A DNA stretch of 64,000 nt, from IMG/VR virus record IMGVR_UViG_3300032323_001868, positions 1-64,000 of that record; one strand, given 5' to 3'. The stretch comes from a virus. Below the pieces are notes generated by a model. That model was not told the DNA's origin. It made no database searches and saw only the letters and a program-made list of their open reading frames with translations. Shown here piece after piece: positions 1 through 64,000 of the stretch. The first letter of the stretch is position 1. Each line of letters begins with the position of its first letter. Both the position numbers and the translations under genes were made by a program.

Positions 1-837
1 GCAGAAGCAGAAGCACAACAAGCAGAAGCAGATAGGATTGCTGCAGAAGAAGCAGCAGCAGAAGCACAAGCAGAGGCAGAAGCAGAGGCAGAAGCCCAAG
101 CAGAAGCAGAGGCTAAGGCAGAGGCTGAAAGATTAGAGGCTGAAGCAGAGGCTGCTAGAGAGGCTGAAGAAGAAGCCAGGGCAGAAGCAGAACGATTAGA
201 AGAAGAAGCAGAGGCTGCTAGAGAAGCAGAAGAAAAGGCTAAAGAAGAAGCCGAAGCAAAAGAAGAAGAATTAGAAGAAGCAAAGGCTGAAGAAGAAGAG
301 GCTAAAGAAAAAGAAGAAGAATTAAAAGAAATACTTGAAGATGCTAAAGATGGAAAAGAATTAACTGAAGAACAAAAAGAAGTTGTTGTTGAGTCACTAC
401 TAGAAGATCTTAAGCCTGGAGAGGCCATCACTGCAGCAGCAATAGTCGCATCTGGAGTTTCATATGCAGATCTTCCACCATCAACACCAGTTGAACTTCG
501 TACAGATGAGAATGGGAATGCTCTTGTAATTACTGCAGAAGTGGCAGCAAATATTGAGTTGGTTCAAGATCCAGGTGCATTACTTCAGGCAGCATTTACA
601 GACCCAGGAGCAGCACTGGCAGCACTTGGAAGCATTGGTGCTGATATGACAGAAGCAGAAAGAGAAGAAGCCACAGAAATGGTTGTGGCAACAGTTGTAG
701 CAGCAGGAGCAGCAATTAATGCAGCAGCAGTAGCAGCAGGAGGGGCAACTGGAGGTAGCACAGGAGGAGGAAGTTCTGGTGGGGGTGGCGCATCTGGCGC
801 TAATTCACCAGGTTCAAGAGGAGGAAGAAAATGGTAA
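1..837 (+). CDS. C-terminal part of an Ala/Glu-rich coiled-coil protein (5' end outside window)
   Basis: The frame is open from base 1 to the TAA at 835-837, so the true start lies to the left. Residues 1-120 are almost entirely Ala, Glu, Lys, Arg and Gln in heptad-like order, typical of a long charged coiled coil. Next come a mixed acidic segment and an Ala-rich hydrophobic stretch. The last 35 residues are Gly/Ser-rich and end in basic residues. I do not recognise a family. A rod-like virion or anchoring protein is possible. Base usage is strongly biased to gca/gaa repeats. Confidence 0.75.
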   Translation, partial: AEAEAQQAEADRIAAEEAAAEAQAEAEAEAEAQAEAEAKAEAERLEAEAEAAREAEEEARAEAERLEEEAEAAREAEEKAKEEAEAKEEELEEAKAEEEEAKEKEEELKEILEDAKDGKELTEEQKEVVVESLLEDLKPGEAITAAAIVASGVSYADLPPSTPVELRTDENGNALVITAEVAANIELVQDPGALLQAAFTDPGAALAALGSIGADMTEAEREEATEMVVATVVAAGAAINAAAVAAGGATGGSTGGGSSGGGGASGANSPGSRGGRKW

Positions 838-1010
838 GAATAATAAAGAATATAATAAAAGATCTAATTGATCAGGCATGGACTCTTCTTGGAATGTTTA
901 TTGCCTGGGTTGTATTAGATGGCAGTGCAAAGACTATCGTAGGCTATGGAATCATGGGAACCCTTGGTCTTTGGATTATAACTAGTCCTATTAGAAACAG
1001 AGAGGAGTAA
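831..1010 (+). CDS. Small membrane protein (59 aa), holin-like position
   Basis: ATG 831 overlaps the end of the previous gene. The product has a basic N-terminus, then two hydrophobic stretches (about residues 15-30 and 35-50) and a polar Arg/Glu tail. This two-helix form is common among small phage membrane proteins near lysis genes. The specific function is unknown. The next gene starts 3 bp after the stop. Confidence 0.6.
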   Translation: MVRIIKNIIKDLIDQAWTLLGMFIAWVVLDGSAKTIVGYGIMGTLGLWIITSPIRNREE

Positions 1011-1012
1011 AC

Positions 1013-1312
1013 ATGAACAGTATCACAAATATTTGGAACATTCTTATGCGTATTGTTGCGGTATTTGCAGCAAATGCACTAGCAGTAATTGGTGCGGGTG
1101 CAATTGCAGGTATCTCAGTAGCAAAGGCTATGACAGTTGCTGGACTTAGTGCAGTCGCAGTTGTAGTTGAGAAGTTGGCTCGTGCATTTATGGATGACGG
1201 CAAACTCACAAGAGATGAGATCAATGCAGCATTTTCTACCACAGATAAAAATGCAGTAACAGTGCAGGATGCAGCAGTAGAAACACGCAGAAAAAGATCA
1301 AAAACAGCATAG
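1013..1312 (+). CDS. Small membrane protein (99 aa), possible holin-like
   Basis: The upstream GAGGAG is a good Shine-Dalgarno. Residues about 10-55 are Ala/Val/Ile-rich and could form two transmembrane helices. A charged segment with a DDGKLTRDE EF-hand-like stretch follows, then a Lys/Arg-rich tail. The shape (hydrophobic N-half, basic C-tail) resembles the protein at 12429-12728. A holin role is only a guess from shape and size. Confidence 0.6.
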   Translation: MNSITNIWNILMRIVAVFAANALAVIGAGAIAGISVAKAMTVAGLSAVAVVVEKLARAFMDDGKLTRDEINAAFSTTDKNAVTVQDAAVETRRKRSKTA

Positions 1313-1332
1313 TTAAACATATTTAACCATGT

Positions 1333-1362
1333 TTGACAGCCCCTTCCAAGGGATGGTATACT
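1333..1362 (+). promoter_or_regulatory. Promoter of the HslV-like gene
   Basis: TTGACA (1333-1338), 18 nt, then TGG plus TATACT (1357-1362). The leader carries GGGAGGGG before ATG 1393. This is one of the most canonical promoters in the window. Confidence 0.75.
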
Positions 1363-1392
1363 TAAATATATCCAATTGGGAGGGGTTTCTGC

Positions 1393-1923
1393 ATGACTTG
1401 TATTGCAGTAGTTCGTGATGATATCAATAACAAGATATTCATGGCTGGTGATAGAGGTGCATCTGACGATGGAACTATTCTAGCACTTGATGCTCCCAAG
1501 GTTTGGAAAATTGGCCCATACTTAATTGGGTATGCAGGTGCAATGGATGGCGAAAGAATTAGATATAACTTTCATCCAACAGCACCGACAATCAAAGATA
1601 CAGATAAGTTTATGCAGACTAAGTTTATTAAAGAACTTAGAGAATTCTATAATGACTACTGGGTAGATACATCAAAAGATGGAGATCTTGGTTTGATTAT
1701 TTGTGTTCGTGGTCAAATCTATGAGCATAGTTCTGCAGATATGTCTTTATCTAAATATACATTGCCATATCTTGCAATGGGGTCAGGTGCAGAATATGCT
1801 TACGGAGTTCTTTATGCAACTGATAAACAAAAAAATGCAAGAAACAGAGTAGTTTCTGCAGTAAGTGCAGCAATTAAATTTAGCCCATCGTGCATGGGTC
1901 CAGTTGACGTAGTAAGCATTTAA
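1393..1923 (+). CDS. HslV/proteasome-beta-like Ntn hydrolase
   Basis: The product is 176 aa and starts Met-Thr, so removal of Met would expose Thr as the N-terminal nucleophile, as in HslV and proteasome beta subunits. An AGDRGAS motif (Asp20) and a Lys at position 36 occupy the places of the catalytic Asp17 and Lys33. GYAGAMDGERI and LAMGSGAEYA match the conserved HslV strands (GFAGG and LAIGSGG). The length matches HslV (about 175 aa). No HslU-like ATPase is visible in this window, so it may act alone or with a host unfoldase. The fold assignment is fairly safe; the substrate is unknown. Confidence 0.75.
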   Translation: MTCIAVVRDDINNKIFMAGDRGASDDGTILALDAPKVWKIGPYLIGYAGAMDGERIRYNFHPTAPTIKDTDKFMQTKFIKELREFYNDYWVDTSKDGDLGLIICVRGQIYEHSSADMSLSKYTLPYLAMGSGAEYAYGVLYATDKQKNARNRVVSAVSAAIKFSPSCMGPVDVVSI

Positions 1924-1926
1924 GGC

Positions 1927-1932
1927 TATACT
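1927..1932 (+). promoter_or_regulatory. -10 element, leaderless start at 1939
   Basis: TATACT lies exactly 6 nt before ATG 1939, and there is no Shine-Dalgarno between them. Confidence 0.55.
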
Positions 1933-1938
1933 TGTAAT

Positions 1939-2121
1939 ATGATAGACGATGATAACTATTTAGAGTTTGAGATATGGCTAAGTAATGGAATTGAGCGGGG
2001 ATGGGTAACTGAACCGTTTTGTAATACTCATGATGGTGATCCATACATGACAGAAGAAGAGCAAGAAGAGTGGGAAGCAGGGGGCGACCCATGTCAATAC
2101 GTAGTAAAACTAAAGGGGTAA
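1939..2121 (+). CDS. Hypothetical acidic protein (60 aa)
   Basis: A short acidic protein rich in Asp, Glu and Trp (EEEQEEWEAGGDPC), with two Cys. It is probably translated from a leaderless mRNA, since the -10 is 6 nt upstream. It ends 2 nt before the ATG of the subtilase-like gene, so the two are probably co-transcribed. I do not recognise a family. Confidence 0.6.
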   Translation: MIDDDNYLEFEIWLSNGIERGWVTEPFCNTHDGDPYMTEEEQEEWEAGGDPCQYVVKLKG

Positions 2122-2123
2122 AA

Positions 2124-2924
2124 ATGAAAAAGGTAGCGTTAGCAGTAGCAGTAGTTCTTGGACTTGTTTTAGTACAGCCAGTTCAAGCATCAAATCAAAA
2201 AGCATTGGTAATCATTGATTCATACTTTGACTCAAAGGTTAGTGCATCAAATATTAAGTGCACCACTATTAAAAATGAAACATGTACAGATATTGTAAAA
2301 GTTTCAAGCCCATCTCTATCTCATGCAATCAACCATGGTAATGCTATGGCAGAGGTAGCAAAGAAGCAGAGCGCAAGCGTTCCAATTATTCTTCTGGTTT
2401 CTGCAGCAGTAAGTTCTAAGTCTGTAGCAGAAGTAAATGCTGGAAACTTTATTGATGCACTTAACTGGGTAAATGTAAATTCAAATTCTGTTGGTGCAGT
2501 ATCAGTCTCACGATTTTTTAACGGTAATGGTACATGCTCTCCAGCATCAACAAACACAGCACCTTATGGTGGAGTATCAAGAGCAGATGCAACGATTAGA
2601 TCTTTAATTGCAACTCTTAAGTCTAAAAATATTCCTGTATTTGTTTCTACTGGAAATAGACCAGGGACAAAGATTGATTATCCAGCATGCATTACGGATA
2701 CAGTGTCAGTAAGCACTGGCTCATTAAATACTGCTGGAGTCTTACAAAGTCTTAACGCATTAGATGCCAATACAGACTATGTAGCAGATGCAAACATAAG
2801 TAATTTTGAATCTGCGGTATTTGGAAGAATTCCTCATACAACATCTTCCGCAACAGTGGCTGTAGCAACACAGTACCTTATTAATGGGGCATCCCCAACA
2901 AAGGTAGTTCGAGTTAATCCTTAA
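2124..2924 (+). CDS. Secreted subtilisin-like (S8-type) protein
   Basis: ATG 2124 is chosen because it follows AAAGGGG and opens a clear signal peptide: MKK, a hydrophobic core, and VQA cleavage near residue 22. The order of S8 motifs is kept: Asp32 in VIIDSY, His71 in INHGNAMAEV, Asn178 in STGN followed by YPA, and Ser241 in TTSSATVA. The usual HGT/GTSMA signatures are degenerate (Gly replaced before the Ser). At 266 aa it is a minimal subtilase. It could be an active secreted protease or a non-catalytic relative. The family assignment is inference from motif order. Confidence 0.65.
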   Translation: MKKVALAVAVVLGLVLVQPVQASNQKALVIIDSYFDSKVSASNIKCTTIKNETCTDIVKVSSPSLSHAINHGNAMAEVAKKQSASVPIILLVSAAVSSKSVAEVNAGNFIDALNWVNVNSNSVGAVSVSRFFNGNGTCSPASTNTAPYGGVSRADATIRSLIATLKSKNIPVFVSTGNRPGTKIDYPACITDTVSVSTGSLNTAGVLQSLNALDANTDYVADANISNFESAVFGRIPHTTSSATVAVATQYLINGASPTKVVRVNP

Positions 2925-2947
2925 TAGGTAAAGGCAGGGGGGTAAAT

Positions 2948-3670
2948 ATGAATCAGATTAAGTTCTATCCATTTGATAAAACTACTGAGATATTTGCCCC
3001 TAGGCCTGTACCAGCATCATCGATGGTGCCTGATTGGTATAAGAGACAGAACTCTGCAGGCAGTGATGAATTAACAACTAGTTTAGGTTTTACTTCATCA
3101 ACAATAAAAAGATGTATGCCAGTATTTGACTTTATGACAAGTGGATACTTAATACTATCACCTTGTGATATATATATAGATGCCAGCAATTTAGATAAAC
3201 TAAAGTATTCTGTTCCAGACGCTATTAGGGATGTTGTAAAAAATATATTTGCATCACATCATCGTGATCAATACTCAGAACTTCCATATGACAAAGAATA
3301 TTACCATAAAGATTTATTGAGGATAAATCCTTTTTGGTCATTATCTACTCCTAGCGGTTATAGCACTTTATTTACTAATCCTATTTATAAAGATCCAACT
3401 CCTCTTGATGCGGTTGGTGCTATAGTAGATACAGATAAGTATATATCTAATGGACACCTATCATTTTATGTAAAAAATGGTTTTGTTGGTGTCATTAAGC
3501 AAGGCACTCCATTGGTTCAGGTTCTACCATTTAAGAGAGATGCTTGGCATATGAATATTGTTGATGCAGATATTGCATCATCAAAAATAGATGATCAATT
3601 TTTAAAGATTCGTAGTACCTTTATTAATGGTTATAAAAATAAAATGAGATCAAAAAAAGAATACAAATAA
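2948..3670 (+). CDS. Conserved phage protein, paralogue of the 42371 product
   Basis: A 240 aa protein with a GGGGGG Shine-Dalgarno. Shared features with the product of 42371-43102 are an N-terminal PDWY, a middle GY-L-SPCDI motif, TPSGYS-LF-NP and a C-terminal GTP-VQVLPFKR-W. The pattern looks like a beta-rich domain. The last part is weakly reminiscent of DUF6065-type proteins (see 43818). It lies next to tRNAs and 2OG oxygenases, as its paralogue also does. The biochemical role is unknown. Confidence 0.65.
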   Translation: MNQIKFYPFDKTTEIFAPRPVPASSMVPDWYKRQNSAGSDELTTSLGFTSSTIKRCMPVFDFMTSGYLILSPCDIYIDASNLDKLKYSVPDAIRDVVKNIFASHHRDQYSELPYDKEYYHKDLLRINPFWSLSTPSGYSTLFTNPIYKDPTPLDAVGAIVDTDKYISNGHLSFYVKNGFVGVIKQGTPLVQVLPFKRDAWHMNIVDADIASSKIDDQFLKIRSTFINGYKNKMRSKKEYK

Positions 3671-3674
3671 ATAT

Positions 3675-3750
3675 TGGTCTGTAGTTCAGTTGGTAGAACA
3701 CTCGACTGTTAATCGAGATGTCGCAGGATCGAGACCTGCCAGACCAGCCA
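3675..3750 (+). tRNA. tRNA-Asn (GTT)
   Basis: Acceptor stem TGGTCTG/CAGACCA, D-arm GTTC/GAAC, anticodon stem CTCGA/TCGAG with loop CTGTTAA (anticodon GTT), T-arm GCAGG/CCTGC. The discriminator is G and the CCA end is encoded (3748-3750). Confidence 0.93.
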
Positions 3751-3751
3751 G

Positions 3752-3825
3752 ACACCAGTAGCCAAGTTGGTTAAGGCCCCGAACTCATAATTCGGTTATC
3801 GTAGGTTCAAGTCCTACCTGGTGTA
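3752..3825 (+). tRNA. tRNA with CAT anticodon (Met or Ile2)
   Basis: Acceptor stem ACACCAG/CTGGTGT, D-arm GCC/GGC, anticodon stem CCGAA/TTCGG with loop CTCATAA (anticodon CAT), T-arm GTAGG/CCTAC. No CCA is encoded. The A1-T72 pair argues against an initiator tRNA. I cannot tell elongator Met from a lysidine-modified Ile tRNA by eye. Confidence 0.9.
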
Positions 3826-3829
3826 CTAA

Positions 3830-3904
3830 GCGAAAGTAACTCAATGGTAGAGTACTACCTTGCCAAGGTAGATGTTGCGAGTTCGAGCCTCGTCTTTCGC
3901 TCCA
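3830..3904 (+). tRNA. tRNA-Gly (GCC)
   Basis: Acceptor stem GCGAAAG/CTTTCGC, D-arm ACTC/GAGT, anticodon stem CTACC/GGTAG with loop TTGCCAA (anticodon GCC), T-arm GCGAG/CTCGT (one G-T pair). CCA is encoded at 3902-3904. Glycine supply would suit the collagen-like fibres (speculative). Confidence 0.92.
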
Positions 3905-3905
3905 C

Positions 3906-3978
3906 ACCTCTGTAGTTCAGTGGATAGAACAATGGACTTCTAAGCCATGTGTCGCAGGTTCGATTCCTGCCAGGGGTA
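3906..3978 (+). tRNA. tRNA-Arg (TCT)
   Basis: Acceptor stem ACCTCTG/CAGGGGT with one G-T pair, D-arm GTTC/GAAC, anticodon loop CTTCTAA (anticodon TCT), T-arm GCAGG/CCTGC. The anticodon stem has an A-G mismatch at 31-39. AGA is the likely cognate codon and looks frequent in this AT-rich genome. Confidence 0.9.
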
Positions 3979-3982
3979 CGTA

Positions 3983-3991
3983 TGGTATAAT
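3983..3991 (+). promoter_or_regulatory. Extended -10 promoter for the first oxygenase pair
   Basis: TGG plus TATAAT directly after the tRNA cluster, then a short leader with GGAG before ATG 4011. Confidence 0.6.
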
Positions 3992-4010
3992 TATTAAAAT
4001 TGGAGAATCA

Positions 4011-4685
4011 ATGCAAAAGATTTTGTACAAAAATGATATACTAGAAATTAAAGACTTTATTACAAAAGAAGAGTCTCAGGCTTTAGTAGATTATTGGAAT
4101 AGTCTTGATGCATGGCAACCAACATGTTTTTATAATTCTAATGTAATTGGAAATACTGGTAAACCTCATGATGCACATTGGGGAAAAATACTAAACGATA
4201 TTACTGATCGCCTTCATTTAGAAGCAGAAAATCTTTTTAATAGAAAACTTAAACTTTTAGCGCTAAGCACTCATAGATGGGATCACGGTTCGTTTGCAGC
4301 AGATCATGCAGATAATGCTGAATTAGATGGAACCCCTAATGGCTGGATGGCTAATAAACTAGTAACCATTCTTTATTTAAACGATAACTATGACGGTGGG
4401 TTCTTAACATTTAGAGATCATAACATTGCTATTAAGCCAGAAACTGGAACATGCATTATTTTTGATGTTGGTATTGATAATGTTCATGCTGTCACAGAAG
4501 TACAAAATGGTTTTAGATATACTATGTTATTGTCTTATGATTATGCGGACTCAAGTTATGAAGTAGATTTAGAAGAACTAAAACTATCTGAAAAAGAAAT
4601 GCAAGAAATTCAAAAAGAGCAGTGGAAGAACGGCATAGTGATGCCATCAACCAGCGCCACAATGCCAAGCAGCACTACTATATAG
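4011..4685 (+). CDS. 2OG-Fe(II) oxygenase, prolyl 4-hydroxylase type
   Basis: 224 aa. The metal triad is His99-Ala-Asp101 and His159, and Arg169 (GFRY) would bind 2-oxoglutarate. The core VTILYLND-YDGG-L-FRDHN, a Pro-x-x-Gly turn and a final His strand are typical of the P4H-like double-stranded beta-helix. Family members use O2 and 2-oxoglutarate to hydroxylate Pro or Lys in proteins, among other substrates. The C-terminal 40 residues are a charged helix and a Ser/Thr/Met tail. It is paired with the next gene, 10 bp downstream. The actual substrate is unknown. Confidence 0.88.
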   Translation: MQKILYKNDILEIKDFITKEESQALVDYWNSLDAWQPTCFYNSNVIGNTGKPHDAHWGKILNDITDRLHLEAENLFNRKLKLLALSTHRWDHGSFAADHADNAELDGTPNGWMANKLVTILYLNDNYDGGFLTFRDHNIAIKPETGTCIIFDVGIDNVHAVTEVQNGFRYTMLLSYDYADSSYEVDLEELKLSEKEMQEIQKEQWKNGIVMPSTSATMPSSTTI

Positions 4686-4695
4686 TGGAGTTGAA

Positions 4696-5253
4696 ATGTT
4701 AGAAAAAAAATTTTTAGGTGGTTATGATATCTTTATGTATCCTAATGTTTTTACTATAAAAGAATGTCAAGAGTATATAGATTATTTTGATTCTGAATAT
4801 TCAAAAAAACAAGAAACAAATTCTGAACTAATAGATGGTATTAAACTTGATATACCAATAGAAAATAATAGTACTGGTATTGATCAACACAAAGTTAATA
4901 CTTTAAATAATAAATTTAAGTATTTAACAGAACATGCACATAATATATCAGCAAAACTTACCACTATGCATGGACTAATATGGCAAACTGAATCTTTTGG
5001 TAACTACCACTCAGATAATTCTGATATAGACGGTAATGATATTGGGGCATCGCAATATAAGTTTTCAACAATTTTATACTTAAATGATGATTATCTCGGT
5101 GGAGAAATACTTTTTAGAGACCATGACCTATCGATAAAACTAAATGCTGGGTCCATTCTATCCTTTCCTGGAGGAATTAAAAACATACATAGGATTAACC
5201 GTGTTGCTGAAGGCAAAAGATACAATATAGTTTCATTTTTTGATGTTAACTAA
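4696..5253 (+). CDS. 2OG-Fe(II) oxygenase, prolyl 4-hydroxylase type
   Basis: 185 aa with a GGAG Shine-Dalgarno. The triad is His105-Ser-Asp107 and His165, with Arg175 (GKRYN) as 2-oxoglutarate ligand. The core FSTILYLNDDYLGGEILFRDHD is nearly the same as in its upstream neighbour, so the two look like diverged tandem duplicates. The N-terminal 90 residues are Asn/Lys/Ile-rich and poorly conserved between them, which is where substrate specificity would lie. It probably forms an operon with 4011-4685. Confidence 0.87.
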   Translation: MLEKKFLGGYDIFMYPNVFTIKECQEYIDYFDSEYSKKQETNSELIDGIKLDIPIENNSTGIDQHKVNTLNNKFKYLTEHAHNISAKLTTMHGLIWQTESFGNYHSDNSDIDGNDIGASQYKFSTILYLNDDYLGGEILFRDHDLSIKLNAGSILSFPGGIKNIHRINRVAEGKRYNIVSFFDVN

Positions 5254-5259
5254 AGCATG

Positions 5260-5324
5260 TGATATAATATTAAGGTACTGCCTTCGGGGGTACACTAACT
5301 TATTCGCTTGAAAGGGGAATAAAA
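5260..5324 (+). promoter_or_regulatory. Promoter and structured leader of the small heat-shock gene
   Basis: TGA plus TATAAT (5263-5268), then a leader of about 50 nt. The leader contains a GTAC...GTAC hairpin (about 5275-5293). A second, AU-rich hairpin pairs TTATTC (5300-5305) with GAATAA (5317-5322) and places the AAAGGG Shine-Dalgarno in its loop. Heat-shock mRNAs often carry such thermolabile structures; that role is inference here. Confidence 0.45.
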
Positions 5325-5741
5325 ATGGTAACACAATTTGGTCTGGATCTATTTAATGATCCTTTTTTTATTGGCTTTAACAGAGAGTTAAGCCGTCTTA
5401 ATAATGCACATAAAGTAAACTCGCAATCATATCCTCCATATGATCTTATCAAACTAGATGAAGATACATATAGGCTATCTATTGCGGTTGCAGGATTTAC
5501 CAAGGATGATATTGATGTTTCAGTAGATAATGGAACACTTATCATTAAGGGTGAGATTACAGAAGTTACGGACGCAGAAGTGGTACACAAGGGTATTGCA
5601 AGCCGTAAGTTCACACGCTCATTTGCTCTTGGTGAGTACATGGAAGTGACTGGGGCAGATCTAAAGGATGGTATGCTACATATTAATGTAGATCGTATTA
5701 TTCCTGAAGATAAAAAGCCTAGGTCAATTGCAATTAACTAA
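5325..5741 (+). CDS. Small heat-shock protein (Hsp20/IbpA family)
   Basis: 138 aa, the usual length. It has an N-terminal arm with Phe-rich DLFNDPFFIGF, then an alpha-crystallin domain from about residue 38 (PPYDLIKLDEDTYRLSIAVAGF) with the conserved DDIDV...LIIKGE strand pair and the FTRSFALGEYMEV...GADLKDGMLHI region. The C-terminus ends RSIAIN, an I-x-I-like anchor for oligomers. It is an ATP-independent holdase. Phages use such proteins to protect folding intermediates late in infection (known for cyanophages). Confidence 0.92.
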   Translation: MVTQFGLDLFNDPFFIGFNRELSRLNNAHKVNSQSYPPYDLIKLDEDTYRLSIAVAGFTKDDIDVSVDNGTLIIKGEITEVTDAEVVHKGIASRKFTRSFALGEYMEVTGADLKDGMLHINVDRIIPEDKKPRSIAIN

Positions 5742-5775
5742 ATTTCAGGACGCTACCTGGGACAACCTGAGTAAG

Positions 5776-5804
5776 TTGTAAAACTGCTCATTCTTTGCTA
5801 TAAT
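5776..5804 (+). promoter_or_regulatory. Endolysin promoter
   Basis: TTGTAA (5776-5781), 17 nt, TATAAT (5799-5804) preceded by TGC. The leader ends with AGGAGGG before ATG 5831. Confidence 0.7.
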
Positions 5805-5830
5805 AGATGTAACAAACTTTAGGAGGGTTT

Positions 5831-6616
5831 ATGGCTATCAAAGGCTCATTAGAAGCAATTATTGAAGTTGCTAAGAAAGAAGTTGGAACTATCGAGGGTC
5901 CAAAAGACAACGAAACAAAGTATGGTAAGTGGACAGGTGCAAACTTTCAGCCATGGTGTCAGTCATTTGTTTCTTGGACTGCATTTACATCTGGATTAGA
6001 TCCAAAGAAGTATCCAAAGTCTGCATCTACAGTTGCAGCAGCAGATTGGTTTAAAAAGAATAATCGTTGGGCAGATGCTCGCAACGATGATCCAACTCCA
6101 GGAGACTGGATTTATTTTGATTTCCCAGATGATGGTGTAAATCGTATTTCACATGTTGGTCTTTGCATTAAGAACAATGGCGATGGAACAATTCAAGTTA
6201 TTGAAGGAAACACTTCAGGCACTGCAAAGGGAGACCAACGCAATGGCGGAATGTGTGTAGAGAAGACTCGTGCTTATGTAAAGAACAAAAAGGGACTTCT
6301 TAACGCAGTTGTTGGTTGGGGTCGTCCAGTTTATGCAGGAGAAGAAAACGCTCCACTACTATCAAAGGGTGGTGCTGTATCAGAGTCAGTACCTACAGCA
6401 AAGCCAACAGCAAAGAAGGCTGCAGCATTTAAACCACTTAAGAATGGTTCAAAGGGCGCAGGAGTAAAAACTGTACAAACACTTCTTGGAATTAAAGCAG
6501 ATGGTGCTTTTGGTCCAGGTACTGCAAAGGCTGTTCAAGACTTTCAGAAGAAGTCTGGACTACCAACAACAGGAGTAGTAGATCAGGCAACTCTAAAAGC
6601 ACTAAAGGCCAAGTAG
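5831..6616 (+). CDS. Endolysin: NlpC/P60- or CHAP-like peptidase plus peptidoglycan-binding domain
   Basis: 261 aa. The N-terminal domain (about 10-165) has Cys43 in PWCQSFVSWT, His108 in ISHVGL and Asn127 in IEGNTSG, the Cys/His/Asn arrangement of CHAP-type amidases and endopeptidases. A Lys/Ala/Pro linker (about 165-198) follows. The C-terminal domain (200-258) is a PG_binding_1 type repeat (LKNGSKGAGVKTVQTLLG...DGAFGPGTAKAVQDFQ). It lacks a signal peptide, so it should need a holin. It has its own strong promoter and a perfect Shine-Dalgarno. Confidence 0.9.
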   Translation: MAIKGSLEAIIEVAKKEVGTIEGPKDNETKYGKWTGANFQPWCQSFVSWTAFTSGLDPKKYPKSASTVAAADWFKKNNRWADARNDDPTPGDWIYFDFPDDGVNRISHVGLCIKNNGDGTIQVIEGNTSGTAKGDQRNGGMCVEKTRAYVKNKKGLLNAVVGWGRPVYAGEENAPLLSKGGAVSESVPTAKPTAKKAAAFKPLKNGSKGAGVKTVQTLLGIKADGAFGPGTAKAVQDFQKKSGLPTTGVVDQATLKALKAK

Positions 6617-6617
6617 T

Positions 6618-6836
6618 ATGGAATCAAAGAAGAGGTCACTCTTAAAAACAATTAGTTGGCCGTTTGTACATTTTATATTTGTTTCTGGAATAATCTATCT
6701 TGTTCTTAAGTATTTTACTGGAGAAGCAGAGTGGGAGTACGTAGGTCTATATGGACTATCATACCTAACACTGGAAATGTTATTTTACTTTACCCACGAA
6801 AGATTGTGGGCTAAGTTTGGAAACAAGGTAAAGTAA
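6618..6836 (+). CDS. Small membrane protein, DUF2061-like
   Basis: 72 aa. The pattern KKRSLLKTISWPFVHFIFVSGIIYLVLKYFTGE...E-LFYFTHERLWAKFG matches DUF2061: a Ser-Lys-Thr start, two transmembrane helices and a terminal Tyr/Phe-x-HER-W. It begins 2 bp after the endolysin stop, so a lysis-related role is possible, but the family function is unknown. Confidence 0.7.
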   Translation: MESKKRSLLKTISWPFVHFIFVSGIIYLVLKYFTGEAEWEYVGLYGLSYLTLEMLFYFTHERLWAKFGNKVK

Positions 6837-6946
6837 TGAAATTTAAAATAATTTCATTTGTTGCCAATCTTCTTGGATACCAACTTGGGAAGCAGTTTCC
6901 AGGATCTCCAGTTTGGCTTTTAAGGGAAAAGAAAAAGTCAAAGTAA
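6836..6946 (+). CDS. Hypothetical protein (36 aa)
   Basis: ATG 6836 overlaps the stop of the DUF2061-like gene (TAATG). The peptide has a hydrophobic first half and a Lys-rich end (LLREKKKSK). Its stop overlaps the next ATG in the same way. Tight coupling on both sides is the main support. Confidence 0.5.
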   Translation: MKFKIISFVANLLGYQLGKQFPGSPVWLLREKKKSK

Positions 6947-7122
6947 TGCCAATATATGATTATAGATGCACACAGTGCTCTAGTTCTGTTGAATACAAAA
7001 GAGATTTTGGCGACAGTACTGAGCCTGTGTGCTGTAATGAAATAATGCAGCGTCAATGGCAATCGCCAGGCGTGGTATTTAATGGCTCTGGTTTTTATTC
7101 CACAGATAATAGAAAACGATAG
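6946..7122 (+). CDS. FmdB-like zinc-ribbon protein
   Basis: 58 aa from ATG 6946, which overlaps the previous stop; an upstream in-frame start would ignore that coupling. MPIYDYRCTQC...PVCC and GSGFYSTDNR match the FmdB zinc-ribbon family (MPxYxYxC-C ... FKGSGFYSTDYR). Four Cys are placed to bind zinc, although the second pair is CC rather than CxxC. Similar small proteins are frequent in aquatic phages; the role is unproven. Confidence 0.8.
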   Translation: MPIYDYRCTQCSSSVEYKRDFGDSTEPVCCNEIMQRQWQSPGVVFNGSGFYSTDNRKR

Positions 7123-7847
7123 TGACTGACTTTAATAAAGCAAAAAAACTAACAGAAGAGTTAGAGGATGCTGTTGGATATGGAACAGAAGATTTTGCTA
7201 TTTTTTTATATAGTTTAATTAAAATGCGTAAGCCAGAAAACATAGTTGAGTTAGGTACTGGCGTTGGATCAACAATGCTTTGGTCTGCATTAGCCTGCAA
7301 AGAAAATGGTTTTGGCAAAGTTACTACAGTAGATAATGGCCTTCACTGGGTAGAAGATATTCAGCATTACGATAATAGTTTATTTAAAGGTAAAAAATAT
7401 TTTGAATTTATTAATCAAATAATTAGTGAATATGATATAAAAGATTATGTTGTATTTAAAAATGAAAATATTGATATAGAGTCACTTAACAGTATTGACT
7501 TTAAAATAGATATACTTTTTGCTGACTTTGATCATGGTCCTGATACAGTTCAAAATATTATTGTAAGTTGTTTAGATAAAGTATCTGATGAATCAATAAT
7601 ATTTATAGACTCTGCCTCAACCTATTATCCATCTTATCTCTTGTTAGAGTCTTTAGTTAATAAGTTAAACTCAAATACTTTGACAGATAGTTTAAACTTA
7701 AATGATGAGGCAAAAAAGTTTATAGGTAAGTCAAAGTTTAACCTTGTTCATATTATTGAAGATAAGGATAGATCACAAAATAGCACAGCAATGATTGAAA
7801 TTAAACCTAAAAGTGAGTTTCCCAATAGCAAATTTATTAGGTTTTGA
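7122..7847 (+). CDS. Class I SAM-dependent methyltransferase
   Basis: 241 aa with GTG start overlapping the previous stop (TAGTG). IVELGTGVGST (about 38-48) is the SAM-binding motif I, VTTVDN the acidic motif II, and DILFADFDHG the motif IV region. The remainder resembles methyltransferase_24 type enzymes acting on small molecules or sugars. The substrate is not evident. Confidence 0.8.
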   Translation: MTDFNKAKKLTEELEDAVGYGTEDFAIFLYSLIKMRKPENIVELGTGVGSTMLWSALACKENGFGKVTTVDNGLHWVEDIQHYDNSLFKGKKYFEFINQIISEYDIKDYVVFKNENIDIESLNSIDFKIDILFADFDHGPDTVQNIIVSCLDKVSDESIIFIDSASTYYPSYLLLESLVNKLNSNTLTDSLNLNDEAKKFIGKSKFNLVHIIEDKDRSQNSTAMIEIKPKSEFPNSKFIRF

Positions 7848-7848
7848 T

Positions 7849-7877
7849 TTGCCTATGCTCTTGATTGGTAGTATAAT
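7849..7877 (+). promoter_or_regulatory. Promoter with leaderless start at 7884
   Basis: TTGCCT (7849-7854), 17 nt, TATAAT (7872-7877), then 6 nt to ATG 7884, with no Shine-Dalgarno. Confidence 0.75.
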
Positions 7878-7883
7878 AGTAGT

Positions 7884-8105
7884 ATGACAACTGATACAAT
7901 GGAAGATATCTGGGTACTAGATGCTACTGATAGATGCGACTCATGCTATGCACAAGCCTATGTTAAGGTAATCGGTAAGGCTGGTGAACTACTGTTCTGC
8001 AGCCATCACTATAATAAAATCATAGACAATGCTGTTGGTTATGATAAAATTATGAAGTTTATGGTAGAAATAATTGATGAAAGAAAGAGGCTAGAAAATG
8101 GGTAA
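7884..8105 (+). CDS. DUF7455-like actinobacterial protein
   Basis: 73 aa. TDRCDSCYAQAYVKV...GELLFCSHHYNK is close to the core of DUF7455 proteins, which are widespread in Actinobacteria (DRCD-C-AQAYV...LLFCAHH). Two Cys plus Cys-x-His-His could bind zinc. Probably translated from a leaderless mRNA. It is useful as a host marker; the function is unknown. Confidence 0.78.
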   Translation: MTTDTMEDIWVLDATDRCDSCYAQAYVKVIGKAGELLFCSHHYNKIIDNAVGYDKIMKFMVEIIDERKRLENG

Positions 8106-8244
8106 TAATAAGCATCCGTTCAATACTACACAAATTAAAAACGGAAGAATTGTTAAACTAAGAAAAGATGGACGAATAAAGGCAGACCTTGGTCCATACT
8201 ATGTCAATCATAATAAACCTGTAGTTCGTAAGGCTGGTAACTAA
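8098..8244 (+). CDS. Hypothetical basic protein (48 aa)
   Basis: ATG 8098 lies inside the end of the previous gene. The product is Lys/Arg/Asn-rich (KNGRIVKLRKDGRIKADLGPYYVNHNKPVVRK). The context is an operon leading into the nuclease. No family recognised. Confidence 0.55.
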   Translation: MGNNKHPFNTTQIKNGRIVKLRKDGRIKADLGPYYVNHNKPVVRKAGN

Positions 8245-8246
8245 AC

Positions 8247-8654
8247 ATGTATCAGTACTATGTTCGTAAGGTAGAGAATGTCGTTGATGGAGATACCATC
8301 GATGTTTTAATTGATTTAGGGTTTGACATTTTGTTTTCATCTCGTGTTCGTCTTGCTGGTATTGATACCCCAGAGTCACGAACAAGAGATCTAAAAGAAA
8401 AAGCGCTAGGCCTTGAGTCTAAAGAGTATCTAAAGAAGGCTTTGAAGGATGCTAAGTCTGTTGTAATTAAGACTGAGAAGATGGATTCATCAGAAAAGTA
8501 TGGTCGTATTCTAGGATGGATTTATATTAATGATGATACCGAATCAATCAATGATAAGATGATTAATGATGGGTATGCTTGGGGATATATGGGAGATACC
8601 AAGGTAAAGGATTTTGAGGCACTTAAAAAGGCTAGAGCAAAGTCTGGTAAGTAA
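8247..8654 (+). CDS. Staphylococcal-nuclease-like (SNase/thermonuclease) protein
   Basis: 135 aa. VVDGDTIDVLIDLGF and RVRLAGIDTPES hold Arg35, Asp40 and Glu43, and KYGRILGWIY holds Arg87. These are the same positions as the catalytic residues of staphylococcal nuclease. There is no signal peptide, so it acts inside the cell on DNA or RNA. Its stop overlaps the thioredoxin ATG. Confidence 0.92.
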   Translation: MYQYYVRKVENVVDGDTIDVLIDLGFDILFSSRVRLAGIDTPESRTRDLKEKALGLESKEYLKKALKDAKSVVIKTEKMDSSEKYGRILGWIYINDDTESINDKMINDGYAWGYMGDTKVKDFEALKKARAKSGK

Positions 8655-8908
8655 TGAGACACATACTTTACTTTACTGCTGATTGGTGCAACCCTTGTAA
8701 GCGTACCAAGCCTATTGCTGAAGAACTTGATAGAGACAATGTAATTAAGTTTCAGTTTATTGATGCTGATGACAATGGTGATCTTTGCAGGAAGTTTGAG
8801 ATTAAAGCAATACCAACATTTATTTTAATTGAAGACAACAAAGAAGTACGCCGTATGAATGGTGCCAAAACAAGAGAGCAGATTGAGGAGTTTATCAACG
8901 GTGAATAA
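8654..8908 (+). CDS. Thioredoxin-like protein
   Basis: 84 aa. FTADWCNPCKRTKP carries the CxxC redox site (Cys12, Cys15; CNPC instead of CGPC), and AIPTFIL carries the cis-Pro. It could reduce the C-terminal Cys pair of the phage ribonucleotide reductase at 60851 (inference). It overlaps both neighbours. Confidence 0.92.
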   Translation: MRHILYFTADWCNPCKRTKPIAEELDRDNVIKFQFIDADDNGDLCRKFEIKAIPTFILIEDNKEVRRMNGAKTREQIEEFINGE

Positions 8909-9227
8909 TGAAGATGCTATTATCGATGATTTAATTCTTCAGGGTGCCCTAGAAGTTGCAGGTATTGACAGTAAAACTGGTGAGTTTTTATATTCAGTTA
9001 CACCAAAAATGAAAGATATAATGCCAGATTTATATGAAGAGCACTTAAATACTGTTAACAAGGAGATCATGGCTTTATGGGAAATGGGGTTTGTTGATAT
9101 AGACTTCAGCGAAGATAATCCTTTGGTTAGGCTAAACTTTAAAGCACATGATGACAAAGAGATTGCCGAACTTTCTAAAGATCTTAAGTGGGCTTTAGAT
9201 GAAATTAAGCGTCATTTCATGGGTTAA
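8901..9227 (+). CDS. Hypothetical protein (108 aa)
   Basis: GTG 8901, overlapping the thioredoxin stop, is preferred to an in-frame ATG deep inside the thioredoxin gene. The protein is acidic and helical in appearance (EEHLNTVNKEIMALWEMGF...EIAELSKDLKWALDEIKRHFMG). No family recognised. Confidence 0.6.
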   Translation: MNNEDAIIDDLILQGALEVAGIDSKTGEFLYSVTPKMKDIMPDLYEEHLNTVNKEIMALWEMGFVDIDFSEDNPLVRLNFKAHDDKEIAELSKDLKWALDEIKRHFMG

Positions 9228-9231
9228 ACTC

Positions 9232-9240
9232 TGATATAAT
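9232..9240 (+). promoter_or_regulatory. Extended -10 promoter
   Basis: TGA plus TATAAT, followed by a leader with AAGGAGG before ATG 9266. Confidence 0.65.
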
Positions 9241-9265
9241 GGTTAGATAGTATAAGGAGGTTCCC

Positions 9266-10312
9266 ATGCCATATAAGGTAGGATCAAAGGGTTCATATGG
9301 TTGTTCTGGCTACCCTGCAGTTAAAGAGGGTGGAGAAGTTATGGGATGCCACAAGACAAGAGCAGAAGCAGCAGCACAAATTTATGCAATAAATCGTAGT
9401 GAGGGTAACATTGGCAAATCTATGCCAAACCTTAAAGAGGGCGATTTTGCTATGACTGCACATGGTGGAGATGAAGAATTTCATATTGGTCAAGTAGTTC
9501 ATGTAATGCGTGAAGGAATGCTTGGCGTTCCAGGTGGCGAATATACACTTGAAGCAACTCCAGATAATCCTGCGGTACTAATTCAGTTATTTGAACAAGA
9601 AGATAGTGGCTTATGGGAAGCAACAAGAACATATTCAGCATGTATGATGAGTTTATTTATTGCAATTGATCCTCTACCAGTTGAACCAGAACTAACAATT
9701 GAAGATATGCCTAATATGAATGCACAACCAGATCTTATGGATGCATATGATAACTCAATTGGAAAGACAGAATGTTGTCCTGATGAAATTTCTAAGCAAG
9801 CACCTTGCTGGGATGGATATGTGCAGCGTGGTATGAAGCCAGGAGATGGTGGAAGAATGGTTCCTAACTGTGTACCTGCAGCAAAAGCAGATGACCTTTG
9901 GGAAGATGATGATACAGTAGTTTATGAAACAGACTCTGTTGAAAAGGCAGAAGGGTACTCACCACCTGCGGGAGCAAGATCTGCAGCAAGAAAAGCAATT
10001 AAATTTAAAGAAGATGGTAAGGCTAAGGGTGCAGGCACAGCAGTAGGTTGGACTCGTGCTGGACAACTTGCAAGAGGAGAAACACTATCTCTTAGTACTG
10101 TTAAAAGAATGTACTCATACTTCTCAAGACATGAAGTTGACAAGAAGGGTAAGAACTGGGCAAACCAGTCTGATCCATCAAATGGTTACATCATGTGGCT
10201 TGCATGGGGTGGAGATGCTGGATTCTCTTGGTCACGAGGCATTGTAGAGCGTGAAAAGAAGAAAGCAGATTCTACTTGGGTAGGAAGCGCATTTAGTTTT
10301 AGAAAGCCATAG
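9266..10312 (+). CDS. Phage protein with conserved C-terminal domain, possibly structural
   Basis: 348 aa. The N-terminus (MPYKVGSKGSYGCSGYPAVKEGGEVMGCHKT) is the short Cys-containing segment often seen at the end of phage head/protease proteins. The middle (about 55-140) is beta-rich. The C-terminal 120 residues (PPAGARSAARKA...GWTRAGQLARGE-LS-TVKRMYSYFSRHEVDKKG...GYIMWLAWGGDAG-SWSR) form a conserved domain frequently fused to phage capsid-maturation proteins. The exact function is unknown. Confidence 0.65.
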   Translation: MPYKVGSKGSYGCSGYPAVKEGGEVMGCHKTRAEAAAQIYAINRSEGNIGKSMPNLKEGDFAMTAHGGDEEFHIGQVVHVMREGMLGVPGGEYTLEATPDNPAVLIQLFEQEDSGLWEATRTYSACMMSLFIAIDPLPVEPELTIEDMPNMNAQPDLMDAYDNSIGKTECCPDEISKQAPCWDGYVQRGMKPGDGGRMVPNCVPAAKADDLWEDDDTVVYETDSVEKAEGYSPPAGARSAARKAIKFKEDGKAKGAGTAVGWTRAGQLARGETLSLSTVKRMYSYFSRHEVDKKGKNWANQSDPSNGYIMWLAWGGDAGFSWSRGIVEREKKKADSTWVGSAFSFRKP

Positions 10313-10313
10313 C

Positions 10314-10736
10314 ATGATATATTTGCTGGCAATACCTTTGACATTGCTTGTTTTTTGGTCTATAATTGTTATAGTAAAGAAAATAAATAAAAGAAACAAT
10401 TCCTATGTAATATATCGTCAAAGCGATATGCATAATATGTTAAAGTATTTTTTTTCTTTGGGTGTAGAAAATCAAGAAAAACCTTCTTCTCAGTTGACAA
10501 AGCGACTAGAAAAGGATATGATTAGTGTAGTTGTTTATGGAAACCAGGCATACTGGGTTTCAGATAACACATTCTATGTTGCAGATGCTTTCAACGGTGA
10601 AGTAAATACTGAAACCGCAAAGCCAGTAAATGTAGAGTCTATGTCTAAGTTAGAAGTTGAAAAAATGCTATCCATACTGGATAGTTTAAAGAATGGAAAA
10701 GTAAAAAATGATCGTAGCAGTACAGGGAACGAATGA
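10314..10736 (+). CDS. Membrane-anchored hypothetical protein (140 aa)
   Basis: Begins with one transmembrane helix (LLAIPLTLLVFWSIIVIV), then a basic stop-transfer KKINKR and a soluble domain. Probably N-out/C-in. No family recognised. It overlaps the next gene by 29 bp. Confidence 0.6.
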   Translation: MIYLLAIPLTLLVFWSIIVIVKKINKRNNSYVIYRQSDMHNMLKYFFSLGVENQEKPSSQLTKRLEKDMISVVVYGNQAYWVSDNTFYVADAFNGEVNTETAKPVNVESMSKLEVEKMLSILDSLKNGKVKNDRSSTGNE

Positions 10737-11058
10737 TTTTGATGATTACAACATCTTCATTCGTGCAATGGGTGTGGCACTATCTGGCATGCCTGAAGAA
10801 GATAAAGAGTTCGTAATCTATTCTGCTGGTCCTGCTCGTATTAATTCTTTTGTTTCAGAGTTCTCAAATTTATCTGAGCGTGGAATGAAAGCAAGGGGTC
10901 GTAAGATAAAGTTTTACAAGGTTGCAAACAATTGGCTTGAAGAAAATATAAATCAAGTTAACTACTTTGCATTTTTAAGTAGACCAAAACAACCTAATTC
11001 AAAGTTAGTTGATATTGCTGAAAAGAATAATATTGAAGTCGGTCTTTTTCGTTACTAA
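10708..11058 (+). CDS. Rossmann-like (SLOG-type?) phage protein
   Basis: 116 aa. It starts with a beta-strand plus loop (MIVAVQGTNDFDDYNIFIRAMG) and contains EFVIYSAGP...INSFVSEFSNLSERGMKARGRKIKFYKV, ending KNNIEVGLFRY. The layout resembles SLOG/DUF2493-like nucleotide-binding proteins common in phages. The family call is tentative; the gene itself is well supported by length and spacing. Confidence 0.65.
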   Translation: MIVAVQGTNDFDDYNIFIRAMGVALSGMPEEDKEFVIYSAGPARINSFVSEFSNLSERGMKARGRKIKFYKVANNWLEENINQVNYFAFLSRPKQPNSKLVDIAEKNNIEVGLFRY

Positions 11059-11070
11059 GTGGGGGATAAA

Positions 11071-11280
11071 ATGATTATAGATAGTTTAGAAACAATGGAA
11101 AAAATTGTTGCATCAAATAGATCTTTAGCCTGGATTGGCTGGGATGTTGCAGAAAGAAAGAAAACCGATATGGGCAGAACTGCTGTCAACGGTATTAGAG
11201 TCAATGGTCAATGGTACACACAACGAGTATTCAAACTTGATCGAAACGGCTGGGATATTCCAAACAGATATAAAGGATAA
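11071..11280 (+). CDS. Hypothetical protein (69 aa)
   Basis: ATG 11071 is chosen because GGGGGAT sits 5 nt upstream; a GTG at 11059 would overlap that site. The protein ends with NGIRVNGQWYTQRVFKLDRNGWDIPNRYKG. No family recognised. It is followed 2 bp later by WhiB. Confidence 0.6.
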   Translation: MIIDSLETMEKIVASNRSLAWIGWDVAERKKTDMGRTAVNGIRVNGQWYTQRVFKLDRNGWDIPNRYKG

Positions 11281-11282
11281 AC

Positions 11283-11564
11283 ATGAAACAGCACATATGG
11301 AAAGATAGTGCTTCATGTTTAGGTCTTGAAACTAACATCTTTTTTGATAAGTATGAAGATGATCCAACATTGCGTCTAGCAATAGATTCAATTTGTAGTT
11401 CATGTCCAGTTGCAAAGCAATGTTTTGCGGTAGGAGTTTCTGGAAAAGAGTGGGGTGTCTGGGGCGGTGTTTATATTGAGGCTGGCGAAATATCTAGAGA
11501 GTTTAATAATCACAAAAGTAAAAACGATTGGGCACAAACATGGAAAACATTGACAATGGATTAA
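11283..11564 (+). CDS. WhiB-family transcriptional regulator
   Basis: 93 aa. Four conserved Cys (Cys12, Cys38, Cys41, Cys47, the last three as C-x2-C-x5-C) would bind a [4Fe-4S] cluster. The turn GVWGG (58-62) is the family signature. WhiB proteins occur only in Actinobacteria and their phages and often bind the main sigma factor. Phage versions can interfere with host WhiB2. It may regulate phage or host promoters here (inference). Confidence 0.92.
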   Translation: MKQHIWKDSASCLGLETNIFFDKYEDDPTLRLAIDSICSSCPVAKQCFAVGVSGKEWGVWGGVYIEAGEISREFNNHKSKNDWAQTWKTLTMD

Positions 11565-11725
11565 GAGAAATAAAACTATTTGATACTTTGGATGTGCCAG
11601 TTGTTCTGACTGTTAAAACAAAGGCTCCTGAAAAATGGCTTTTGATTGATAGAGAGACTGGGCAAATATTTCAGGGTAGTCATAGGGGGCACTGGGACAG
11701 ACTAGACCCAGTGATAAAAGACTAA
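11540..11725 (+). CDS. Hypothetical protein (61 aa)
   Basis: ATG 11540 lies within the end of whiB. The product is a small beta-rich protein (VPVVLTVKTKAPEKWLLIDRETGQIFQGSHRGHWDRLDPV). The stop overlaps the next ATG. No family recognised. Confidence 0.6.
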   Translation: MENIDNGLREIKLFDTLDVPVVLTVKTKAPEKWLLIDRETGQIFQGSHRGHWDRLDPVIKD

Positions 11726-11955
11726 TGTATACAGATGCTATGCGTAGAGCGTTTCATTCTATACAGGCTCCAGAAGGTTTTTCTGTTGATATTATTGACA
11801 ACGACTCATTTCTTACTGTAAAATTAGATGAAAAGGTTTTTATGTGGATGAGTCATGATGAAAAGGTTCAGGCCTTACAGTATGTGGTTAATCTAAAGAA
11901 TGCCTTAGAGATGGAAGGTGCGATTGTGCTGGTTACTAGGGAGGCTATAAAATGA
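11725..11955 (+). CDS. Hypothetical protein (76 aa)
   Basis: Start overlaps the previous stop (TAATG). The protein has an alternating strand/helix look (FSVDIIDNDSFLTVKLDEKVFMWMSHDEKVQALQYVVNLKNALEMEGA), a compact alpha/beta domain. No family recognised. Confidence 0.6.
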   Translation: MYTDAMRRAFHSIQAPEGFSVDIIDNDSFLTVKLDEKVFMWMSHDEKVQALQYVVNLKNALEMEGAIVLVTREAIK

Positions 11956-12374
11956 TTACAAATGTAATAATTGCATGTCTTTCTTTAATATCAGTTCTTT
12001 CATTTTTTGCATATTACTTGTCTCTTAAAAAATTATCCAAGTTAACAGAACATTGTGCAAAATTGTTTATTGATAATATGACTTTACAAAAATTTGTTGA
12101 TGACGAGTTATTTAAAAATACAACAGATCAAGAAGTTCACAAAGAAAACTTTATTAAGTTTTTATCTGATTCTAGAGATTGGGCATTCACATACATAGAA
12201 GATGTTCAGTCTGGACTTTCTGAATTTATTGAAGATATAAAACCAGAAATAGAATATTTTAAAGAGTATGGCGACACAGTTTCTATGCAACCAAACTATT
12301 ACTCAATGAAAAAAATCACAGAAGCATATGATAAGTTAGTTAAACTACTGCCAGAAGAAGAAAGCAAGCAGTAA
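11952..12374 (+). CDS. Membrane-anchored hypothetical protein (140 aa)
   Basis: N-terminal transmembrane helix (VIIACLSLISVLSFFAYYL) followed by a helical, acidic soluble part. It overlaps the previous gene by 4 bp (ATGA). No family recognised; a spanin-like or inner-membrane role is possible but not shown. Confidence 0.6.
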   Translation: MITNVIIACLSLISVLSFFAYYLSLKKLSKLTEHCAKLFIDNMTLQKFVDDELFKNTTDQEVHKENFIKFLSDSRDWAFTYIEDVQSGLSEFIEDIKPEIEYFKEYGDTVSMQPNYYSMKKITEAYDKLVKLLPEEESKQ

Positions 12375-12391
12375 AATAACATATGGCTATA

Positions 12392-12400
12392 TGCTATACT
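12392..12400 (+). promoter_or_regulatory. Extended -10 promoter
   Basis: TGC plus TATACT, then a leader with AGGAGGG before ATG 12429. Confidence 0.65.
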
Positions 12401-12428
12401 AATACAAAGACAATCCTAGGAGGGAAAT

Positions 12429-12728
12429 ATGTCACATCATAACGAAAAGCAAGCACAACTTAAGGCACTACTGGCTTCATATGGTCGTTCAGTACTTGCA
12501 TCAGGGCTAGCGCTATACATGGCGGGAGTTACAGATCCAAAGGATCTATGGACAGCACTAGTTGCTGCAATTGCTCCAGTAGCCATTAGAGCAATCAATC
12601 CTAATGACAAGGCATTTGGTGTACTTCCAGATGCTGCAACAGTTGATAAGGCTCTGAAGACTGCTAAGGCACCTGCTAAGAAGGCTGCTAAGAAGGTCGC
12701 TAAGAAGGCTGCTCCAAAGAAGAAGTAG
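12429..12728 (+). CDS. Holin-like membrane protein with Lys/Ala tail (99 aa)
   Basis: Residues about 15-58 contain two hydrophobic segments (LASGLALYMAGV and WTALVAAIAPVAIRAI). The last 30 residues are AKKAAKKVAKKAAPKKK-type, strongly basic. Two helices plus a basic C-tail is the form of many actinophage holins. It is monocistronic with a strong promoter and terminator, suggesting high expression. Confidence 0.65.
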   Translation: MSHHNEKQAQLKALLASYGRSVLASGLALYMAGVTDPKDLWTALVAAIAPVAIRAINPNDKAFGVLPDAATVDKALKTAKAPAKKAAKKVAKKAAPKKK

Positions 12729-12741
12729 TTACAAATAGATT

Positions 12742-12773
12742 GGCCAGTCTAGAGATAGGCTGGCCTTTCTTTG
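12742..12773 (+). terminator. Rho-independent terminator
   Basis: GGCCAGTCT pairs with AGGCTGGCC (9 bp, one G-T) around the loop AGAGAT, followed by TTTCTTT. Confidence 0.9.
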
Positions 12774-12776
12774 TAA

Positions 12777-12785
12777 TGGTATACT
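12777..12785 (+). promoter_or_regulatory. Extended -10, leaderless start at 12793
   Basis: TGG plus TATACT ends 7 nt before ATG 12793, just after the terminator. No Shine-Dalgarno. Confidence 0.7.
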
Positions 12786-12792
12786 GTTAAAT

Positions 12793-13515
12793 ATGAACAG
12801 TTTGTTATACGAATTTAAAATTAAAGAAAAGTCTAAAATGGCTTTAATTATGTGTACTTATATTAGACTTGAAAATCTTCCAAGAACATATGACGCTTTA
12901 TCAGAACAAACAAATAATAATTTTGATTTTTATATTTGTGATAATTCTAACAATGATCCACACCTATTAAATACATCGAAGAAAAAATCAAAGTTTTTTA
13001 AAAATAATGTTTTTATCAAAGAATATAACAATAAATATAGTATATTTTCAAGATTCTTTTTGGCAAAAGAACTTGCAAAAGAAGGTTACGAAATAATAGT
13101 TTTTATAGATGATGATCAAATTATTGATAAAAACTTTATTGAAAATTGTTATAAACAATATGAGCCAGATACAATCAAATCTTTTTATGCACACTATATA
13201 TCTGGAGATTACTGGAAAAAAGATTTTTGTGGTCCAAATGATGAGGTAAATTATGTTGGTGGTGGTGGACTTATGTGTAATGCTAATTTATTTTTAGATG
13301 AAAAGTTTTTTTCTTGCCCAGAAGAGTACTGGATACTAGATGATTTATGGGTTTCATATTATATTCCTAACTTTACAAACTATAAAATGAAAAAATTAAA
13401 TGTTTACATTAAATTTATTGTTGATAATAAAGCAACAGCAAAAAACTTAAAAGAAATAAAAAGAAAATTTTCTAATGAATATATTTTAAATGGTGGTAAA
13501 CAAATTGCAAATTGA
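12793..13515 (+). CDS. GT2-like (GT-A fold) glycosyltransferase
   Basis: 240 aa. ALIMCTYIRLENLPRTYDALSEQT...DFYICDNSNN is the N-terminal nucleotide-sugar-binding start of family 2 enzymes. EIIVFIDDDQII gives the DxD-type metal site. VNYVGGGGLMCNANLF and an acidic EEYWILDDLWVSY (ED-x-x) fit acceptor and catalytic regions. It heads a four-gene cassette (GT2, GT25, DXD-type GT, methyltransferase) that is more AT-rich than its upstream neighbours. Confidence 0.85.
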   Translation: MNSLLYEFKIKEKSKMALIMCTYIRLENLPRTYDALSEQTNNNFDFYICDNSNNDPHLLNTSKKKSKFFKNNVFIKEYNNKYSIFSRFFLAKELAKEGYEIIVFIDDDQIIDKNFIENCYKQYEPDTIKSFYAHYISGDYWKKDFCGPNDEVNYVGGGGLMCNANLFLDEKFFSCPEEYWILDDLWVSYYIPNFTNYKMKKLNVYIKFIVDNKATAKNLKEIKRKFSNEYILNGGKQIAN

Positions 13516-14113
13516 TCTAAGAGAAATAGACACATACTATATCAATATTAAAAAAGATATTAAAAGAGATAAGTCTATGAAAAATTTAATTGAGGACTTT
13601 GGTTTTCAAAATGCTCAAAGGTCCAATGCTGTAAATAAACCAGGTGATCCACTTTCTGGTTGTGCAACTTCTCATTATAATATATTATCTAATCTTAAAG
13701 ATAAGGCTATTATTCTTGAAGATGATTGCGTTATAAAAAATAAAAAACCTATAATTGAAGTTCCAGATGATGCCGATGCAGTTTATTTAGGTTTATCTGA
13801 ATGGGGTTTTAATCGTGATACTTCTAAGAGAGAAAACTTTACATTTTCAAAACACAAAGATTTTGAAGGAATATATAGGGTAAGTGGAATGCTTGCTACC
13901 CATGCAATTTTATACATAACAGATGAATACATAAATACATGTAAAATTGTTTCTAAATATTCTTCTGAAAACAGTGTACATGTTGATCAAAGTTTTGCTA
14001 GAATCCAAAGATATTTTAATATTTATGCTTTGGCTAATCCAATATTTTATCAAAGCAGCAATCAGAGTGCAACTAATATTATATTAAAAAGAGATAGAAT
14101 TTTTGGGGGATAG
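13490..14113 (+). CDS. GT25-like glycosyltransferase
   Basis: 207 aa. YYINIKKDIKRDKSM...AVN, a GCATSHYNIL motif and KAIILEDDCVI are the signature blocks of GT25 enzymes, the family that includes LPS galactosyltransferases and the collagen hydroxylysine galactosyltransferases. The start is uncertain: ATG 13490 overlaps the GT2 gene by 26 bp, and TTG 13505 is an alternative. Confidence 0.82.
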   Translation: MVVNKLQIDLREIDTYYINIKKDIKRDKSMKNLIEDFGFQNAQRSNAVNKPGDPLSGCATSHYNILSNLKDKAIILEDDCVIKNKKPIIEVPDDADAVYLGLSEWGFNRDTSKRENFTFSKHKDFEGIYRVSGMLATHAILYITDEYINTCKIVSKYSSENSVHVDQSFARIQRYFNIYALANPIFYQSSNQSATNIILKRDRIFGG

Positions 14114-14114
14114 C

Positions 14115-14828
14115 ATGGCTAAGTTTGGATCTTTGTGGGTAGGAAATCCCATGACAAAAATACAAGAAGTATCTTTATCCTCTTTTATATATCATGGACA
14201 CGACCTTACTCTTTATGTCTATGACATGGATATGAAGGTCCCAGAAGGCGTTCAGAAGGCTTTTGCGGGGGACATAATGGACGAGTCAGAGATGTTCTTG
14301 GTACAAGAAACATACGCAGCCTTTTCTGACCTATTTAGATACAGAATGATTAAGAAGACTGGTTTAACATGGGTAGATGCTGACACTATATGTCTATCCC
14401 CTGATTGGGATGGGCTTGGAAACACCTATGCTTGCCTGGAAAATGATACAGTGGTTGGTGGTGTTCTTGCTTTACCGCAAGATTCTCCAGCATTAAATTA
14501 TTTAATTAAGAAATCAACTCAGTTTGATAAAACAAAGATTAAGTGGACTGATGTTGGCCCAGCCCTTGTAGATAAAGCATTTAGATCTTTTGAATTGATG
14601 GAACATGTTCAGCCAATGGAAGTTTTTTGTGGAGTTCACTGGTCACAATGGGAAAAACTGTGGAACCCAAAATATATAAAAGAAATTAAACTATTAGAAA
14701 AAAAATCAAAGAGTGTTTCTGTTTATCATTCAATGACAACTCGTGGAGGAATAGACAAAAATTATTTTCCACCAAAGTCTGCAATGGAATATTTTTATGA
14801 TAAGTTCGTAATGAAAAAGTGGGGATAA
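14115..14828 (+). CDS. Glycosyltransferase with DXD motif (GT32-like)
   Basis: 237 aa from ATG 14115, which follows GGGGGAT. LWVGNPMTKIQEVSLSSFIYHGHDLTLYVYD, then FSDLFRYRMIKKTGLTWVDADTICL, matches the sugar-binding DXD (Gly_transf_sug) family: an Arg-rich helix before the Asp-Ala-Asp metal site. The later VGPALVDKAF and HSMTTRGG segments fit the acceptor domain. The sugar specificity is not readable. Confidence 0.82.
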   Translation: MAKFGSLWVGNPMTKIQEVSLSSFIYHGHDLTLYVYDMDMKVPEGVQKAFAGDIMDESEMFLVQETYAAFSDLFRYRMIKKTGLTWVDADTICLSPDWDGLGNTYACLENDTVVGGVLALPQDSPALNYLIKKSTQFDKTKIKWTDVGPALVDKAFRSFELMEHVQPMEVFCGVHWSQWEKLWNPKYIKEIKLLEKKSKSVSVYHSMTTRGGIDKNYFPPKSAMEYFYDKFVMKKWG

Positions 14829-14829
14829 T

Positions 14830-15477
14830 ATGAATAAGATAAGTATTGAATATGACAAGGGGGCAAACTTCCTTTCATCATTAATGAAGAATTATGGAAG
14901 CGACAAGGGTTCTCCTCATGAGGTAGATGTAACACCTTCTGGCTGGATAGCAAATAGATACACAGACATTTATCACATACTATTTGCAACAATTCGTGAT
15001 GATGCCAAGAAGATATTTGAATGTGGCATAGGTACAAATAATGAAGATGTAAAATCAAATATGACTGTTAATGGCATACCAGGTGCATCTCTTAGGGGTT
15101 GGAGAGACTACTTCTGGAATGCTCAGATTTACGGTGCAGACATAGATGAAAGAATTCTTTTTGAAGAAGATAGAATTAAAACATATCAAGTTGATCAGAC
15201 TGATCCAGAGTCTATTAAAAATATGTGGGAGCAGATAGGCGAATCAAACTTTGATGTTATGTTAGACGATGGTTTGCATGAAGCACATGCAAATATCACC
15301 CTGTTAGAAAATTCGTGGGATAAGTTAAAGCATAATGGCATATATATCATTGAAGACACATACTATACATATGAACCAATAAAGAAATATCTAAAGGAAA
15401 AAGGATACAACTTTATCTTGGTTACATTTGATAACACTGCTAGTTATTGTTTTGTTATATTTAAAACTACAGTGTAG
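14830..15477 (+). CDS. SAM-dependent methyltransferase, macrocin-O-methyltransferase/CmcI-like
   Basis: 215 aa. NYGSDKGS...YTDIYHILF and KKIFECGIGTN (motif I) followed by GASLRGWRDYFWNAQIYGADID match the sugar-hydroxylating/methylating group that includes demethylmacrocin O-methyltransferase. FDVMLDDGLHEAHANI is the motif IV and metal-binding part. As the last gene of the GT cassette it probably caps a glycan. Confidence 0.8.
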   Translation: MNKISIEYDKGANFLSSLMKNYGSDKGSPHEVDVTPSGWIANRYTDIYHILFATIRDDAKKIFECGIGTNNEDVKSNMTVNGIPGASLRGWRDYFWNAQIYGADIDERILFEEDRIKTYQVDQTDPESIKNMWEQIGESNFDVMLDDGLHEAHANITLLENSWDKLKHNGIYIIEDTYYTYEPIKKYLKEKGYNFILVTFDNTASYCFVIFKTTV

Positions 15478-15504
15478 TAGTGCATGTACTAAAATTCCTT
15501 GTCA

Positions 15505-15678
15505 TTATGAATCTTTTAATACAATTACATATCCATTTAATTCAAGATCTAAAATAATCTTATCAACAATAACAGAGTAGTTGATATCCATAATAAAATG
15601 TTTTTCAATTTTATGCATATTGATTGCAGTAGGACCAGACTCTTGTAAGGATTTAGAAATTATTTCTTTAACTGACAT
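15505..15678 (-). CDS. Hypothetical protein (57 aa)
   Basis: Small helical protein (MSVKEIISKSLQESGPTAINMHKIEKHF...VIVDKIILDLELNGYVIV) that looks like a winged-helix fragment. The start overlaps the end of the nuclease gene by 11 bp. Last gene of the minus-strand run, convergent with the methyltransferase. Confidence 0.55.
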   Translation of the reverse strand: MSVKEIISKSLQESGPTAINMHKIEKHFIMDINYSVIVDKIILDLELNGYVIVLKDS

Positions 15679-16063
15679 AATCTATGTATCTAACTTCGTC
15701 AATTATTTTATTTTTTAATGCAGTGTTAATCATTTTTTCTGAATACGATCCTGGCTCTGGTCGTGCAGAAAAATAAACTACATATCGTAATGTATTAGAT
15801 AATTTGATTAAAGAGCCATTGGCAATAGCCTTCTTTACATTATCTGTTCTTTTGGCTCCAGGTCTTTTGTTTTCCCCATCCCTGCCACCTTTGCACTCTA
15901 CATATTCAAATATATCTCCATGTGCTCTAAAATCAACTTCACAGCCTATATTTTTAAAAACATAATTCTTTTCTATATTAGTAAAGCCACGACTTATCAA
16001 GTCTTTGTAGACTATATCTTCAAATTCATCGCCACTCTTCTTAGATTCAGACTGAAAATTCAC
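15668..16063 (-). CDS. PD-(D/E)XK-like nuclease
   Basis: 131 aa with GTG start. GDEFEDIVYKDLISRGF (Glu in helix 1), GCEVDFRAHG (Asp) and FEYVECKGG (ExK) are laid out as in the restriction-endonuclease fold. It could be a Holliday-junction, repair or host-DNA degrading nuclease. Confidence 0.72.
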   Translation of the reverse strand: MNFQSESKKSGDEFEDIVYKDLISRGFTNIEKNYVFKNIGCEVDFRAHGDIFEYVECKGGRDGENKRPGAKRTDNVKKAIANGSLIKLSNTLRYVVYFSARPEPGSYSEKMINTALKNKIIDEVRYIDYVS

Positions 16064-16150
16064 TTATTGTTCAACCTTATATGTCATAGCAATATAGCAT
16101 GCAATATATCCCATAATAAATGCTGGTATTAAAAAAAGTACATGTATCAT
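16064..16150 (-). CDS. Single-helix membrane micropeptide (28 aa)
   Basis: MIHVLFLIPAFIMGYIACYIAMTYK is one transmembrane helix with a short charged tail. The stop abuts the nuclease GTG. Support is only its position in a tightly packed run. Confidence 0.4.
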   Translation of the reverse strand: MIHVLFLIPAFIMGYIACYIAMTYKVEQ

Positions 16151-16162
16151 CTCTGTACCCCC

Positions 16163-16423
16163 TTACTCAAAACTAGTTTGTGTAGCATAGAATTCATCCA
16201 TCTTCTTCTTTTTTTCATCTTTATTCCAATGAAGAAAAGACTTAACATAAACTATACCATATGCAATAGCAGCAAATATAAATCCATATTGATTAGTTGC
16301 AAGGGCATAAGCAATCCAAAGACATTCATTAACACAAAGAACTAGCCATCCCCATATAGTTTTACGACCTACAAGGAATATGCCTGCAACACCAATGGCT
16401 GCCAATATCCAAGACCACCACAT
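16163..16423 (-). CDS. Integral membrane protein (86 aa), PnuC-like appearance
   Basis: Three hydrophobic segments separated by GRKTIWGW and NQYG turns, then a Lys-rich cytoplasmic tail. The WGW and NE-LWI-YA pattern recalls a fragment of PnuC-type vitamin transporters, but it is too short to be sure. Confidence 0.6.
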   Translation of the reverse strand: MWWSWILAAIGVAGIFLVGRKTIWGWLVLCVNECLWIAYALATNQYGFIFAAIAYGIVYVKSFLHWNKDEKKKKMDEFYATQTSFE

Positions 16424-16425
16424 TT

Positions 16426-16590
16426 TTACACACCTGCAATCACTGCTAATAAAAATCCAATAATCAAACCACTAAAGCCAAAAACAATGTGGTATGACTT
16501 TTGATAGTGATCGATAATTATTTCATGAATAATATCTTTAGGTATGTTTGTGTATTTATTGTTTCCATTATCAATCTTATACTGTTTCAT
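16426..16590 (-). CDS. Small membrane protein (54 aa)
   Basis: A polar N-terminal half with His/Ile, then one transmembrane helix (IVFGFSGLIIGFLLAVIAGV) at the C-terminus. The stop is 2 nt before the next ATG. The start is coupled to the preceding stop (TAATG). Confidence 0.5.
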   Translation of the reverse strand: MKQYKIDNGNNKYTNIPKDIIHEIIIDHYQKSYHIVFGFSGLIIGFLLAVIAGV

Positions 16591-16721
16591 TAGTCCACTA
16601 TCTCCATCGGTATCATTGCACTACATCTTTCACAATATTGATATGTTGCTCCAGTAAAAGGACATGATCCAGCAGGAACTAAACTATGATTAACTACCTT
16701 GCAAGCAATAATCTTTAGCAT
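16590..16721 (-). CDS. Cys-rich microprotein (43 aa)
   Basis: Contains Cys6, then CPFTGATYQYCERC, a likely zinc-binding arrangement. Start and stop are tightly coupled with both neighbours. No family recognised. Confidence 0.5.
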   Translation of the reverse strand: MLKIIACKVVNHSLVPAGSCPFTGATYQYCERCSAMIPMEIVD

Positions 16722-16722
16722 G

Positions 16723-16980
16723 CTAAGCATTTTCTATATCTCTTTTTATATTGTGATGCTCTAACTCATGCTTGCCCCATGCGATGGCTGCACAAATGTC
16801 AAAGGCTTTTTGAGTTCGGCGGGACTTGTTTAATCCACTAGACTTCCAAAGGTCAGAGGTAGCAAGAATGTCCATCGCAATGTCATTACGAATTTCTTTA
16901 ACTGTATAAACAATAAAGTTCCACACCTGAGCCTTTTGCTCATCAGTTAAATCTTTAGTCCAGTCTTCATTCATCTTCAT
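16723..16980 (-). CDS. Hypothetical protein (85 aa)
   Basis: Helical, Trp-containing protein (EDWTKDLTDEQKAQVWNFIVYTVKEIRNDIAMDIL...RRTQKAFDICAAIAWGKHELEHHN). No family recognised. It overlaps the upstream gene by 14 bp. Confidence 0.6.
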   Translation of the reverse strand: MKMNEDWTKDLTDEQKAQVWNFIVYTVKEIRNDIAMDILATSDLWKSSGLNKSRRTQKAFDICAAIAWGKHELEHHNIKRDIENA

Positions 16981-17089
16981 CCTTTTTTACCTTGTCTTTT
17001 GGAACCCAAACCTTTTTACCATCTTTATAAACTGGCCAATAGTTAAGACTACGCCAGTCCATCTTCATAATTTTAGGTTCTTTATTCAT
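16967..17089 (-). CDS. Hypothetical basic microprotein (40 aa)
   Basis: MNKEPKIMKMDWRSLNYWPVYKDGKKVWVPKD resembles a small Trp/Lys-rich nucleic-acid-binding peptide. It overlaps the next gene and follows the previous stop by 1 bp. Confidence 0.45.
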   Translation of the reverse strand: MNKEPKIMKMDWRSLNYWPVYKDGKKVWVPKDKVKKDEDE

Positions 17090-17090
17090 A

Positions 17091-17255
17091 CTAATATTGT
17101 ATTTTTAAAAATTCAATAATGTCGTTATAAATTCCCTGTACCCAACTATATTGAAGTGAGTCTGTTGTTTCTGACAGATTGTTTGCTTCAAGTACCTGAT
17201 CTCGCCTTTGTTCAATTAGTTGAATTAGTTGTTCCATATCTGATTGATCAATCAT
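17091..17255 (-). CDS. Hypothetical helical protein (54 aa)
   Basis: Mostly one amphipathic helix (DMEQLIQLIEQRRDQVLEA). A GGGGT Shine-Dalgarno precedes the ATG, and a GGGTATAAT promoter-like sequence lies about 40 nt upstream. It could head the 17.3-15.5 kb operon. Confidence 0.5.
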   Translation of the reverse strand: MIDQSDMEQLIQLIEQRRDQVLEANNLSETTDSLQYSWVQGIYNDIIEFLKIQY

Positions 17256-17372
17256 AATTACCCCATTCTTTTGTTAGTCTTGCTTCTAAAATTATACCCT
17301 ATTTGAGCCCATCATGTCAAATAAGTTCCCACTCAACATTATTTATGCTAAGCCAATCAAGATAGTTAATGA

Positions 17373-17471
17373 TCATAAATCATCCATTATATAGTCAAAG
17401 ACCTTTTCAACTACCTTGTTAATTTCTTCTGGGTACTTAGATTCTAACTGACAAACCCTACAGTCACACAT
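17373..17471 (-). CDS. Cys-rich microprotein (32 aa)
   Basis: MCDCRVCQLESKYPEEINKVVEKVFDYIMDDL has a CxCxxC start and an acidic helix. The ATG follows the oxygenase stop by 1 bp. An even smaller frame (17317-17376, 19 aa) is coupled to its stop by ATGA and may also be translated. Confidence 0.45.
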   Translation of the reverse strand: MCDCRVCQLESKYPEEINKVVEKVFDYIMDDL

Positions 17472-17472
17472 A

Positions 17473-18159
17473 TCAACACTCTTCTGAAGTGCTAAATGGT
17501 ATATTGTTTACATCATTAAATGAATTGCCATAAAGGGTGTGTCTCCATGATCCAGAAGTTATTTTGTTAACCTTATGCGTAAACTCTTTTGTTACTGGAA
17601 CACCAACCATCATTCCAGCCTTTGGCTTTAGTTTATATGGCTTGTACATAAAATCTAACTCTCCACCTTCAAAATCATCATTTAAATAAATACTAAAAGA
17701 TAGGCTGAAAGGTGGAATTGGAGATGTTTCATCCCACTCAGAATGCCAAGGCATTGCAAAATCAACCACATTTCCATTCATGTTGGACCTTAGTTTTGGA
17801 TCTAAATCTCTATCTATTTCTTCATCTGTGCAATATTTAAATGTTTGAATTGCCCCATGTGCTAGACAGGTCGGTGGCATAACATCCCTAATTCTGGATG
17901 CAACTCCATTTTGACCAAAGAAAAACTCTGGTTGAATATATTTGTCACCTTCAATTGGCAGTCTAGAATTACCATTTTCATCAAGTGGGATATCTACCAT
18001 AGGAAATTTATTTAAAATATTTTTATAAGGTGATCTCATTGTTGTATACCAGCCACGCTTATCATTTATATATGGTTTAAACCAGTCCAACTCTTCTTTT
18101 GTAAGAAAGTTTTCAATATACCATAGGTCTTTTTCAATTACTACTTTTTCAGTGTTCAT
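17473..18159 (-). CDS. 2OG-Fe(II) oxygenase, P4H-like
   Basis: 228 aa. The core FSLSFSIYLNDDFEGGELDFMY and the late His195 and Arg206 fit the family. The first metal motif reads WHSEWD, so the ligands are His139 with Glu141 (HxE) or a shifted Asp. The ATG is 6 nt from TATAAT, a leaderless start. It is adjacent to another oxygenase (18190). Confidence 0.82.
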   Translation of the reverse strand: MNTEKVVIEKDLWYIENFLTKEELDWFKPYINDKRGWYTTMRSPYKNILNKFPMVDIPLDENGNSRLPIEGDKYIQPEFFFGQNGVASRIRDVMPPTCLAHGAIQTFKYCTDEEIDRDLDPKLRSNMNGNVVDFAMPWHSEWDETSPIPPFSLSFSIYLNDDFEGGELDFMYKPYKLKPKAGMMVGVPVTKEFTHKVNKITSGSWRHTLYGNSFNDVNNIPFSTSEEC

Positions 18160-18165
18160 AGTAAC

Positions 18166-18174
18166 ATTATATCA
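18166..18174 (-). promoter_or_regulatory. Extended -10, leaderless start at 18159
   Basis: On the minus strand, TGA plus TATAAT, then 6 nt (GTTACT) to the ATG. Confidence 0.75.
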
Positions 18175-18189
18175 CTTAAATTTTTATAT

Positions 18190-18723
18190 CTATCTAAAAA
18201 AATCAGTTATGCAATATCTATTTCCACTAGTAACAGGGTGCACTCCATGCTTATAGTCATTATAAGCAGGATGAACAATAATAGAATTTTCTACAGGCTT
18301 GAGAACTATATCTTTATTTATATAGTTTATCTCACCTCCATCAAAATTATCATTAATGTAAAAAACTAATCCCTTTTTAATATCTGATGTTTCTAAATTG
18401 CCAGAATTATCTGCGTGTGGATTCATTGCCCATTTAGTTGTGTTGTGATCAAATTGATTCGGTATAATTTTTATTATATTTTTTGATCTAGCAATCTTTA
18501 GTCCTGGCTCAACATAATTTTCTATGTAGTCATACAGGGTGTCAAGAATTAAACACAACTCTGTTATGTTTGCACTTTTTTGATATGAGTATGTATATTC
18601 ATTGCGTGAATAGTTGTGCCAATCGGATTCATCTGCTGCATATTCCTGCAAAGTTTTCAATTGATCTAATTTTAAAATATTTTGAATTTGATATATTTCT
18701 TTATCTATATAAACTTTTTCCAT
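18190..18723 (-). CDS. 2OG-Fe(II) oxygenase, P4H-like
   Basis: 177 aa. His103-Ala-Asp105, His159 and Arg169 (GNRYC), with VFYINDNFDGGEINY as core. Leaderless start. It lies between another oxygenase and a DNA-repair-like gene, each with its own promoter. Confidence 0.85.
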   Translation of the reverse strand: MEKVYIDKEIYQIQNILKLDQLKTLQEYAADESDWHNYSRNEYTYSYQKSANITELCLILDTLYDYIENYVEPGLKIARSKNIIKIIPNQFDHNTTKWAMNPHADNSGNLETSDIKKGLVFYINDNFDGGEINYINKDIVLKPVENSIIVHPAYNDYKHGVHPVTSGNRYCITDFFR

Positions 18724-18729
18724 TTTATT

Positions 18730-18738
18730 ATTGTATCA
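18730..18738 (-). promoter_or_regulatory. Extended -10, leaderless start at 18723
   Basis: TGA plus TACAAT on the minus strand, 6 nt (AATAAA) before the ATG. Confidence 0.65.
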
Positions 18739-19230
18739 TAAACCAGAATTACTTTTTAATTTAAGATTATTTTCTACATGGGTAGGCCAATAATATAAAC
18801 ACTTATCACAGCAAGGTTTGGCGGTATATGAACTAAACTCAGCATATATAGTAGAATCTTTTCTATAAAGGTTAGCCTTATGACTATCTACCACACGGTT
18901 TAAATGCTCTGGCTTTTGCCAAATAGGTTTCATGCTACCCCACATACTACTAAACCTAGACTTTAGGTCTTTTAGGTTTGATACATTTTTGTCTGTTCTA
19001 ATGCCACGCCAGTTAGCCTCATAAACCATATGATCAATATAATCCATCAAATGTTCTTCAGAGTTCTTCCACATAAGTACAGCAGGATGATTACGCCAAG
19101 CACCAGACTCAGATGCACCAGATAAAATTTTAAGGATTTGATAGCCTTCTAGAATTTGTTTATTAAGGCGTTTATTGTCTAGGGTTTGGGCTGAGTATTC
19201 GTAATCTGCTGAAGGTAGAAAGGTTTGCAT
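18736..19230 (-). CDS. MSMEG_6728/Pyr_excise-like protein (pyrimidine-dimer glycosylase relative)
   Basis: 164 aa. MQTFLPSADYEYSAQTLDNKRLNKQILEGYQIL...WRNHPAVLMWK matches the MSMEG_6728 group of the family that includes T4 endonuclease V (denV). A late CDKCLYYWP segment adds two Cys. Expected role: recognition or excision of UV photoproducts, fitting a phage of sunlit water (inference). Confidence 0.75.
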   Translation of the reverse strand: MQTFLPSADYEYSAQTLDNKRLNKQILEGYQILKILSGASESGAWRNHPAVLMWKNSEEHLMDYIDHMVYEANWRGIRTDKNVSNLKDLKSRFSSMWGSMKPIWQKPEHLNRVVDSHKANLYRKDSTIYAEFSSYTAKPCCDKCLYYWPTHVENNLKLKSNSGL

Positions 19231-19236
19231 ATACCT

Positions 19237-19245
19237 ATTATGGCA
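19237..19245 (-). promoter_or_regulatory. Extended -10, leaderless start at 19230
   Basis: TGC plus CATAAT on the minus strand, 6 nt (AGGTAT) before the ATG. Confidence 0.55.
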
Positions 19246-19261
19246 GATATTGCGGGGTAAG

Positions 19262-19369
19262 TCAAGACTTATTTACATACTTAGTATAACAACTAGCACA
19301 GTATATAGCCTTAGAGGTAGCCTGGCTTGCCTCTGGCTGACCACAAATAGAGCAGTTGATACCTGTCAT
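19262..19369 (-). CDS. Zinc-ribbon microprotein (35 aa)
   Basis: MTGINCSICGQPEAS...AIYCASCYTKYVNK carries two CxxC pairs, a complete treble-clef-like zinc site. The start overlaps the stop of 19366-19500. Confidence 0.55.
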   Translation of the reverse strand: MTGINCSICGQPEASQATSKAIYCASCYTKYVNKS

Positions 19370-19500
19370 GCAGATAGGCCCATAAGAAGGTGGTTCTTGC
19401 ATACTCCAGAAACAGTATATCTAGACTCACCCATAGTTACGACTTGATCGTATTCTGCTTGGTGGTCGCAAAAATAACATTCTTCTTTGGTTTGTGACAT
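19366..19500 (-). CDS. Cys/His microprotein (44 aa)
   Basis: MSQTKEECYFCDHQAEYDQVVTMGESRYTVSGVCKNHL has CxxC, and CxxH later, in a DUF7455-like order. Leaderless start 6 nt after TATAAT, and ATGA overlap with the next microprotein. Confidence 0.6.
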   Translation of the reverse strand: MSQTKEECYFCDHQAEYDQVVTMGESRYTVSGVCKNHLLMGLSA

Positions 19501-19506
19501 ATAATG

Positions 19507-19515
19507 ATTATATCA
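19507..19515 (-). promoter_or_regulatory. Extended -10, leaderless start at 19500
   Basis: TGA plus TATAAT on the minus strand, 6 nt (CATTAT) before the ATG. Confidence 0.75.
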
Positions 19516-19542
19516 TATTGAAAATAATTTTACTTTGTGATT

Positions 19543-19830
19543 TTAAGAAAATCTTGCATCCCAGGTTTCTTGCCAAGATGTTGTATTATAAAATCCAGCG
19601 TCTACTGAGTTTGCTTCTTGATTATATAATCCTGCATCCACATATATTGCAGGAGGCTCTATAAAATTATCATCATAAACAGTGATAATAGGAACACTAT
19701 GCTCAGCCAGGACTGTATCTATTCCCATAAACACTGTTAGTTTTGGTATTGATTGCCTTATTATATTTGTATCTAAACCTAAATTTATATTAAGTTTAGT
19801 GATCTTTTTATCAACCACTAAGGTTGGCAT
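19543..19830 (-). CDS. Virion-associated-like protein (95 aa)
   Basis: Beta-rich. The C-terminus carries VDAGLYN and VDAGFYNTTSWQETWD, almost the same as the end of the fibre-region protein 58042-58494 (SAGSYNTTTWEAVWD). It is coupled to the upstream beta-sandwich gene by stop/start overlap. Probably an appendage or decoration component that sits apart from the main virion block. Confidence 0.6.
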   Translation of the reverse strand: MPTLVVDKKITKLNINLGLDTNIIRQSIPKLTVFMGIDTVLAEHSVPIITVYDDNFIEPPAIYVDAGLYNQEANSVDAGFYNTTSWQETWDARFS

Positions 19831-20183
19831 TAGACTGCTCCAGTTACATCATCTACTACGGTTATTGTTCCTGTCAAAACAGTATAAATAACATCTGGAT
19901 CGGGGGTAGTGTCAGTGATCTGAACATCATAAAAATATGTGCCAGCACTTAAGGTTCTACCAACTGCGGGAGTAATAAGGCACCTAACAACAGAAGGCTC
20001 AATCTTGGTGGCACCTGCTGTAGTTTTTGTTCCAGATGCTCCTCTTTGATTAGCGATAGTAAATGCAACAGTTTCATATCCAGTTATACTAAAATCAGTT
20101 CCGTCTTGATTCTTTAAGGAGACATCAAACTCGTGTGTATCACCACGATAATACTTAAAGTCATGATTGCCTGGAAATGCCAT
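19830..20183 (-). CDS. Beta-sandwich virion-like protein, paralogue of 38700 and 48762
   Basis: 117 aa. FKYYRGDTHEFDVSLKNQDGTDFSITGYETVAFTI and a C-terminal GTITVVDDVTG match the products of 38700-39095 and 48762-49166 (W-V-RGD-F-V ... GW ... ED/GDVT). The likely fold is Ig-like. Each copy is followed by a small partner gene. Confidence 0.65.
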   Translation of the reverse strand: MAFPGNHDFKYYRGDTHEFDVSLKNQDGTDFSITGYETVAFTIANQRGASGTKTTAGATKIEPSVVRCLITPAVGRTLSAGTYFYDVQITDTTPDPDVIYTVLTGTITVVDDVTGAV

Positions 20184-20203
20184 GATGCCCCTTTTCTTAA
20201 TCG

Positions 20204-20212
20204 ATTATATCA
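20204..20212 (-). promoter_or_regulatory. Extended -10 promoter
   Basis: TGA plus TATAAT on the minus strand; the leader contains AAAAGGGGC before the ATG at 20183. Confidence 0.65.
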
Positions 20213-20261
20213 TTGTTTAAATGAGTTGTTTTAAAGCCAAAAATAGGCTTAAAGTTAGGCT

Positions 20262-20801
20262 CTAGACTACCCCTTGTATCTCCGACCTTATTGTAAAACC
20301 TAGGTACTTTTCTATAGCATCCAACTCAGTTCTATCTACAAATAGTCCTTCATAAGTAAACTGCTCAATGTTAAATGATTTTATTTCTGATTGTATTTTT
20401 TTAACATCTTCAAGTTGCTCTTCATACTTATCTAAGATAATCTTTTTATACTCTTCCTCAGAAAGTTTGTGTGCTTTTTGACCCTTACGCCATGAGTTAA
20501 AGTGACTTGCTACAAGATAACTTTTAGTGGCTTCTTCTGTGTTATTTCTAGTCAAACCAATAACCTTATCAAACATTGAAAACAGTTGATTTGGATCTGA
20601 GAATTCTTCCATGCGAGAAAACCAATTGCCAACCGTTTTGACCACTATATTATCTGTATCCTTAAGAAGTTTGTAGTCATCAGCAAATTTATGGCTATCT
20701 CTAAATGGCTCATTTATAATCATTAAATCTGAACTATATCCTACAGCCCTCAGTAGACTAGTCGAGCCAGACCTTGCTTGCGCCACAATTAAAACCTTCA
20801 T
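20262..20801 (-). CDS. Sulfotransferase-like protein
   Basis: 179 aa. VLIVAQARSGSTSLLRAVG (5-22) is the PAPS 5'-phosphosulfate-binding loop. IINEPF follows where the acceptor region begins, and DKVIGLTRNN is placed like the 3'-phosphate-binding strand (normally R-x-P). At 179 aa it is shorter than typical sulfotransferases (about 250-300). It may sulfate a glycan built by the phage glycosyltransferases (inference). Confidence 0.75.
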   Translation of the reverse strand: MKVLIVAQARSGSTSLLRAVGYSSDLMIINEPFRDSHKFADDYKLLKDTDNIVVKTVGNWFSRMEEFSDPNQLFSMFDKVIGLTRNNTEEATKSYLVASHFNSWRKGQKAHKLSEEEYKKIILDKYEEQLEDVKKIQSEIKSFNIEQFTYEGLFVDRTELDAIEKYLGFTIRSEIQGVV

Positions 20802-20807
20802 GATTAT

Positions 20808-20813
20808 AGTATA
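20808..20813 (-). promoter_or_regulatory. -10 element, leaderless start at 20801
   Basis: TATACT on the minus strand, 6 nt (ATAATC) before the ATG. Confidence 0.6.
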
Positions 20814-20863
20814 TCCTATCCTTTGCTTTTAAGTTCGGCGAAAAATAGAGTTAACAAACCACC

Positions 20864-21094
20864 CTAAGCCCTAAAAGGGCTATATCGGTTAATAGCCTGA
20901 TTCGCCATCCTATTAGCATCTTCTTCTGTATGGGTATATCCATATGTCAAAATATCATTACCACTAAGCAAGGTCCACTTCCAAGGTATTGGATCTAACC
21001 TAAAATTGGTTTCAAGTTTCTTGGGGCTTCTACCATTATTTGGACCCTTTTTATATCTAGAAACATGCTCCTCAATTACAACTTTAATATCCAC
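20864..21094 (-). CDS. Hypothetical protein (76 aa)
   Basis: Basic protein (VSRYKKGPNNGRSPKKLETNFRLDPIPWKWTLLSG...TEEDANRMANQAINRY). No family recognised. It overlaps the upstream gene by 11 bp. Confidence 0.55.
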   Translation of the reverse strand: MDIKVVIEEHVSRYKKGPNNGRSPKKLETNFRLDPIPWKWTLLSGNDILTYGYTHTEEDANRMANQAINRYSPFRA

Positions 21095-21317
21095 CTAAGC
21101 ACACATTTCTAGTATGGTAAAGCCTGCTACTTATCAAAGTTTTGCGGGATGGAGCATAGATAGCCTCATCACAAGCACACTTAAAAGACCATTCCCTACC
21201 AAAGAAATCATATACCGCACCCTTGGCGTTAGCATATTTGTTGGCTACAAAGGTTTCAAATGGATCTGGGATTTCGTAACTATTCAAAGGACACCTGTGT
21301 TTCTTCAATGTGTACAT
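21084..21317 (-). CDS. Hypothetical protein (up to 77 aa)
   Basis: Contains FKCACDEAIYAP, a CxC pair. The start is uncertain: ATG 21317 overlaps the upstream microgene by 38 bp, while a TTG inside that gene's stop region would give MNSYEIPDPFETF. No family recognised. Confidence 0.5.
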   Translation of the reverse strand: MYTLKKHRCPLNSYEIPDPFETFVANKYANAKGAVYDFFGREWSFKCACDEAIYAPSRKTLISSRLYHTRNVCLGGY

Positions 21318-21381
21318 TACAATTTACACAAGTTATCCTGCCATCCAGGTCTGTATCAAATACATGCTTGCACTGCGTCAT
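21280..21381 (-). CDS. Cys microprotein (33 aa)
   Basis: MTQCKHVFDTDLDGRITCVNCNVHIEETQVSFE has C...CxxC, a small zinc-knuckle-like pattern. The ATG directly follows the stop of the next upstream gene (TAAATG). Confidence 0.5.
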   Translation of the reverse strand: MTQCKHVFDTDLDGRITCVNCNVHIEETQVSFE

Positions 21382-21519
21382 TTATCGCTCTATCATAATC
21401 CAGACCCAGAATAGGTCTAAGTTTATGGAGTAGCGCTCAATGCTAAAGCCTAGCCCGAAGCGCTTGAAGGAGCCACCGTAGTAGACCCAGTGGTTTTTGA
21501 TTTTAATTTCTTTATACAT
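21382..21519 (-). CDS. Hypothetical protein (45 aa)
   Basis: Aromatic/basic peptide (MYKEIKIKNHWVYYGGSFKRFGLGFSIERYSINLDLFWVWIMIER). Leaderless start, first gene of the 21.5-20.9 kb operon. Confidence 0.5.
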   Translation of the reverse strand: MYKEIKIKNHWVYYGGSFKRFGLGFSIERYSINLDLFWVWIMIER

Positions 21520-21525
21520 GTATCT

Positions 21526-21554
21526 ATTGTCTCAAAATTTAGGGTATATGTCAA
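21526..21554 (-). promoter_or_regulatory. Promoter, leaderless start at 21519
   Basis: On the minus strand TTGACA (21549-21554), 17 nt, GACAAT (21526-21531) preceded by TGA, then 6 nt to the ATG. Confidence 0.65.
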
Positions 21555-21594
21555 TAGCCAAAAATGTATAATGATGCTGACAAATACTTAAAAC

Positions 21595-22221
21595 CTATCT
21601 TTTAATAAATATACAGTTAGTTTGATTATCGTAGGCAGTAAATTCCCTAGTTAGAACAAACCCATGGATGTCTAAAAAATCTATTACATCTTGCCTTACC
21701 CATTGGTCTTTCCAAAACTGTATATGCTCAACCTCTATATAGATGGTTTGCACTTTTTCTAGTAGATCAGTTGCTCCAAGAAGAACTTCCCTGTTGGCTC
21801 CTTCAACATCCATCCATAAAGATATATTTTCGTCTTTTAAATCATTAAAATATGAGTCTAAAGTTGAACAATACACTTCTACTGGATCGCCATTTACTCT
21901 CCAAGATAGATTAAAATCTTTTATACTATTGTGACCTGCATCTGCTGGATTAAAGGCGGTATCTATATTAAAAGAAATAACTCCATTGTAATCAGCCATA
22001 GCCATATGAACATAATCAAAACCAGAGATAGTATCTTTAAACTTGTTATAGACTGCTGGAGATGCTTCAAAGGCTATTGACTTTATTCCTTTATCAGACA
22101 TCGCCTTAGAATATTCAGCACCATGGGCTCCTACTTCAATAGATAGGGTTGGATTAAAGGATAGTGCTGTTTTAATATATTCGTATAAGGAATGCTCGTG
22201 AGACAGGGACTCTATGTTCAT
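21595..22221 (-). CDS. FkbM-family methyltransferase
   Basis: 208 aa. LSIEVGAHGAEYSKAM (motif I), IAFEASPAVYNKF (acidic motif II) and the later LDSYF...ISLWMDVEGANREVLLGA with YIEVE are diagnostic of FkbM enzymes, which O-methylate sugars and polyketides. Likely to act on phage or host surface glycan. Confidence 0.85.
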   Translation of the reverse strand: MNIESLSHEHSLYEYIKTALSFNPTLSIEVGAHGAEYSKAMSDKGIKSIAFEASPAVYNKFKDTISGFDYVHMAMADYNGVISFNIDTAFNPADAGHNSIKDFNLSWRVNGDPVEVYCSTLDSYFNDLKDENISLWMDVEGANREVLLGATDLLEKVQTIYIEVEHIQFWKDQWVRQDVIDFLDIHGFVLTREFTAYDNQTNCIFIKR

Positions 22222-22228
22222 AGAACAA

Positions 22229-22237
22229 AGTCTATCA
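22229..22237 (-). promoter_or_regulatory. Extended -10, leaderless start at 22221
   Basis: TGA plus TAGACT on the minus strand, 7 nt (TTGTTCT) before the ATG. Confidence 0.55.
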
Positions 22238-22252
22238 CAAATTTCGGGGGAG

Positions 22253-22441
22253 TCAAGAGCCCATCTCTATAATACCCTTAGTATCAAGACATAGTTTGCA
22301 TATCTCAAAGAACATGGTTCCAGAAGCATCTAGCCTATAGTCATAGTCACAGACATGTGGGGTTTTTCTCATATCATTAAAGCGTTTCCATGGGTCGTCA
22401 ATAAATTCATTCATATACTCATTATAGCCCATATGCCCCAT
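22253..22441 (-). CDS. Hypothetical protein (62 aa or 59 aa)
   Basis: MGHMGYNEYMNEFIDDPWKRFNDMRKTPHVCDYDYRLDASG...FEICKLCLDTKG has C...CxxC and may bind zinc. A second ATG at 22432 is also possible. Confidence 0.5.
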   Translation of the reverse strand: MGHMGYNEYMNEFIDDPWKRFNDMRKTPHVCDYDYRLDASGTMFFEICKLCLDTKGIIEMGS

Positions 22442-22465
22442 AGCCAGAGAACTTTATCCCCTGGT

Positions 22466-22657
22466 TTATTTACATAGCATGCAGTAGAAGGGTGCTCTTA
22501 AGTTATCTGGTGATGTGACTATAACCTGATTGCATTTAGAGCATTTTGCAGTTACCAAACCATCGTCTTCTAACTTTGATATATGAAGAAATGGGGTTTT
22601 GGTATAGTATAGTTTGCTCATATACCATGTAAATGCTATAAGAATTATTGCTTCCAT
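22466..22657 (-). CDS. Membrane-anchored zinc-ribbon protein (63 aa)
   Basis: ATG 22657 is chosen because it lies 6 nt from a TGC TACTAT promoter. One N-terminal transmembrane helix (MEAIILIAFTWYMSKLYY), then CSKCNQVIV...FYCMLC, two CxxC pairs. A membrane-tethered zinc ribbon is unusual. Confidence 0.6.
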   Translation of the reverse strand: MEAIILIAFTWYMSKLYYTKTPFLHISKLEDDGLVTAKCSKCNQVIVTSPDNLRAPFYCMLCK

Positions 22658-22663
22658 ATGTCT

Positions 22664-22672
22664 ATAGTAGCA
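22664..22672 (-). promoter_or_regulatory. Extended -10, leaderless start at 22657
   Basis: TGC plus TACTAT on the minus strand, 6 nt (AGACAT) before the ATG. A CGGACATTT box (22688-22701) lies just upstream. Confidence 0.55.
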
Positions 22673-22687
22673 CATGAAGGTTAACAG

Positions 22688-22701
22688 AAATGTCCGATTT
22701 G
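22688..22701 (-). promoter_or_regulatory. CGGACATTT box
   Basis: CAAATCGGACATTT on the minus strand, identical to the box at 27871-27884, centred about 38 bp before the start codon of 22657. Confidence 0.5.
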
Positions 22702-22717
22702 GGTGGTTTGATAGCAT

Positions 22718-23479
22718 AATAAATCTTACTGATATTTTTTAGATTTTCTTATGGTGGAGGAAAGTGGAGTGAAATGGAGTATGGAGCGCTTTTATATCTG
22801 GGATCGTAATGTCTTGGGGGCCCCAAACCTCCTATCACAAAACCTTCATATTGTCAAACCTTCATATCCCGATAGCGGATTATACCCCCAAACCATGGTT
22901 TTGTCAAACCTTTATAGCCTAAAAACCCCTATAAATTTTGTAGGATTTTGTGAGATTTTTGTAGGATTTTGCAGAAAAAAATATATAAAGGTTTGGTAAA
23001 TATTTAAAAAACCAGGGAAAAAGGTTTGTCTATCGTAATGTCTTTTATACTAGGGGGTTTGGTACTACTTCGTAATCCCCCGCCAAAAACGCAGGGGATC
23101 GTAATGTCTGATAGGACTATTTGTCTTTGTGAAAGCGGGGGAATTTAAGAGTAGAAACAATCTTACCTATAATAGGAATAGATCCCAAACCTTTATATTC
23201 TGGTTTCTCACTATGCTGACTAAAGGTTTGTCCAACAAAGTAAGGACCACCTTTTCTTGAGAAATAGTTTCTAGTCATAATACCATTATACACCTGGTTT
23301 GACAGAAATAAGGTTTTATGATATAAGGTTTGGCCATGAATGGGGAAAAATATTCGTTCATCGTAATAAAGTTTTGGGGAAAAATTATAACGGATCGTAA
23401 TAAGGTTTTGAGGTTTGATGGTTTGTACGATATGTCCGATTTGATATGATTCGACGTCTGATCGAACGTCCCGCCCCTA
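22718..23479. other. Long non-coding, repeat-rich region
   Basis: No convincing gene in 760 bp of an otherwise packed genome. It holds a dozen or so copies of a short word AAAGGTTTG/CAAACCTTT in both orientations, several TATAAAGGTTTG or AAACCTTTATA forms, five ATCGTAAT words, two copies of TTTTGTAGGATTTTG (22936-22950, 22957-22971), poly-G/C blocks, a CGGACATTT-like box (23432-23443) and a GAACGTCCCGC half-site (23464-23474). Candidate roles are a replication origin with iterons, a recombination site or a non-coding RNA locus. Confidence 0.55.
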
Positions 23480-23752
23480 CTACCGATTATTCTCGTAGTA
23501 GTAGGTTAGGATTTCTTCTAATGAATCAAACTCATCTTCTTCGTCTGCACCAATAGACTCCATAAACACTCGCCATGTTTCTGCTACATAGCGTTCAGCA
23601 TCTTTGGTTGGTGTGACAAGACCCTCATGGGTTAGATATGCAATCGGCAATCCCAAGTCGTTGTACTGAATAAAATCTTGGAACTCCTCTTCGTCTCTGT
23701 ACTCTGCATACAGTTTGTTAAGGATTTCACACATCTTAGAAAAGTCGGTCAT
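23480..23752 (-). CDS. Hypothetical acidic protein (90 aa)
   Basis: Very acidic C-terminus (IGADEEDEFDSLEEILTYYYENNR), and a mid segment LPIAYLTHEGLVTPTKDAERYVAETWRVF. No family recognised. It overlaps the upstream gene by 17 bp. Confidence 0.6.
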   Translation of the reverse strand: MTDFSKMCEILNKLYAEYRDEEEFQDFIQYNDLGLPIAYLTHEGLVTPTKDAERYVAETWRVFMESIGADEEDEFDSLEEILTYYYENNR

Positions 23753-23969
23753 GGTTATATTCTACTCTCTTTTGTTCTACTAGGTCAAGTTGAAACTCTG
23801 CGGATTCTAATACTTCTAGAGCCCTGCGATAAACTAGATACGGAAGACTGCGTGACATATAGACACCAACTTTTTCTAGGTCAAGATGAAAGTCACTAAG
23901 TAGTACGCCAATCTTCTCTGCAACCTTTTCTTCCTTGCTCTTGGTGTCAGACCTGCTGATTCTATACAT
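23736..23969 (-). CDS. Hypothetical protein (77 aa)
   Basis: Helical protein (EEKVAEKIGVLLSDFHLDLEKVGVYMSRSLPYLVYRRALEVLESAEFQ). The start is set by GAGAGGAG. A TGA TATAAT promoter lies at 23987-23995. No family recognised. Confidence 0.6.
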   Translation of the reverse strand: MYRISRSDTKSKEEKVAEKIGVLLSDFHLDLEKVGVYMSRSLPYLVYRRALEVLESAEFQLDLVEQKRVEYNHDRLF

Positions 23970-23986
23970 AGTACTCCTCTCAATCC

Positions 23987-23995
23987 ATTATATCA
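23987..23995 (-). promoter_or_regulatory. Extended -10 promoter
   Basis: TGA plus TATAAT on the minus strand, leader with GAGGAG before the ATG at 23969. Confidence 0.6.
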
Positions 23996-24060
23996 AAAAA
24001 GTGGAGAGGGGGCAAGCCCACCACAAACCTGCCCCCGTCTCATTATGTGGACGGTTGACC

Positions 24061-24432
24061 CTATACCGTCTCTTGCTCAGCGGAAATCATATCCAGGTGA
24101 TAACTAATAAACTTATCAATTGGCTTGGTTAGGTCACCAATAGTAACAGTATTATTAATTAGGTCGACTTCCTTGTACTCATACTGTTCCTCATGATTTA
24201 CTTCCCCAACATAAATACCATAACCAGTCTCAGTGTTATGGTCTTCTTGCAGGGCATTGATAATGATACGGGTAGCATATGCTGTATCATGCATCCGAAT
24301 GCGTGGCATTGCAAGGTCAAGGGCCCGTGCTAGGTCCATGACGCCAGAATCCCCACCCCAATGTGAGTATAGATTAATATTCTGGTTTGGGTCTTCAGTA
24401 GTTACGATAGTGAAATTGGTTCGTGCTCCCAT
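24061..24432 (-). CDS. Conserved phage hypothetical protein (123 aa)
   Basis: GARTNFTIVTTEDPNQNINLYSHWGGDSGVMDLARALDLAMPRIRMHDTAYATRIIINALQ...TGYGIYVGE has the pattern of a family seen in many phages: a LYSHWGGD block followed by an Arg/Ala helix and TGYGI. The role is unknown; it may be an early host-takeover protein. Confidence 0.65.
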   Translation of the reverse strand: MGARTNFTIVTTEDPNQNINLYSHWGGDSGVMDLARALDLAMPRIRMHDTAYATRIIINALQEDHNTETGYGIYVGEVNHEEQYEYKEVDLINNTVTIGDLTKPIDKFISYHLDMISAEQETV

Positions 24433-24495
24433 GGTAGGGTCCTTTCGGTAGTGTGGTTTAAATCAATGATATCAAATAGCGCTGCCTGTGTCCAA

Positions 24496-24828
24496 TTACT
24501 CATCAGGATCCAAATCCCCCTCAAAGTCGATAACTACTTTAGTAACTCTGCCTTCGTTATTTACCTGTACAAAAACAGGGTAGACGCCATCGCCGTAGCC
24601 AGTAGAAAATGCAACGGCTAATCCATTAGAAATCTCACCAAACTCATTTTTAACAGTAGTAGCAGATATACCTTGATAAGAGTACTGACCTTCTTTGCCT
24701 TCTAACTCCCATGGTTCGTTATGGCATGTGTCATAGCCATCTAGGTAGCACGGGTCACCTACAATTGCTTGTCCGCTGTCTACATGGAAAGACCCTGCAT
24801 AAGTTAAATCATTTAGTGTGGTGTTCAT
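24496..24828 (-). CDS. DUF4241-like phage protein (110 aa)
   Basis: AGSFHVDSGQAIVGDPCYL...GLAVAFSTGYGDGVYPVFVQVNNEGRVTKVVIDF has the SGQ-IGDPCYL and GDG-YPVY-V motifs of DUF4241-like small proteins found in phages and bacteria. The start overlaps the upstream stop (ATGA). Function unknown. Confidence 0.65.
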   Translation of the reverse strand: MNTTLNDLTYAGSFHVDSGQAIVGDPCYLDGYDTCHNEPWELEGKEGQYSYQGISATTVKNEFGEISNGLAVAFSTGYGDGVYPVFVQVNNEGRVTKVVIDFEGDLDPDE

Positions 24829-25247
24829 GCTTTCTCCAATTCTAGTAGTTCTTCAAGTGTACAACAATTTGGGCATTTGTCAAACTCGCTGTATCTATCA
24901 TTAATTAGTTGGCCATCGTCTTCAGTCTCTGTACCGCAGCCCTCACAGCAATACCAGTAAGAGCCCATCTTGATTTGAATCGTGGTATTTTCAGGAACAG
25001 GCTTTTCGCTAATAAGATAACCAATCCTATTTACATAGTGCCAGCCTGACCAAATATAGGTGCCACCATCATCGCCATCTCCATACATCCAGATACGGTT
25101 TTCTGGCTTTGACTTGACATACTCTACCTCGTCACCGTAGGTTTCAAACATCAAACCATCTAATGAGGCATACTCATCATAGTTATTAACCATGAATTTG
25201 AATTGCTCATCTGCTTCTTCAAATGTCATTTCGATAAAGTTGTCCAT
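24825..25247 (-). CDS. Hypothetical zinc-binding protein (140 aa)
   Basis: Acidic N-terminal region, then YWYCCEGCGTETEDDGQL...FDKCPNCCTLEELLELEK, two Cys pairs forming a zinc ribbon. No family recognised. Confidence 0.6.
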   Translation of the reverse strand: MDNFIEMTFEEADEQFKFMVNNYDEYASLDGLMFETYGDEVEYVKSKPENRIWMYGDGDDGGTYIWSGWHYVNRIGYLISEKPVPENTTIQIKMGSYWYCCEGCGTETEDDGQLINDRYSEFDKCPNCCTLEELLELEKA

Positions 25248-25426
25248 TATAGTTTCCCCTCAATGTTGGTGGAGTCACAGTCTGCACAGTGCCCATTGGA
25301 TACATCATCATACCAGTCTGTCTCTACATCTTCAAGTTCCCCCGCAGAATTATATATACCTAACTTGTGAGATGTTTCATCATACCAAAACTTATTAGTC
25401 TGGCCACAATCAAGGCACTTAGGCAT
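25247..25426 (-). CDS. Zinc-ribbon protein (59 aa)
   Basis: Starts MPKCLDCGQTNKFWYDE and ends GHCADCDSTNIEGKL: two CxxC pairs about 45 residues apart. The downstream ATG at 25426 is preferred over 25453 because it opens the zinc motif. Confidence 0.6.
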   Translation of the reverse strand: MPKCLDCGQTNKFWYDETSHKLGIYNSAGELEDVETDWYDDVSNGHCADCDSTNIEGKL

Positions 25427-25700
25427 TCTTGTTAGTCCTATCTGATATAGCAAATGCTAGTTGATATGTAAGGGCATAGACACTAGACAAAGCGTCCATG
25501 TATCCTGAATTATATAAGCGCTCAACGGTGTCTTCATATTCCTCATCAGAACCAAGTTCATCAGAGTTCTCCAGCAGAGGCACGAGTATCTTCTCACACT
25601 CATACATCATATTCTTAAGTTCACCATGGAGGATATCAGTACCTGACTCTCCTAGGTCTACGAGTTTTTGCAGTCTTGGGTTTAGTTGTGTTGTTTCCAT
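25419..25700 (-). CDS. Hypothetical helical protein (93 aa)
   Basis: All-helical, acidic (RLQKLVDLGESGTDILHGELKNMMYECEKILVPLLENSDELGSDEEYEDTVERLYNSGYMDALSSVYALTYQLAF). Start coupled to the upstream stop. No family recognised. Confidence 0.6.
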   Translation of the reverse strand: METTQLNPRLQKLVDLGESGTDILHGELKNMMYECEKILVPLLENSDELGSDEEYEDTVERLYNSGYMDALSSVYALTYQLAFAISDRTNKNA

Positions 25701-25861
25701 TACTCTATCATATCCTGTGCCACTGACAAAAGGTGGCGGGTATTATAAATCTCAGCCTCTTTAGTCCTATAGAAATGATGACTATTAACATAGTCAATCT
25801 TCTCAAGGTCTTGCATAAGACTTATCTCATGTATCTTCATATACTCAATGAAGGCATGCAT
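25700..25861 (-). CDS. Hypothetical protein (53 aa)
   Basis: MHAFIEYMKIHEISLMQDLEKIDYVNSHHFYRTKEAEIYNTRHLLSVAQDMIE, helical. It overlaps one base with each neighbour (TAATG), the strongest support. Confidence 0.55.
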   Translation of the reverse strand: MHAFIEYMKIHEISLMQDLEKIDYVNSHHFYRTKEAEIYNTRHLLSVAQDMIE

Positions 25862-26043
25862 TAGATTACTTCTTCATCTAGTTCGACTTCATCTTCTTCA
25901 TACTGTTCATCTACCTCAATAGAATAAACTTCAGGGAATCCGTAGTCCTCGTACTCCCAGCCCATCTTTTCTGCTTCTTCTTCGTTGTCTGCTTCTACTT
26001 CGTAGTTGTATTCTACAATCACCTTCAGGTCATACATTGGCAT
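25861..26043 (-). CDS. Hypothetical acidic protein (60 aa)
   Basis: DLKVIVEYNYEVEADNEEEAEKMGWEYEDYG...QYEEDEVELDEEVI: a strand/helix start like small dodecin-type domains, and a very acidic tail that may mimic DNA. Promoter TTGTAA-17-TATAAT lies upstream (-10 at 26076-26081). Confidence 0.55.
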   Translation of the reverse strand: MPMYDLKVIVEYNYEVEADNEEEAEKMGWEYEDYGFPEVYSIEVDEQYEEDEVELDEEVI

Positions 26044-26072
26044 TGTGGGATTTCCTTTCTGTGGTCTTAATA

Positions 26073-26279
26073 TTAATTATAAGGGTTGGTGTTGATTTTT
26101 ACAACTTTTGAGGATGTGATACTAATCACAGGGGCCATCTGTTCTGGCTCTACCGCTGTTCTTACGACAAAGGTATCCAATGAGCAAACACAGGCGGGAT
26201 CGTGATTAGGAGTCTTATTAGTGATAACTTCCATCAGGGCATCACAATCAGTACAAACATAACTATACTTGGTCCACAT
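26073..26279 (-). CDS. Hypothetical zinc-binding protein (68 aa)
   Basis: ATG 26279 follows GGAGG at proper spacing. YSYVCTDCDALMEV and CVCSLDTF give CxxC plus CxC. The gene covers a perfect TGTGA-N6-TCACA palindrome at 26115-26130. Confidence 0.55.
   Translation of the reverse strand: MWTKYSYVCTDCDALMEVITNKTPNHDPACVCSLDTFVVRTAVEPEQMAPVISITSSKVVKINTNPYN
26115..26130. promoter_or_regulatory. CRP/GlxR-like palindrome (within a gene)
   Basis: TGTGATACTAATCACA, perfect TGTGA-N6-TCACA. It lies in the 3' part of 26073-26279, about 54 bp before the inferred start for 26043. Confidence 0.45.
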
Positions 26280-26382
26280 AGGCAACCTCCATTAAATAAG
26301 CATCAGTATCACATACATCACATAGGTGTACATAATCACTGTCGTCCCAATTAGACATACACATGTTACACCTGGTCATCAT
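26263..26382 (-). CDS. Zinc microprotein (39 aa)
   Basis: MMTRCNMCMSNWDDSDYVHLCDVCDTDAYLMEV has two CxxC pairs. GGGAGGG precedes the start. Overlaps with both neighbours support it. Confidence 0.55.
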   Translation of the reverse strand: MMTRCNMCMSNWDDSDYVHLCDVCDTDAYLMEVAYVDQV

Positions 26383-26540
26383 CCCTCCCAATATTGCATA
26401 ATGGTATTCATTGTGATATGGAGATTGCAATCACAGTCTTCTCCACCCATGTTCTCATGGAACTCAAAGTGTGATAGGTTGTCCTCATAAATTTCCATTA
26501 CGAGTTCTGATATTGTGTATGGTTTGTAGGTGGTAGTCAT
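26379..26540 (-). CDS. Hypothetical protein (53 aa)
   Basis: MTTTYKPYTISELVMEIYEDNLSHFEFHENMGGEDCDCNLHITMNTIMQYWEG; acidic, with CxC. Leaderless start 6 nt after TACAAT. First gene of the 26.5-26.1 kb operon. Confidence 0.55.
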   Translation of the reverse strand: MTTTYKPYTISELVMEIYEDNLSHFEFHENMGGEDCDCNLHITMNTIMQYWEG

Positions 26541-26546
26541 ATATTA

Positions 26547-26575
26547 ATTGTAGCCTAGAACCTGGGAAAAATCAA
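26547..26575 (-). promoter_or_regulatory. Promoter, leaderless start at 26540
   Basis: TTGATT (26570-26575), 17 nt, TACAAT (26547-26552), then 6 nt (TAATAT) to the ATG. Confidence 0.7.
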
Positions 26576-26645
26576 CTCTATCGTAATTACTTTTTTAATT
26601 GTATTTATTTAGTTACTGATAAGTATGTCCTATTTGTACCATTTT

Positions 26646-26658
26646 GGAACGTCCCGCA
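26646..26658. promoter_or_regulatory. GACGTCCCGC-type half-site
   Basis: GGAACGTCCCGCA, one arm of the palindrome seen complete at 30827-30840. A degenerate CGGACAT box (ATGTCCTATTTG, 26625-26636) lies 10 bp away. Confidence 0.4.
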
Positions 26659-26662
26659 TTTG

Positions 26663-26736
26663 CGATCTGTACGGGACTTGAACCCGTGATCTCTACCGTG
26701 ACAGGGTAGCGAATTAACCAACTATTCTAACAGACC
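26663..26736 (-). tRNA. tRNA-Asp (GTC)
   Basis: On the minus strand: acceptor GGTCTGT/ACAGATC (one G-T pair), anticodon stem CTACC/GGTAG with loop CTGTCAC (anticodon GTC), T-arm ACGGG/CCCGT. No CCA encoded. It sits alone, just after a hairpin element downstream of the DUF932 gene. Confidence 0.92.
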
Positions 26737-26738
26737 AG

Positions 26739-26763
26739 TGAGCAGTTTTATTTCATGCTCAGG
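26739..26763 (-). terminator. Unit-closing hairpin element, copy A
   Basis: TGAGCAGTTTTA...TGCTCAGG on the plus strand; GAGCA pairs with TGCTC. It lies 8 nt after the stop of the DUF932 gene and 2 nt before tRNA-Asp. There is no U-run, so it may be a processing or stability hairpin rather than a terminator. Confidence 0.45.
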
Positions 26764-26771
26764 AAATTGTA

Positions 26772-27788
26772 TCATGCTAGTTGCATGACATTCTGCACAA
26801 CTTTCAGCAGACGATTCTTTTCTGCGTTGATAGCAGGGTCAAATCCACTTGCACTTGCAAGGATAGATTCGTTATTGCCACCTCGTGCTGTACGATACCA
26901 GTCAAGGCGTTCTGTAAGTGCATTGAAAGCGCCCCATGCAGAGCCAGCAATCATGCCGTTAAATTCGCCTGTGTAAATATCGTTGATAATATCTACCTTG
27001 TTCTCCCACTTCTTGACGGCACCCTTAGAATCTTTTTCAGGCTTAGGGTAAGCAGCGAGAATAATATCGTTGAATTGCTTAGCATTGACTTCCTTCTCGA
27101 ACATAGCCTTAGCCATGATGTCAAATTCGTCCATGTATGCATTAGCAAGACCAAGAGTCTCACGAGCAATCTGCACTTTACCATTGGCAGTCTGCGTGTG
27201 GCGAATCTTGAATGATTGCTTGATACCATTCTTCTTCTTGCGTGAGCCTAGTGCAAGATTAAGAGTATTAGCGCACACCACACGAACAGGTGTAATGCTT
27301 GCTTGAATAGCGATTGAGCCATCGTGTGATGTGTTGATGAGCAAATAAGTCTTTACCTTATCTGCAACACCGCTAGGGTCTAGTACAGTCTCACGCTCTA
27401 ATGCAAGAGAGCCGAATACTACACGCCCACCCTTGATAGCGCCAGCGGTTTCCCAACGACCACCACCATCTAGGATATTGTCACCGAATGAGAATAAGTC
27501 TTCATTCTGCAATACATGATAACGCTCACCAACTACACCAAGAACATCTGTCTGGGTATTAGTTGTAGGGTTAGTGCGTACGACATATTGGTATTCTTTG
27601 TCGCTTGTTAAGTGTGATGGAATTGGCATTTCTTCAAGACGAACATTCCAACCATTGAGGTTTGCAGCCTCTAGCATTTCTGCGGTTGTTTTTTCTTCTG
27701 TGAATACAGTACCCAATCCATGCCATGCAGGTTCACGGAAAGATGCAAAAGATGCCTTGCCGTTTTGTGATTCTAGGTCATGTGCCAT
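26772..27788 (-). CDS. DUF932 (phage/plasmid-like, TIGR03299-type) protein
   Basis: 338 aa. PAWHGLGTVF near the N-terminus, then DVLGVVGERYHVLQNEDLFSFGDNIL, VKTYLLINTSHDGSIAIQASITPVRVVCANTLNLAL and KIRHT...FNGMIAGSAWGAFNALTERLDWYRTARGG are the family landmarks. DUF932 genes are common early genes in phages and plasmids; the biochemical function is not established. Promoter TTGCAT-17-TATAGT and a GGAG leader precede it. Confidence 0.88.
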   Translation of the reverse strand: MAHDLESQNGKASFASFREPAWHGLGTVFTEEKTTAEMLEAANLNGWNVRLEEMPIPSHLTSDKEYQYVVRTNPTTNTQTDVLGVVGERYHVLQNEDLFSFGDNILDGGGRWETAGAIKGGRVVFGSLALERETVLDPSGVADKVKTYLLINTSHDGSIAIQASITPVRVVCANTLNLALGSRKKKNGIKQSFKIRHTQTANGKVQIARETLGLANAYMDEFDIMAKAMFEKEVNAKQFNDIILAAYPKPEKDSKGAVKKWENKVDIINDIYTGEFNGMIAGSAWGAFNALTERLDWYRTARGGNNESILASASGFDPAINAEKNRLLKVVQNVMQLA

Positions 27789-27870
27789 GAGTGTTTCTCC
27801 TTTTTGTTGTTGATAATATAACTATACACCAAGCCAGCGACATATGCAAATCAGGATAGTTAGATGTGTA

Positions 27871-27884
27871 CAAATCGGACATTT
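27871..27884 (-). promoter_or_regulatory. CGGACATTT box
   Basis: CAAATCGGACATTT, centred about 63 bp before the inferred start of the DUF932 transcript (-10 at 27821-27826). Confidence 0.5.
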
Positions 27885-27953
27885 TTAAGGGTGTCGTAAT
27901 TCACATCGTAAATACTTGACAAGATCAACTTTTGCGGGACGTGCAATAAAAAG

Positions 27954-27981
27954 TGAGCCGTTTACATGGACAATGCTCAGG
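27954..27981 (-). terminator. Unit-closing hairpin element, copy B (variant)
   Basis: TGAGCCGTTTA...AATGCTCAGG; GAGC pairs with GCTC. It lies 50 bp after the stop of 28031-28483 and is followed by a GCGGGACGT half-site (27934-27942). Confidence 0.4.
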
Positions 27982-28030
27982 TCCCTTGCCTAGTTTAAAG
28001 ACATTCGACATGTCTATTAGTAGCCCCCTA

Positions 28031-28483
28031 CTAAATATTATCCTCTGCCTGAATTGAGCGGGTATCAACATTGAAATCATCGATTGAATAATCAAATGAG
28101 TCAACACTGAATTCAAGTGTGTTGGCCACATCATCTGCGTCAACATCAAATGGTACTTCAATCTCAATCTCAAACTCTACAACTGCATTAACAGTTACAG
28201 TCTTGGTTAGTTCAAAGTCACCAATCTGTGCAAACATCTCTGCAACCTCGTGAGTGAACTCACGGTTACCAAGGCATTCAATAACATATTCTTTGATTGC
28301 ATCCTTGGTTGCTTGGTGTGCTCGTTGTTCTGCATACAATGATTGTGAGTGTTCGGATGAACGGTCCTGCAATGAGACAATCATCGCATCCTTCTTCTCA
28401 ATTAATTCCTGCAGCGCTACAGCCTGATTCTGAAGAAATTCTCGTGTCATGTAGTATTCATTGGTTAGTACTGGCTGGTCCAT
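28031..28483 (-). CDS. Hypothetical protein with coiled-coil N-terminus (150 aa)
   Basis: Residues 12-65 are a coiled coil (REFLQNQAVALQELIEKKDAMIVSLQ). The C-terminal half is acidic and beta-rich (VNAVVEFEIEIEVPFDVDADDVANTLEFSV). The form is common in actinophage early regions; function unknown. Promoter TTGCAT-17-TAGACT with an upstream CRP-like site. Confidence 0.6.
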   Translation of the reverse strand: MDQPVLTNEYYMTREFLQNQAVALQELIEKKDAMIVSLQDRSSEHSQSLYAEQRAHQATKDAIKEYVIECLGNREFTHEVAEMFAQIGDFELTKTVTVNAVVEFEIEIEVPFDVDADDVANTLEFSVDSFDYSIDDFNVDTRSIQAEDNI

Positions 28484-28576
28484 GGGGGCCTCTTTCTGTT
28501 GTTGTTATTAATATAAGTCTAGCAGCGGGTACCGACAAATGCAACTTAATGGTCTTAATAGTCTTACATATTGGGA

Positions 28577-28592
28577 TGTGATTAATCTCACA
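28577..28592. promoter_or_regulatory. CRP/GlxR-like operator
   Basis: TGTGATTAATCTCACA, perfect TGTGA-N6-TCACA, centred about 75.5 bp upstream of the inferred transcript start for 28483 (-10 TAGACT at 28516-28521). Confidence 0.65.
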
Positions 28593-28616
28593 CTGCACGT
28601 CGCAAAAAACAGTGAG

Positions 28617-28641
28617 TGAGCAGTTTTATATCATGCTCAGG
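28617..28641 (-). terminator. Unit-closing hairpin element, copy C
   Basis: TGAGCAGTTTTATA...TGCTCAGG, 9 bp after the stop of 28650-28820; nearly identical to copy A. Confidence 0.45.
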
Positions 28642-28649
28642 ATATTTAA

Positions 28650-28820
28650 TTACTTAGATGTTTTCACCATTGCAAATCGGTGTGAGCCGTTTGCTAACTT
28701 TAGTGAAACTCTAGTAAGTTTAGAGTTGATAGGTGTGAAGTTGCTAATGCGACCAGTAACACCTGTCTTGCTTGTGGTGAACAGATCACCGATTTGATAT
28801 GTATATCCGCCTAGTGTCAT
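28650..28820 (-). CDS. KOW/SH3-like microprotein (56 aa)
   Basis: TYQIGDLFTTSKTGVTGRISNFTPINSKLTRVSLKLANGSHRFAMV aligns with the 29537-29698 product (GD-YTS-KS-VTGTI...RVKL--NGSTRW). Both look like a small beta-barrel for nucleic acid or protein binding. AAAGGAAAAA precedes the ATG. Confidence 0.6.
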   Translation of the reverse strand: MTLGGYTYQIGDLFTTSKTGVTGRISNFTPINSKLTRVSLKLANGSHRFAMVKTSK

Positions 28821-28858
28821 TTGTTTTTTCCTTTTGTTAGTGGTGGTATTAAATTGTG

Positions 28859-28884
28859 TGAGCAGTTTTGGCTCTTACTCAGGA
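28859..28884 (-). terminator. Unit-closing hairpin element, copy D (variant)
   Basis: TGAGCAGTTTTGG...TACTCAGGAGG; weaker pairing, same ends. Between 28990-29412 and the next gene. Confidence 0.35.
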
Positions 28885-28960
28885 GGTCTGCTTCTTTAGG
28901 TCTGCAGTAACCTTGCTCTATAGTATTTCTATTATCGCCCTAATCAGCCTGGCGAAATGA

Positions 28961-28980
28961 GTGGGGCTTTTACACCCCAC
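28961..28980 (-). terminator. GC-rich hairpin after 28990-29412
   Basis: GTGGGG/CCCCAC stem with an 8-nt loop, 9 bp after the stop codon. The following minus-strand bases TCATTTCG are only weakly U-rich. Confidence 0.4.
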
Positions 28981-28989
28981 CCAACTTTG

Positions 28990-29412
28990 CTAGAGGTAGC
29001 GAGCCACCGCATTGTATGTTGAAGTATTAACTACTTCTTCATCTGTCATCTTGAGGATACGAATTGCGTTTGTGATTTCTTCCTTCTGCTCACGATATGT
29101 GTGCTGATGGATAACCTCGAAATCCTTAGTTGGCTCTGTTGGCATATCCTTTTCGGATACTGTCAAATCGAAGTCAATGTTAAGGCAGTTATTCCATGAA
29201 CGATATGAAGTGCGGAAGTTTTCTGCCTTCTTGATGTTTGCTACTGCATAGTCAATAAGTTCCTTCTTATACTTCTCATACTGCTTTTGATACTTTGCTT
29301 CGTTGGCTTCTTGTGATGTGTAGTCTGCTTCTAGTTTAGCAAGTGCGCCTTCTAGTGCCTTGATTACCTTTGGTGTTGCGATTTTAACTGAGATTGCTTT
29401 TGCTCTTGACAT
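28990..29412 (-). CDS. Hypothetical helical protein (140 aa)
   Basis: Long coiled helix (PKVIKALEGALAKLEADYTSQEANEAKYQKQYEKYKKELIDYAVANIKKAENF), then a second helical part ending TSTYNAVARYL. A TTGCAA/TATAAT promoter (-10 at 29445-29450) lies upstream. No family recognised. Confidence 0.6.
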   Translation of the reverse strand: MSRAKAISVKIATPKVIKALEGALAKLEADYTSQEANEAKYQKQYEKYKKELIDYAVANIKKAENFRTSYRSWNNCLNIDFDLTVSEKDMPTEPTKDFEVIHQHTYREQKEEITNAIRILKMTDEEVVNTSTYNAVARYL

Positions 29413-29504
29413 GGTGTTCCTTTTCTTTGGTGGTTGATATTTCTATTATAGGGGGTGGATAAGCCTTTTTGCAACTTGCTTAGGTTGGTTCACGCCTCTT
29501 GTTT

Positions 29505-29529
29505 ATAGTGGCTGTACGCTAACCACTAT
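29505..29529. repeat. Inverted repeat ATAGTGG...CCACTAT
   Basis: 7-bp perfect arms around an 11-nt centre, 8 bp after the stop of 29537-29698 and about 79 bp upstream of the inferred start of 29412. It may end one transcript or act as an operator for the next. Confidence 0.45.
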
Positions 29530-29536
29530 GAAAGGC

Positions 29537-29698
29537 TTACGCCTTCCAAGTTGTCCAGCGTGTTGAGCCATTTACATCTAACTTAACACGAACTGTGTCC
29601 TTTGATGTTGGTACGATTTCAACGATTGTGCCTGTGACCTTTGACTTCTGTGAAGTGTAAGTGTCGCCGACCTTGTATGTTGCTACTGCTACTGTCAT
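29537..29698 (-). CDS. KOW/SH3-like microprotein (53 aa)
   Basis: MTVAVATYKVGDTYTSQKSKVTGTIVEIVPTSKDTVRVKLDVNGSTRWTTWKA, paralogue of 28650-28820. ATG 29698 follows AAAAGGAAA. Likely a small beta-barrel. Confidence 0.6.
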   Translation of the reverse strand: MTVAVATYKVGDTYTSQKSKVTGTIVEIVPTSKDTVRVKLDVNGSTRWTTWKA

Positions 29699-29804
29699 GT
29701 TTTTTCCTTTTCTGTGTTGGTTTGTTATATTTCTAGTATATCCGAGAAATCTCAGAAATACAATTCCTAGCCTAGAGAATCTCATATTTTGAGACCCTTT
29801 CCCC

Positions 29805-29820
29805 TGTGATATAGGTCACA
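29805..29820. promoter_or_regulatory. CRP/GlxR-like operator
   Basis: TGTGATATAGGTCACA, perfect arms with the TA centre typical of GlxR sites. Centred about 84.5 bp upstream of the inferred start for 29698 (-10 TATACT at 29735-29740). Confidence 0.65.
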
Positions 29821-29887
29821 AGTTGCCTGTGATAAATAGGATAAGGAAACATATCCCTAGCCATAGTATGAATTTGTCCATAGTTCC

Positions 29888-30610
29888 CTACTTTTTGGTT
29901 GCACTAAATACTATATCAGATTTCTCATAAATACACAACTTGCAACTAGCGCATGCAGACCCTTTCTGTGAGATAAGTGGAATAGCCTTTTTATTCTCAG
30001 GGCACTTAGCCCCAGGCTTGCCTGTTAACTCCTTCATGTCTTCTTGTCCTATTAAGAAATTTTTGGCAAGGTATGCAAGGGAGATATTATGATCTGCTTT
30101 AAGTCCTATACCTATAGCCTTATTATCGCTATCTGTGGAATAGTATAGTGAAAGATTAGGAATGTCTTTTAGAATAAGCGCTGCAGACTTAACTCTGGTA
30201 TATACCCAGAATTGAATGTCTGGATACTTATCAACAACTACCTTCCATGCATATGCATAAGTATCATTAAAGAAATCTCCGTCCCAGTGGATACGGAATT
30301 GCTTAGGTGCATTGCGCTTATCGCACTCTGCATTAAAATCATTAATCATTTCATTAAGTAGACGGACCATAGTTTCTCCGTCTGCATTGCGTAGTAGTTC
30401 CCAGTTATGCAATAGGTTTTTCTTTACTGTTGGGAATATCTTTTCTAACTTGCCTGCATAGCAAACACTTTCGCAGACACTAGTAGCGCCAGGACATGAA
30501 TAGTTTTTACCTGCAGGTAATCCGAATGTGTTAGCGATACTTGCTTGTTTTCCATTAGGGGTGACGGCATTAGCAACTTTTCTATCTTTAGAGCGTAGTA
30601 GTTTAGTCAT
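29888..30610 (-). CDS. GP88-domain phage protein
   Basis: 240 aa. ANTFGLPAGKNYSCPGATSVCESVCYAGKLEKIFPTVKKNLLHNWELL is the hallmark of the phage gene-product-88 family (CPGA...C-x3-CYA). KQFRIHWDGDFFN and FWVYTRV follow, and GAKCPENKKAIPLISQKGSACASCKLC holds a late Cys cluster. Eight or more Cys suggest a metal or Fe-S site. The function is unknown. Confidence 0.8.
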   Translation of the reverse strand: MTKLLRSKDRKVANAVTPNGKQASIANTFGLPAGKNYSCPGATSVCESVCYAGKLEKIFPTVKKNLLHNWELLRNADGETMVRLLNEMINDFNAECDKRNAPKQFRIHWDGDFFNDTYAYAWKVVVDKYPDIQFWVYTRVKSAALILKDIPNLSLYYSTDSDNKAIGIGLKADHNISLAYLAKNFLIGQEDMKELTGKPGAKCPENKKAIPLISQKGSACASCKLCIYEKSDIVFSATKK

Positions 30611-30755
30611 GGTGGGACCCTCTTTCTTTTTTTAATTTTAGCATTAGCGACTGACATTTCTTTCTGTCATATTTCTTTTTATTAGGTACCGCAGAGGCCG
30701 CATTGCTACGGCGTAATTCCATAAGCCTGCGTAATTCCTCGGGTGTTTTTTTCAT
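30603..30755 (-). CDS. Hypothetical basic protein (50 aa)
   Basis: MKKTPEELRRLMELRRSNAASAVPNKKKYDRKKCQSLMLKLKKERGS: Lys/Arg-rich, likely nucleic-acid binding. Leaderless start; the stop overlaps the start of the GP88 gene. Confidence 0.5.
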   Translation of the reverse strand: MKKTPEELRRLMELRRSNAASAVPNKKKYDRKKCQSLMLKLKKERGSHHD

Positions 30756-30761
30756 ATAATA

Positions 30762-30790
30762 ATTTTAGCAAAAATCAGGGAAAAATACAA
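30762..30790 (-). promoter_or_regulatory. Promoter, leaderless start at 30755
   Basis: TTGTAT (30785-30790), 17 nt, TAAAAT (30762-30767) preceded by TGC, then 6 nt (TATTAT) to the ATG. Confidence 0.7.
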
Positions 30791-30808
30791 GTTGGTCTTA
30801 ATTAGGGT

Positions 30809-30840
30809 AAATCGGACATTTGTGGTGCGGGACGTCCCGC
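30809..30840. promoter_or_regulatory. CGGACATTT box plus GCGGGACGTCCCGC palindrome
   Basis: AAATCGGACATTT (30809-30821) and, 5 bp on, a perfect 14-bp palindrome (30827-30840). They sit about 60 and 78 bp upstream of the leaderless start at 30755. The palindrome is the only complete copy of an element found elsewhere as half-sites. Confidence 0.55.
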
Positions 30841-30845
30841 CTTTG

Positions 30846-31088
30846 CTACTCGTCTTTTTCTATATAAACATAGAGGTCAACATATGTGTCGTGTGCAATT
30901 GTTATTGTATCTGGTTCACCATACACATCAACACAATCGATAAAGTAATTGTCTCCAGTTGAATCAGAATTGATATCAATTACTTCGATGAGTTCATCAT
31001 CAATCTTGATTAGATCATCAGGCATCAGAGAACCTGGTGTTAATTTATCTGCCCATACTAGATCCATGTTGTTTATTGTATCAGCCAT
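30846..31088 (-). CDS. Hypothetical protein (80 aa)
   Basis: Acidic beta-rich protein (TPGSLMPDDLIKIDDELIEVIDINSDSTGDNYFIDCVDVYGEPDTITI), with the look of a small SH3/beta-barrel domain. The start abuts the preceding microgene stop. Confidence 0.6.
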   Translation of the reverse strand: MADTINNMDLVWADKLTPGSLMPDDLIKIDDELIEVIDINSDSTGDNYFIDCVDVYGEPDTITIAHDTYVDLYVYIEKDE

Positions 31089-31163
31089 TTATTCGTCCTC
31101 TTCGCTAGAAATACATTCATAACAATCACAATATTTTGAGTGGGGAATAAAAAAATCTTCCAT
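31089..31163 (-). CDS. Cys microprotein (24 aa)
   Basis: MEDFFIPHSKYCDCYECISSEEDE, with CxCxxC. Sandwiched between two coupled genes; weak but consistent with the many Cys microproteins here. Confidence 0.4.
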   Translation of the reverse strand: MEDFFIPHSKYCDCYECISSEEDE

Positions 31164-31164
31164 A

Positions 31165-31500
31165 TTACCCCTCATCATATTCTAGTGAGAGTGGGAAGTC
31201 ATCAGACCCATCTTGCCAGTCATCGGCTGGCTCAATAAATACATCAAGGTGATGCTGGTCTACGATAGCGTGTGCAGGTGCTTGAGTTTCTCCACGATAA
31301 AGAATCTGAAAGTCACCAACCTTCGGCATGTCAATCATGCGGTCATAGTCCTCATCATAGAAGGCGTCAATGGCTTCAATGCAAGGTTGCACCATTTCTG
31401 CGGGGACTGGAGGATAGTGATTAGCCTTAAGGTGATAGAGAATCTGAGTCTCCAAGTCAAGGACTTCTTCTTTAATTCCTAGTGCTGTAACTGAACCCAT
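31165..31500 (-). CDS. Hypothetical acidic protein (111 aa)
   Basis: MGSVTALGIKEEVLDLETQILYHLKANHYPPVPAEMVQPCIEAIDAFYDED...LEYDEG: helix, then a mixed domain. No family recognised. Confidence 0.6.
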   Translation of the reverse strand: MGSVTALGIKEEVLDLETQILYHLKANHYPPVPAEMVQPCIEAIDAFYDEDYDRMIDMPKVGDFQILYRGETQAPAHAIVDQHHLDVFIEPADDWQDGSDDFPLSLEYDEG

Positions 31501-31501
31501 A

Positions 31502-31717
31502 TTACTTACCCCCTACATTTCCATTACGATAAAAGATTTTGGTGTGCATTTTGCCATTAGGCTCTGACAAGTTAATTGTGCGATATTCTTTTGCATCTCC
31601 ATAGTCGTTGCATGCCATGAACGCACCAACGGCAGAAAGAGCATCACTATAGCGACCAACCCATTCAGGGCTAGTGCTATTGTCATTAGTTGAAGTAACT
31701 GAGTATAAGTATTCCAT
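31502..31717 (-). CDS. Hypothetical protein (71 aa)
   Basis: MEYLYSVTSTNDNSTSPEWVGRYSDALSAVGAFMACNDYGDAKEYRTINLSEPNGKMHTKIFYR: compact alpha/beta. GGAG Shine-Dalgarno. No family recognised. Confidence 0.6.
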   Translation of the reverse strand: MEYLYSVTSTNDNSTSPEWVGRYSDALSAVGAFMACNDYGDAKEYRTINLSEPNGKMHTKIFYRNGNVGGK

Positions 31718-31827
31718 TAGTTGTAACTCCTTTTACATTCTGAGCATAGATAGTTTAATTTGCAATAGCAACCTACTGCGTTTGGGCGGAGCATATCCGT
31801 TTCATAGTATTCGTCATAGAAATCCAT
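31717..31827 (-). CDS. Zinc microprotein (36 aa)
   Basis: Acidic start MDFYDEYYETDM, then GCYCKLNYLCSECKRSYN, with CxC and CxxC. Overlaps the next start by one base. Confidence 0.5.
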   Translation of the reverse strand: MDFYDEYYETDMLRPNAVGCYCKLNYLCSECKRSYN

Positions 31828-31828
31828 A

Positions 31829-31978
31829 CTAGTTAGCCTCTTTTGTTAGGAATAGTTGGTCAATGTAGTCATAGCCTATCATGGCTTCTACCTCTCGGTC
31901 AAGGTAGCAACGGAAGCAATAGAGTTCGGTTACATCTACTGCATTTTCATTACACTGCATGCATACATGTGCGGTCAT
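31829..31978 (-). CDS. Zinc microprotein (49 aa)
   Basis: VCMQCNENAVDVTELYCFRCYLDREVEAMIGYDYIDQLF: two CxxC pairs. First gene of the unit, with leader and promoter TGA TAGGAT at 32009-32014. Confidence 0.55.
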   Translation of the reverse strand: MTAHVCMQCNENAVDVTELYCFRCYLDREVEAMIGYDYIDQLFLTKEAN

Positions 31979-32069
31979 GGGAGCCTTCTTTCTTAAGTTG
32001 ATATAAATATCCTATCATATGGGGGTGACAAAGTGAAGTTCATAAGCCAAGTTCTGCGAAAATTAATGG

Positions 32070-32085
32070 TGTGAACTTAATCACA
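32070..32085. promoter_or_regulatory. CRP/GlxR-like operator
   Basis: TGTGAACTTAATCACA (GTGTGA/TCACAC if extended), centred about 75.5 bp upstream of the inferred start for 31978. Confidence 0.65.
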
Positions 32086-32150
32086 CTTAATGCCTGTGGA
32101 TAACTACCTGGCTTGTGGATAACCCTGTGGAAAACGGGACGTTGAAAATT

Positions 32151-32175
32151 TGAGCAGTTTTAGATCGTGCTCAGG
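32151..32175 (-). terminator. Unit-closing hairpin element, copy E
   Basis: TGAGCAGTTTTAGA...TGCTCAGG, 8 bp after the stop of 32184-32342, followed by an ACGGGACGTT half-site (32134-32143). Confidence 0.45.
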
Positions 32176-32183
32176 ATTTTAGT

Positions 32184-32342
32184 TTATCGCTTTTGATTAA
32201 AACGACTTAGTGTAACCAACTCATTGTGTAGTCTAGAATTTTCTTTGACTAGTTCTATGTTTTGTTTCCAGAATAAAAACATAACTGTTATTGAGCCAGC
32301 AAGTGCAATTATGATTGCAAGTAAATCCCAGTTAGTTAGCAT
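32184..32342 (-). CDS. Membrane protein with coiled-coil tail (52 aa)
   Basis: ATG 32342 follows GGAG. MLTNWDLLAIIIALAGSITVMFLFW is one transmembrane helix, and KQNIELVKENSRLHNELVTLSRF is a coiled coil. Overlaps the upstream gene by 11 bp. Confidence 0.55.
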   Translation of the reverse strand: MLTNWDLLAIIIALAGSITVMFLFWKQNIELVKENSRLHNELVTLSRFNQKR

Positions 32343-32523
32343 TTCTTGTCTCCATTTCCTCGCATGCTTGTGTAAATCTATCACGATTAAAGTTTGGATT
32401 GTCGCTTGCAAAAAAATCTGCAAAGTCATTTACCAAATCTTCCCACCAGTAATTATCTATCATGGCTTTTTGGTATCCTGAAAGAATATCTGCAACTGCT
32501 ACATAGTCTTTGCGTGTCATCAT
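32332..32523 (-). CDS. Hypothetical protein (63 aa)
   Basis: MMTRKDYVAVADILSGYQKAMIDNYWWEDLVNDFADFFASDNPNFNRDRFTQACEEME. The DYVAVADIL...FA-FFA-DNPNF-RDRF pattern is one I associate with many actinophage early proteins; function unknown. Confidence 0.65.
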   Translation of the reverse strand: MMTRKDYVAVADILSGYQKAMIDNYWWEDLVNDFADFFASDNPNFNRDRFTQACEEMETRNAN

Positions 32524-32729
32524 TAGTCTGCCACCTTTAGAATTGCGTACGAGCCGTTTTCGTTGATTTCATCTAACGCAGGCTGAATGCGTGGTGCAAG
32601 AACTTCTTTTAGCAGGCCTTCAAGCATTGTTTTACGCATTGTTGATTCTAGTGCAAGAATCTGCATTCCTACTGGATGAGTTTCGTCAATTTCTGTAACG
32701 AACTTTAGAGAGTGTTCAACTTTTACCAT
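32523..32729 (-). CDS. Hypothetical protein (68 aa)
   Basis: MVKVEHSLKFVTEIDETHPVGMQILALESTMRKTMLEGLLKEVLAPRIQPALDEINENGSYAILKVAD. Overlaps both neighbours by one base. No family recognised. Confidence 0.6.
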   Translation of the reverse strand: MVKVEHSLKFVTEIDETHPVGMQILALESTMRKTMLEGLLKEVLAPRIQPALDEINENGSYAILKVAD

Positions 32730-32911
32730 TAGAGTGTAGCCTTTCCACGAAGTGTTCCACGAACGCCGAGTGCGTCACATGATAGTTTTACAGATACGCC
32801 AGCAGGTAGCGTGTTAGGATAAGTGCTGATAAATTGTGCAACTGCACCTCGTGAGGGTAGTTGAATGGTTTTAACTGTACCATTAAAAGTTTCTAGATTT
32901 ACTTTATACAT
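32729..32911 (-). CDS. Hypothetical protein (60 aa)
   Basis: MYKVNLETFNGTVKTIQLPSRGAVAQFISTYPNTLPAGVSVKLSCDALGVRGTLRGK: beta-rich with a helix, ubiquitin-like in appearance. No family recognised. Confidence 0.55.
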   Translation of the reverse strand: MYKVNLETFNGTVKTIQLPSRGAVAQFISTYPNTLPAGVSVKLSCDALGVRGTLRGKATL

Positions 32912-32912
32912 A

Positions 32913-33128
32913 TTAGTTTTCCTTTCTTACTGCAACTGTACGGAATGTTTTGCGACCCCATGTGTTAGAACCGCTGTAAGGTGCGATTTCTACAAGGTAG
33001 GTGTCGCAATCTGCATACCATACCGCTTTAGGGTGTGGCTCTGCACTTATGATTTCTCCACGCATTGTTTTGGAGATATATTCTTTTCCCACAAGTAGGG
33101 ACTGGACATTGTAGACATTTGCAGACAT
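32913..33128 (-). CDS. Hypothetical protein (71 aa)
   Basis: VQSLLVGKEYISKTMRGEIISAEPHPKAVWYADCDTYLVEIAPYSGSNTWGRKTFRTVAV: a small beta-barrel that recalls the KOW-like pair at 28650 and 29537. Promoter TTGATA-17-TACACT (-10 at 33164-33169), with CGGACAT box and CRP-like site upstream. Confidence 0.55.
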   Translation of the reverse strand: MSANVYNVQSLLVGKEYISKTMRGEIISAEPHPKAVWYADCDTYLVEIAPYSGSNTWGRKTFRTVAVRKEN

Positions 33129-33198
33129 AAGTTTGTCTCACTTTCTTTTTTGTTAATATAGCAAGTGTAGCATTTTTGGGTGACAATATCAAATTGAG

Positions 33199-33210
33199 AA
33201 TCGGACATAT
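33199..33210 (-). promoter_or_regulatory. CGGACAT box
   Basis: AATCGGACATAT, about 47 bp before the inferred start for 33128, between the -35 and the CRP-like site. Confidence 0.45.
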
Positions 33211-33223
33211 CAGACAAATTGAA

Positions 33224-33239
33224 TGTGAGGTTGGTCACA
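33224..33239. promoter_or_regulatory. CRP/GlxR-like operator
   Basis: TGTGAGGTTGGTCACA (ATGTGA/TCACAT if extended), centred about 74.5 bp upstream of the inferred start for 33128. Confidence 0.65.
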
Positions 33240-33323
33240 TCGTTTTGCTACTTTATTTAATTTTATAGATAGAATCTTAGCATAAGTAATCTTAAAAGTC
33301 AAGACGACACGCCGTAAATGTAA

Positions 33324-33339
33324 TGTGATTTACACCACA
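33324..33339. promoter_or_regulatory. CRP/GlxR-like site, one mismatch
   Basis: TGTGATTTACACCACA (TGTGA-N6-CCACA). No promoter recognised next to it; a GGGACGTC-type sequence follows at 33342-33349. Confidence 0.4.
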
Positions 33340-33384
33340 GGGGGACGTCGTGCACGTCGCATTTTTATGCAATGATCTGCATAG

Positions 33385-33474
33385 TCATTCAGTCAAGTGT
33401 AACCAGATTGAATAAATAAATAACCCAAATAAAAAAAAGAATGCAGCGTTACCATTTAAATAAAATTCTTTCAT
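33385..33474 (-). CDS. Single-helix membrane micropeptide (29 aa)
   Basis: MKEFYLNGNAAFFFLFGLFIYSIWLHLTE is one transmembrane helix. The ATG overlaps the upstream stop (ATGA). Weak on its own, supported by coupling. Confidence 0.4.
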   Translation of the reverse strand: MKEFYLNGNAAFFFLFGLFIYSIWLHLTE

Positions 33475-33647
33475 CGCTCACGCACCTCCGCTAATTCGTT
33501 GCGAAATGATTCCGCAGTCTCATGTTGTTGTTTCAATGTGAGCGAAGCCCACAAGTAACCCATTAGGTAAGCGTTACCACTATCTACATCGCCACGAATA
33601 TCTTGTGACATAGATTTTACATATTGAAGTAATTGCATATCTGCCAT
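33471..33647 (-). CDS. Hypothetical protein (58 aa)
   Basis: ATG 33647 follows GGGAG. MADMQLLQYVKSMSQDIRGDVDSGNAYLMGYLWASLTLKQQHETAESFRNELAEVRER: helical. No family recognised. Confidence 0.55.
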   Translation of the reverse strand: MADMQLLQYVKSMSQDIRGDVDSGNAYLMGYLWASLTLKQQHETAESFRNELAEVRER

Positions 33648-33649
33648 TT

Positions 33650-33835
33650 TTATATCTCCCAACAATTTTCGCAGGTAAATTTTGTGAAGTCTCTATCTTT
33701 CAATAGAATCTCCATGAAGTTGTTATCGCATACAGAGCAAGCGATTAAGTAAGTATCAGCCAGACGATAACGCCATGGCTCTGATTTAGACAAGAGACGA
33801 TTCTCTTGCACTTCTGAAGCGATTAGAATTGACAT
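33650..33835 (-). CDS. Zinc-binding protein (61 aa)
   Basis: ATG 33835 follows G-AGGAG. ACSVCDNNFMEIL...FTCENCWEI carries two CxxC pairs. The start overlaps the upstream stop. Confidence 0.6.
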   Translation of the reverse strand: MSILIASEVQENRLLSKSEPWRYRLADTYLIACSVCDNNFMEILLKDRDFTKFTCENCWEI

Positions 33836-34002
33836 TAGTGTTGCTCCTCGCAATCTTCTACATAGTTGAATTCGCAGAAGTAGCAACCCATGGTTTCGCC
33901 ATGTGCCTTGCATACATACTTGAACTGTGATTCCTCACAGCAATAACGCATTTCATCTTTGATTAGATAAAATTCATTTTGGTCAATGTAGGTATCTATC
34001 AT
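33835..34002 (-). CDS. Cys-rich protein (55 aa)
   Basis: MIDTYIDQNEFYLIKDEMRYCCEESQFKYVCKAHGETMGCYFCEFNYVEDCEEQH with six Cys and a His, likely zinc-binding. The stop overlaps the next ATG. Confidence 0.55.
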   Translation of the reverse strand: MIDTYIDQNEFYLIKDEMRYCCEESQFKYVCKAHGETMGCYFCEFNYVEDCEEQH

Positions 34003-34163
34003 CAGTTACCTGCCTTTCTGCAACGAATACCATCGTTGCCTACATAGCGATTTAGACCTGCAACGAAAGTAATTGTTTCGTTACAGTAGAAGCAATCGCC
34101 ATTACGATTAGGGAAGTGCAGAGTAGGCTTAAGGCTATCTGCGGGGGCATATAGTGAGTTCAT
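34002..34163 (-). CDS. Hypothetical zinc-binding protein (53 aa)
   Basis: MNSLYAPADSLKPTLHFPNRNGDCFYCNETITFVAG...IRCRKAGN: CxxC then C. Leader AAAGGGG; promoter TGC TAAGAT at 34194-34199. First gene of the minus-strand early block. Confidence 0.55.
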   Translation of the reverse strand: MNSLYAPADSLKPTLHFPNRNGDCFYCNETITFVAGLNRYVGNDGIRCRKAGN

Positions 34164-34267
34164 GTGAACCCCTTTCTTTAACTTGATATAACTATCTTAG
34201 CATGGGGGTCTGACAAATTGACTCAGACATTACGGAATAAAACGGACATTTAGTACAAAACTTTTTA

Positions 34268-34283
34268 TGTGATTAGCGCCACA
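34268..34283. promoter_or_regulatory. CRP/GlxR-like site, one mismatch
   Basis: TGTGATTAGCGCCACA, centred about 88.5 bp upstream of the inferred start for 34163. Confidence 0.45.
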
Positions 34284-34363
34284 TTTCGGGGGATTCAATA
34301 ACATTTCCATAACAATCTTAACACTATCGGCGTGTCGATTTGACAACGTGCTGGCACGTCCAG

Positions 34364-34395
34364 TGTGATGTAGAACACATGTGATGCATACCACA
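34364..34395. promoter_or_regulatory. Two abutting CRP-like sites
   Basis: TGTGATGTAGAACACA (34364-34379) and TGTGATGCATACCACA (34380-34395), each with one mismatch to TGTGA-N6-TCACA. They are directly adjacent, about 85.5 and 69.5 bp upstream of the inferred plus-strand start near 34457. Confidence 0.5.
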
Positions 34396-34482
34396 AAGTC
34401 CAGAATGTCCGATTTGTACCCCTCAAAATGTCGGTGGTATATGTTAGGATAGTTACTATCAAGATAAAGAAAGGTGGTCTCC

Positions 34483-34659
34483 ATGACTACATTAACACAT
34501 ACACATACACCTAACATGGGTGCAATATCCGAATACAACGAAACTAAGTACACTTTCTGTACAGATTGTGAGCAAAATATAGAATCGTTCTATATTGAAT
34601 CAGACGGAGACCGCTTAGGTATGTGGTCTGATTGGAGATTGTCAAACATATGTTGGTAG
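34483..34659 (+). CDS. Hypothetical protein (58 aa)
   Basis: ATG 34483 follows AAAGGTGG. MTTLTHTHTPNMGAISEYNETKYTFCTDCEQNIESFYIESDGDRLGMWSDW has CxxC. It is the first gene on the plus side of the divergent region. Confidence 0.6.
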   Translation: MTTLTHTHTPNMGAISEYNETKYTFCTDCEQNIESFYIESDGDRLGMWSDWRLSNICW

Positions 34660-34754
34660 ATATTTTTCTCTGCGATGGTTGCGATACACTTGCTAAGGTA
34701 AGTGTTATAGCATCAACTATTTACATAGAGCCATGCCTATGTCAAACGAAATAG
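34650..34754 (+). CDS. Cys microprotein (34 aa)
   Basis: MLVDIFLCDGCDTLAKVSVIASTIYIEPCLCQTK: CxxC plus CxC, likely zinc. Starts inside the previous gene. Confidence 0.5.
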   Translation: MLVDIFLCDGCDTLAKVSVIASTIYIEPCLCQTK

Positions 34755-34900
34755 AAAGGCGCAGGGCTCACCTTGCAAGCGGGGGAACAATAGCAAACTA
34801 TGACCGCTCTCACTATCCACAATGGCACAAAGATAAATTAGAAAAGGAATCAAATGAAAGTAACACTCACATCAATGTCAGGCAACACACACAACATTAA
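34739..34900 (+). CDS. Hypothetical basic protein (53 aa)
   Basis: MSNEIERRRAHLASGGTIANYDRSHYPQWHKDKLEKESNESNTHINVRQ: Arg/His/Lys-rich. Overlaps both neighbours. Confidence 0.5.
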   Translation: MSNEIERRRAHLASGGTIANYDRSHYPQWHKDKLEKESNESNTHINVRQHTQH

Positions 34901-35027
34901 CCTCATGTCTAAGCAGGAGGTATATGACTTTATTGACCTTTATAAATCTACACTTTTAAAAAATCAAAGAGTAAAAATTACATGCGATATTTTAGGAATT
35001 GACGGGTATCTACAAGGTACATCGTAG
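34854..35027 (+). CDS. Hypothetical protein (57 aa)
   Basis: MKVTLTSMSGNTHNINLMSKQEVYDFIDLYKSTLLKNQRVKITCDILGIDGYLQGTS, a small alpha/beta protein with AAAAGGA before the ATG. No family recognised. Confidence 0.55.
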   Translation: MKVTLTSMSGNTHNINLMSKQEVYDFIDLYKSTLLKNQRVKITCDILGIDGYLQGTS

Positions 35028-35153
35028 ACCGATCCCGTGTGTGCTCACTAATCTTAAGTGATATTTTTTACTGTATTGCGTATCATACATCTGAGAAAAA
35101 TATTCAGATTTTTGGGAAATGAAAAATTTTTCAGATTTTCGGGTATACAAAGG

Positions 35154-35162
35154 TGCTATAAT
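35154..35162 (+). promoter_or_regulatory. Extended -10, leaderless start at 35169
   Basis: TGC plus TATAAT, 6 nt (CTATAT) before the ATG. No Shine-Dalgarno. Confidence 0.7.
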
Positions 35163-35168
35163 CTATAT

Positions 35169-35249
35169 ATGACAGAAGATACAACTGGTAAAAACTGCTG
35201 TGCTGAATGCACATGCGAGAACCCACATCAATCAAAACCACAAGACTAA
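35169..35249 (+). CDS. Cys microprotein (26 aa), leaderless
   Basis: MTEDTTGKNCCAECTCENPHQSKPQD has CCxxCxC, a compact metal-binding cluster. The promoter position, not length, supports it. One of the smallest genes here with its own promoter. Confidence 0.5.
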   Translation: MTEDTTGKNCCAECTCENPHQSKPQD

Positions 35250-35255
35250 CCCCTT

Positions 35256-35423
35256 ATGGCAATACTAGACAATTTTGAGAACTCTTGGGACATAGAGTAC
35301 CCAAACCTCATTTCAAAAACATTTTCAGATTTGGTATGCTCAGACTGCCAACAAACTACTGATAAACCTTACATATCCGACAAGCCACAAAGCCATGCTC
35401 ACATTTTGGCAGGGGACGAATAA
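35256..35423 (+). CDS. Possible hypothetical protein (55 aa)
   Basis: ATG 35256 follows the micro-gene by 6 bp. MAILDNFENSWDIEYPNLISKTFSDLVCSDCQQTTDKPYISDKPQSH includes CxxC. Its last 68 bp run antisense to 35356-35559, which lowers confidence. Confidence 0.35.
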   Translation: MAILDNFENSWDIEYPNLISKTFSDLVCSDCQQTTDKPYISDKPQSHAHILAGDE

Positions 35424-35559
35424 TCTTATACTGATCCAGATAGAACCTAATTAAATCTGGATGAACACCTGCTATCTCAGATATCCACTTAACACTACGA
35501 CCCATAACGATATACTGGTTTTTCAACCATTCTTCACTTTGCCAGTCTCTCATTACCAT
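35356..35559 (-). CDS. Small HTH-like protein with Cys tail (67 aa)
   Basis: WQSEEWLKNQYIVMGRSVKWISEIAGVHPDLIRFYLDQYKI looks like a helix-turn-helix (a resolvase/MerR-type turn). The tail CEHGFVACRICKVYQ adds C...CxxC. Could be a small DNA-binding regulator. Overlaps the upstream gene. Confidence 0.6.
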   Translation of the reverse strand: MVMRDWQSEEWLKNQYIVMGRSVKWISEIAGVHPDLIRFYLDQYKIIRPLPKCEHGFVACRICKVYQ

Positions 35560-35753
35560 TTACCTATCGGACATTTAGCATGAAGCAACTCGGTTTTAAG
35601 TTTCATAAAGCAATGACATTTTTTGCAGCGGGATCCATTCTTCTTAAAGAACTCACATCCAGAACATATTTTTAAGCGGGAGTTAACAACCTCTTCACTG
35701 GCTCTTGGAGAAGAAGGCTTTAACCAATCTCCAAATGTAACATCTTCTGGCAC
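35553..35753 (-). CDS. Zinc-ribbon protein of phage CxxC...CP-x-GKW type (66 aa)
   Basis: RLKICSGCEFFKKNGSRCKKCHCFMKLKTELLHAKCPIGKW is a pattern seen in many phage small proteins: C-x2-C, C-x2-C-x-C and a final CP-x-x-KW. Probably a structural zinc-binding protein; function unknown. Confidence 0.7.
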   Translation of the reverse strand: MPEDVTFGDWLKPSSPRASEEVVNSRLKICSGCEFFKKNGSRCKKCHCFMKLKTELLHAKCPIGKW

Positions 35754-35991
35754 ATTATCTCCAAACCATCATCATAATAACAAATAAAAAAACAATAAAC
35801 TGACTATATGAAAACATTCCCAATATACCGCTATCCACATAACCTATTATAGCCCATACGAAGGTTTGAAGCCACTTGTAGACATAGTTGGGAGTATCTC
35901 CCATAGATTGTCTAGAGGATGGTTTGTATAACCTCTATTTTCGGCTTGACTCGTATCCCGCCGAAATTAAAGACTATTTATCTTAGAACTC

Positions 35992-36000
35992 TGGTATACT
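35992..36000 (+). promoter_or_regulatory. Extended -10, leaderless start at 36007
   Basis: TGG plus TATACT, 6 nt (TCTTGT) before the ATG. Confidence 0.7.
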
Positions 36001-36006
36001 TCTTGT

Positions 36007-36288
36007 ATGACCCAACACCTACTTACCACTCTTAGCAACACTGAGGCTACACGCCTAACTCCAAACGGAACTCATACTGGTTTGGACATTACTATTCAAA
36101 ATGTACATGAATCAGCATATGTTTATATTGGTGGAATTGGAGTGACTTCCAATAATTATGGATACCGCCTTGCTCCAGGTGCTGCGTGGTCTATTGAACT
36201 TTCAGGTAAAGATTCTTTATATGCAATTACTGACACTAATACTTCCAAAGTGGCAGTTCTTTCTACAAACCTAGAATCAGGAAATTAA
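36007..36288 (+). CDS. Virion appendage-like protein (93 aa)
   Basis: Beta-rich (TGLDITIQNVHESAYVYIGGIGVTSNNYGYRLAPGAAWSIELSGKDSLYAI), the form of small head/tail decoration proteins. It starts the fibre operon; the collagen-like gene follows 2 bp later. Leaderless. Confidence 0.6.
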   Translation: MTQHLLTTLSNTEATRLTPNGTHTGLDITIQNVHESAYVYIGGIGVTSNNYGYRLAPGAAWSIELSGKDSLYAITDTNTSKVAVLSTNLESGN

Positions 36289-36290
36289 TT

Positions 36291-37628
36291 ATGGCACGGT
36301 TTACCCAAGCAGGTGGATCAGGTTCGGGAGAACCAGGACCACAGGGCCCAGCAGGAGAAAACGGCACTAATGGCTCAAATGGAGCAGATGGTGCAGATGC
36401 TCTATGGAATTATGTTGGGGAATACAACGGTGGTGCATCATATGCTGTAGGAGATGTTGCAACTTATGATGGACAACTTTGGTACCGTGCTAATGCAAAC
36501 GGTGGAAATGTTGGAGATACACCTTCAGAAGGATTTATCTGGAATTTACTTGCAGCAAAGGGTATTAACGGTGCTGATGGAGCAGATGGCAATGATGGTG
36601 CTCCTGGTGCAGATGGTGCACAGGGAGATACTGGTAGTCCAGGACTTGTTTATTTAGGCAGTTATGTTTCTGGTAATGGATACATTGCAAACATTGCTGT
36701 TGTAAAAGGAAGCGATAACAATCTTTACATAGCAACATCAAGTGGTGGATTAGGAGATCCAGTTGGAAATAGTGCAGAGTGGAGCATATTCCTTCCAAAG
36801 GGTGTTGATGGAGAAGATGCAACTCTTCCACAGGATTTAGGAACAACAGACAGCCCAACATTTAGCAAGATTACACTTACAAGTAACGGGGCAATAGATA
36901 ACATTACAATTGGTGATGATGTACTTATTGGTGATGGAAATATTGCAAACCACTTAGTAATTGTTGGAAATCAAGATTCAACACAAGGTGGAATTGTTCT
37001 TGGTGACAATAAAACTGAACAAGTTTCATCATATGGATCAAATCTTTCTTTATATGCAAACAATGACATTATTCTTAATCCAGCAAGCACATATGCATAT
37101 ATTGGTACACCAACTATCGGTGGAGAAACAAGGATTGCTACTTGGGATTATGTGACAACATCTGTTGGAACAGGTAGCAATGGAGAAGTTACAAGATGGA
37201 CTCCAAACTTTACAGCAACTGGTTTAACATTTACTGGATCAGGTGCTACACATCCAACATACAATTCACACTATGTTAAGAATGGTCGTATGGTATCTTT
37301 TTTTATTGAAATTGATATGGCTACCGTTACAAATTTTGGTACTGGACAATATAAGACAGCGCTTCCATTTGCACCACTTTCTGGAACAATGAATCATTTT
37401 CAGTCATGGTGTCTTGTTGATGAAACTGCTAATCCAGATAATACAGGACATGCTATTTTGCAAGCAGATCATTTAGCAAATACATCAGTTCTTGATTTGC
37501 ACTACATAAAGCAATCTGGTGGAGCAAATTCTCCAGTAATGGAAGCATTGTTTAAGCAGGGTAGCCCAGTAACATTAACTACTGCAACCCATGTTTATAT
37601 CAACGGTACTTACATAACTGCTGAGTAG
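36291..37628 (+). CDS. Collagen-like tail fibre/appendage protein
   Basis: 445 aa. Gly-X-Y repeats at residues 11-35 and 90-118 flank modules of the type YNGGASYAVGDVATYDGQLWYRANA, which resemble small carbohydrate-binding (CBM5/12-like) repeats. The C-terminal 150 residues are beta-rich (TPNFTATGLTFTGSGATHPTYNSHYVKNGRMVSFFIEI), like receptor-binding heads. Three Pro lie in the Y position before Gly (Pro15, Pro105, Pro117), sites that prolyl hydroxylases use in collagens. It would form a trimeric fibre. Confidence 0.85.
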   Translation: MARFTQAGGSGSGEPGPQGPAGENGTNGSNGADGADALWNYVGEYNGGASYAVGDVATYDGQLWYRANANGGNVGDTPSEGFIWNLLAAKGINGADGADGNDGAPGADGAQGDTGSPGLVYLGSYVSGNGYIANIAVVKGSDNNLYIATSSGGLGDPVGNSAEWSIFLPKGVDGEDATLPQDLGTTDSPTFSKITLTSNGAIDNITIGDDVLIGDGNIANHLVIVGNQDSTQGGIVLGDNKTEQVSSYGSNLSLYANNDIILNPASTYAYIGTPTIGGETRIATWDYVTTSVGTGSNGEVTRWTPNFTATGLTFTGSGATHPTYNSHYVKNGRMVSFFIEIDMATVTNFGTGQYKTALPFAPLSGTMNHFQSWCLVDETANPDNTGHAILQADHLANTSVLDLHYIKQSGGANSPVMEALFKQGSPVTLTTATHVYINGTYITAE

Positions 37629-37664
37629 TAGTAAATAGTGATATAGTTATATTTGGGGGTAGAT

Positions 37665-38168
37665 ATGTCATATCAGGTATTTGATAACTTTTTGTTACCT
37701 AACGAATTTAACCAAGTTAAGAACACTGTATGCGATCCAAGATTTCCTTGGGGATATAGTAGTTCTATTACGACTGAAGTAAGCACTGGACCATATGACT
37801 TTCAGTTTGTTCACATGTTTTATCAAAATCATAGAGTTATGTCAGAACACTTTGAATCTATATACCCTTTAATAAACAAAATAAATCCAGCAGCAATCGC
37901 AAGAGTTAAGGCAAATTTAGTTACTAGGAATCCAGTAAGTAACGAGTTTGGATATCACACAGATTTTGAAGATGCACATTTATTGAAGTCAGCGGTATAT
38001 TATTTAGATACAACCGATGGCGTTACCAGGTTTAAGGACGGCACAGAGGTAGAATGCATAGAGAATAGACTATTAGTATTTAACAATAATATGCCACATA
38101 CTTCTACTAGTTGTACGGATCAAAAGGTTAGAAGAGTCATAAATCTCAACTATTATGAACTAATTTAA
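37665..38168 (+). CDS. 2OG-Fe(II) oxygenase, cyanophage-type
   Basis: 167 aa from ATG 37665 after GGGGGT. GYHTDF gives His98-Thr-Asp100, NMPHTS gives His145, and RRVINLNY gives Arg157. Shorter and less similar than the other oxygenases here, it looks like the small family that is common in marine phages. It directly follows the collagen-like fibre. Confidence 0.8.
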   Translation: MSYQVFDNFLLPNEFNQVKNTVCDPRFPWGYSSSITTEVSTGPYDFQFVHMFYQNHRVMSEHFESIYPLINKINPAAIARVKANLVTRNPVSNEFGYHTDFEDAHLLKSAVYYLDTTDGVTRFKDGTEVECIENRLLVFNNNMPHTSTSCTDQKVRRVINLNYYELI

Positions 38169-38178
38169 TCTTAAATAA

Positions 38179-38187
38179 TGATATAAT
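38179..38187 (+). promoter_or_regulatory. Extended -10, leaderless start at 38195
   Basis: TGA plus TATAAT, 7 nt (AAACCTT) before the ATG. Confidence 0.72.
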
Positions 38188-38194
38188 AAACCTT

Positions 38195-38410
38195 ATGACT
38201 CCACAAGACTGGGCTGCATTCATTCTTACTGTACTCTCAATAGGCGGAGTTATATTCGGTGTTATTAATTTTCTAATCAAGCACTATCTAAGCGAACTTA
38301 AGCCAAATTCAGGATCATCACTAAAAGATTCAGTCAACAGATTAGAGGATAAGACTGACAAGATGTTCGATCTATTAATTGAACATATTACAGATCATAA
38401 TAAAAAGTAA
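38195..38410 (+). CDS. Small membrane protein with coiled-coil tail (71 aa)
   Basis: MTPQDWAAFILTVLSIGGVIFGVINFLIKHYLSELKPNSGSSLKDSVNRLEDKTDKMFDLL: one or two transmembrane helices, a SELKPNSGSSLKDSV motif and a short coiled coil. This pattern occurs in many tailed phages, often near tail or lysis genes. Leaderless. Confidence 0.65.
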   Translation: MTPQDWAAFILTVLSIGGVIFGVINFLIKHYLSELKPNSGSSLKDSVNRLEDKTDKMFDLLIEHITDHNKK

Positions 38411-38514
38411 TCTCTATATATAATATATATAAGTATATAACTTTTACAGTATATTCTTTTCTTTATATATTTTAAGTATACACTACTCAATACCCTGGTT
38501 AATTGTACATAACA

Positions 38515-38531
38515 TTACAAAACGGACATTT
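38515..38531 (+). promoter_or_regulatory. CGGACATTT box
   Basis: ACAAAACGGACATTTAG, sharing AAAACGGACATTTAGTA with the box at 34238-34254. Outlying copy in the fibre region. Confidence 0.4.
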
Positions 38532-38620
38532 AGTATTGTAACGATTAGATAACAATTTAATAAACTCCTGGTTTTATACGTAAATGAATAACTATACAAA
38601 TAATAAGATATAATCTAAGA

Positions 38621-38672
38621 GTTAGTCCCTAGGTTTGCTACCCCACCCCACCCACTGCTCCTAGGGGCTAAC
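38621..38672 (+). other. Strong hairpin at a predicted transcript start
   Basis: GTTAGTCCCTAGG pairs with CCTAGGGGCTAAC over 13 bp (one G-T) around a 26-nt C/A-rich loop. TATAAT at 38609-38614 would start a transcript right at the 5' arm. The next promoter (38684) follows at once, so a short structured RNA or a transcription roadblock is possible. Confidence 0.5.
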
Positions 38673-38683
38673 CTTATTTATTA

Positions 38684-38692
38684 TGGTATAAT
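38684..38692 (+). promoter_or_regulatory. Extended -10, leaderless start at 38700
   Basis: TGG plus TATAAT, 7 nt (CAATGAT) before the ATG. Confidence 0.7.
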
Positions 38693-38699
38693 CAATGAT

Positions 38700-39095
38700 A
38701 TGTGCTCTCCTACAATAGAAAAATTTGGAGCCACTCCAGCAAATATACAGTGGACGGTGGTTCGTGGAGACTCTGCCTCATTTACCGTATCCCTTCTTGA
38801 GAACGACGAAGTTACAGAGTTTGACACTGAAGGATGGACATTCTCTGCAACAGCGTATGATCCAGTATTTAACTTTTTAGATGACCTTCCAGTTACAGTT
38901 GATGGAAGTGTCATAACAGTCACTGCCCCATCTGAGACAACAACAAATTGGGGTGCTGAATATAAGTCTGTAGTTGCTGAATTATCATTTGATCTACAGG
39001 CAATTGTCCCAGACGGATCTTCTACAATTACTTGGACTCCAGTCATAGGAACTATATGTGTTCTTGGAGATGTTACTCCTGGAGGCAGTTTGTGA
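38700..39095 (+). CDS. Beta-sandwich virion-like protein, paralogue of 19830 and 48762
   Basis: 131 aa. IQWTVVRGDSASFTVSLLENDEVTEFDTEGWTFSATAYDP...GTICVLGDVTPGG shares the W-V-RGD-F-V start, GW turn and GDVT end of its paralogues. Predicted Ig-like fold, probably part of a virion appendage. Confidence 0.65.
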   Translation: MCSPTIEKFGATPANIQWTVVRGDSASFTVSLLENDEVTEFDTEGWTFSATAYDPVFNFLDDLPVTVDGSVITVTAPSETTTNWGAEYKSVVAELSFDLQAIVPDGSSTITWTPVIGTICVLGDVTPGGSL

Positions 39096-39175
39096 TAATT
39101 AAAATTAATGACAAAAACACTAAACTCCCACCAGTTATAAAAATAAATGGGACTATATTTAAAGTAAAGAAGTAA
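39092..39175 (+). CDS. Micro-partner protein (27 aa)
   Basis: GTG 39092 overlaps the previous stop (GTGA) and follows GGAGG. MIIKINDKNTKLPPVIKINGTIFKVKK is basic and beta-like. It occupies the partner position seen after the other two beta-sandwich paralogues. Confidence 0.5.
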   Translation: MIIKINDKNTKLPPVIKINGTIFKVKK

Positions 39176-39179
39176 GTCT

Positions 39180-39908
39180 ATGGCTATATCAAAGAGCATG
39201 GACTCTCCAGTTAGAAAATCTAATTATGCAGAGCAGGTTGCTCAGTCACAAGGACAAGATCCTACTTTATCTTTCCTACCAGTTCCTGGACCACAAGGAC
39301 CTGCAGGCCCACAAGGTGAAAAAGGTCAACAAGGACCTCAAGGGCCTATTGGTGAAAAAGGTGAAAAGGGTGATCCAGGAAAAGATGGTAAAAATGGAAA
39401 AGATGGCAAGGACGGAAAAAGCGTTTTATCACCTTCTGAGCAACAAATAGGTTGGGCATATTATGAAAATACATCCAAGTCTCAAAAACGGGTAGGAATA
39501 GATCAAGGTGATGATGGCTGGGTTAGGCTTTTAATTGATAGGGTAGGATATAAAAAAAATGAGCAGTACCTGCCAAATGGAGGTGTTTCTCTTTGGAATT
39601 CAACCACAGGCAAGATTAATTTTAAAACCTTAAATATTGGTTCAATCATAACAATACGTTATAATATTTTATTGACTACCTACTCAAACAATACAGAGGT
39701 GTGGTTTAGAACATATGTTGAAGACTCTGATCAAATACCAACCACATATGTAGGCAATCTAAAATACCAGTATGATTATGAATTTACTGTTTCTCAGAAT
39801 ATATTTTTAAATGACTTTGCCATTCAAAATTTTGGTGGTATACCACAGATAAGAACTGATAATGCTGGGGAAGCCCTGCTAAAATCTATATATATATCTG
39901 TATCGTAA
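39180..39908 (+). CDS. Collagen-like fibre protein
   Basis: 242 aa. The N-terminal 30 residues are an attachment arm. Gly-X-Y repeats run from about residue 37 to 80, ending in a GKDGKNGKDGKDGK block. Three Lys (Gly-Glu-Lys-Gly) and Pro66 (Gly-Asp-Pro-Gly) sit in the Y position, the classical target for lysyl and prolyl hydroxylases. The C-terminal domain (from about 85) is beta-rich and may bind receptor. It lies next to the oxygenase cluster. Confidence 0.85.
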   Translation: MAISKSMDSPVRKSNYAEQVAQSQGQDPTLSFLPVPGPQGPAGPQGEKGQQGPQGPIGEKGEKGDPGKDGKNGKDGKDGKSVLSPSEQQIGWAYYENTSKSQKRVGIDQGDDGWVRLLIDRVGYKKNEQYLPNGGVSLWNSTTGKINFKTLNIGSIITIRYNILLTTYSNNTEVWFRTYVEDSDQIPTTYVGNLKYQYDYEFTVSQNIFLNDFAIQNFGGIPQIRTDNAGEALLKSIYISVS

Positions 39909-39931
39909 AATAGATAAACTTTAAATAAGTA

Positions 39932-39940
39932 TGCTATAAT
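39932..39940 (+). promoter_or_regulatory. Extended -10, leaderless start at 39947
   Basis: TGC plus TATAAT, 6 nt (TCAATT) before the ATG. Confidence 0.72.
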
Positions 39941-39946
39941 TCAATT

Positions 39947-40456
39947 ATGCAAAATATCGGTATAACAGACTCCCAGGATGGCCGTAAGCCAGACGCCCCA
40001 ATCATCGGTACAGCAACAGGTGGAAATGCACAAGCATCAGTTGCTTTTACTGCCCCATCAACAACAGGTAAAGGTACTGGAAGTCTTACATATACCGCAA
40101 CATCTAATCCAGGATCTATAACAGGCACAGCATCTTCGTCACCAATTACAGTAACTGGTTTGGCAAATGGAACAGCATATACTTTTACAGTTACACTAAG
40201 TAACGGAACACTTACATCAGATCCATCTTCTGCTTCTAACTCTGTTACTCCAGTTGCTCCACCATTCTTCCCACCATTCTTCCCAGGATTTGGTCCATTC
40301 TTCCCACCGTTCTTCCCACCATTCTTCCCGTTCTTCCCACCGTTCTTCCCATACTTCCCACCGTTCTTCCCGTTCTTCCCGTTCTTCCCACCGTTCTTCC
40401 CGTTCTTCCCACCATCATTTGGACCATGGTTCCCATTCAACGCAACTAGACGATAA
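39947..40456 (+). CDS. Fn3-domain protein with (Phe-Phe-Pro-Pro)n tail
   Basis: 169 aa. Residues about 16-103 form a fibronectin type III domain (PDAPIIGTATGGNAQASVAF...PITVTGLANGTAYTFTVTLSNGTLTS). Residues 105-157 are only Phe and Pro with one Gly-Phe-Gly and one Tyr, repeating FFPPFFPxF; the end is SFGPWFPFNATRR. Such an aromatic-Pro tail is very unusual and should be extended and sticky. Nine P4H-like genes, two of them immediately, follow it, making its prolines candidate substrates (inference). Leaderless. Confidence 0.8.
   Translation: MQNIGITDSQDGRKPDAPIIGTATGGNAQASVAFTAPSTTGKGTGSLTYTATSNPGSITGTASSSPITVTGLANGTAYTFTVTLSNGTLTSDPSSASNSVTPVAPPFFPPFFPGFGPFFPPFFPPFFPFFPPFFPYFPPFFPFFPFFPPFFPFFPPSFGPWFPFNATRR
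40259..40417 (+). repeat. Phe/Pro-coding DNA repeat
   Basis: Tandem TTCTTCCCACCG and TTCTTCCCA/G units encode the FFPP tail. Unit number could vary by slippage between strains. Confidence 0.8.
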
Positions 40457-40480
40457 TAGTTTAAATGTAGGGGGTTTGTA

Positions 40481-41053
40481 TTGAATCATATCAATGTGGT
40501 TAAAAACTTTATTGAGCCTGAGCATATAAATAAGTTAACATCTTTTATAGACAACAATATAGAAAAATTTGTGGTATATCAAGATAATAAAAGATATGTA
40601 TGGAGATTTGGTCATGATAATTTTTGGGAAGACTGCAAAAAAGACTTAACACCACTTTCTGAAATTATAGAAATACTTGAAACTAAAATTTTTAACAATA
40701 TGTTAAAAAAAATAAAAGAGTTCTATAATGAAGATCTAGTTATTTCTAGTTTTTGGATATCAAAGCATGAGCCAGGATCCAGAGTCGCTATGCATGAAGA
40801 TACAGATGAGGGTGAAAATACTCATTTTTCTCATAGTGCCGTTCTATACTTAACATCCCTTCAAGATGACGGAGTTATAGAATTTCCTTTTGTTAATTTT
40901 ACTTATACCCCAGTTGCTGGTGAGTTATTGCTTTTCCCATCAAAAGCCATAGACTTTGATTATCAATTTATGCATGAGGTAAAAGAAATAAATAGCCCAA
41001 GGTACAGTATTGCTCTTTGGGCAGCACCAAAAGAATATTCTTTATATGAGTGA
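40481..41053 (+). CDS. 2OG-Fe(II) oxygenase (tandem copy 1)
   Basis: 190 aa with TTG start after GGGGG. His105-Glu-Asp107, His165 and Arg174 (SPRYS). VLYLTSLQDDGVIEFPF replaces the usual LND-Y-GG core. Clear paralogue of the next gene: both start with (N/K)HINV-(K/E)NFI and have WLSKH/WISKH-PGS before the metal motif. Confidence 0.85.
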   Translation: MNHINVVKNFIEPEHINKLTSFIDNNIEKFVVYQDNKRYVWRFGHDNFWEDCKKDLTPLSEIIEILETKIFNNMLKKIKEFYNEDLVISSFWISKHEPGSRVAMHEDTDEGENTHFSHSAVLYLTSLQDDGVIEFPFVNFTYTPVAGELLLFPSKAIDFDYQFMHEVKEINSPRYSIALWAAPKEYSLYE

Positions 41054-41071
41054 TAAAGATTTAATGTGCTG

Positions 41072-41080
41072 TGATATAAT
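41072..41080 (+). promoter_or_regulatory. Extended -10 promoter
   Basis: TGA plus TATAAT; AAAGGGG precedes the TTG start at 41098. Confidence 0.6.
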
Positions 41081-41097
41081 TAAAAAAGGGGTGTTTT

Positions 41098-41667
41098 TTG
41101 AAACATATTAATGTAATTGAAAACTTTATTGATGATGATACCAATAAACTAATGGTTGACTTCATTAATAATAATCAAGAACTATTTTCGTCAGATCAAG
41201 AGGACAGAAGATTTGCCTTAAGGTTTGGCAAAGATTTTTATTGGCAAGACTCAAATGAAGATATGTCATTGTTAAAGGATTTGTCTAATATCTTTAAAGA
41301 CAAGATTTTTCCTAAAGTTAATAATGTAATCTTTGAACTATACAATGAAAAAAATCTAAAAGTATCTAACGTGTGGCTTTCTAAGCATCTTCCTGGTTCA
41401 ATAGTGCCAATGCACCTAGACCATGATGGATGGAGAAATTCACAGTTTAGATATAGTGCAATACTTTATTTAAGCACATTAGACAATGATGGAATATTGC
41501 AGTTTCCATTTTTAGAGCATAGTTACACACCAGTATCTAATAGTTTAATTATTTTTCCTTCACACGGAATTGATTTTGATGATCAGTTTGCACATCGTGT
41601 AGATAGCATTAATTCTGTAAGATATAGCGTTCCTATGTGGATTTCCGACATAGAATATAGTTTATGA
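41098..41667 (+). CDS. 2OG-Fe(II) oxygenase (tandem copy 2)
   Basis: 189 aa with TTG start. His106-Leu-Asp108, His166 and Arg175 (SVRYS). Same layout as copy 1, but with its own promoter. The unusual TTG start is shared by both copies, so the duplication probably included the start region. Confidence 0.85.
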   Translation: MKHINVIENFIDDDTNKLMVDFINNNQELFSSDQEDRRFALRFGKDFYWQDSNEDMSLLKDLSNIFKDKIFPKVNNVIFELYNEKNLKVSNVWLSKHLPGSIVPMHLDHDGWRNSQFRYSAILYLSTLDNDGILQFPFLEHSYTPVSNSLIIFPSHGIDFDDQFAHRVDSINSVRYSVPMWISDIEYSL

Positions 41668-41673
41668 TATAAT
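41665..41673 (+). promoter_or_regulatory. Extended -10 promoter
   Basis: TGA plus TATAAT overlapping the previous stop; AAAGGGG precedes ATG 41691. Confidence 0.6.
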
Positions 41674-41690
41674 TTAAGAAAGGGGTAATT

Positions 41691-42374
41691 ATGAATACGT
41701 TAGAGCACAAAGGTATAACAGTAAAAGATCTTGGGAGTGGCATTCTTGTTTATAGTAATGTTTTGCCAAGAGATTTAAACATTCCAGAAAGACTAGAAAA
41801 TGTCCTGGGTGGAAATGAAAATATTGTTGACGGCAATCCAGTCAGATATGCCTGGCAACCAGCATATGTAGGGTACCAAGAGTTGATGCCAGACTACAGA
41901 GATTGCGTAGATTTTAAGTATAAGAAGAGTGATCTTTATGATGATGGAACAGAAGAGTATAAGCAACTTGCCAATATCTGGGATGATTGCTATACAACGC
42001 AAAAAGAAGTAGTAGATCATTATTGTGCTAAATTTAATATTCACAACCTAAGATATTGGGAAGCATTTAATTTTATTAAATATGAAAAGGGAGATCACTT
42101 CCAATACCATCACGACCATGGGTTTTCATATAACTGTACAGTTTCTTTAGTTGCATACCTTAATGACAACTATGAGGGTGGAGGTCTTCACTTCCAGCAT
42201 CAAGATATTTTGTATAGACCAGTTGCTGGAGATGTTGTAATCTTTCCTTCAACATATATGTATTCACATAGAGCAATGCCAGTTGAAAATGGAACAAAGT
42301 ATTCTTTGGTTACTATGCTTGATTATAGTGATAAATATCATAAGCCAGAATTTTATCAAGAAACTGGATCATGA
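41691..42374 (+). CDS. 2OG-Fe(II) oxygenase, Lys-type
   Basis: 227 aa. YHHDHG gives His140-x-Asp142, YSHRAM gives His193, and GTKYS puts Lys203 where others have Arg. Lys at this site is what animal collagen prolyl 4-hydroxylases use to bind 2-oxoglutarate. VAYLNDNYEGGGLHFQHQD is the core. Related to 43102-43818 by the RDCVDFKYK and YWEAFNF(I/V)KYE blocks. Confidence 0.87.
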   Translation: MNTLEHKGITVKDLGSGILVYSNVLPRDLNIPERLENVLGGNENIVDGNPVRYAWQPAYVGYQELMPDYRDCVDFKYKKSDLYDDGTEEYKQLANIWDDCYTTQKEVVDHYCAKFNIHNLRYWEAFNFIKYEKGDHFQYHHDHGFSYNCTVSLVAYLNDNYEGGGLHFQHQDILYRPVAGDVVIFPSTYMYSHRAMPVENGTKYSLVTMLDYSDKYHKPEFYQETGS

Positions 42375-43102
42375 GCAACACAATAACCTTTACATCAAAC
42401 AAACCTTGGATAACTTTAGACGATTCGTCTTTGCCAACTCCAATTATAAAAACTATTCCAGATTGGTATAGAAAGGCAGACAGATTTGCTAAAAAGCAAG
42501 ATGGAGAATATTGGGAAGATCCAAATGTTGGTGGCAAAATCCCAACATGGAAAGCATGTCCTGCAATATTTGATGTTATGGGTACAGGGTACACTCTTAG
42601 AACTCCTTGCGACATAGAGTTTGTTCAAAGAAGCCCTAACACTATGTCAGTTACAATTGCTGATGCTAAATATAAAGATTTTTGTGTTCCAAGACCAAAA
42701 ATGCCACAGTTTGAACATCCAAGAGGATATTATGAAAATCATTTTGCTTGGTTTTCAGAGTGGGAAATAAAAACACCTACAGGATACAGCATACTGTACT
42801 CACAACCATTTAATAGGTATGAGTTACCATTTTTAACTACATCTGGAATTATTGATAACGATAAGGTTCACTTGCCTGGATCAATGCCTTTCTTTTTAGC
42901 AAAAGGGTTTGAAGGTATTATTCCCGAAGGCACACCTTATGCACAATTAATACCATTTAAAAGAGAAGACTGGAAGTCAGAAGTTAATCTAGAAGATCCT
43001 TCCAAAATTTCTGAAAAAAATTATAAAAATTCTGCCAAGTACAGAGTTCCAGATGGCGGTATATATAAGAATAAAGTGTGGGAACCAAGGAGATACGAAT
43101 AA
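42371..43102 (+). CDS. Conserved phage protein, paralogue of 2948-3670
   Basis: 243 aa. PDWYRKADRF, FDVMGTGYTLRTPCDIEF, TPTGYSILYSQPFNRYELPF and GTPYAQLIPFKREDW align with the 2948 product. It overlaps the oxygenases on both sides, so it is co-expressed with them. It may be a sensor, chaperone or cupin-like partner; unknown. Confidence 0.68.
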   Translation: MSNTITFTSNKPWITLDDSSLPTPIIKTIPDWYRKADRFAKKQDGEYWEDPNVGGKIPTWKACPAIFDVMGTGYTLRTPCDIEFVQRSPNTMSVTIADAKYKDFCVPRPKMPQFEHPRGYYENHFAWFSEWEIKTPTGYSILYSQPFNRYELPFLTTSGIIDNDKVHLPGSMPFFLAKGFEGIIPEGTPYAQLIPFKREDWKSEVNLEDPSKISEKNYKNSAKYRVPDGGIYKNKVWEPRRYE

Positions 43103-43818
43103 TGAATACCTATGATGAAAATAATAATGTTTGGTTTACAAAAGATAGATCAGAGACAGTATCTAACAGAGTTGTTAGGTCACTTAATGGTGCTATTAAT
43201 GTTGAAAATCCAGGTATAGGTTTAAATATATACACAAATGCTTTTTCTAAAGAAGATGCTGATAGATATATTAATATTCTTGAGTCTAATCTAGGTCAAA
43301 ATAAAAAATACAAGTGGTCAGATGCTACAGTCACAAACTCTCCTAATCCAATTAAAAGGGCAAGAGATTGCGTAGACTTTAAGTATAAGCAAGAAAATTT
43401 AGGGCCAAGAGACAACACAAACGCAGAACTAATAGATTTGCATCAAGAGATATATGAAAAACTAAAGTTGTGTATAGATGACTATGCCAGATACTGGGGT
43501 ATAGAGGTTGTTTATTATGAAGCCTTTAACTTTGTAAAATATGAAGGAGAGGGTACACACTTCAATATCCATGCAGATCATGGTCCAGCATACAACTGCA
43601 CAGTATCTGCAGTTATCTATATTAATGATGACTATGAGGGAGGGGAACTAAAGTTTCCAAGATTAGACAACTATGTTCATAAGCCAAGAGTTGGAGATAT
43701 AGCAGTTTTCCCTTCAAACTATATTTATGAGCATGCATCTCTTCCTATGAAGTCTGGAACTAAATACTGTGTAGTGATTATGACTGATATAAACAAGTTA
43801 GGACATAAAGATTTCTAA
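43102..43818 (+). CDS. 2OG-Fe(II) oxygenase, Lys-type
   Basis: 238 aa; ATG 43102 overlaps the previous stop and follows AAGGAG. IHADHG gives His157-Ala-Asp159, YEHASL gives His211, and GTKYC gives Lys221. VIYINDDYEGGELKFPRLD is the core. Sister of 41691-42374. Confidence 0.87.
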   Translation: MNTYDENNNVWFTKDRSETVSNRVVRSLNGAINVENPGIGLNIYTNAFSKEDADRYINILESNLGQNKKYKWSDATVTNSPNPIKRARDCVDFKYKQENLGPRDNTNAELIDLHQEIYEKLKLCIDDYARYWGIEVVYYEAFNFVKYEGEGTHFNIHADHGPAYNCTVSAVIYINDDYEGGELKFPRLDNYVHKPRVGDIAVFPSNYIYEHASLPMKSGTKYCVVIMTDINKLGHKDF

Positions 43819-44561
43819 TGATTAACTTATCCGCTGAAAAAATGATAGGATGTCCGCTAGTAGTTTCTCCCATGTCTATTAAAAGAGATTGGATGGATGA
43901 AACTCCACAGGGACATGCGTATAGGTGTTTTCCAGTCGGACAGGCCAACATGGTTGGTTGGAGCCTTTCTTGTGTAGACGACATTACCTTTGTTTGGAAC
44001 GGTATAACAGATACTACTTCAGATACAGTGTCTATAGTAGATCAAAAGCCATATCTTTATACTGGTCGTGGTCAATCAACATTAAGTTTTAATACAGGGT
44101 TAGTTTTTAAATCTGACGAAAATATTAGTTTATTAACAATCAACCCAGTAAATTCTTTTAGTTTGGATTTTGAAACTATGTCTTCTTTGATAAGTACATC
44201 ATTTTATGACAACCCGCTACCATTAGCCATTAAAGCCAGGGCTGCTAACAAAGAGGTAACAATAAAAGCAGGAACACCTATAGCAACAATAATTCCTATA
44301 TCATTAACAATGATAAATAACACTACAATCAATATTGTTGATTATTTAGATATAGATAATAAGAGAGCCTTATCAAATCAAGCATACGGTGAGGCAGCAC
44401 AAGTTATCAACCAGTCAGGAAAGTGGACAGACTGGTATAGAGATGCTGTTAATGAAAAGGGTGAGTCAGTCGGACACCATGAGGCAAAAACAATAAAACT
44501 GTCTGTGGTCGATAATACAACTAGTAAAACCAATAATCCTCTAGAGAAAAAAGAGATATAA
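43818..44561 (+). CDS. DUF6065-like protein
   Basis: 247 aa. MSIKRDWMDETPQGHAYRCFPVGQANMVGWSLSCVDDITFVWNG matches the DUF6065 start (W-MD-TP--FAYRC-P---AN--GW). Later GRGQSTLSFNTG, NPLPLAIKAR and AGTPIATIIPIS fit the rest. It overlaps the oxygenase stop by one base. In other phages DUF6065 genes also sit near structural or glycan genes; function unknown. Confidence 0.7.
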   Translation: MINLSAEKMIGCPLVVSPMSIKRDWMDETPQGHAYRCFPVGQANMVGWSLSCVDDITFVWNGITDTTSDTVSIVDQKPYLYTGRGQSTLSFNTGLVFKSDENISLLTINPVNSFSLDFETMSSLISTSFYDNPLPLAIKARAANKEVTIKAGTPIATIIPISLTMINNTTINIVDYLDIDNKRALSNQAYGEAAQVINQSGKWTDWYRDAVNEKGESVGHHEAKTIKLSVVDNTTSKTNNPLEKKEI

Positions 44562-44562
44562 T
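44557..44562 (+). promoter_or_regulatory. -10 element, leaderless start at 44569
   Basis: TATAAT overlapping the upstream stop, 6 nt (GTAATT) before the ATG. Confidence 0.65.
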
Positions 44563-44568
44563 GTAATT

Positions 44569-45297
44569 ATGAACACTAACGAAAACATGCAGGTTGTAAA
44601 GAGGACTGCTTCCCTTACACCTTCTGGATTTTTTGGCAATGGGCCAGAAATGATAGTTGAGTTAGAAAACTTTATGACTCAAGAAGAGATGGATTTTTTA
44701 GAAAAGGCTGCAAAGTCTATAACTATTTGGGATGTTACCCAGAGCCATGTAAATGAGAATGGAACCGTAATATATGATTCAGATTATTGGAAAGATAGGG
44801 TTGCAACTAGCCCAACATTAGATAAAAATGATCCAGCAATTGCTCCAATTATTGCAGGGCTATTTCAAAGACTAAAGCCAATCGTAGAAGAGTTTTATAA
44901 GGTAAAGGTTAACCCAACAGGAACAACCATTGTTAGATGGTTACCTGGACAGTTTCAAAAACCACATGCAGACAAAGAACTACACGAAGGTGTAGACGCT
45001 GGACTTCCAAACGATTTTCCATACTACGATCTGTCAAGTTTGTTTTATTTAAATGAAGACTATGAGGGGGGAGAGTTATACTTTCCGCTACAAGGGGTTC
45101 AGTTTAAACCAAAAAGAGGCGCTGCATATTTTTTCCCAGGGGATATGAACTATATTCATGGCGTTACTGAAATAAAAAGTGGAATAAGATATACCTGTCC
45201 ATTTTTTTGGGAAATTCTAGAACATACTGGAGACAAGCAGCCAGACCCAAATGCTAAGTATCATAGAACACTAATAGATGGAGACATAGAAAAATGA
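44569..45297 (+). CDS. 2OG-Fe(II) oxygenase, P4H-like
   Basis: 242 aa. KPHADK gives His133-Ala-Asp135, YIHGVT gives His197, and GIRYT gives Arg207. LFYLNEDYEGGELYFPLQ is the core. It starts a run of four oxygenases (44.6-47.3 kb), the first three overlapping by 4 bp. Confidence 0.88.
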   Translation: MNTNENMQVVKRTASLTPSGFFGNGPEMIVELENFMTQEEMDFLEKAAKSITIWDVTQSHVNENGTVIYDSDYWKDRVATSPTLDKNDPAIAPIIAGLFQRLKPIVEEFYKVKVNPTGTTIVRWLPGQFQKPHADKELHEGVDAGLPNDFPYYDLSSLFYLNEDYEGGELYFPLQGVQFKPKRGAAYFFPGDMNYIHGVTEIKSGIRYTCPFFWEILEHTGDKQPDPNAKYHRTLIDGDIEK

Positions 45298-46046
45298 ACT
45301 TAAATAATAAAATTAGATTAACAGAAGATATTCTTTTGTTTGAAAACTTTTTAACAGAAGATGAATCTAAAAAGGCAATTGAGGTTTTAGACCTACAGGC
45401 TACAAACAACACCCTAACCTGGATGCCAATCTCTTTTTATGAGTCATACTCTTCTGTTATCCCGCAAGACAATGATCCCGAATTAGCAGAAATTGGCTTG
45501 CCATTTGACTTTTTTTCAAATGTAAAAAAGGGCATTATCAAAGCAGTTTCATATGTCCATGATATTGATGAGTCTAAACTGGTACAAATCGGATATCATA
45601 CTCAAAAGTGGGAGCCAGGAGCATATGCAACACTACACTCAGACAACACAGACACAGAGGGAAATTCTGGACCATTTGCAAGAAGCAAGTATGCTGCCTT
45701 CTTATACTTAAATGATGATATTGAGGGTGGAGTTTTACAGTTTCCAAGTCACAACATAGTTATTCCACCAAAAACAGGTTTGTTGGCAGCGTTTGCAGGT
45801 GGATTTGATAATATGCATGAAGTAACAATGATAACTAAGGGTGTTAGATATACACTAGGCTCATTTTGGGATGACAAGCAAGAAGAAGAGTACCCAGAAG
45901 AAGTAAGAGCGCAGTGGAAAGAAGAAATGCAAAAGATTAGAGATGCCCAAAAAATAGAAAAAGAAGAGTGGCAAAAGATACTACAAGATGGGTATAAGAT
46001 AGATCAAAATGGAAATAAATATCCTGTCAAGGATTTAGAAAAATGA
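45294..46046 (+). CDS. 2OG-Fe(II) oxygenase with helical C-terminal tail
   Basis: 250 aa. TLHSDNTDTEGN gives His115-Ser-Asp117, NMHEVT gives His175, and GVRYT gives Arg185. After the core (LYLNDDIEGGVLQFPSHN) the last 60 residues are a charged helix (VRAQWKEEMQKIRDAQKIEKEEWQKIL), like the tail of the 4011 enzyme, perhaps for oligomerisation or substrate docking. Confidence 0.88.
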   Translation: MNLNNKIRLTEDILLFENFLTEDESKKAIEVLDLQATNNTLTWMPISFYESYSSVIPQDNDPELAEIGLPFDFFSNVKKGIIKAVSYVHDIDESKLVQIGYHTQKWEPGAYATLHSDNTDTEGNSGPFARSKYAAFLYLNDDIEGGVLQFPSHNIVIPPKTGLLAAFAGGFDNMHEVTMITKGVRYTLGSFWDDKQEEEYPEEVRAQWKEEMQKIRDAQKIEKEEWQKILQDGYKIDQNGNKYPVKDLEK

Positions 46047-46702
46047 TTCAATCTTTAAAACAAAAAATACAGGATGATGGTTTTGTTGTTAAAGAACCAA
46101 TCAGCGATGTGTTGGTTGTAGAAGATTTTCTTTCTATAGATGAATTGCAACAGTTTAAAAATATTATTAACAATTTAACTGAGGCTGACTGGAACATTGA
46201 ATATACCAAAAACCTAACAAGATTTTGTTTAGAAAAGTTTGGAAGAGACGATGTTGAAAATTTGGTTGCAGAGGGTAAATTTGAAATTACCAGGGGCTGG
46301 GAAGATAAAAACTATAGCATTGCAAATGACCCAATTGTAGAAAACGTTATTACTAAACTAAGTCGTTTAGTTAATTCTGTAGATCCATCGTTAGAGCCTA
46401 GCGGATTAAAAACACTGCAAAGAATGCAAGAAGGTGTTGAACTAAAGGCTCATACAGATCAGCATACAGATCCTTCAATTAGGTATGCTACGATAATTTA
46501 TTTAAATGACAACTATAATGGTGGGGAGTTGTTTTTTAGTGATAAAGATTTGGAGTTAAAGCCAAAGCCAGGTTCTTTAGTCGTGTTTCCAGGAACAGAC
46601 GATTTCAACCATGGTGTAAGGCATGTAGAGGAAGGCCCAATCAGATATGTGCTGGTGGGATTTATAAAAGTTAAAGATTTTTATGAAAATAACAAATACT
46701 AG
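46043..46702 (+). CDS. 2OG-Fe(II) oxygenase, P4H-like
   Basis: 219 aa. LKAHTDQHTD gives His137-Thr-Asp139, FNHGVR gives His190, and GPIRYV gives Arg201. IIYLNDNYNGGELFFSDKDLELKPKPGSLVVFPG is a textbook P4H core. Overlaps the previous gene by 4 bp. Confidence 0.88.
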   Translation: MIQSLKQKIQDDGFVVKEPISDVLVVEDFLSIDELQQFKNIINNLTEADWNIEYTKNLTRFCLEKFGRDDVENLVAEGKFEITRGWEDKNYSIANDPIVENVITKLSRLVNSVDPSLEPSGLKTLQRMQEGVELKAHTDQHTDPSIRYATIIYLNDNYNGGELFFSDKDLELKPKPGSLVVFPGTDDFNHGVRHVEEGPIRYVLVGFIKVKDFYENNKY

Positions 46703-46717
46703 GAAATGGAGATAGAA

Positions 46718-47347
46718 ATGGACAAGCAGATACTAGAAGAAAAGGTTTATTACTATACAAAAGTAATTGATGATCCAAAAAAACTTGTTGATGCCATTGA
46801 GAGTGACAATGCAAGCGAATGGGGAGAGTGGGCTGCTTGCAGCGGACAACACTACGTCTACGGTACAGATAAGAGCATTTCTTTGTCTGATGAAAAAGAT
46901 GAATCAAATAACTATATCTACTCTACATTACAAAAGGCTTTTGACGATGTAGCAAGAGACTATGCAAAATCTCAAGGAATTACAGATGAACCAAAACTGT
47001 TTCCTATGTATCCGATTAAAAAGTATCAGGCTGGAACCTTTATGGGTGCACATTTTGACCAACAAGAGGGAGACGAAAGACTAAAGGTTTCTTTTGTTAT
47101 GTATCTAAATGATGATTATGAAGGTGGAGAAATTTCATTTACTATTGCCTCACCAGAAGGCGTACTAAAGACACAGACTCCTCATGCAGATTTTGAAATT
47201 GCCAAAGATGAAGGAAATTATACGTTTTATGTGAAGCCAGAAGCAGGAAGCATTATCGTGTTTCCTCCATCTCCACCATACCACCATACCGCTCATCTGG
47301 TAAAAAGTGGATATAAGTACATGGTTCCACAACACTGGATTCATTAA
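46718..47347 (+). CDS. 2OG-Fe(II) oxygenase, Lys-type, with inserted loop
   Basis: 209 aa from ATG 46718 (GGAG 6 nt upstream; ATG 46706 is possible). GAHFDQ gives His112-Phe-Asp114, YHHTAH gives His190 or His193, and GYKYM gives Lys200. About 25 extra residues sit between the core strand and the second His. VMYLNDDYEGGEISF is the core. Confidence 0.87.
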   Translation: MDKQILEEKVYYYTKVIDDPKKLVDAIESDNASEWGEWAACSGQHYVYGTDKSISLSDEKDESNNYIYSTLQKAFDDVARDYAKSQGITDEPKLFPMYPIKKYQAGTFMGAHFDQQEGDERLKVSFVMYLNDDYEGGEISFTIASPEGVLKTQTPHADFEIAKDEGNYTFYVKPEAGSIIVFPPSPPYHHTAHLVKSGYKYMVPQHWIH

Positions 47348-47349
47348 TT

Positions 47350-48018
47350 TTGAAAACTGCAATAGTCACAGGGGCAAGTAAGGGTGTTGGCTATGAAACA
47401 GTCAAACTTTTGTCTAAAAATGGATATAAAGTAATTGCTGTTTCAAGAAACCTTTCTAAAGTTTCTGAGTTAGAGTCTGAAAATGTTGAAACATACAAAC
47501 TAGATATAACAAATTCGGACGAAATAAAAAATTTTTATGAAAAGTATAAAAATATAACATTAGACCTTCTAGTAAACAATGCAGGTGGTGGATCTAGCCC
47601 AACAGACATTATGCACGAAACAATGGCAAACTTTAGAATCGCCTATGACATAAATGTTTCTGGCCCTATGTATCTTTCACAACTGTTTGTGCCATGTATG
47701 AAAAAGTCAAACTCCCCAACTATTATTTTTGTAACATCAATAGGTGGTAATGTTCCATATCCTGGGGGTGGTAACTATACAAATGCTAAACGAGGCGAGA
47801 TAGGTCTTATTGAGACAATGAGGTTAGAGTTTCCATCACACAACATTAAGGTAACAGAGATATGCCCAGGGACTATAGATACTCAACAAGAAAAGAAAGA
47901 TCAAGCGCTTACTGCTGAAGACCTTGCCGAATCTATTTTGTGGGTTTCTTCATTGCCAAGCCATTTTAATGTCAATAGTCTGAATATTAGTCATATCAAT
48001 AATGCAGTTTTTAGATAA
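47350..48018 (+). CDS. Short-chain dehydrogenase/reductase (SDR)
   Basis: 222 aa with TTG start. TGASKGVG (7-14) binds NAD(P); NNAG (76-79), Ser130 and Tyr143-x3-Lys147 form the active site; PGT follows. It could reduce or oxidise a sugar or keto group for fibre or surface glycan modification (inference from the neighbours). Confidence 0.88.
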   Translation: MKTAIVTGASKGVGYETVKLLSKNGYKVIAVSRNLSKVSELESENVETYKLDITNSDEIKNFYEKYKNITLDLLVNNAGGGSSPTDIMHETMANFRIAYDINVSGPMYLSQLFVPCMKKSNSPTIIFVTSIGGNVPYPGGGNYTNAKRGEIGLIETMRLEFPSHNIKVTEICPGTIDTQQEKKDQALTAEDLAESILWVSSLPSHFNVNSLNISHINNAVFR

Positions 48019-48020
48019 AA

Positions 48021-48058
48021 AAATACCCTCCTAGCATTGTGCTAAGAGGGTTATTTTT
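48021..48058. terminator. Bidirectional terminator between convergent genes
   Basis: ACCCTC/GAGGGT plus AGCA/TGCT pairing, with A-rich sequence on the left and TTATTTTTA on the right, serving both the SDR gene (+) and the lysozyme-like gene (-). Confidence 0.75.
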
Positions 48059-48065
48059 ATTTTAG

Positions 48066-48617
48066 TTAGTGAGGAAATTTTGACATCCAAGACTTAGTTC
48101 TTGGAGTCAACCCCTTCCAAGCGGACCAATCTTCTCCACCATTTGTCATATAATACGCAATCTCTGCATTTTTAACAGGGTTAAAAAGTTCTGCGTTTGA
48201 TTCAAGATCAAACTTAGTTCTGCGATCAGGACCAAGTTGGTCTATCATATTTATTTGAAATACCCCATAAGAAGAATCGCCTGTTCTATGGTTGCCGTTG
48301 TATGCCAAAGGTCGTCCATTAGACTCCTTCTTTGCAACAGCCCAAGCAACCACTAAGTCCCTACCCTCAAATCCAACCAAAGATAGCAAAGTCTTTAGTT
48401 CTGTATCTGTTAGATTTGTCTTATTTTCAAAACGCTCTAATATTTTTACCTTAGAAACCAAAAAAGCCGACTTGTGGTCGGCAGGCTTAACTTCTGAAGA
48501 TTTACTTATTAAATTGTTGTCAGTTGAAAAGTCATCAGCCTTAGCAACATTGCTTACGGGTGCTAACAGTCCAACCAACGATAGGATTCCAATCCAAGCC
48601 ATCTTGTCTCTTCTCAT
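48066..48617 (-). CDS. Secreted lysozyme/transglycosylase-like protein
   Basis: 183 aa. Signal peptide with basic start MRRDKMAWIG, hydrophobic core and cleavage near AKA-DD (27). The C-terminal domain AWAVAKKESNGRPLAYNGN...GDSSYGVFQINMIDQLG...NAEIAYYMTNGGEDWSAWKG has the lysozyme-like layout with Glu98 as catalytic acid, GVFQIN and the terminal W-AWK. It is the only minus-strand gene in the fibre region and has its own regulated-looking leader. Being exported, it may remodel the cell wall from outside. Confidence 0.8.
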   Translation of the reverse strand: MRRDKMAWIGILSLVGLLAPVSNVAKADDFSTDNNLISKSSEVKPADHKSAFLVSKVKILERFENKTNLTDTELKTLLSLVGFEGRDLVVAWAVAKKESNGRPLAYNGNHRTGDSSYGVFQINMIDQLGPDRRTKFDLESNAELFNPVKNAEIAYYMTNGGEDWSAWKGLTPRTKSWMSKFPH

Positions 48618-48642
48618 AAAATATACCTCCTAGAGAACAATT

Positions 48643-48675
48643 GCTACCGTTTGGTAGCATAATCCAAGTATAACA
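48643..48675 (-). promoter_or_regulatory. Promoter and hairpin leader of the secreted lysozyme-like gene
   Basis: On the minus strand: TGT plus TATACT (48667-48675), then a leader with GCTACC/GGTAGC hairpin (48643-48658, loop AAAC), then AGGAGGT before the ATG at 48617. Confidence 0.6.
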
Positions 48676-48742
48676 TGTTTTTGCCCTACAAGTCAACTTT
48701 TGTATAACATTTTTATAACTTATTTATTTTATTATATTCAAG

Positions 48743-48751
48743 TGGTATAAT
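48743..48751 (+). promoter_or_regulatory. Extended -10, near-leaderless start at 48762
   Basis: TGG plus TATAAT, 10 nt before the ATG, so the leader would be at most about 4 nt. Confidence 0.6.
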
Positions 48752-48761
48752 TGTAAATACT

Positions 48762-49166
48762 ATGGCTACTTATAGAGGACAAGAATCAAAAAGCGCTTAC
48801 GATGTTGGTTTAAGACCACCGATGGTAAGTTGGACGATAGTTAAAGGCGATACGGCAGCATTCAGAGTTTATACAACAGACGACAATAAAGATCCGTTGA
48901 TTATTGAGGACTGGAACATCCGTTGTGAGTTCCGCCGTCCAGACATTAGAAACAACATAGACCAAGATTCGGCTGGTACTATTTTTACTATTACCCCAGG
49001 TCCAACTCCAAATGACCAAATTGGAGAATTCACAGTTTCCCTAACTTCTGCCCAGACAATTCAACTTCGTACTGGCGATGTATTTGATGTTGAGTTAAGT
49101 GATGCCGATAGAGTCTGGACAGTTTGCCAGGGTAAAATGATAGTCATTGAGGATGTAACTGACTAA
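48762..49166 (+). CDS. Beta-sandwich virion-like protein, paralogue of 19830 and 38700
   Basis: 134 aa. VSWTIVKGDTAAFRVYTTDDNKDPLIIEDWNIRCEFRRP...VWTVCQGKMIVIEDVTD; shares the W-V-KGD-F-V start and the terminal I-VIEDVT. It is coupled to the next gene by TAATG. Confidence 0.65.
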   Translation: MATYRGQESKSAYDVGLRPPMVSWTIVKGDTAAFRVYTTDDNKDPLIIEDWNIRCEFRRPDIRNNIDQDSAGTIFTITPGPTPNDQIGEFTVSLTSAQTIQLRTGDVFDVELSDADRVWTVCQGKMIVIEDVTD

Positions 49167-49390
49167 TGGCAACTGCTGTAATTATTGACGATTACAGTAA
49201 GAGGGTAGCAATTCCTAGTGCCGTTAATTATCCAATAACACAAATAGAGTACTCTGCACCACTAACTACAGTTGAGTCTATACTTCCATTTAGAGTTCGA
49301 TTTAGTACAATAATTATTGAAGGGTACTCTTCTTCAAACCCACCAGGAATTGGTATTCAGATTATTGGTTTTTCTAACTGGATTATTTAA
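49166..49390 (+). CDS. Virion-associated-like partner protein (74 aa)
   Basis: MATAVIIDDYSKRVAIPSAVNYPITQIEYSAPLTTVESILPFRVRFSTIIIEGYSSSNPPGIGIQIIGFSNWII: beta-rich, ending in a hydrophobic strand. It takes the partner position after the beta-sandwich gene, as 19543 does on the minus strand. Confidence 0.6.
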   Translation: MATAVIIDDYSKRVAIPSAVNYPITQIEYSAPLTTVESILPFRVRFSTIIIEGYSSSNPPGIGIQIIGFSNWII

Positions 49391-49395
49391 TAATC

Positions 49396-49404
49396 TGATA
49401 TAAT
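49396..49404 (+). promoter_or_regulatory. Extended -10 promoter
   Basis: TGA plus TATAAT; leader with GAAGGAG before ATG 49437. Confidence 0.65.
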
Positions 49405-49436
49405 CTATTCATAACCCCAGCGAAGGAGAAAACATT

Positions 49437-50969
49437 ATGGGCGTAAGTATATCTGGTAAAGGGGTCCTTTCTGGACTTGCATCTCTTGTAGCAGGGGTAG
49501 TTAATAATTTTAATCTTTTAATAACACGAATCATTGGTTACACAAACACTGGTGGTGGTGGAAGTTCCTATTACACAACTATGGTTGGATCAACAGGTCC
49601 TGGATATGTTGCTGGAGGATATGGTAGTGTTCTTGCACACTCATTAGACGGTATAGACTGGTCTCCATCTACTTTGTTAGGAGCAGAGGGTTCTTGGCTT
49701 TTTCCAAATAGTTTTAACTATGCTAATGGAAAATTTGTATCGGCACTTGGGGATGGATCTGCATACTCAACAGATGGAGTAACTTGGCAATATGATCCAA
49801 ACGGACCAGGACTGCGTATAGTTTATGGAAGATCTTCTAGTAACCAATATCATTTTGTTGGTATTGAACAGGAAGCAATAAAAACATCAGTAGACGGAAT
49901 TACATGGTCTAATGCATCTGTATCAGGAAATCCAACTATAGAATTGCTTAATTTTCTTACCCTATTGCCTAGAGAGTGGACAACAACTGATTTATACTTT
50001 ATTTCAGATTCGTATAGAAATGATCTCTATAGGTCAACAGATGGTCTATCATGGACTAAAAGTGTAAATGCTAATGGTTTGCGTGATTTTGCTATCTGCA
50101 GTCAAGGGTCTTTTCAGGGAAGAATAGTTGCATCAAATGGAGGCTATAAAACTTTTTACTCAGTAGATAATGGCGACACCTGGACTGAATCACAAACTGA
50201 ACTTATTGGTGTAGGTGGTGGAATACAAGAAGTTATTTATTCACCATACAATGGAATGTTTTTTGCAACAACTCAGTCTCATGTATACTACTCTGCAGAT
50301 GGTTCATCTTGGACTTCGTTTTACTCAACTCCTGAAAACTCATATCTTAGATATATTGCTGATGGAGGAGAAAAGGGAATCGTATTTAGTCGTCAGTTCA
50401 ATTCAGATGTATTCTTTATCCACACCAAAAACTTTACTAATGACTTTCAAGAATATGAAAGAGTTTTAAGTGCTTATTTTAGTGGTCAAAAAGTAATGTT
50501 CCTAAATAATAATTTTATTCATGTTACAACAGATATTTCTGCCATTTCTTCAGATGGAATAAATTGGACAGAATCCTCATCCATTTCTGGATCATATGTC
50601 CTTGCTGGAGAAGGAATTTTAAATACCCTTGTAGAAACTCAAGTTTCAATTGGTAACCAAGGCGAAGAAGGTGCAGAAATTCTTGCTCCAGTAGATGTAT
50701 ATACTGTACCAGCAAATAAAACTGCTAATATAGACGAAGTTAGAGTTAAAAATACTTCAGCAAATACAATTACATATGACCTTGGTGTTTTAAATACTGG
50801 AGTTGAACTAACCGATATAAATGCATTAATTAACGACCAGTCAATTTCTGCGGGAGCAACAGCAACAATAACAAACATATCTAGTCCACTCACCGCTGGA
50901 CAAAGAATTGTTGTATTACCTTCAGCAGTTGATGTTGTTGAAGTTAAAGTTTACGGCACAGAGTCATAA
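49437..50969 (+). CDS. Beta-propeller (BNR/Asp-box) fibre protein
   Basis: 510 aa. A hydrophobic N-terminal attachment segment and a Gly-rich linker (TGGGGSSYYTT) precede repeated Asp-box motifs S-x-D-G-x-x-W (SLDGIDW, STDGVTW, SVDGITW, STDGLSW, SVDNGDTW, SADGSSW, SSDGINW), about every 45 residues. This is a sialidase-like propeller without obvious catalytic Arg triad. From about residue 420 a beta-rich C-terminal domain follows. Likely receptor-binding tail protein. Confidence 0.8.
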   Translation: MGVSISGKGVLSGLASLVAGVVNNFNLLITRIIGYTNTGGGGSSYYTTMVGSTGPGYVAGGYGSVLAHSLDGIDWSPSTLLGAEGSWLFPNSFNYANGKFVSALGDGSAYSTDGVTWQYDPNGPGLRIVYGRSSSNQYHFVGIEQEAIKTSVDGITWSNASVSGNPTIELLNFLTLLPREWTTTDLYFISDSYRNDLYRSTDGLSWTKSVNANGLRDFAICSQGSFQGRIVASNGGYKTFYSVDNGDTWTESQTELIGVGGGIQEVIYSPYNGMFFATTQSHVYYSADGSSWTSFYSTPENSYLRYIADGGEKGIVFSRQFNSDVFFIHTKNFTNDFQEYERVLSAYFSGQKVMFLNNNFIHVTTDISAISSDGINWTESSSISGSYVLAGEGILNTLVETQVSIGNQGEEGAEILAPVDVYTVPANKTANIDEVRVKNTSANTITYDLGVLNTGVELTDINALINDQSISAGATATITNISSPLTAGQRIVVLPSAVDVVEVKVYGTES

Positions 50970-50994
50970 CAACTATATTGAGTGGGTGGTATAA

Positions 50995-52050
50995 ATGTTT
51001 AGAATGTCTTTATATGCACATCCACATGTAAGAAGATCAGAGTCTTACTTTGGTTATGCATATGCATATAATGAAATTAACAAACACCTAAGAAGATATC
51101 AGCATAACGGAGAAACCATTAATGTTGACATTAATTCTCCAAAGTCAAAAACACAATTATATTTTGGGTCTCCTGATGGATTTTTTTATGACCACCAATA
51201 TAAAATACAAATGACTCAATGGGAATCAACACTTGTTCCCCCACATTGGGTTGATCATGCAAAAAGATATGATGAATGGTGGACGGCCAATCAATTTGGA
51301 GCAGATGCTTTTATAAATGCTGGGGCACCTGCAGAAAAAATACATGTATTTGAACATGGAGTTGATTCATCTATTTGGACTCCAAAAAAACGAGGAACAA
51401 AAGATACAATAAGGTTTTTGCACATAGACTCAGGATCTCCAAGAAAGCGTGGAAGTTTGGCGGTAGAGGCTTTTAAAAAGGCATTTGGAGATAATCCTGA
51501 TTATGAGATAACTCTTAAGTACAGTCATCATGGCGCTTCAGAACAAGATTGGTTCAACGAAAAAGTCTTGGCAAATTATGGAGAGTGGCAAGATATAAAT
51601 GTTCGTCACATTAAAGAAAATTTAACTCTTGAGCATTTGATTAGTTTATTTCATTTTCACGATGTATTAATTTATCCATCAGAAGGCGAAGGGTTTGGAC
51701 TAATTCCACTACAGGCTCTTGCCACTGGAATGCCAGTAATATCAACATCTGATTGGTGCTCTTATGACAAATATTTTCAGGGGAATATAATTGAGTCCCA
51801 CAGAGGAATATCAGATGTAGTAGAAACATATACAAGACACGGAGAGGTCATACTTCCACACCTAGACTCTATGGTTGACCTAATGAAAAAAGCGGCAGAG
51901 AATATTGAAACACAATCAAATTTGTTTTATGGCCAAATATCAGAGGTAGTTAAAGACTATGACTGGCAGTATAGAACAAATATGGCTATAGATTCTTTGA
52001 TTGATAGAATCGGAATAGACATGTTTAAGAATTCTGGGTATTTTCAATGA
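50995..52050 (+). CDS. GT4-like (GT-B fold) glycosyltransferase
   Basis: 351 aa. FEHGVDSSIWTP (linker), RFLHIDSGSPRKRGSLAVEAFKKAF (start of the C-terminal domain) and IYPSEGEGFGLIPLQALATGMPVI (the E-x7-E donor-binding motif) mark a GT4 enzyme. It heads a glycan cassette of five coupled genes placed between two fibre genes. Confidence 0.87.
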   Translation: MFRMSLYAHPHVRRSESYFGYAYAYNEINKHLRRYQHNGETINVDINSPKSKTQLYFGSPDGFFYDHQYKIQMTQWESTLVPPHWVDHAKRYDEWWTANQFGADAFINAGAPAEKIHVFEHGVDSSIWTPKKRGTKDTIRFLHIDSGSPRKRGSLAVEAFKKAFGDNPDYEITLKYSHHGASEQDWFNEKVLANYGEWQDINVRHIKENLTLEHLISLFHFHDVLIYPSEGEGFGLIPLQALATGMPVISTSDWCSYDKYFQGNIIESHRGISDVVETYTRHGEVILPHLDSMVDLMKKAAENIETQSNLFYGQISEVVKDYDWQYRTNMAIDSLIDRIGIDMFKNSGYFQ

Positions 52051-52736
52051 AGTACACCATTATGAAAGTAAATGATCGTGCTATAGAAAACATAAAGCAC
52101 AATCACAATGTATTAAAAAGTTTTGATTACATAGATGATATCAACTTTTTTAATGGAAATACTGAAAATGGCTTTAATGTGTTAAATAATATGGGTATTA
52201 GGCTAGATACATGGCACCCATATGATGGAAGATTAACTGACCCACTTCCAGGAGAATACGGAGTTTGGGTAAGCACTATTAACTTATGGAAATATATTGT
52301 TGATAATAGTATAGAAACTCTATTAGTATTGGAAGACGATATAATTTTGCAAGAAAATTTTTTAGAAAATTTAAATTTATGCTTAAATGATTTGCCAAAA
52401 AACTTTGATTTTTTATCTTTATATTATTTTCAAGGTCAAAACGAAGAATCAGAAATGGTTAACATTGGATCTGAGTTTATTCAAAAATCTAATAACCAGT
52501 ATTCAGCAGCCCAAGCGATGATATATTCTTATGTTGGAGCAAAAAAACTTCTTAAGTTAATAAATAGAAAAGGCATGGAGTATACAAATGATTGTTTTAT
52601 TTATAGACAGTCTTTAGAAGGACTAGTAAATGGGTATTCCATTAAAGGACAAAATGATTTATTTTTAACACATTCTCACAAACAAATAGAGTCAATTATA
52701 GATCCAACAAACTTTAGAAACACAGAGGATGTCTAA
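52047..52736 (+). CDS. GT25-like glycosyltransferase
   Basis: 229 aa. PYDGRLTDPLPGEYGVWVSTINLWKYI and LLVLEDDIILQENFL fit GT25 (G-x-GC--SH---w and LEDD). It is related in outline to 13490-14113 but has lost the Cys-Ser-His start motif. GT25 includes collagen hydroxylysine galactosyltransferases. Overlaps the previous gene by 4 bp. Confidence 0.78.
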   Translation: MKYTIMKVNDRAIENIKHNHNVLKSFDYIDDINFFNGNTENGFNVLNNMGIRLDTWHPYDGRLTDPLPGEYGVWVSTINLWKYIVDNSIETLLVLEDDIILQENFLENLNLCLNDLPKNFDFLSLYYFQGQNEESEMVNIGSEFIQKSNNQYSAAQAMIYSYVGAKKLLKLINRKGMEYTNDCFIYRQSLEGLVNGYSIKGQNDLFLTHSHKQIESIIDPTNFRNTEDV

Positions 52737-53569
52737 TGAATATAACTTTTATAAGTTTTGCAAGCAATTCTTGGAAAAATTCTTTTACCAGAATTAAATC
52801 GCAAATAGATGGATTGGAAATTTTTTCAAATATTGTTTTATTTGATGAGCATATGTTAAAAAATAAAACCAATTTTTATGAAGAAAATAAAACCATATTC
52901 AATGTTTTTCCAAAAGCGTATGGTGGCGGAATATGGAAGCCATACATAATAGAAAAGTGTTTTGAAATTTATCCTGAAACAGATCTATTCTTTTATTCAG
53001 ATAGTGGAAATGAATTTTTTTTTAATGCAGAAAATAAAAATAGATTTAATCAATACACAGAAAAAGCAATAAGAGATTCATTTTTAGCATTTCGTGGCCC
53101 AGTTTTAGAAAATAAGTACAGCCACTGTTCTGTAATTAATGAAATTTATCCTAATGCAAAAGACACAAAGCAGTTCAATTCTGGAACATTGTTTATAAAA
53201 AACAATAAAGTTGGAAAAAAAATAATTGAAGATTGGAAATATTTTTGTATAAAAGATAACTATAGGTTAATTTTGTGTGAAGAAAAATGCTGTGATGATT
53301 TTTATACAAACATATATGATCAATCTATTCTTTCTTGTATATTAAAAAAATATAACATAGAAGGAATTCAAGACGAATGTGATTGGTTTTTAAGTCCCCC
53401 AATGTCTAAAGAAAAAAATATAAAAAAAATACAGGGGTATCCAATTTTTAATGCTAGGAACCCATACAAATACTCTATAATTGATAAATGTTTAAAATAC
53501 CACGACGGAGTTAAGTGTGTTCATTTTGACAACGATAAGTATTGCGAAGACACAGTTATTTTGAGATAA
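52736..53569 (+). CDS. Putative glycosyltransferase (GT-A-like, WKPY type)
   Basis: 277 aa. ITFISFASNSW...KAYGGGIWKPYIIEKCFEIYPETDLFFYSDSGNEF carries the G-IWKPY-I and D-x-G motifs of a poorly characterised GT-A group in glycan clusters. KQFNSGTLFIKNNK and YDQSILSCILKKY match its later blocks. Donor and acceptor unknown. Confidence 0.7.
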   Translation: MNITFISFASNSWKNSFTRIKSQIDGLEIFSNIVLFDEHMLKNKTNFYEENKTIFNVFPKAYGGGIWKPYIIEKCFEIYPETDLFFYSDSGNEFFFNAENKNRFNQYTEKAIRDSFLAFRGPVLENKYSHCSVINEIYPNAKDTKQFNSGTLFIKNNKVGKKIIEDWKYFCIKDNYRLILCEEKCCDDFYTNIYDQSILSCILKKYNIEGIQDECDWFLSPPMSKEKNIKKIQGYPIFNARNPYKYSIIDKCLKYHDGVKCVHFDNDKYCEDTVILR

Positions 53570-53578
53570 GGATAAATA

Positions 53579-54259
53579 GTGATAGAAAAAATTGTTTATG
53601 ATTTTGGTGCACACAATGGAAGCAATATTCCATACTATCTTGCTATATTTGATAAAGTTATTGCAGTAGAGGCAAACCCAACACTATCTAATGAAATTGT
53701 TAACAAGTTTAAGAACGAAATAGACAGCAATAGGCTGGTTGTTTTAAACAATGTCATATCATTAAAATCAGAAATGGTTGATTTCTATATACATGAGCAC
53801 AACTCTGTTCTTAGTCAATTTCCAGTTCCAAGTGACATTGAAAATTTTAAAAAAATTTATATTGAATCAAAAACCCCATCAGAAATTATAAATACGTATG
53901 GTGATCCAGAATATGTTAAAATAGATGTAGAGCATACAGATGCAGAGATTCTTAAAGATTTATTTATAAATAAAATATTTCCAAGGTATATTTCTGCAGA
54001 AGTTCACGATGTTACTGTTTTTAGCCTACTAACCTCATCTAACGTGTATAACAGTTATAAAATTTTAGATGGAAAAAGTATTAGCAGCATTTATGAAAAC
54101 ATAAACATAAATGAAAAAAAATATAGTTTTCCATTTCATTCAGCAGGACCAATGTTTGAAGACATAAAGTCTCCAGAACTAAATAAAGAACAATTGTTTT
54201 ATTTACTTGCAGAAGAAAGGTTGGGGTGGAAAGACATTCATGCCAAGAGGTCATACTAA
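53579..54259 (+). CDS. FkbM-like methyltransferase
   Basis: 226 aa with GTG start after GGATAA. VYDFGAHNGSNIPYYLAIFDKVIAVEANP (motifs I and II), DPEYVKIDVEHTDAEILKDLF and YISAEVHD match FkbM enzymes. Probably O-methylates a sugar made by the cassette. Confidence 0.8.
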   Translation: MIEKIVYDFGAHNGSNIPYYLAIFDKVIAVEANPTLSNEIVNKFKNEIDSNRLVVLNNVISLKSEMVDFYIHEHNSVLSQFPVPSDIENFKKIYIESKTPSEIINTYGDPEYVKIDVEHTDAEILKDLFINKIFPRYISAEVHDVTVFSLLTSSNVYNSYKILDGKSISSIYENININEKKYSFPFHSAGPMFEDIKSPELNKEQLFYLLAEERLGWKDIHAKRSY

Positions 54260-54260
54260 A

Positions 54261-55166
54261 ATGACACTATCGCTTGTTACTGGTGGTGCAGGGTTTATTG
54301 GGTCTAACTTAGTAGATAAGTTGATTGAATTAGGACATAGGGTTATTGCTATAGACAATGAATCTTCAGAATGCCATGATCAATTTTATTGGAACGAAAA
54401 GGCACAAAATTACAAGTATGATATCTGTGACTACGACTTGATTGCTCCACTATTTGATAAAGTTGATTATGTTTTTCATCTGGCTTCAGATGCAAGAATT
54501 CAGCCAGCAATTGTTAATCCTAAAAAATCTATTGAGTCAAACATTTTAGGTACAACAAATGTAATAGAACTTTCTAGAAAAAATAACATAAAAAGATTTA
54601 TTTATTCAAGTACATCTTCAGCATATGGCAAAAATAATACGGTACCAAATGTTGAGGATCAACATCCAGATCCTTTGACCCCGTATTCTTCTGCAAAAGT
54701 ATTTGGAGAACATCTTTGTAAAATATATAGTAGTTTATACAACCTAAACACAATATCCTTAAGGTATTTTAATGTTTATGGGAATAGACAACCACTTAAA
54801 GGCCAATACGCTCCAGTTGTTGGATTATTTTTAAGGCAAAGAATAGAGGGGGTTCCACTAACAATTGTTGGGGATGGAGAGCAAAAAAGAGATTTTACTC
54901 ATATATCAGATGTTGTAAATGCAAACATTATTGCAGCAATACAGTACTTGCCCGATTCTTGCTACGGTCAAGTTTACAACATAGGAACTGGCAAAAACTA
55001 TTCAATTAATCAGATTGCTGGTTCTATCTCTAGCCTAGTAAAGTTTGTGCCAGAAAGGCCAGGAGAATCCCGTATTACTCTTGCAAATAATGATAAGGCA
55101 AAGGAAATTTTTGGGTGGTACCCAACAGTAGACCTGTTAGACTGGATATACAAACAAAATCATTAA
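54261..55166 (+). CDS. NAD-dependent epimerase/dehydratase (extended SDR)
   Basis: 301 aa from ATG 54261, where the Rossmann start MTLSLVTGGAGFIGSNLVDK begins (in-frame ATG 54240 is inside the previous gene). TGGAGFIG (7-14), IDNESS (acidic), VFHLAS, Ser/Thr118-120, Tyr142-x3-Lys146, RYFNVYG and GDGEQKRDFTHI-DV identify a UDP-hexose 4-epimerase-type enzyme. It supplies sugar nucleotides to the neighbouring transferases. Confidence 0.88.
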   Translation: MTLSLVTGGAGFIGSNLVDKLIELGHRVIAIDNESSECHDQFYWNEKAQNYKYDICDYDLIAPLFDKVDYVFHLASDARIQPAIVNPKKSIESNILGTTNVIELSRKNNIKRFIYSSTSSAYGKNNTVPNVEDQHPDPLTPYSSAKVFGEHLCKIYSSLYNLNTISLRYFNVYGNRQPLKGQYAPVVGLFLRQRIEGVPLTIVGDGEQKRDFTHISDVVNANIIAAIQYLPDSCYGQVYNIGTGKNYSINQIAGSISSLVKFVPERPGESRITLANNDKAKEIFGWYPTVDLLDWIYKQNH

Positions 55167-55179
55167 CAGTATAAATCCA

Positions 55180-55188
55180 TGATATAAT
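55180..55188 (+). promoter_or_regulatory. Extended -10, leaderless start at 55195
   Basis: TGA plus TATAAT, 6 nt (TCATAC) before the ATG. Confidence 0.72.
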
Positions 55189-55194
55189 TCATAC

Positions 55195-55641
55195 ATGGCA
55201 CAAGTATCAATTCCAACGGTAAAGACCAAGTTCGAGACTGGGGACCGCCCAAGTCAGCAAGATTACATCGATTTAATCGATACCACTGCGGGACAAGCAA
55301 CCAACCTTGGCTCTTTCGGTAATAACGAAAACACAATCAGCGATATTACAAACGTAACTGTTTTTGATAACTTTGATGCAACACAGTGGAGAATGGTGAA
55401 GTACATCATCTCCATAGCAAAGACTTCTGCTGGCGATAATAAGTTCTACGCCACAGAGATGACCATCCTTGTTGACGGAGAAGATGTTTCTGTCAGCGAG
55501 TATGGAACTATAGACACCGATGGGAATATTGGCACCATTAGCGTCTCCAGGGTTAGTAACACGGTTGCCCTCACTGTTACACCAGCCCAAGGAATAACCC
55601 CTATCACCCTACGTTATGCACGTATTGGGTTGAAGGCTTAA
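55195..55641 (+). CDS. Tail-fibre-associated protein (148 aa)
   Basis: The C-terminal 95 residues (TQWRMVKYIISIAKTSAGDNKFYATEMTILVDGEDVSVSEYGTIDTDG...VTPAQGITPITLRYARIGL) are a domain repeated at the end of the 788-aa fibre (55658). The N-terminus (PTVKTKFETGDRPSQQDYIDLIDTTA) is a common phage-fibre attachment segment. Leaderless. Confidence 0.7.
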   Translation: MAQVSIPTVKTKFETGDRPSQQDYIDLIDTTAGQATNLGSFGNNENTISDITNVTVFDNFDATQWRMVKYIISIAKTSAGDNKFYATEMTILVDGEDVSVSEYGTIDTDGNIGTISVSRVSNTVALTVTPAQGITPITLRYARIGLKA

Positions 55642-55657
55642 CTAAAGGAGATAAAAA

Positions 55658-58024
55658 ATGGCAACAGTCAACAAAGACTTTAAAATCAAGCATGGTCTTG
55701 TAGTTGAAGGTACAAAAGGTACAATCAACGGTGAAGACATTCTTACAAAAGCAGTAGCAGATCAAAATTACATTATTGGTCTTATTGGTGGTTCAGCAAC
55801 ACCAGACGCTGATCCAGACACAGTAGTACTTCGTGATGAAAATGCAGATTTCTCTGCAAACATGATTACTTCAGATCTTACTGGTGATGTTACTGGTCAA
55901 GTTTCAGATATTTCAAACCACGATACAGATGATCTTTCAGAAGGTACAACAAACAAGTATTACACAGATTCTCGTGTTAAGGATGTTCTTACAGGAGCAA
56001 CAAAGACAAATATCCAGATTACAAATGTTGCTGGAGAACTTATTATTACCGCTGAAAATGGCGTAGCAGATTCAGATACAGATGATCTCACAGAAGGTAC
56101 CACAAACAAGTACTTTACAGATACTCGTGCTAAGGATGCAGTCGCTGCAGCCCTTGGTGATGGTATTGAGTATACAAATGGATCTTTTGATGTACAGTTT
56201 AGCAATGGTATTACAATTGGTGGCGGTACAGGAAACGAACTTATTGTTGATCGCAATGAAGTAGACAACTGGTACGAAGCATCAGGTGCAGTATCAACAC
56301 ACAATGACCTTACAACTGGAGTACATGGTGTAACTGGCAATGTTGTTGGTACAACTGATACACAGGATCTCTCAAACAAGCGTTTCATTGATACAGTTTA
56401 CTTCACAGATGGAGTAACAATTAACAATGAAGCAGAAATCGCTGTTCGTGCAGAAAGCCATGACTTTGATGTTCAGGCTAACTACGGAGATCTTCACCTT
56501 AAGACAGTAGCAGCAGATTCTGATGTTCAGATTACATCAACATATGGAGATATTCTTCTTAATCCAAATGCTGCTGGAGGAAAGAAAGCATACTACGGCT
56601 CTGCTTCAGCAGAACATGAGATTGCAACTCACTCATATGTAGACAATGCAATTTCTGGTCTTGACTGGAAGAATGCAGCACATGTAAAGATTGATTCAAA
56701 TGTTAACAATCTTTCGGCTGCTGCTGGTACATACGATGGACATACCCTTACAACAGCAGATGCTGGACTTAGAGTACTTCTTGTAGGTCAAACAACAGAT
56801 TCACAAAATGGTATTTATACTATTTCTAATGTTGCAGGAGACGTAGTATTAACTCGTTCAACAGATGCCGATGCATTTGGAGAACTTCTTGGTGCAGCAA
56901 TATACATTGCAGAAGGTACACAGTACGGTGGAACCTCTTGGGTACAAAGCAATGCTTACTTAACTGATTTCTCAGGACAAAACTGGACACAGTTCTCAGG
57001 TCAAGGTTCTGTAACAGCAGGCGACGGAATCACAGTAGATGGTCTTCAAGTTTCAATTGACCGTACAACTGTTGATGACTGGTATGAGGCAGCAGGTGCA
57101 GTTTCAACTCACTCAGCACTCACAACTGGTGTTCATGGTGTATCTGGTGATGTTGTAGGAACTTCTGATTCTCAAACTCTTACAAATAAGTCAATTGATG
57201 CTTCAAGCAATACCCTTTCAAATATTGGTAACTCATCACTTACAAACTCATCAATTGATATCAATGGATACACAACATCACTTGGTGGTACTGTAGACCT
57301 TGATACTGATGATGTTTCTGAGACTGCATCAAACCAGTACTTTACAAACCAAAGAGCGCTTGATGCAACATCAGCAGCATACGACGCAACTGGTACAGCG
57401 CAAAATCTTATTTCTGCACTTAGTACAGATGATATTGAAGAGGGTGCAATTAACGAGTACTTTACAGATGCTCGTGCAGCCGCTGCAGCAGCAGCACTTT
57501 TGACCTCTGCAAATCAGACAAACATCTCAATCACAGGAACAGGTGCAGGACTTACTATCACCGCAGAAAACGGTGTAGCAGATTCTGATACTGATGATCT
57601 AACAGAAGGTACAAACAACCTATACTTCTCAGATCAGAGAGCAATTGATGCACTTCAGAATACAACACCAGTATTCTCAGCAGTTGATATTGACTCAGTT
57701 GCTAAGCAGATTGCAGCAACAGTTTCTGCCCCAACAGGTGGATCACAGATTACTGCTTATGAGTTTGCAAAGGCAGACTATCGTTCAGCAAAGTTCCTTA
57801 TAAAGACCGCATACGGGACACATACAGAACTTACAGAAGTTCTTCTTACACTTGATTCATCTGACAATATTGCAATCACAGAGTATGCAACTATTGGAAC
57901 AAATGGTTCATCAATGACTGTAACAGCAGACATTTATGGTCCAACAAACAACAATGTAAGACTTCGTGTAACACCCGTCAACAATGATTCAACAATCACT
58001 GTTTTCGGAACACTACTAGCATAA
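55658..58024 (+). CDS. Long repeat-rich tail fibre (788 aa)
   Basis: N-terminus MATVNKDFKIKHGLVVEGT is shared with 58042 and marks attachment. Repeats DTDDLTEGTTNKYFTD-RA-DA (at about 90, 140, 590, 645) and STH-DLTTGVHGV-G-VVGT-D-Q-L-NK (about 208 and 480) are typical trimeric fibre shafts. DYRSAKFLIKTAYGTHTELTEVLLTL...VTPVNNDSTITVFGTLLA is the terminal domain. Likely receptor-binding long fibre. Confidence 0.85.
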   Translation: MATVNKDFKIKHGLVVEGTKGTINGEDILTKAVADQNYIIGLIGGSATPDADPDTVVLRDENADFSANMITSDLTGDVTGQVSDISNHDTDDLSEGTTNKYYTDSRVKDVLTGATKTNIQITNVAGELIITAENGVADSDTDDLTEGTTNKYFTDTRAKDAVAAALGDGIEYTNGSFDVQFSNGITIGGGTGNELIVDRNEVDNWYEASGAVSTHNDLTTGVHGVTGNVVGTTDTQDLSNKRFIDTVYFTDGVTINNEAEIAVRAESHDFDVQANYGDLHLKTVAADSDVQITSTYGDILLNPNAAGGKKAYYGSASAEHEIATHSYVDNAISGLDWKNAAHVKIDSNVNNLSAAAGTYDGHTLTTADAGLRVLLVGQTTDSQNGIYTISNVAGDVVLTRSTDADAFGELLGAAIYIAEGTQYGGTSWVQSNAYLTDFSGQNWTQFSGQGSVTAGDGITVDGLQVSIDRTTVDDWYEAAGAVSTHSALTTGVHGVSGDVVGTSDSQTLTNKSIDASSNTLSNIGNSSLTNSSIDINGYTTSLGGTVDLDTDDVSETASNQYFTNQRALDATSAAYDATGTAQNLISALSTDDIEEGAINEYFTDARAAAAAAALLTSANQTNISITGTGAGLTITAENGVADSDTDDLTEGTNNLYFSDQRAIDALQNTTPVFSAVDIDSVAKQIAATVSAPTGGSQITAYEFAKADYRSAKFLIKTAYGTHTELTEVLLTLDSSDNIAITEYATIGTNGSSMTVTADIYGPTNNNVRLRVTPVNNDSTITVFGTLLA

Positions 58025-58041
58025 TTAACGAGGAGTAAGAG

Positions 58042-58494
58042 ATGGCAACAGTAGACAAAGACTTTAAAGTAAAGAATGGATTGGTCGTATCACTCGGCGG
58101 TTCATTTGGAGGAACAGTCACTGTTGCCACTCCTACCCTTGGAGATCATGCAGCCACTAAAGACTATGTAGATGCTCGTCCAGTATCAATACCTGTAGAC
58201 GATCTACCACCAGTCTCACCATCTAATGGAGACCTATGGTTTGATAGTGTTACCGAAAGAGTTCATGTTTATTACGCAAGCGAGTGGGTAGCCATTGCTA
58301 CACTTGCTGACTCAGAAGTTTTGAGGGATCACATTCATGATACTTCAATTGACGGCACAGGACTAATAGTAAGTACATTCGTTTCTGGTGGTTCATATGA
58401 CGAACCAGGAGTGCTTGTAAGTGCTGGAAGTTACAATACTACAACGTGGGAAGCAGTGTGGGACGGCGGATCGTCAATAGATAATTTTAATTAA
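58042..58494 (+). CDS. Tail-fibre-associated protein (150 aa)
   Basis: MATVDKDFKVKNGLVVSLGG (same N-terminus as 55658), then DLPPVSPSNGDLWFDSVTERVHVYYASEWVAIA, a phage-fibre module, and a C-terminal SAGSYNTTTWEAVWDGG box shared with 19543-19830. Shine-Dalgarno AACGAGGAG. Confidence 0.72.
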   Translation: MATVDKDFKVKNGLVVSLGGSFGGTVTVATPTLGDHAATKDYVDARPVSIPVDDLPPVSPSNGDLWFDSVTERVHVYYASEWVAIATLADSEVLRDHIHDTSIDGTGLIVSTFVSGGSYDEPGVLVSAGSYNTTTWEAVWDGGSSIDNFN

Positions 58495-58499
58495 TTATC

Positions 58500-58508
58500 T
58501 GTTATAAT
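58500..58508 (+). promoter_or_regulatory. Extended -10 promoter
   Basis: TGT plus TATAAT; leader with GGAGGAG before ATG 58539. Confidence 0.65.
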
Positions 58509-58538
58509 ATAGTTACTAATATACGGAGGAGTATATAA

Positions 58539-60689
58539 ATGGCAACAAGAATGCAACAGCGCAGAGGTACCGAAGCGCAATGGATTTCCACCAATAATGG
58601 AAACGGACCAGTACTTAATGCTGGTGAAATTGGTTTTGAAACAGACACCAATAGGTTTAAGATTGGTGATGGAGTAAACCACTGGGTAGACCTTAACTAC
58701 TTTGCTGACTCAGTTGAACTTGGTGGCAGCATCGATGACTATATTCCTCTAACACAAAAGGGTGCCAACAACGGTGTTGCAGAACTTGACAATACTGGCA
58801 AAATTCCTTCATCACAAATCCCAGCACTTGTAGGTTTAGATTCAGAAATTACAACTGCTGTTAACAATGCAGTTTCTGCATTGGTAGATGGAGCACCAGG
58901 CGCACTTAATACACTTAATGAACTTGCAGCAGCACTAAATGATGACGCAAATTTTGCTGCAACAGTTGCTACTGCTTTTGGAGACATTGACGCAGCGATT
59001 ACCCTTATTAATAATAACAAGGCTGAGACTTCTGCTGTTGCAGGATTAGCAGTTGATGCGGTAGCAGGAGCATTAACCGAAGGTTCAGGAATTGATATTA
59101 CTCATGATGCTCAAGGGGATATAATTACAATTGATGTTAAATCAACAATTGCAACAAAAACCTACTCAGATGATGCGGTATCAACCCATAATCAAGACAC
59201 CACAAATGTACACGGTATTGATGACACAGCAGTTCTTGTAACATTTAACGGAACACAGACAATTGCCAACAAGACTCTTAATGATCCAACAATTGTTGTA
59301 GATCCTTCAGGAGCAAATATTTCAATTTCATCAACTGAGTTGGGATATCTTAACGGAGTAACATCAAACATTCAAGATCAGTTAGATGATAAAGTATTGT
59401 CTGCAGATATTGCAGCAGCAGCACAGGATGCAGTTGGTGGATCTATTGGAACTGGCCTTGCATACGATACAAATACGAACATACTTTCTGTAGACCAAAC
59501 AGCAATTCAAATTCGTGTAGCAAATGTTTCAGATACCGAAATTGGATATCTTAACGGAGTTACTTCGGGAATCCAAACACAGTTGGATGCTAAGGCATCA
59601 GCAACTAGCCCAACAATTTCATCTTCTTTAACTTTAGATGGCACTGGAGACTTTACAATCTCAGCAGACGCAAACATTGTTTTTGATGCAGATACAGAGG
59701 TATATATTGGTTCTGCAGCATCTGGAAATGAAGTTGCAACAAAGTCATACGTAGACTCAGGGCTTTCAGATAAACTTGACTCAGCAACTGCAGCAACAAC
59801 ATATGCAGAACTCGATGGAGCAAACTTTACAGGTAACGTAGAAGTTGATGGAAATCTTGTAGTAGACGGAGACTTTACTGTAAATGGTACAAACTTCTCA
59901 GCATCTGCAACAACAATTACAATTGAAGATAACCTTGTACAACTTGCTCACCAAAATTCAGCAAACACAGTAGACCTTGGTCTTGTAGTTGCTTATAATG
60001 ATGGTGCAGCAAAGCATGCAGGTATCGTAAGAGACGTATCAGAGGCTAAATGGAAGTTGTTCAAGGGAGTTTCAACAGAACCTTCAACAGTCGTAGCATT
60101 TGGCGAAGGATCGCTTGACGACCTGCAAGTTGCGGGATTTGAAGCATCATCAGCAACTATTGGAGATGTATCAAATACAGAACTTCAGTACCTCAATGGT
60201 GTAACTTCAGCAATTCAGACACAGTTAAATGCTAAGGCACCAACTGCTGACCCAACATTTACTGGTACAGTATCTGGTGTAACAAAGGCTCATGTTGGTC
60301 TTGGTAACGTAGATAACACATCAGATGCTAACAAGCCAGTATCAACTGCAACACAGACAGCACTTGATGCTAAGGCAAACGCACTTGTTACAATCGATCC
60401 AGAGACTGCATCATATACTCTAATTCTTTCAAATCGTGAACAAATGGTTGAAATGAATGTCGGTTCTGCAAATACACTTACAGTTCCTACAAACTCAAGC
60501 GTAGCATTCCCAATCGGAACAAGAATCCACGTCGTTCAAACAGGCTCAGGACAAACCACAATTACCCCAGCATCTGGAGTAACTGTTAACGGTACACCTG
60601 GATTGAAGACAAGAGCACAGTGGTCTGCAGTAACTCTCGTAAAGCGAGGAACAGATACATGGGTTGCTTTCGGAGACTTGACAGCATAG
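58539..60689 (+). CDS. Long tail fibre with tropism-determinant-like N-terminus (716 aa)
   Basis: MATRMQQRRGTEAQWISTNNGNGPVLNAGEIGFETDTNRFKIGDGVNHWVDLNYF is the widespread Mtd-N/hyaluronidase-like phage fibre N-terminal domain. Repeats (L-YLNGVTS-IQTQLDAKA at about 264, 340 and 548) form the shaft, and VGLGNVDNTSDANKPVSTATQTALDAK is a common phage-fibre block. The end (TPASGVTVNGTPGLKTRAQWSAVTLVKRGTDTWVAFGDLTA) is a tip-like domain seen in many fibres. Confidence 0.87.
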   Translation: MATRMQQRRGTEAQWISTNNGNGPVLNAGEIGFETDTNRFKIGDGVNHWVDLNYFADSVELGGSIDDYIPLTQKGANNGVAELDNTGKIPSSQIPALVGLDSEITTAVNNAVSALVDGAPGALNTLNELAAALNDDANFAATVATAFGDIDAAITLINNNKAETSAVAGLAVDAVAGALTEGSGIDITHDAQGDIITIDVKSTIATKTYSDDAVSTHNQDTTNVHGIDDTAVLVTFNGTQTIANKTLNDPTIVVDPSGANISISSTELGYLNGVTSNIQDQLDDKVLSADIAAAAQDAVGGSIGTGLAYDTNTNILSVDQTAIQIRVANVSDTEIGYLNGVTSGIQTQLDAKASATSPTISSSLTLDGTGDFTISADANIVFDADTEVYIGSAASGNEVATKSYVDSGLSDKLDSATAATTYAELDGANFTGNVEVDGNLVVDGDFTVNGTNFSASATTITIEDNLVQLAHQNSANTVDLGLVVAYNDGAAKHAGIVRDVSEAKWKLFKGVSTEPSTVVAFGEGSLDDLQVAGFEASSATIGDVSNTELQYLNGVTSAIQTQLNAKAPTADPTFTGTVSGVTKAHVGLGNVDNTSDANKPVSTATQTALDAKANALVTIDPETASYTLILSNREQMVEMNVGSANTLTVPTNSSVAFPIGTRIHVVQTGSGQTTITPASGVTVNGTPGLKTRAQWSAVTLVKRGTDTWVAFGDLTA

Positions 60690-60710
60690 TACTTAATAAA
60701 AACAAAAGCA

Positions 60711-60733
60711 CTTAACCTAAAGTTAAGGTTAAG
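60711..60733 (+). other. Hairpin before the terminator
   Basis: CTTAACCT pairs with AGGTTAAG, 7-nt loop, just downstream of the fibre stop. It may protect the 3' end or regulate read-through. Confidence 0.5.
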
Positions 60734-60740
60734 AAGTTAA

Positions 60741-60766
60741 AACCCCGCATAACAGTGGGGTTTTTT
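60741..60766 (+). terminator. Rho-independent terminator
   Basis: AACCCC pairs with GGGGTT around GCATAACAGT, followed by a TTTTTT run. Ends the fibre operon. Confidence 0.9.
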
Positions 60767-60779
60767 CTTTTGAAATCTG

Positions 60780-60788
60780 TGATATACT
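60780..60788 (+). promoter_or_regulatory. Extended -10 promoter of the RNR gene
   Basis: TGA plus TATACT; leader of about 55 nt with GAAAGG before ATG 60851. Confidence 0.65.
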
Positions 60789-60850
60789 TAACACTACTTT
60801 GGAAATTGCAAAGTACTCAACTAATTTTTGCTATGAAAGGTAAATAATAA

Positions 60851-62884
60851 ATGTCAGAAACCGTATTCTCTTTTCGTCTTTCAGATGAATTTGTAAATAA
60901 ATATAATAATACTCCAGCCCCATTTGGATTCTCAGATGCGGGGTCTAACTCATTAGGAGAGATTACATTTATTCGTACATATTCTCGTGTTAAAGAAGAC
61001 GGAACTAAGGAACGCTGGCATGAGGTTTGCCGTCGTGTAATCGAGGGTATGTATTCAGTGCAGAAGAATCATGCTAAGGATAACCGACTACCATGGAATG
61101 ATAATAAGGCACAGAAATCTGCTCAAGAAGCCTTCCAAAGAATGTTTGAATTAAAGTGGACCCCACCAGGTCGTGGTCTCTGGGCATTTGGTACTCCTAT
61201 GACTATGGAGAAGCGTAACTCTGCTTCCCTTCAAAACTGTGCAATGGTCTCTACTCGTGACATTGATCGTAATGATCCAGGAGCCCTATTTGCATGGGTT
61301 ATGGATGCTCTTATGCTGGGTATCGGAGTAGGGTTTGACACCCTTGGACAAGACAAGCAGATGTCTATTTATGCTCCTACAGAACCAGCCTCAATTTATG
61401 AAATCCCAGACACCCGTGAAGGCTGGGTAGAATCTGTTCGTATTTTGATTAACTCATTTTTACGTCAGAATCAGCCAATTCAAGAGTTTAACTATGACCT
61501 TATCCGTCCTCTAGGAGCCCCTATTAAGGGCTTTGGAGGCGTTGCAAGCGGTCCACAGCCACTTATTGATCTCCATACACGCATTCGTAATGTAATCGGT
61601 TCTAGAGCAGGAGAAGCCTTAGACAGTCGTGCTATTGTAGATATTGTTAATCTTATTGGTACCTGTGTTGTTTCTGGAAATGTTCGTCGTTCTGCTACTC
61701 TTGCTTTGGGTACACCAGAAGATGAGGGTTTTATTAATCTTAAGAATCCAGAAGTATTCCCAGAAAGAAATTCATACGATCCAGAAAAGCCAGGTTGGGC
61801 ATGGATGAGTAATAACTCAATTGCTGCCGAAGTTGGAACTAAGTATGAAGATTATGTAGATTTAATTGCAGACAACGGAGAACCAGGATTTATCTGGCTT
61901 GATGTTGCTCGTAATTATGGCCGTCTTGCGGATGCTCCTGATTATAAGGACACTCGAATTATGGGCTTCAATCCTTGTGCGGAGCAGCCATTGGAAAGTT
62001 ACGAATTGTGTACACTTGTAGAAGTGCATCTTAATCGTCATGAATCCAAGGAGGATTTCCTCAAGACATTGAAGTTTGCTTATCTTTATGGAAAGACTGT
62101 AACACTTATGCCAACACATTGGCAGCAGACAAACGGTATTATGCAACGTAATCGTCGTATTGGTACATCACTTACAGGTATTGCTGCATTTGCTGATGAG
62201 CATGGACTTCCAGTTATTCGTGAATGGATGGACGAAGGATATAATACAATTCGTAAATATGATCATTCATATTCTGAGTGGCTGTGTGTTCGTGAATCAG
62301 TTCGTGTAACAACAGTTAAGCCATCAGGATCTGTGTCACTTCTTTCTGGCGCTACTCCTGGAGTTCACTGGGGACCTGGCGGAGAGTTTTATCTTCGTGC
62401 TATTCGTTTTGGTGACCAAGATCCAATGCTTCATTTGTTTAAAGCAGCAGGGTATAAGATTGAAGCAGACTTGGTATCAGCCAACACATCTGTAGTATAT
62501 TTTCCAGTGGCATCAGGACATAAGCGTTCTGAAAAACAAGTTAGCCTATTTGAAAAAATTGGTTTGGCAGCAACCGCTCAAAAGTACTGGTCAGACAATG
62601 GTGTTTCTGTAACACTTTCATTTGACAAGGAAGAAGAAAAGAAGTTTGTTGCTCCAGCACTGAATATGTACGAGGGACAACTAAAGGCAGTTTCATTCCT
62701 TCCAATGGGTAATAAAACATATCCTCAACAGCCATATACAGAAATCACACGAGAAGAATATAACTCATATGTAGGAACTATCGGTAAAATTGACTGGTCT
62801 GCTATCTATGATGGCAGGGATAACCTTGATGCAGAATCTGAGAAATATTGCTCTACAGATGCCTGCGAAATCAAGTTATACTAG
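60851..62884 (+). CDS. nrdJ: Class II (adenosylcobalamin-dependent) ribonucleotide reductase
   Basis: 677 aa, close to monomeric class II enzymes such as the 739-aa RTPR. Cys130 (LQNCAMVST) and Cys387 (YELCTL) form the redox pair. NPCAE holds the thiyl Cys376 and Glu378, and the 11-residue gap Cys376-Cys387 equals that of RTPR. PSGSVSLLSGATPGVH is the phosphate/B12-site region. The C-terminal pair is Cys667-x4-Cys672 (CSTDAC). It makes dNTPs without oxygen chemistry, but needs B12 from the host. The thioredoxin at 8654 may reduce it. Confidence 0.93.
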   Translation: MSETVFSFRLSDEFVNKYNNTPAPFGFSDAGSNSLGEITFIRTYSRVKEDGTKERWHEVCRRVIEGMYSVQKNHAKDNRLPWNDNKAQKSAQEAFQRMFELKWTPPGRGLWAFGTPMTMEKRNSASLQNCAMVSTRDIDRNDPGALFAWVMDALMLGIGVGFDTLGQDKQMSIYAPTEPASIYEIPDTREGWVESVRILINSFLRQNQPIQEFNYDLIRPLGAPIKGFGGVASGPQPLIDLHTRIRNVIGSRAGEALDSRAIVDIVNLIGTCVVSGNVRRSATLALGTPEDEGFINLKNPEVFPERNSYDPEKPGWAWMSNNSIAAEVGTKYEDYVDLIADNGEPGFIWLDVARNYGRLADAPDYKDTRIMGFNPCAEQPLESYELCTLVEVHLNRHESKEDFLKTLKFAYLYGKTVTLMPTHWQQTNGIMQRNRRIGTSLTGIAAFADEHGLPVIREWMDEGYNTIRKYDHSYSEWLCVRESVRVTTVKPSGSVSLLSGATPGVHWGPGGEFYLRAIRFGDQDPMLHLFKAAGYKIEADLVSANTSVVYFPVASGHKRSEKQVSLFEKIGLAATAQKYWSDNGVSVTLSFDKEEEKKFVAPALNMYEGQLKAVSFLPMGNKTYPQQPYTEITREEYNSYVGTIGKIDWSAIYDGRDNLDAESEKYCSTDACEIKLY

Positions 62885-62889
62885 AGTTA

Positions 62890-62898
62890 TGGTATACT
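62890..62898 (+). promoter_or_regulatory. Extended -10 that selects start 62906
   Basis: TGG plus TATACT; ATG 62906 is 7 nt downstream (leaderless), while ATG 62900 would lie before the transcript start. Confidence 0.65.
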
Positions 62899-62905
62899 GA
62901 TGGTT

Positions 62906-63292
62906 ATGGATGCTTTAATTAACCCAAAAACTGGTAAACCCCTTGTACAAAATGTGCGTCGTCAGGTTATTGAAAAGAAATACAACTGGGGTCTATATGT
63001 GTACAAGAAATCAAATGGTAAGTGGTTTACCGATGGCGAAGGAAATGTTTTAAATATTGAATCCATGAGAGGTGATATTTCAAAAATATCACAACTAAAA
63101 GACGCTGCAAAGTATTACGGAGATGCTGGTGACGGTGAGGCTGTATTTGTTCCTGGGCTTACAAGAGTTTCAGATGAAGAATATTCTGAGCAGTTAGACA
63201 GAATGAATCAAGGACTTATTCCATCTATGAATGACTTAGGCGCATGGCATGCAGCACAACAAACTCATGATAGGTATGGTAGTGATGAGTAA
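62906..63292 (+). CDS. Portal-adjacent phage protein (128 aa)
   Basis: MDALINPKTGKPLVQNVRRQVIEKKYNWGLYVYKKSNGKWFTDGEGNVLNIESMRGDISKISQLKDAAKYYGDAG...GLTRVSDEEYSEQLDRM. The start is set by the promoter. It overlaps the portal start. Conserved-looking and probably involved in packaging or head assembly, but the function is not known. Confidence 0.68.
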   Translation: MDALINPKTGKPLVQNVRRQVIEKKYNWGLYVYKKSNGKWFTDGEGNVLNIESMRGDISKISQLKDAAKYYGDAGDGEAVFVPGLTRVSDEEYSEQLDRMNQGLIPSMNDLGAWHAAQQTHDRYGSDE

Positions 63293-64000
63293 CGAATATC
63301 CAATTTTTGCAAAATTAAACACACAGGAAAAAGATCCAAATCCTTTTGCTGCTCAAGACCCATTTAATAAAAATTGGGAAGATTTAAAAGATCTTGGAGG
63401 TATTAATCAAAACTTTAAACGCAGAACAAGTCGTGTTGTTAACAAGGCTGTTGGTGATCCAGCATACCTAGATGCAGCAAACGCCATGCCATCAGGAGAA
63501 GATTCTGCATCAAAGCAGATTAATCCTGGAACCGTATATCGTAATGGATATGGACTGTTTGATGTAATTACACCACCATACAATATGTATGAGTTGGCTA
63601 ACTTTTATGATACATCATTTGCAAACCATGCTGCTATTGATGCCAAGGTAGAAAATATTGTTGGCCTTGGATATAGATTTGATCTAACAGATACCACTGC
63701 TCTTCGTTTTGAAAGTAGTGACGATCAAGAAAAGGTTGCTCGTGCTCGCAAGCGTGTAGAGCGTATGAAGATTGAACTTCGTGATTGGCTAGAAAGTCTT
63801 AACGATGATGATTCTTTTACAAAGATTATGGAAAAAGTTTTTACAGATCTCCAAGCAACAGGTAATGGATTTATTGAAGTAGGTCGTAATGTTGAGGGGC
63901 AGATTGGCTATATTGGACACATTCCAGCAACAACAATTCGTGTTCGTAGACTTCATGATGGTTTCTTACAGATTATTGGAAACAAGATTGTATACTTTAG
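63285..64000 (+). CDS. Phage portal protein (N-terminal part, runs off the window)
   Basis: 238 residues visible from ATG 63285 (overlapping the previous stop by 8 bp). VYRNGYGLFDVITPPYNMYELANFYDTSFANHAAIDAKVENIVGLGYRFDL, and then FTKIMEKVFTDLQATGNGFIEVGRNVEGQIGYIGHIPATTIRVRR, follow the typical portal order (first-domain helix, then GNGF-EV strand and R-R). Marks the start of the packaging/head module to the right. Confidence 0.85.
   Translation, partial: MSNEYPIFAKLNTQEKDPNPFAAQDPFNKNWEDLKDLGGINQNFKRRTSRVVNKAVGDPAYLDAANAMPSGEDSASKQINPGTVYRNGYGLFDVITPPYNMYELANFYDTSFANHAAIDAKVENIVGLGYRFDLTDTTALRFESSDDQEKVARARKRVERMKIELRDWLESLNDDDSFTKIMEKVFTDLQATGNGFIEVGRNVEGQIGYIGHIPATTIRVRRLHDGFLQIIGNKIVYF

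What the first reader, a model, noticed from the sequence alone, without database searches (positions are those of the whole stretch)
36007..48018. Possible phage system that hydroxylates and glycosylates its own collagen-like and Pro-rich fibres
Seen: 13 genes with the HxD(E)...H...R/K signature of P4H-type 2OG-Fe(II) oxygenases (4011, 4696, 17473, 18190, 37665, 40481, 41098, 41691, 43102, 44569, 45294, 46043, 46718). Nine lie at 37.7-47.3 kb right next to two Gly-X-Y fibres and a Phe/Pro-repeat protein. The same genome has two GT25-like enzymes, three other glycosyltransferases, FkbM methyltransferases, a sulfotransferase-like protein, an SDR and an epimerase. Known: collagen is hydroxylated on Y-position Pro/Lys by such oxygenases, and hydroxylysine is then glycosylated by GT25 enzymes. 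Both fibres have Y-position Pro, and one has Gly-Glu-Lys-Gly sites. Inference: the phage carries a combinatorial post-translational modification set for virion fibres. Alternative: the enzymes modify nucleotides or host glycans.
Basis: partly seen in the sequence, partly recalled or inferred. Interest (0 to 1): 0.88.

Follow-up and report, generated by a model that had tools for sequence, protein, structure and literature searches.

The report
Phage cassette modifying a Phe-Pro stalk
Many uncultured aquatic phages carry a block of six or more protein-hydroxylase-like genes that is inherited together with a gene for a tail protein made of repeated phenylalanine and proline, so the phage probably hydroxylates its own Phe-Pro stalk, giving a testable job to a gene family that is abundant in viruses but unexplained.

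Summary
In detail: all 13 proteins have the 2OG-Fe(II) triad, and nine lie at 37.7-47.3 kb beside two Gly-X-Y fibres and a Phe/Pro-repeat protein. The interpretation needs a different substrate. In >200 related or pattern-fetched IMG/VR loci the oxygenases form a conserved operon led not by collagen but by the fn3 + (FFPP/FFP)n protein (window 39947-40456). The core is six distinct oxygenases and two DUF6065 proteins, usually followed by an SDR. Of 156 cassettes, 121 have the stalk gene just upstream; 17 of the other 21 with any upstream gene in view show the repeat at the contig edge or elsewhere in the locus. Close relatives without the stalk have no oxygenases. Collagen separates from the enzymes both ways: 0 of 106 viral collagen loci have three or more nearby, against 59 of 107 FFPP loci. 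Stalks with other repeats (FPPP, FGFxP) have different enzyme sets. By sequence profile and by predicted fold (one representative) the enzymes match peptidyl prolyl/lysyl hydroxylases. DUF6065 has a dUTPase-like fold. Best reading: a dedicated enzyme line that hydroxylates an aromatic-proline tail stalk. Glycosylation is at most an optional add-on. Enzyme activity, the residues modified and presence in the virion are inferred, not shown.

The parts
39947..40456 (+). Stalk protein (169 aa): one fn3-like domain, then (FFPP/FFP)n; first gene of the cassette and proposed substrate
   Evidence: fn3 hit below cut-off; relatives lead the cassette in 121 of 156 loci; Pro codons CCA 16 / CCG 8 and Phe TTC 26 / TTT 2
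40481..41053 (+). 2OG-Fe(II) oxygenase, variable member
   Evidence: PF13640 36.3 bits; triad; present in 3 of 52 complete cassettes
41098..41667 (+). 2OG-Fe(II) oxygenase, variable member
   Evidence: PF13640 28 bits; triad; 2 of 52 complete cassettes
41691..42374 (+). Core 2OG oxygenase, P4H/PLOD-like
   Evidence: PF13640 8e-14; best PDB sequence hit LH3; AlphaFold model pLDDT 90 matches P4H/PHD2 structures; 52/52 cassettes
42371..43102 (+). DUF6065-like protein A (core)
   Evidence: phrog_7084 3e-34; profile match to the DUF6065 alignment, probability 96%; 52/52 cassettes
43102..43818 (+). Core 2OG oxygenase (ORF opens at 43078 GTG; probable start 43102)
   Evidence: PF13640 3e-11; 52/52 cassettes; 541 IMG/VR relatives
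43818..44561 (+). DUF6065 protein B (core), dUTPase-like fold
   Evidence: PF19541 3.5e-26; model pLDDT 87 matches dUTPases, probability 1.00, E 4e-5; 52/52 cassettes
44569..45297 (+). Core 2OG oxygenase
   Evidence: PF13640 2.6e-8; PDB hits PBCV-1 P4H, PiuC, BaP4H, P3H1; 52/52 cassettes
45294..46046 (+). Core 2OG oxygenase
   Evidence: PF13640 4e-7; 52/52 cassettes
46043..46702 (+). Core 2OG oxygenase
   Evidence: PF13640 2e-14; 52/52 cassettes
46706..47347 (+). Core 2OG oxygenase
   Evidence: PF13640 9e-11; 51/52 cassettes
47350..48018 (+). Short-chain dehydrogenase (SDR), usual last gene
   Evidence: PF00106 6e-43; 41/52 cassettes
48025..48051 (.). Terminator-like 12-bp stem after the cassette
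39180..39908 (+). Collagen-like Gly-X-Y fibre (Col2), neighbour, optional
   Evidence: PF01391 3.7e-9; a collagen-like gene is in view in 25 of 156 cassette loci
36291..37628 (+). Collagen-like Gly-X-Y fibre (Col1), neighbour, optional
   Evidence: PF01391 3e-7
37653..38168 (+). 2OG oxygenase of the phrog_274 type, directly after Col1 and separate from the cassette
   Evidence: phrog_274 8e-47; triad
2948..5253 (+). Second small cluster: DUF6065-like protein (2948), four tRNA genes, two 2OG oxygenases (4011, 4696)
17473..18723 (-). Third oxygenase pair (17473, 18190)
   Evidence: PF13640 over cut-off

Best explanation
The feature is a phage operon dedicated to post-translational modification of a tail stalk. 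Its first gene makes a fibre protein: an N-terminal fn3-like base, a rod of FFPP and FFP repeats, and a variable tip. The next genes make at least six distinct 2OG-Fe(II) peptidyl hydroxylases, two DUF6065 proteins with a dUTPase-like fold, and usually an SDR. The hydroxylases would act one after another on Pro and/or Phe side chains of the repeats during infection, turning a very hydrophobic chain into a soluble, stiff or adhesive hydroxylated rod. The SDR may oxidise or reduce some of the new hydroxyl groups, and DUF6065 may hold the substrate or the enzymes. In some relatives extra tailoring genes (glycosyltransferase, halogenase, sulfotransferase-like, radical SAM) lie in or beside the cassette. 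Shown here: the genes, their families, fold matches for one oxygenase and one DUF6065 protein, their conserved order, and their joint presence and absence with the stalk. Inferred: that they are active, that the stalk is the substrate, which atoms are modified, and that the stalk is in the virion.
For: (1) Linkage: the cassette follows the stalk gene in 121 of 156 loci, median gap 156 bases; 14 more had no upstream gene in view; of the remaining 21, 17 show the FP repeat at the contig edge or elsewhere in the locus, and 4 are cut off within 1.7 kb. (2) Reciprocal: of 35 records of at least 30 kb chosen only by the FFPP pattern, 33 carry at least six PF13640 genes and 33 carry DUF6065. (3) Presence/absence among portal relatives: all 3 FFPP-positive records have 5-6 oxygenases; the nine pattern-negative records of 28-101 kb with no oxygenase show none of the FFPP motif; the two that looked like exceptions carry variant stalks, FPPP and FGFxP. 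In 25 loci the upstream fibre abuts RNR directly; none of these has a stalk in view, and 24 lack oxygenases. (4) The cassette is found at two genomic sites and with portals 49-80% identical to the window's. (5) Enzyme set varies with repeat type: FFPP has 6-11 oxygenases; FPPP 14/14 loci with oxygenases nearby; FGFxP has another gene set. (6) Profile hits to P4H (5e-8), PBCV-1 P4H, LH3, mimivirus L230, P3H1, with no AlkB or TET hit; all 50 listed fold matches are peptidyl hydroxylases. (7) The six core paralogues fall into largely separate clades across 29 lineages. (8) Stalk genes follow fibre genes, and tips include Hint domains or lie before an S74 fibre chaperone.
Against: No activity, mass-spectrometry or virion data exist. 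No PDB match covers a FFPP substrate, and fold TM-scores are moderate (0.5-0.68). The DUF6065 dUTPase-like fold could hint at nucleotides. Two FFPP-positive records, G027 (38 kb, giant collagens) and G044 (48 kb fragment), lack oxygenases. Five FGFxP stalks have only a DUF6065-like gene between them and RNR. IMG/VR loci are redundant and fragmentary, and the set was chosen through an oxygenase. AlphaFold was run on one oxygenase only.
Confidence: 0.72

Rival explanations
1. One reading: the oxygenases hydroxylate the Gly-X-Y collagen-like fibres, and GT25 enzymes then glycosylate them.
For: Both Gly-X-Y proteins adjoin the cassette here. The best PDB hits include collagen hydroxylases. Four of 106 viral collagen loci do have one or more oxygenases nearby, two of them with oxygenase genes beside or between very long collagen genes (L307, L387).
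Against: No collagen locus has three or more oxygenases, against 59 of 107 FFPP loci (Fisher 4e-23). Fourteen of 35 FFPP records have no collagen hit. Records G055, G058 and G062 have collagen but no oxygenase. Glycosyltransferases are not part of the conserved cassette.
Confidence: 0.07
2. The enzymes act on nucleotides or DNA: oxygenases hydroxylate a base, and dUTPase-fold proteins handle a nucleotide pool.
For: DUF6065 has a dUTPase-like fold. A weak Tet_JBP hit for 44569 is below cut-off. RNR lies near the cassette.
Against: Profile and fold matches are to peptidyl hydroxylases, without AlkB or TET within E 0.1. It does not explain the joint gain and loss with a stalk gene, or enzyme sets that differ by stalk repeat.
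Confidence: 0.07
3. Co-location without function: stalk and enzymes merely share a receptor-binding hot spot and travel together.
For: The region is variable and lies among fibre genes. Such islands exist in actinophages (PMC10202952).
Against: Gene order and the core set are kept in 52/52 complete cassettes, in a sample of 29 lineages. The unit occurs at two sites. Collagen fibres in the same island do not share the association.
Confidence: 0.1
4. The Phe-Pro protein is a precursor of a secreted peptide product (RiPP-like), tailored by the cassette and released by Hint cleavage, not a virion part.
For: Several tailoring families and self-cleaving Hint domains at some C-termini.
Against: Stalk genes sit directly after fibre genes in most loci; some are followed by an S74 fibre chaperone; fn3 bases and array sizes fit a rod; no transporter or dedicated protease was seen.
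Confidence: 0.04

Closest known systems
PBCV-1 (chlorovirus) prolyl 4-hydroxylase, vCPH (PDB 5c5t)
   Same: Virus-encoded 2OG peptidyl hydroxylase thought to act on the virus's own Pro-rich repeat proteins (Eriksson et al. 1999, cited in PMC9301287); appears in the profile and fold hits.
   Different: An alga virus with a P4H not linked to such an operon (own knowledge); here a phage operon with six or more distinct paralogues, DUF6065 and a dedicated FFPP stalk.
Mimivirus L230 / R699 collagen modification
   Same: Viral hydroxylase plus glycosyltransferases acting on viral collagen (PMC9546862); L230 is a sequence and fold neighbour.
   Different: Collagen and hydroxylysine chemistry; here the conserved partner is an aromatic-proline repeat and sugar transfer is optional.
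Bacterial P4H (Bacillus anthracis 3itq; Pseudomonas putida P4H-EF-Tu 4iw3)
   Same: Best profile hit (5e-8) and best fold hit.
   Different: Cellular enzymes, mostly single-copy (own knowledge).
P4HA / 2OG-Fe(II) oxygenase 'auxiliary metabolic genes' of aquatic phages
   Same: Same enzyme superfamily; P4HA was found at 62% of water stations in a Baltic survey, its viral role called cryptic (PMC9301287). Cyanophage homologues found.
   Different: Reported as AMGs without substrate; here an operon with a candidate substrate. No cultured phage in INPHARED matches the DUF6065 protein.

Membership tests
2OG-Fe(II) oxygenase, P4H/PKHD type (PF13640) | HxD/E...H metal triad and R/K that binds 2OG | tested here: met
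   All 13 proteins
2OG-Fe(II) oxygenase, P4H/PKHD type (PF13640) | Family profile over curated cut-off | tested here: met
   12 of 13 over cut-off; 37653 at 23.5 against 27 bits but phrog_274 8e-47
Peptidyl prolyl/lysyl hydroxylases (P4H, PHD, PLOD) | Nearest solved relatives are peptidyl hydroxylases, by profile and fold | tested here: met
   for the 41691/43102 group only; single-sequence support for 44569
Peptidyl prolyl/lysyl hydroxylases (P4H, PHD, PLOD) | Hydroxylation of Pro or Lys in a peptide | not testable with these tools
   Needs enzymology
Collagen-modifying system (P4H + PLOD/GT25) | Enzymes consistently linked to a Gly-X-Y substrate gene | tested here: not met
   4/106 collagen loci with one or more oxygenases, 0/106 with three or more; collagen and oxygenases separate in whole records
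Collagen-modifying system (P4H + PLOD/GT25) | Glycosyltransferase as a constant member | tested here: not met
   Absent from the conserved core of 52 complete cassettes
dUTPase family (for DUF6065) | dUTPase fold | tested here: met
   Foldseek probability 1.00, TM to target up to 0.73, E 4e-5
dUTPase family (for DUF6065) | Recognised by dUTPase profiles; catalytic motifs kept | tested here: inconclusive
   No Pfam dUTPase hit; only a weak wsv112 dUTPase profile hit, E 0.16, and none for protein A; motifs not aligned residue by residue

The most novel reading that the evidence does not exclude
Phages build a new class of structural biopolymer: an FFPP/FFP rod on the tail, decorated by a dedicated multi-enzyme line of non-redundant hydroxylases with dUTPase-fold DUF6065 partners and an SDR, with a different enzyme set for each repeat type (FFPP, FPPP, FGFxP) and sometimes further halogenation, sulfation or glycosylation.
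Probability: 0.5. Interest if true: 0.95.

Novelty: new variant of a known kind. Interest (0 to 1): 0.82.

Why it matters
2OG/P4H-type oxygenases are among the commonest so-called auxiliary metabolic genes of aquatic phages, and a recent survey calls their role in viruses cryptic (PMC9301287). A fixed genetic link to one repeat protein turns this into a direct test with a named substrate. If true, phages run a multi-step protein-modification line comparable to collagen, extensin or mussel-adhesive maturation but on an aromatic-proline repeat that appears nearly confined to viruses (one contig, carrying this cassette, in 85,000 cellular genomes). It would also give a first functional context to DUF6065 and a set of enzymes for making hydroxylated polymers.

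Tried and rejected
Collagen as main substrate: rejected by the dissociation tests. GT25 glycosylation as a core step: glycosyltransferases are not in the conserved cassette. Nucleobase hydroxylation: no AlkB/TET match for the profile tested. Chance clustering: excluded by conservation. Antisense reading of the repeat (ORF 39934-40440, minus strand, Gly-Lys-Asn repeats): rejected because the fn3 domain and the operon are on the + strand. Apparent exceptions G053 and G060: explained by variant stalks. The single cellular hit (a Chitinophagaceae MAG contig of 5.3 kb) carries the same fibre-stalk-cassette order and is probably viral.
Full report
What is there. The window is bases 1-64000 of an 89,761-base IMG/VR virus record. 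The rest of the record holds portal, protease, capsid and tape-measure genes in the order seen in Streptomyces phage Faust (Stanwilliamsviridae), so an actinobacterial host is likely; this is inference. All 13 reported oxygenases carry the HxD/E...H...R/K triad, and 12 exceed Pfam's PF13640 cut-off. The 37653 gene is below the Pfam cut-off but a clear phrog_274 member. The two Gly-X-Y fibres and the Phe/Pro protein are real. The operon from 39947 to 48018 has gaps of at most about 45 bases or overlaps and is followed by a 12-bp terminator-like stem.

A conserved cassette. Searching IMG/VR with the oxygenase at 43102 gave 541 relatives. In the 80 loci read, the order is nearly fixed: stalk, oxygenase, DUF6065, oxygenase, DUF6065, then four or five more oxygenases, SDR. 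In 52 cassettes bounded on both sides, seven genes (five oxygenases and two DUF6065) are present in 52, the sixth oxygenase in 51 and the SDR in 41. Gene labels are best hits to window proteins. A tree of 173 oxygenases from 29 lineages puts most members of each core type in its own clade, so the copies look like separate, retained enzymes rather than recent duplicates.

The partner is the Phe-Pro stalk. Of 156 cassettes with three or more oxygenases, 121 have the stalk gene upstream (median gap 156 bases), 14 have no upstream gene in view, and of the remaining 21, 17 show the repeat at the contig edge, where assemblies tend to break, or elsewhere in the locus. The last 4 are cut off within 1.7 kb. 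The reverse search used only the DNA pattern for FFPPFFPFFPPFFP. It gave at least 120 stretches. Of the 35 resulting records of 30 kb or more, 33 hold six or more PF13640 genes and 33 hold DUF6065.

Control by kinship. Among 18 records chosen only by portal similarity, the three with the FFPP motif have 5-6 oxygenases. Nine records of 28-101 kb without the motif have no oxygenase at all. G053 and G060 looked like exceptions; both proved to have stalks with other repeats, FPPP and FGFxP, next to their oxygenases. In 25 loci the fibre gene abuts the ribonucleotide reductase gene directly. None of these has a stalk in view, and 24 lack oxygenases; the other has the cassette at the second site, as in the window. 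Stalk and enzymes thus come and go together, at two sites, in phages whose portals are 49-80% identical to this one.

Control by substrate type. A scan for collagen-like DNA gave 106 readable viral loci. Four have an oxygenase within 5 kb and none has three, against 80 and 59 of 107 FFPP loci (Fisher 2e-29 and 4e-23). The loci are not all independent, so these p-values overstate the strength; the contrast itself is plain. Fourteen of 35 FFPP records lack collagen, and G055, G058 and G062 have collagen but no oxygenase. FPPP stalks have oxygenases in 14 of 14 loci. FGFxP stalks are followed by a different set with DUF6065-like proteins, a protein family without a Pfam match, and two oxygenases in the complete examples. 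Enzyme content therefore follows repeat type.

What the enzymes resemble. The profile of the 41691/43102 group hits Bacillus anthracis P4H (5e-8), PBCV-1 P4H, LH3, mimivirus L230, PKHD hydroxylases and prolyl 3-hydroxylase, and no AlkB or TET. The AlphaFold model of 41691 (pLDDT 90) has only peptidyl hydroxylases among its 50 listed PDB matches, led by Pseudomonas P4H bound to EF-Tu and by PHD2. DUF6065 protein B (pLDDT 87) has a dUTPase-like fold, and protein A is related to it. Whether the dUTPase catalytic residues are kept was not settled.

The stalk. The arrays run to about 172 residues, mostly FFPP (53%) and FFP (38%) units in irregular order. The base is fn3-like. Tips vary: Cys-rich knobs, Hint domains, or an S74 fibre chaperone gene just downstream. 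The gene upstream is usually a fibre gene. This fits a tail appendage; presence in virions is not shown.

Mechanism proposed. The hydroxylases act in turn on Pro and Phe of the repeats; the SDR may oxidise some alcohols; DUF6065 may act as a trimeric scaffold (inference from the fold). Hydroxylation would make the hydrophobic repeat soluble and polar. Extra enzymes in or beside some cassettes (glycosyltransferase in six contigs, Trp-halogenase-like after the RNR in two, a radical SAM enzyme in one, sulfotransferase-like by eye) suggest optional further decoration.

Prior knowledge. Viral hydroxylation of viral repeat proteins is known for PBCV-1 and mimivirus (PMC9301287 and its citations; PMC9546862). 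Aquatic-phage P4H genes are known and called cryptic (PMC9301287). Cultured Nanopelagicales phages have collagen-like proteins in a variable island; the text does not mention oxygenases (PMC10202952). No paper found in this library describes this cassette or DUF6065. Most subscription papers and all preprints are outside the library.

Noticed in passing
L069, L072, L075, L081, L293:13916-15181, L301:2-583: Some Phe/Pro (or FGFxP) stalk proteins end in a Hint/intein-like domain (by eye), suggesting self-cleavage or cross-linking of the stalk tip. In L514 and others a weak Hint hit is encoded by the next gene.
   Followed up: partly
L041:1380-1736, L066:8780-9127: The end of the stalk protein (SSKRFKHSI...) looks like the start of a Peptidase_S74 fibre chaperone whose remainder is a separate gene with its own ribosome-binding site just downstream.
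   Followed up: partly
L046:18550-19740, L050:12934-14112: Trp-halogenase-family gene (PF04820 tested for L046; L050 alike) directly after the RNR beside the cassette.
   Followed up: partly
L066:11493-12428: Radical SAM/SPASM gene inserted inside the cassette, between DUF6065 protein A and the next oxygenase.
   Followed up: no
L126:2255-3028 and L087:3663-4460: Glutathione-peroxidase-like gene (PF00255) inside the cassette of several loci.
   Followed up: no
L307, L387, L332, L302: Minority of viral collagen loci with one or two 2OG oxygenases beside or between very long Gly-X-Y genes; possible true collagen hydroxylation in other phages.
   Followed up: no
L500:415-1098 and 106 relatives downstream of FGFxP stalks: Unannotated protein family with conserved H.hDH...GhPH...RITIAYD-like residues and no Pfam or PHROG match; may be a diverged 2OG oxygenase.
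   Followed up: partly
L124 / record G027: Phage with several giant collagen-like proteins and a FFP-rich protein but no detected oxygenase or DUF6065; an exception to the rule.
   Followed up: partly
L463, L485, L491, L521, L543: FGFxP stalk followed only by a DUF6065-like gene and then RNR: DUF6065 accompanies aromatic stalks even where no oxygenase is detected.
   Followed up: no
PHROG v4 phrog_274, phrog_2297, phrog_3531: 2OG oxygenase families labelled 'DNA endonuclease V', 'DNA endonuclease' and 'ferrochelatase'; likely misannotations that propagate to cyanophage records.
   Followed up: partly
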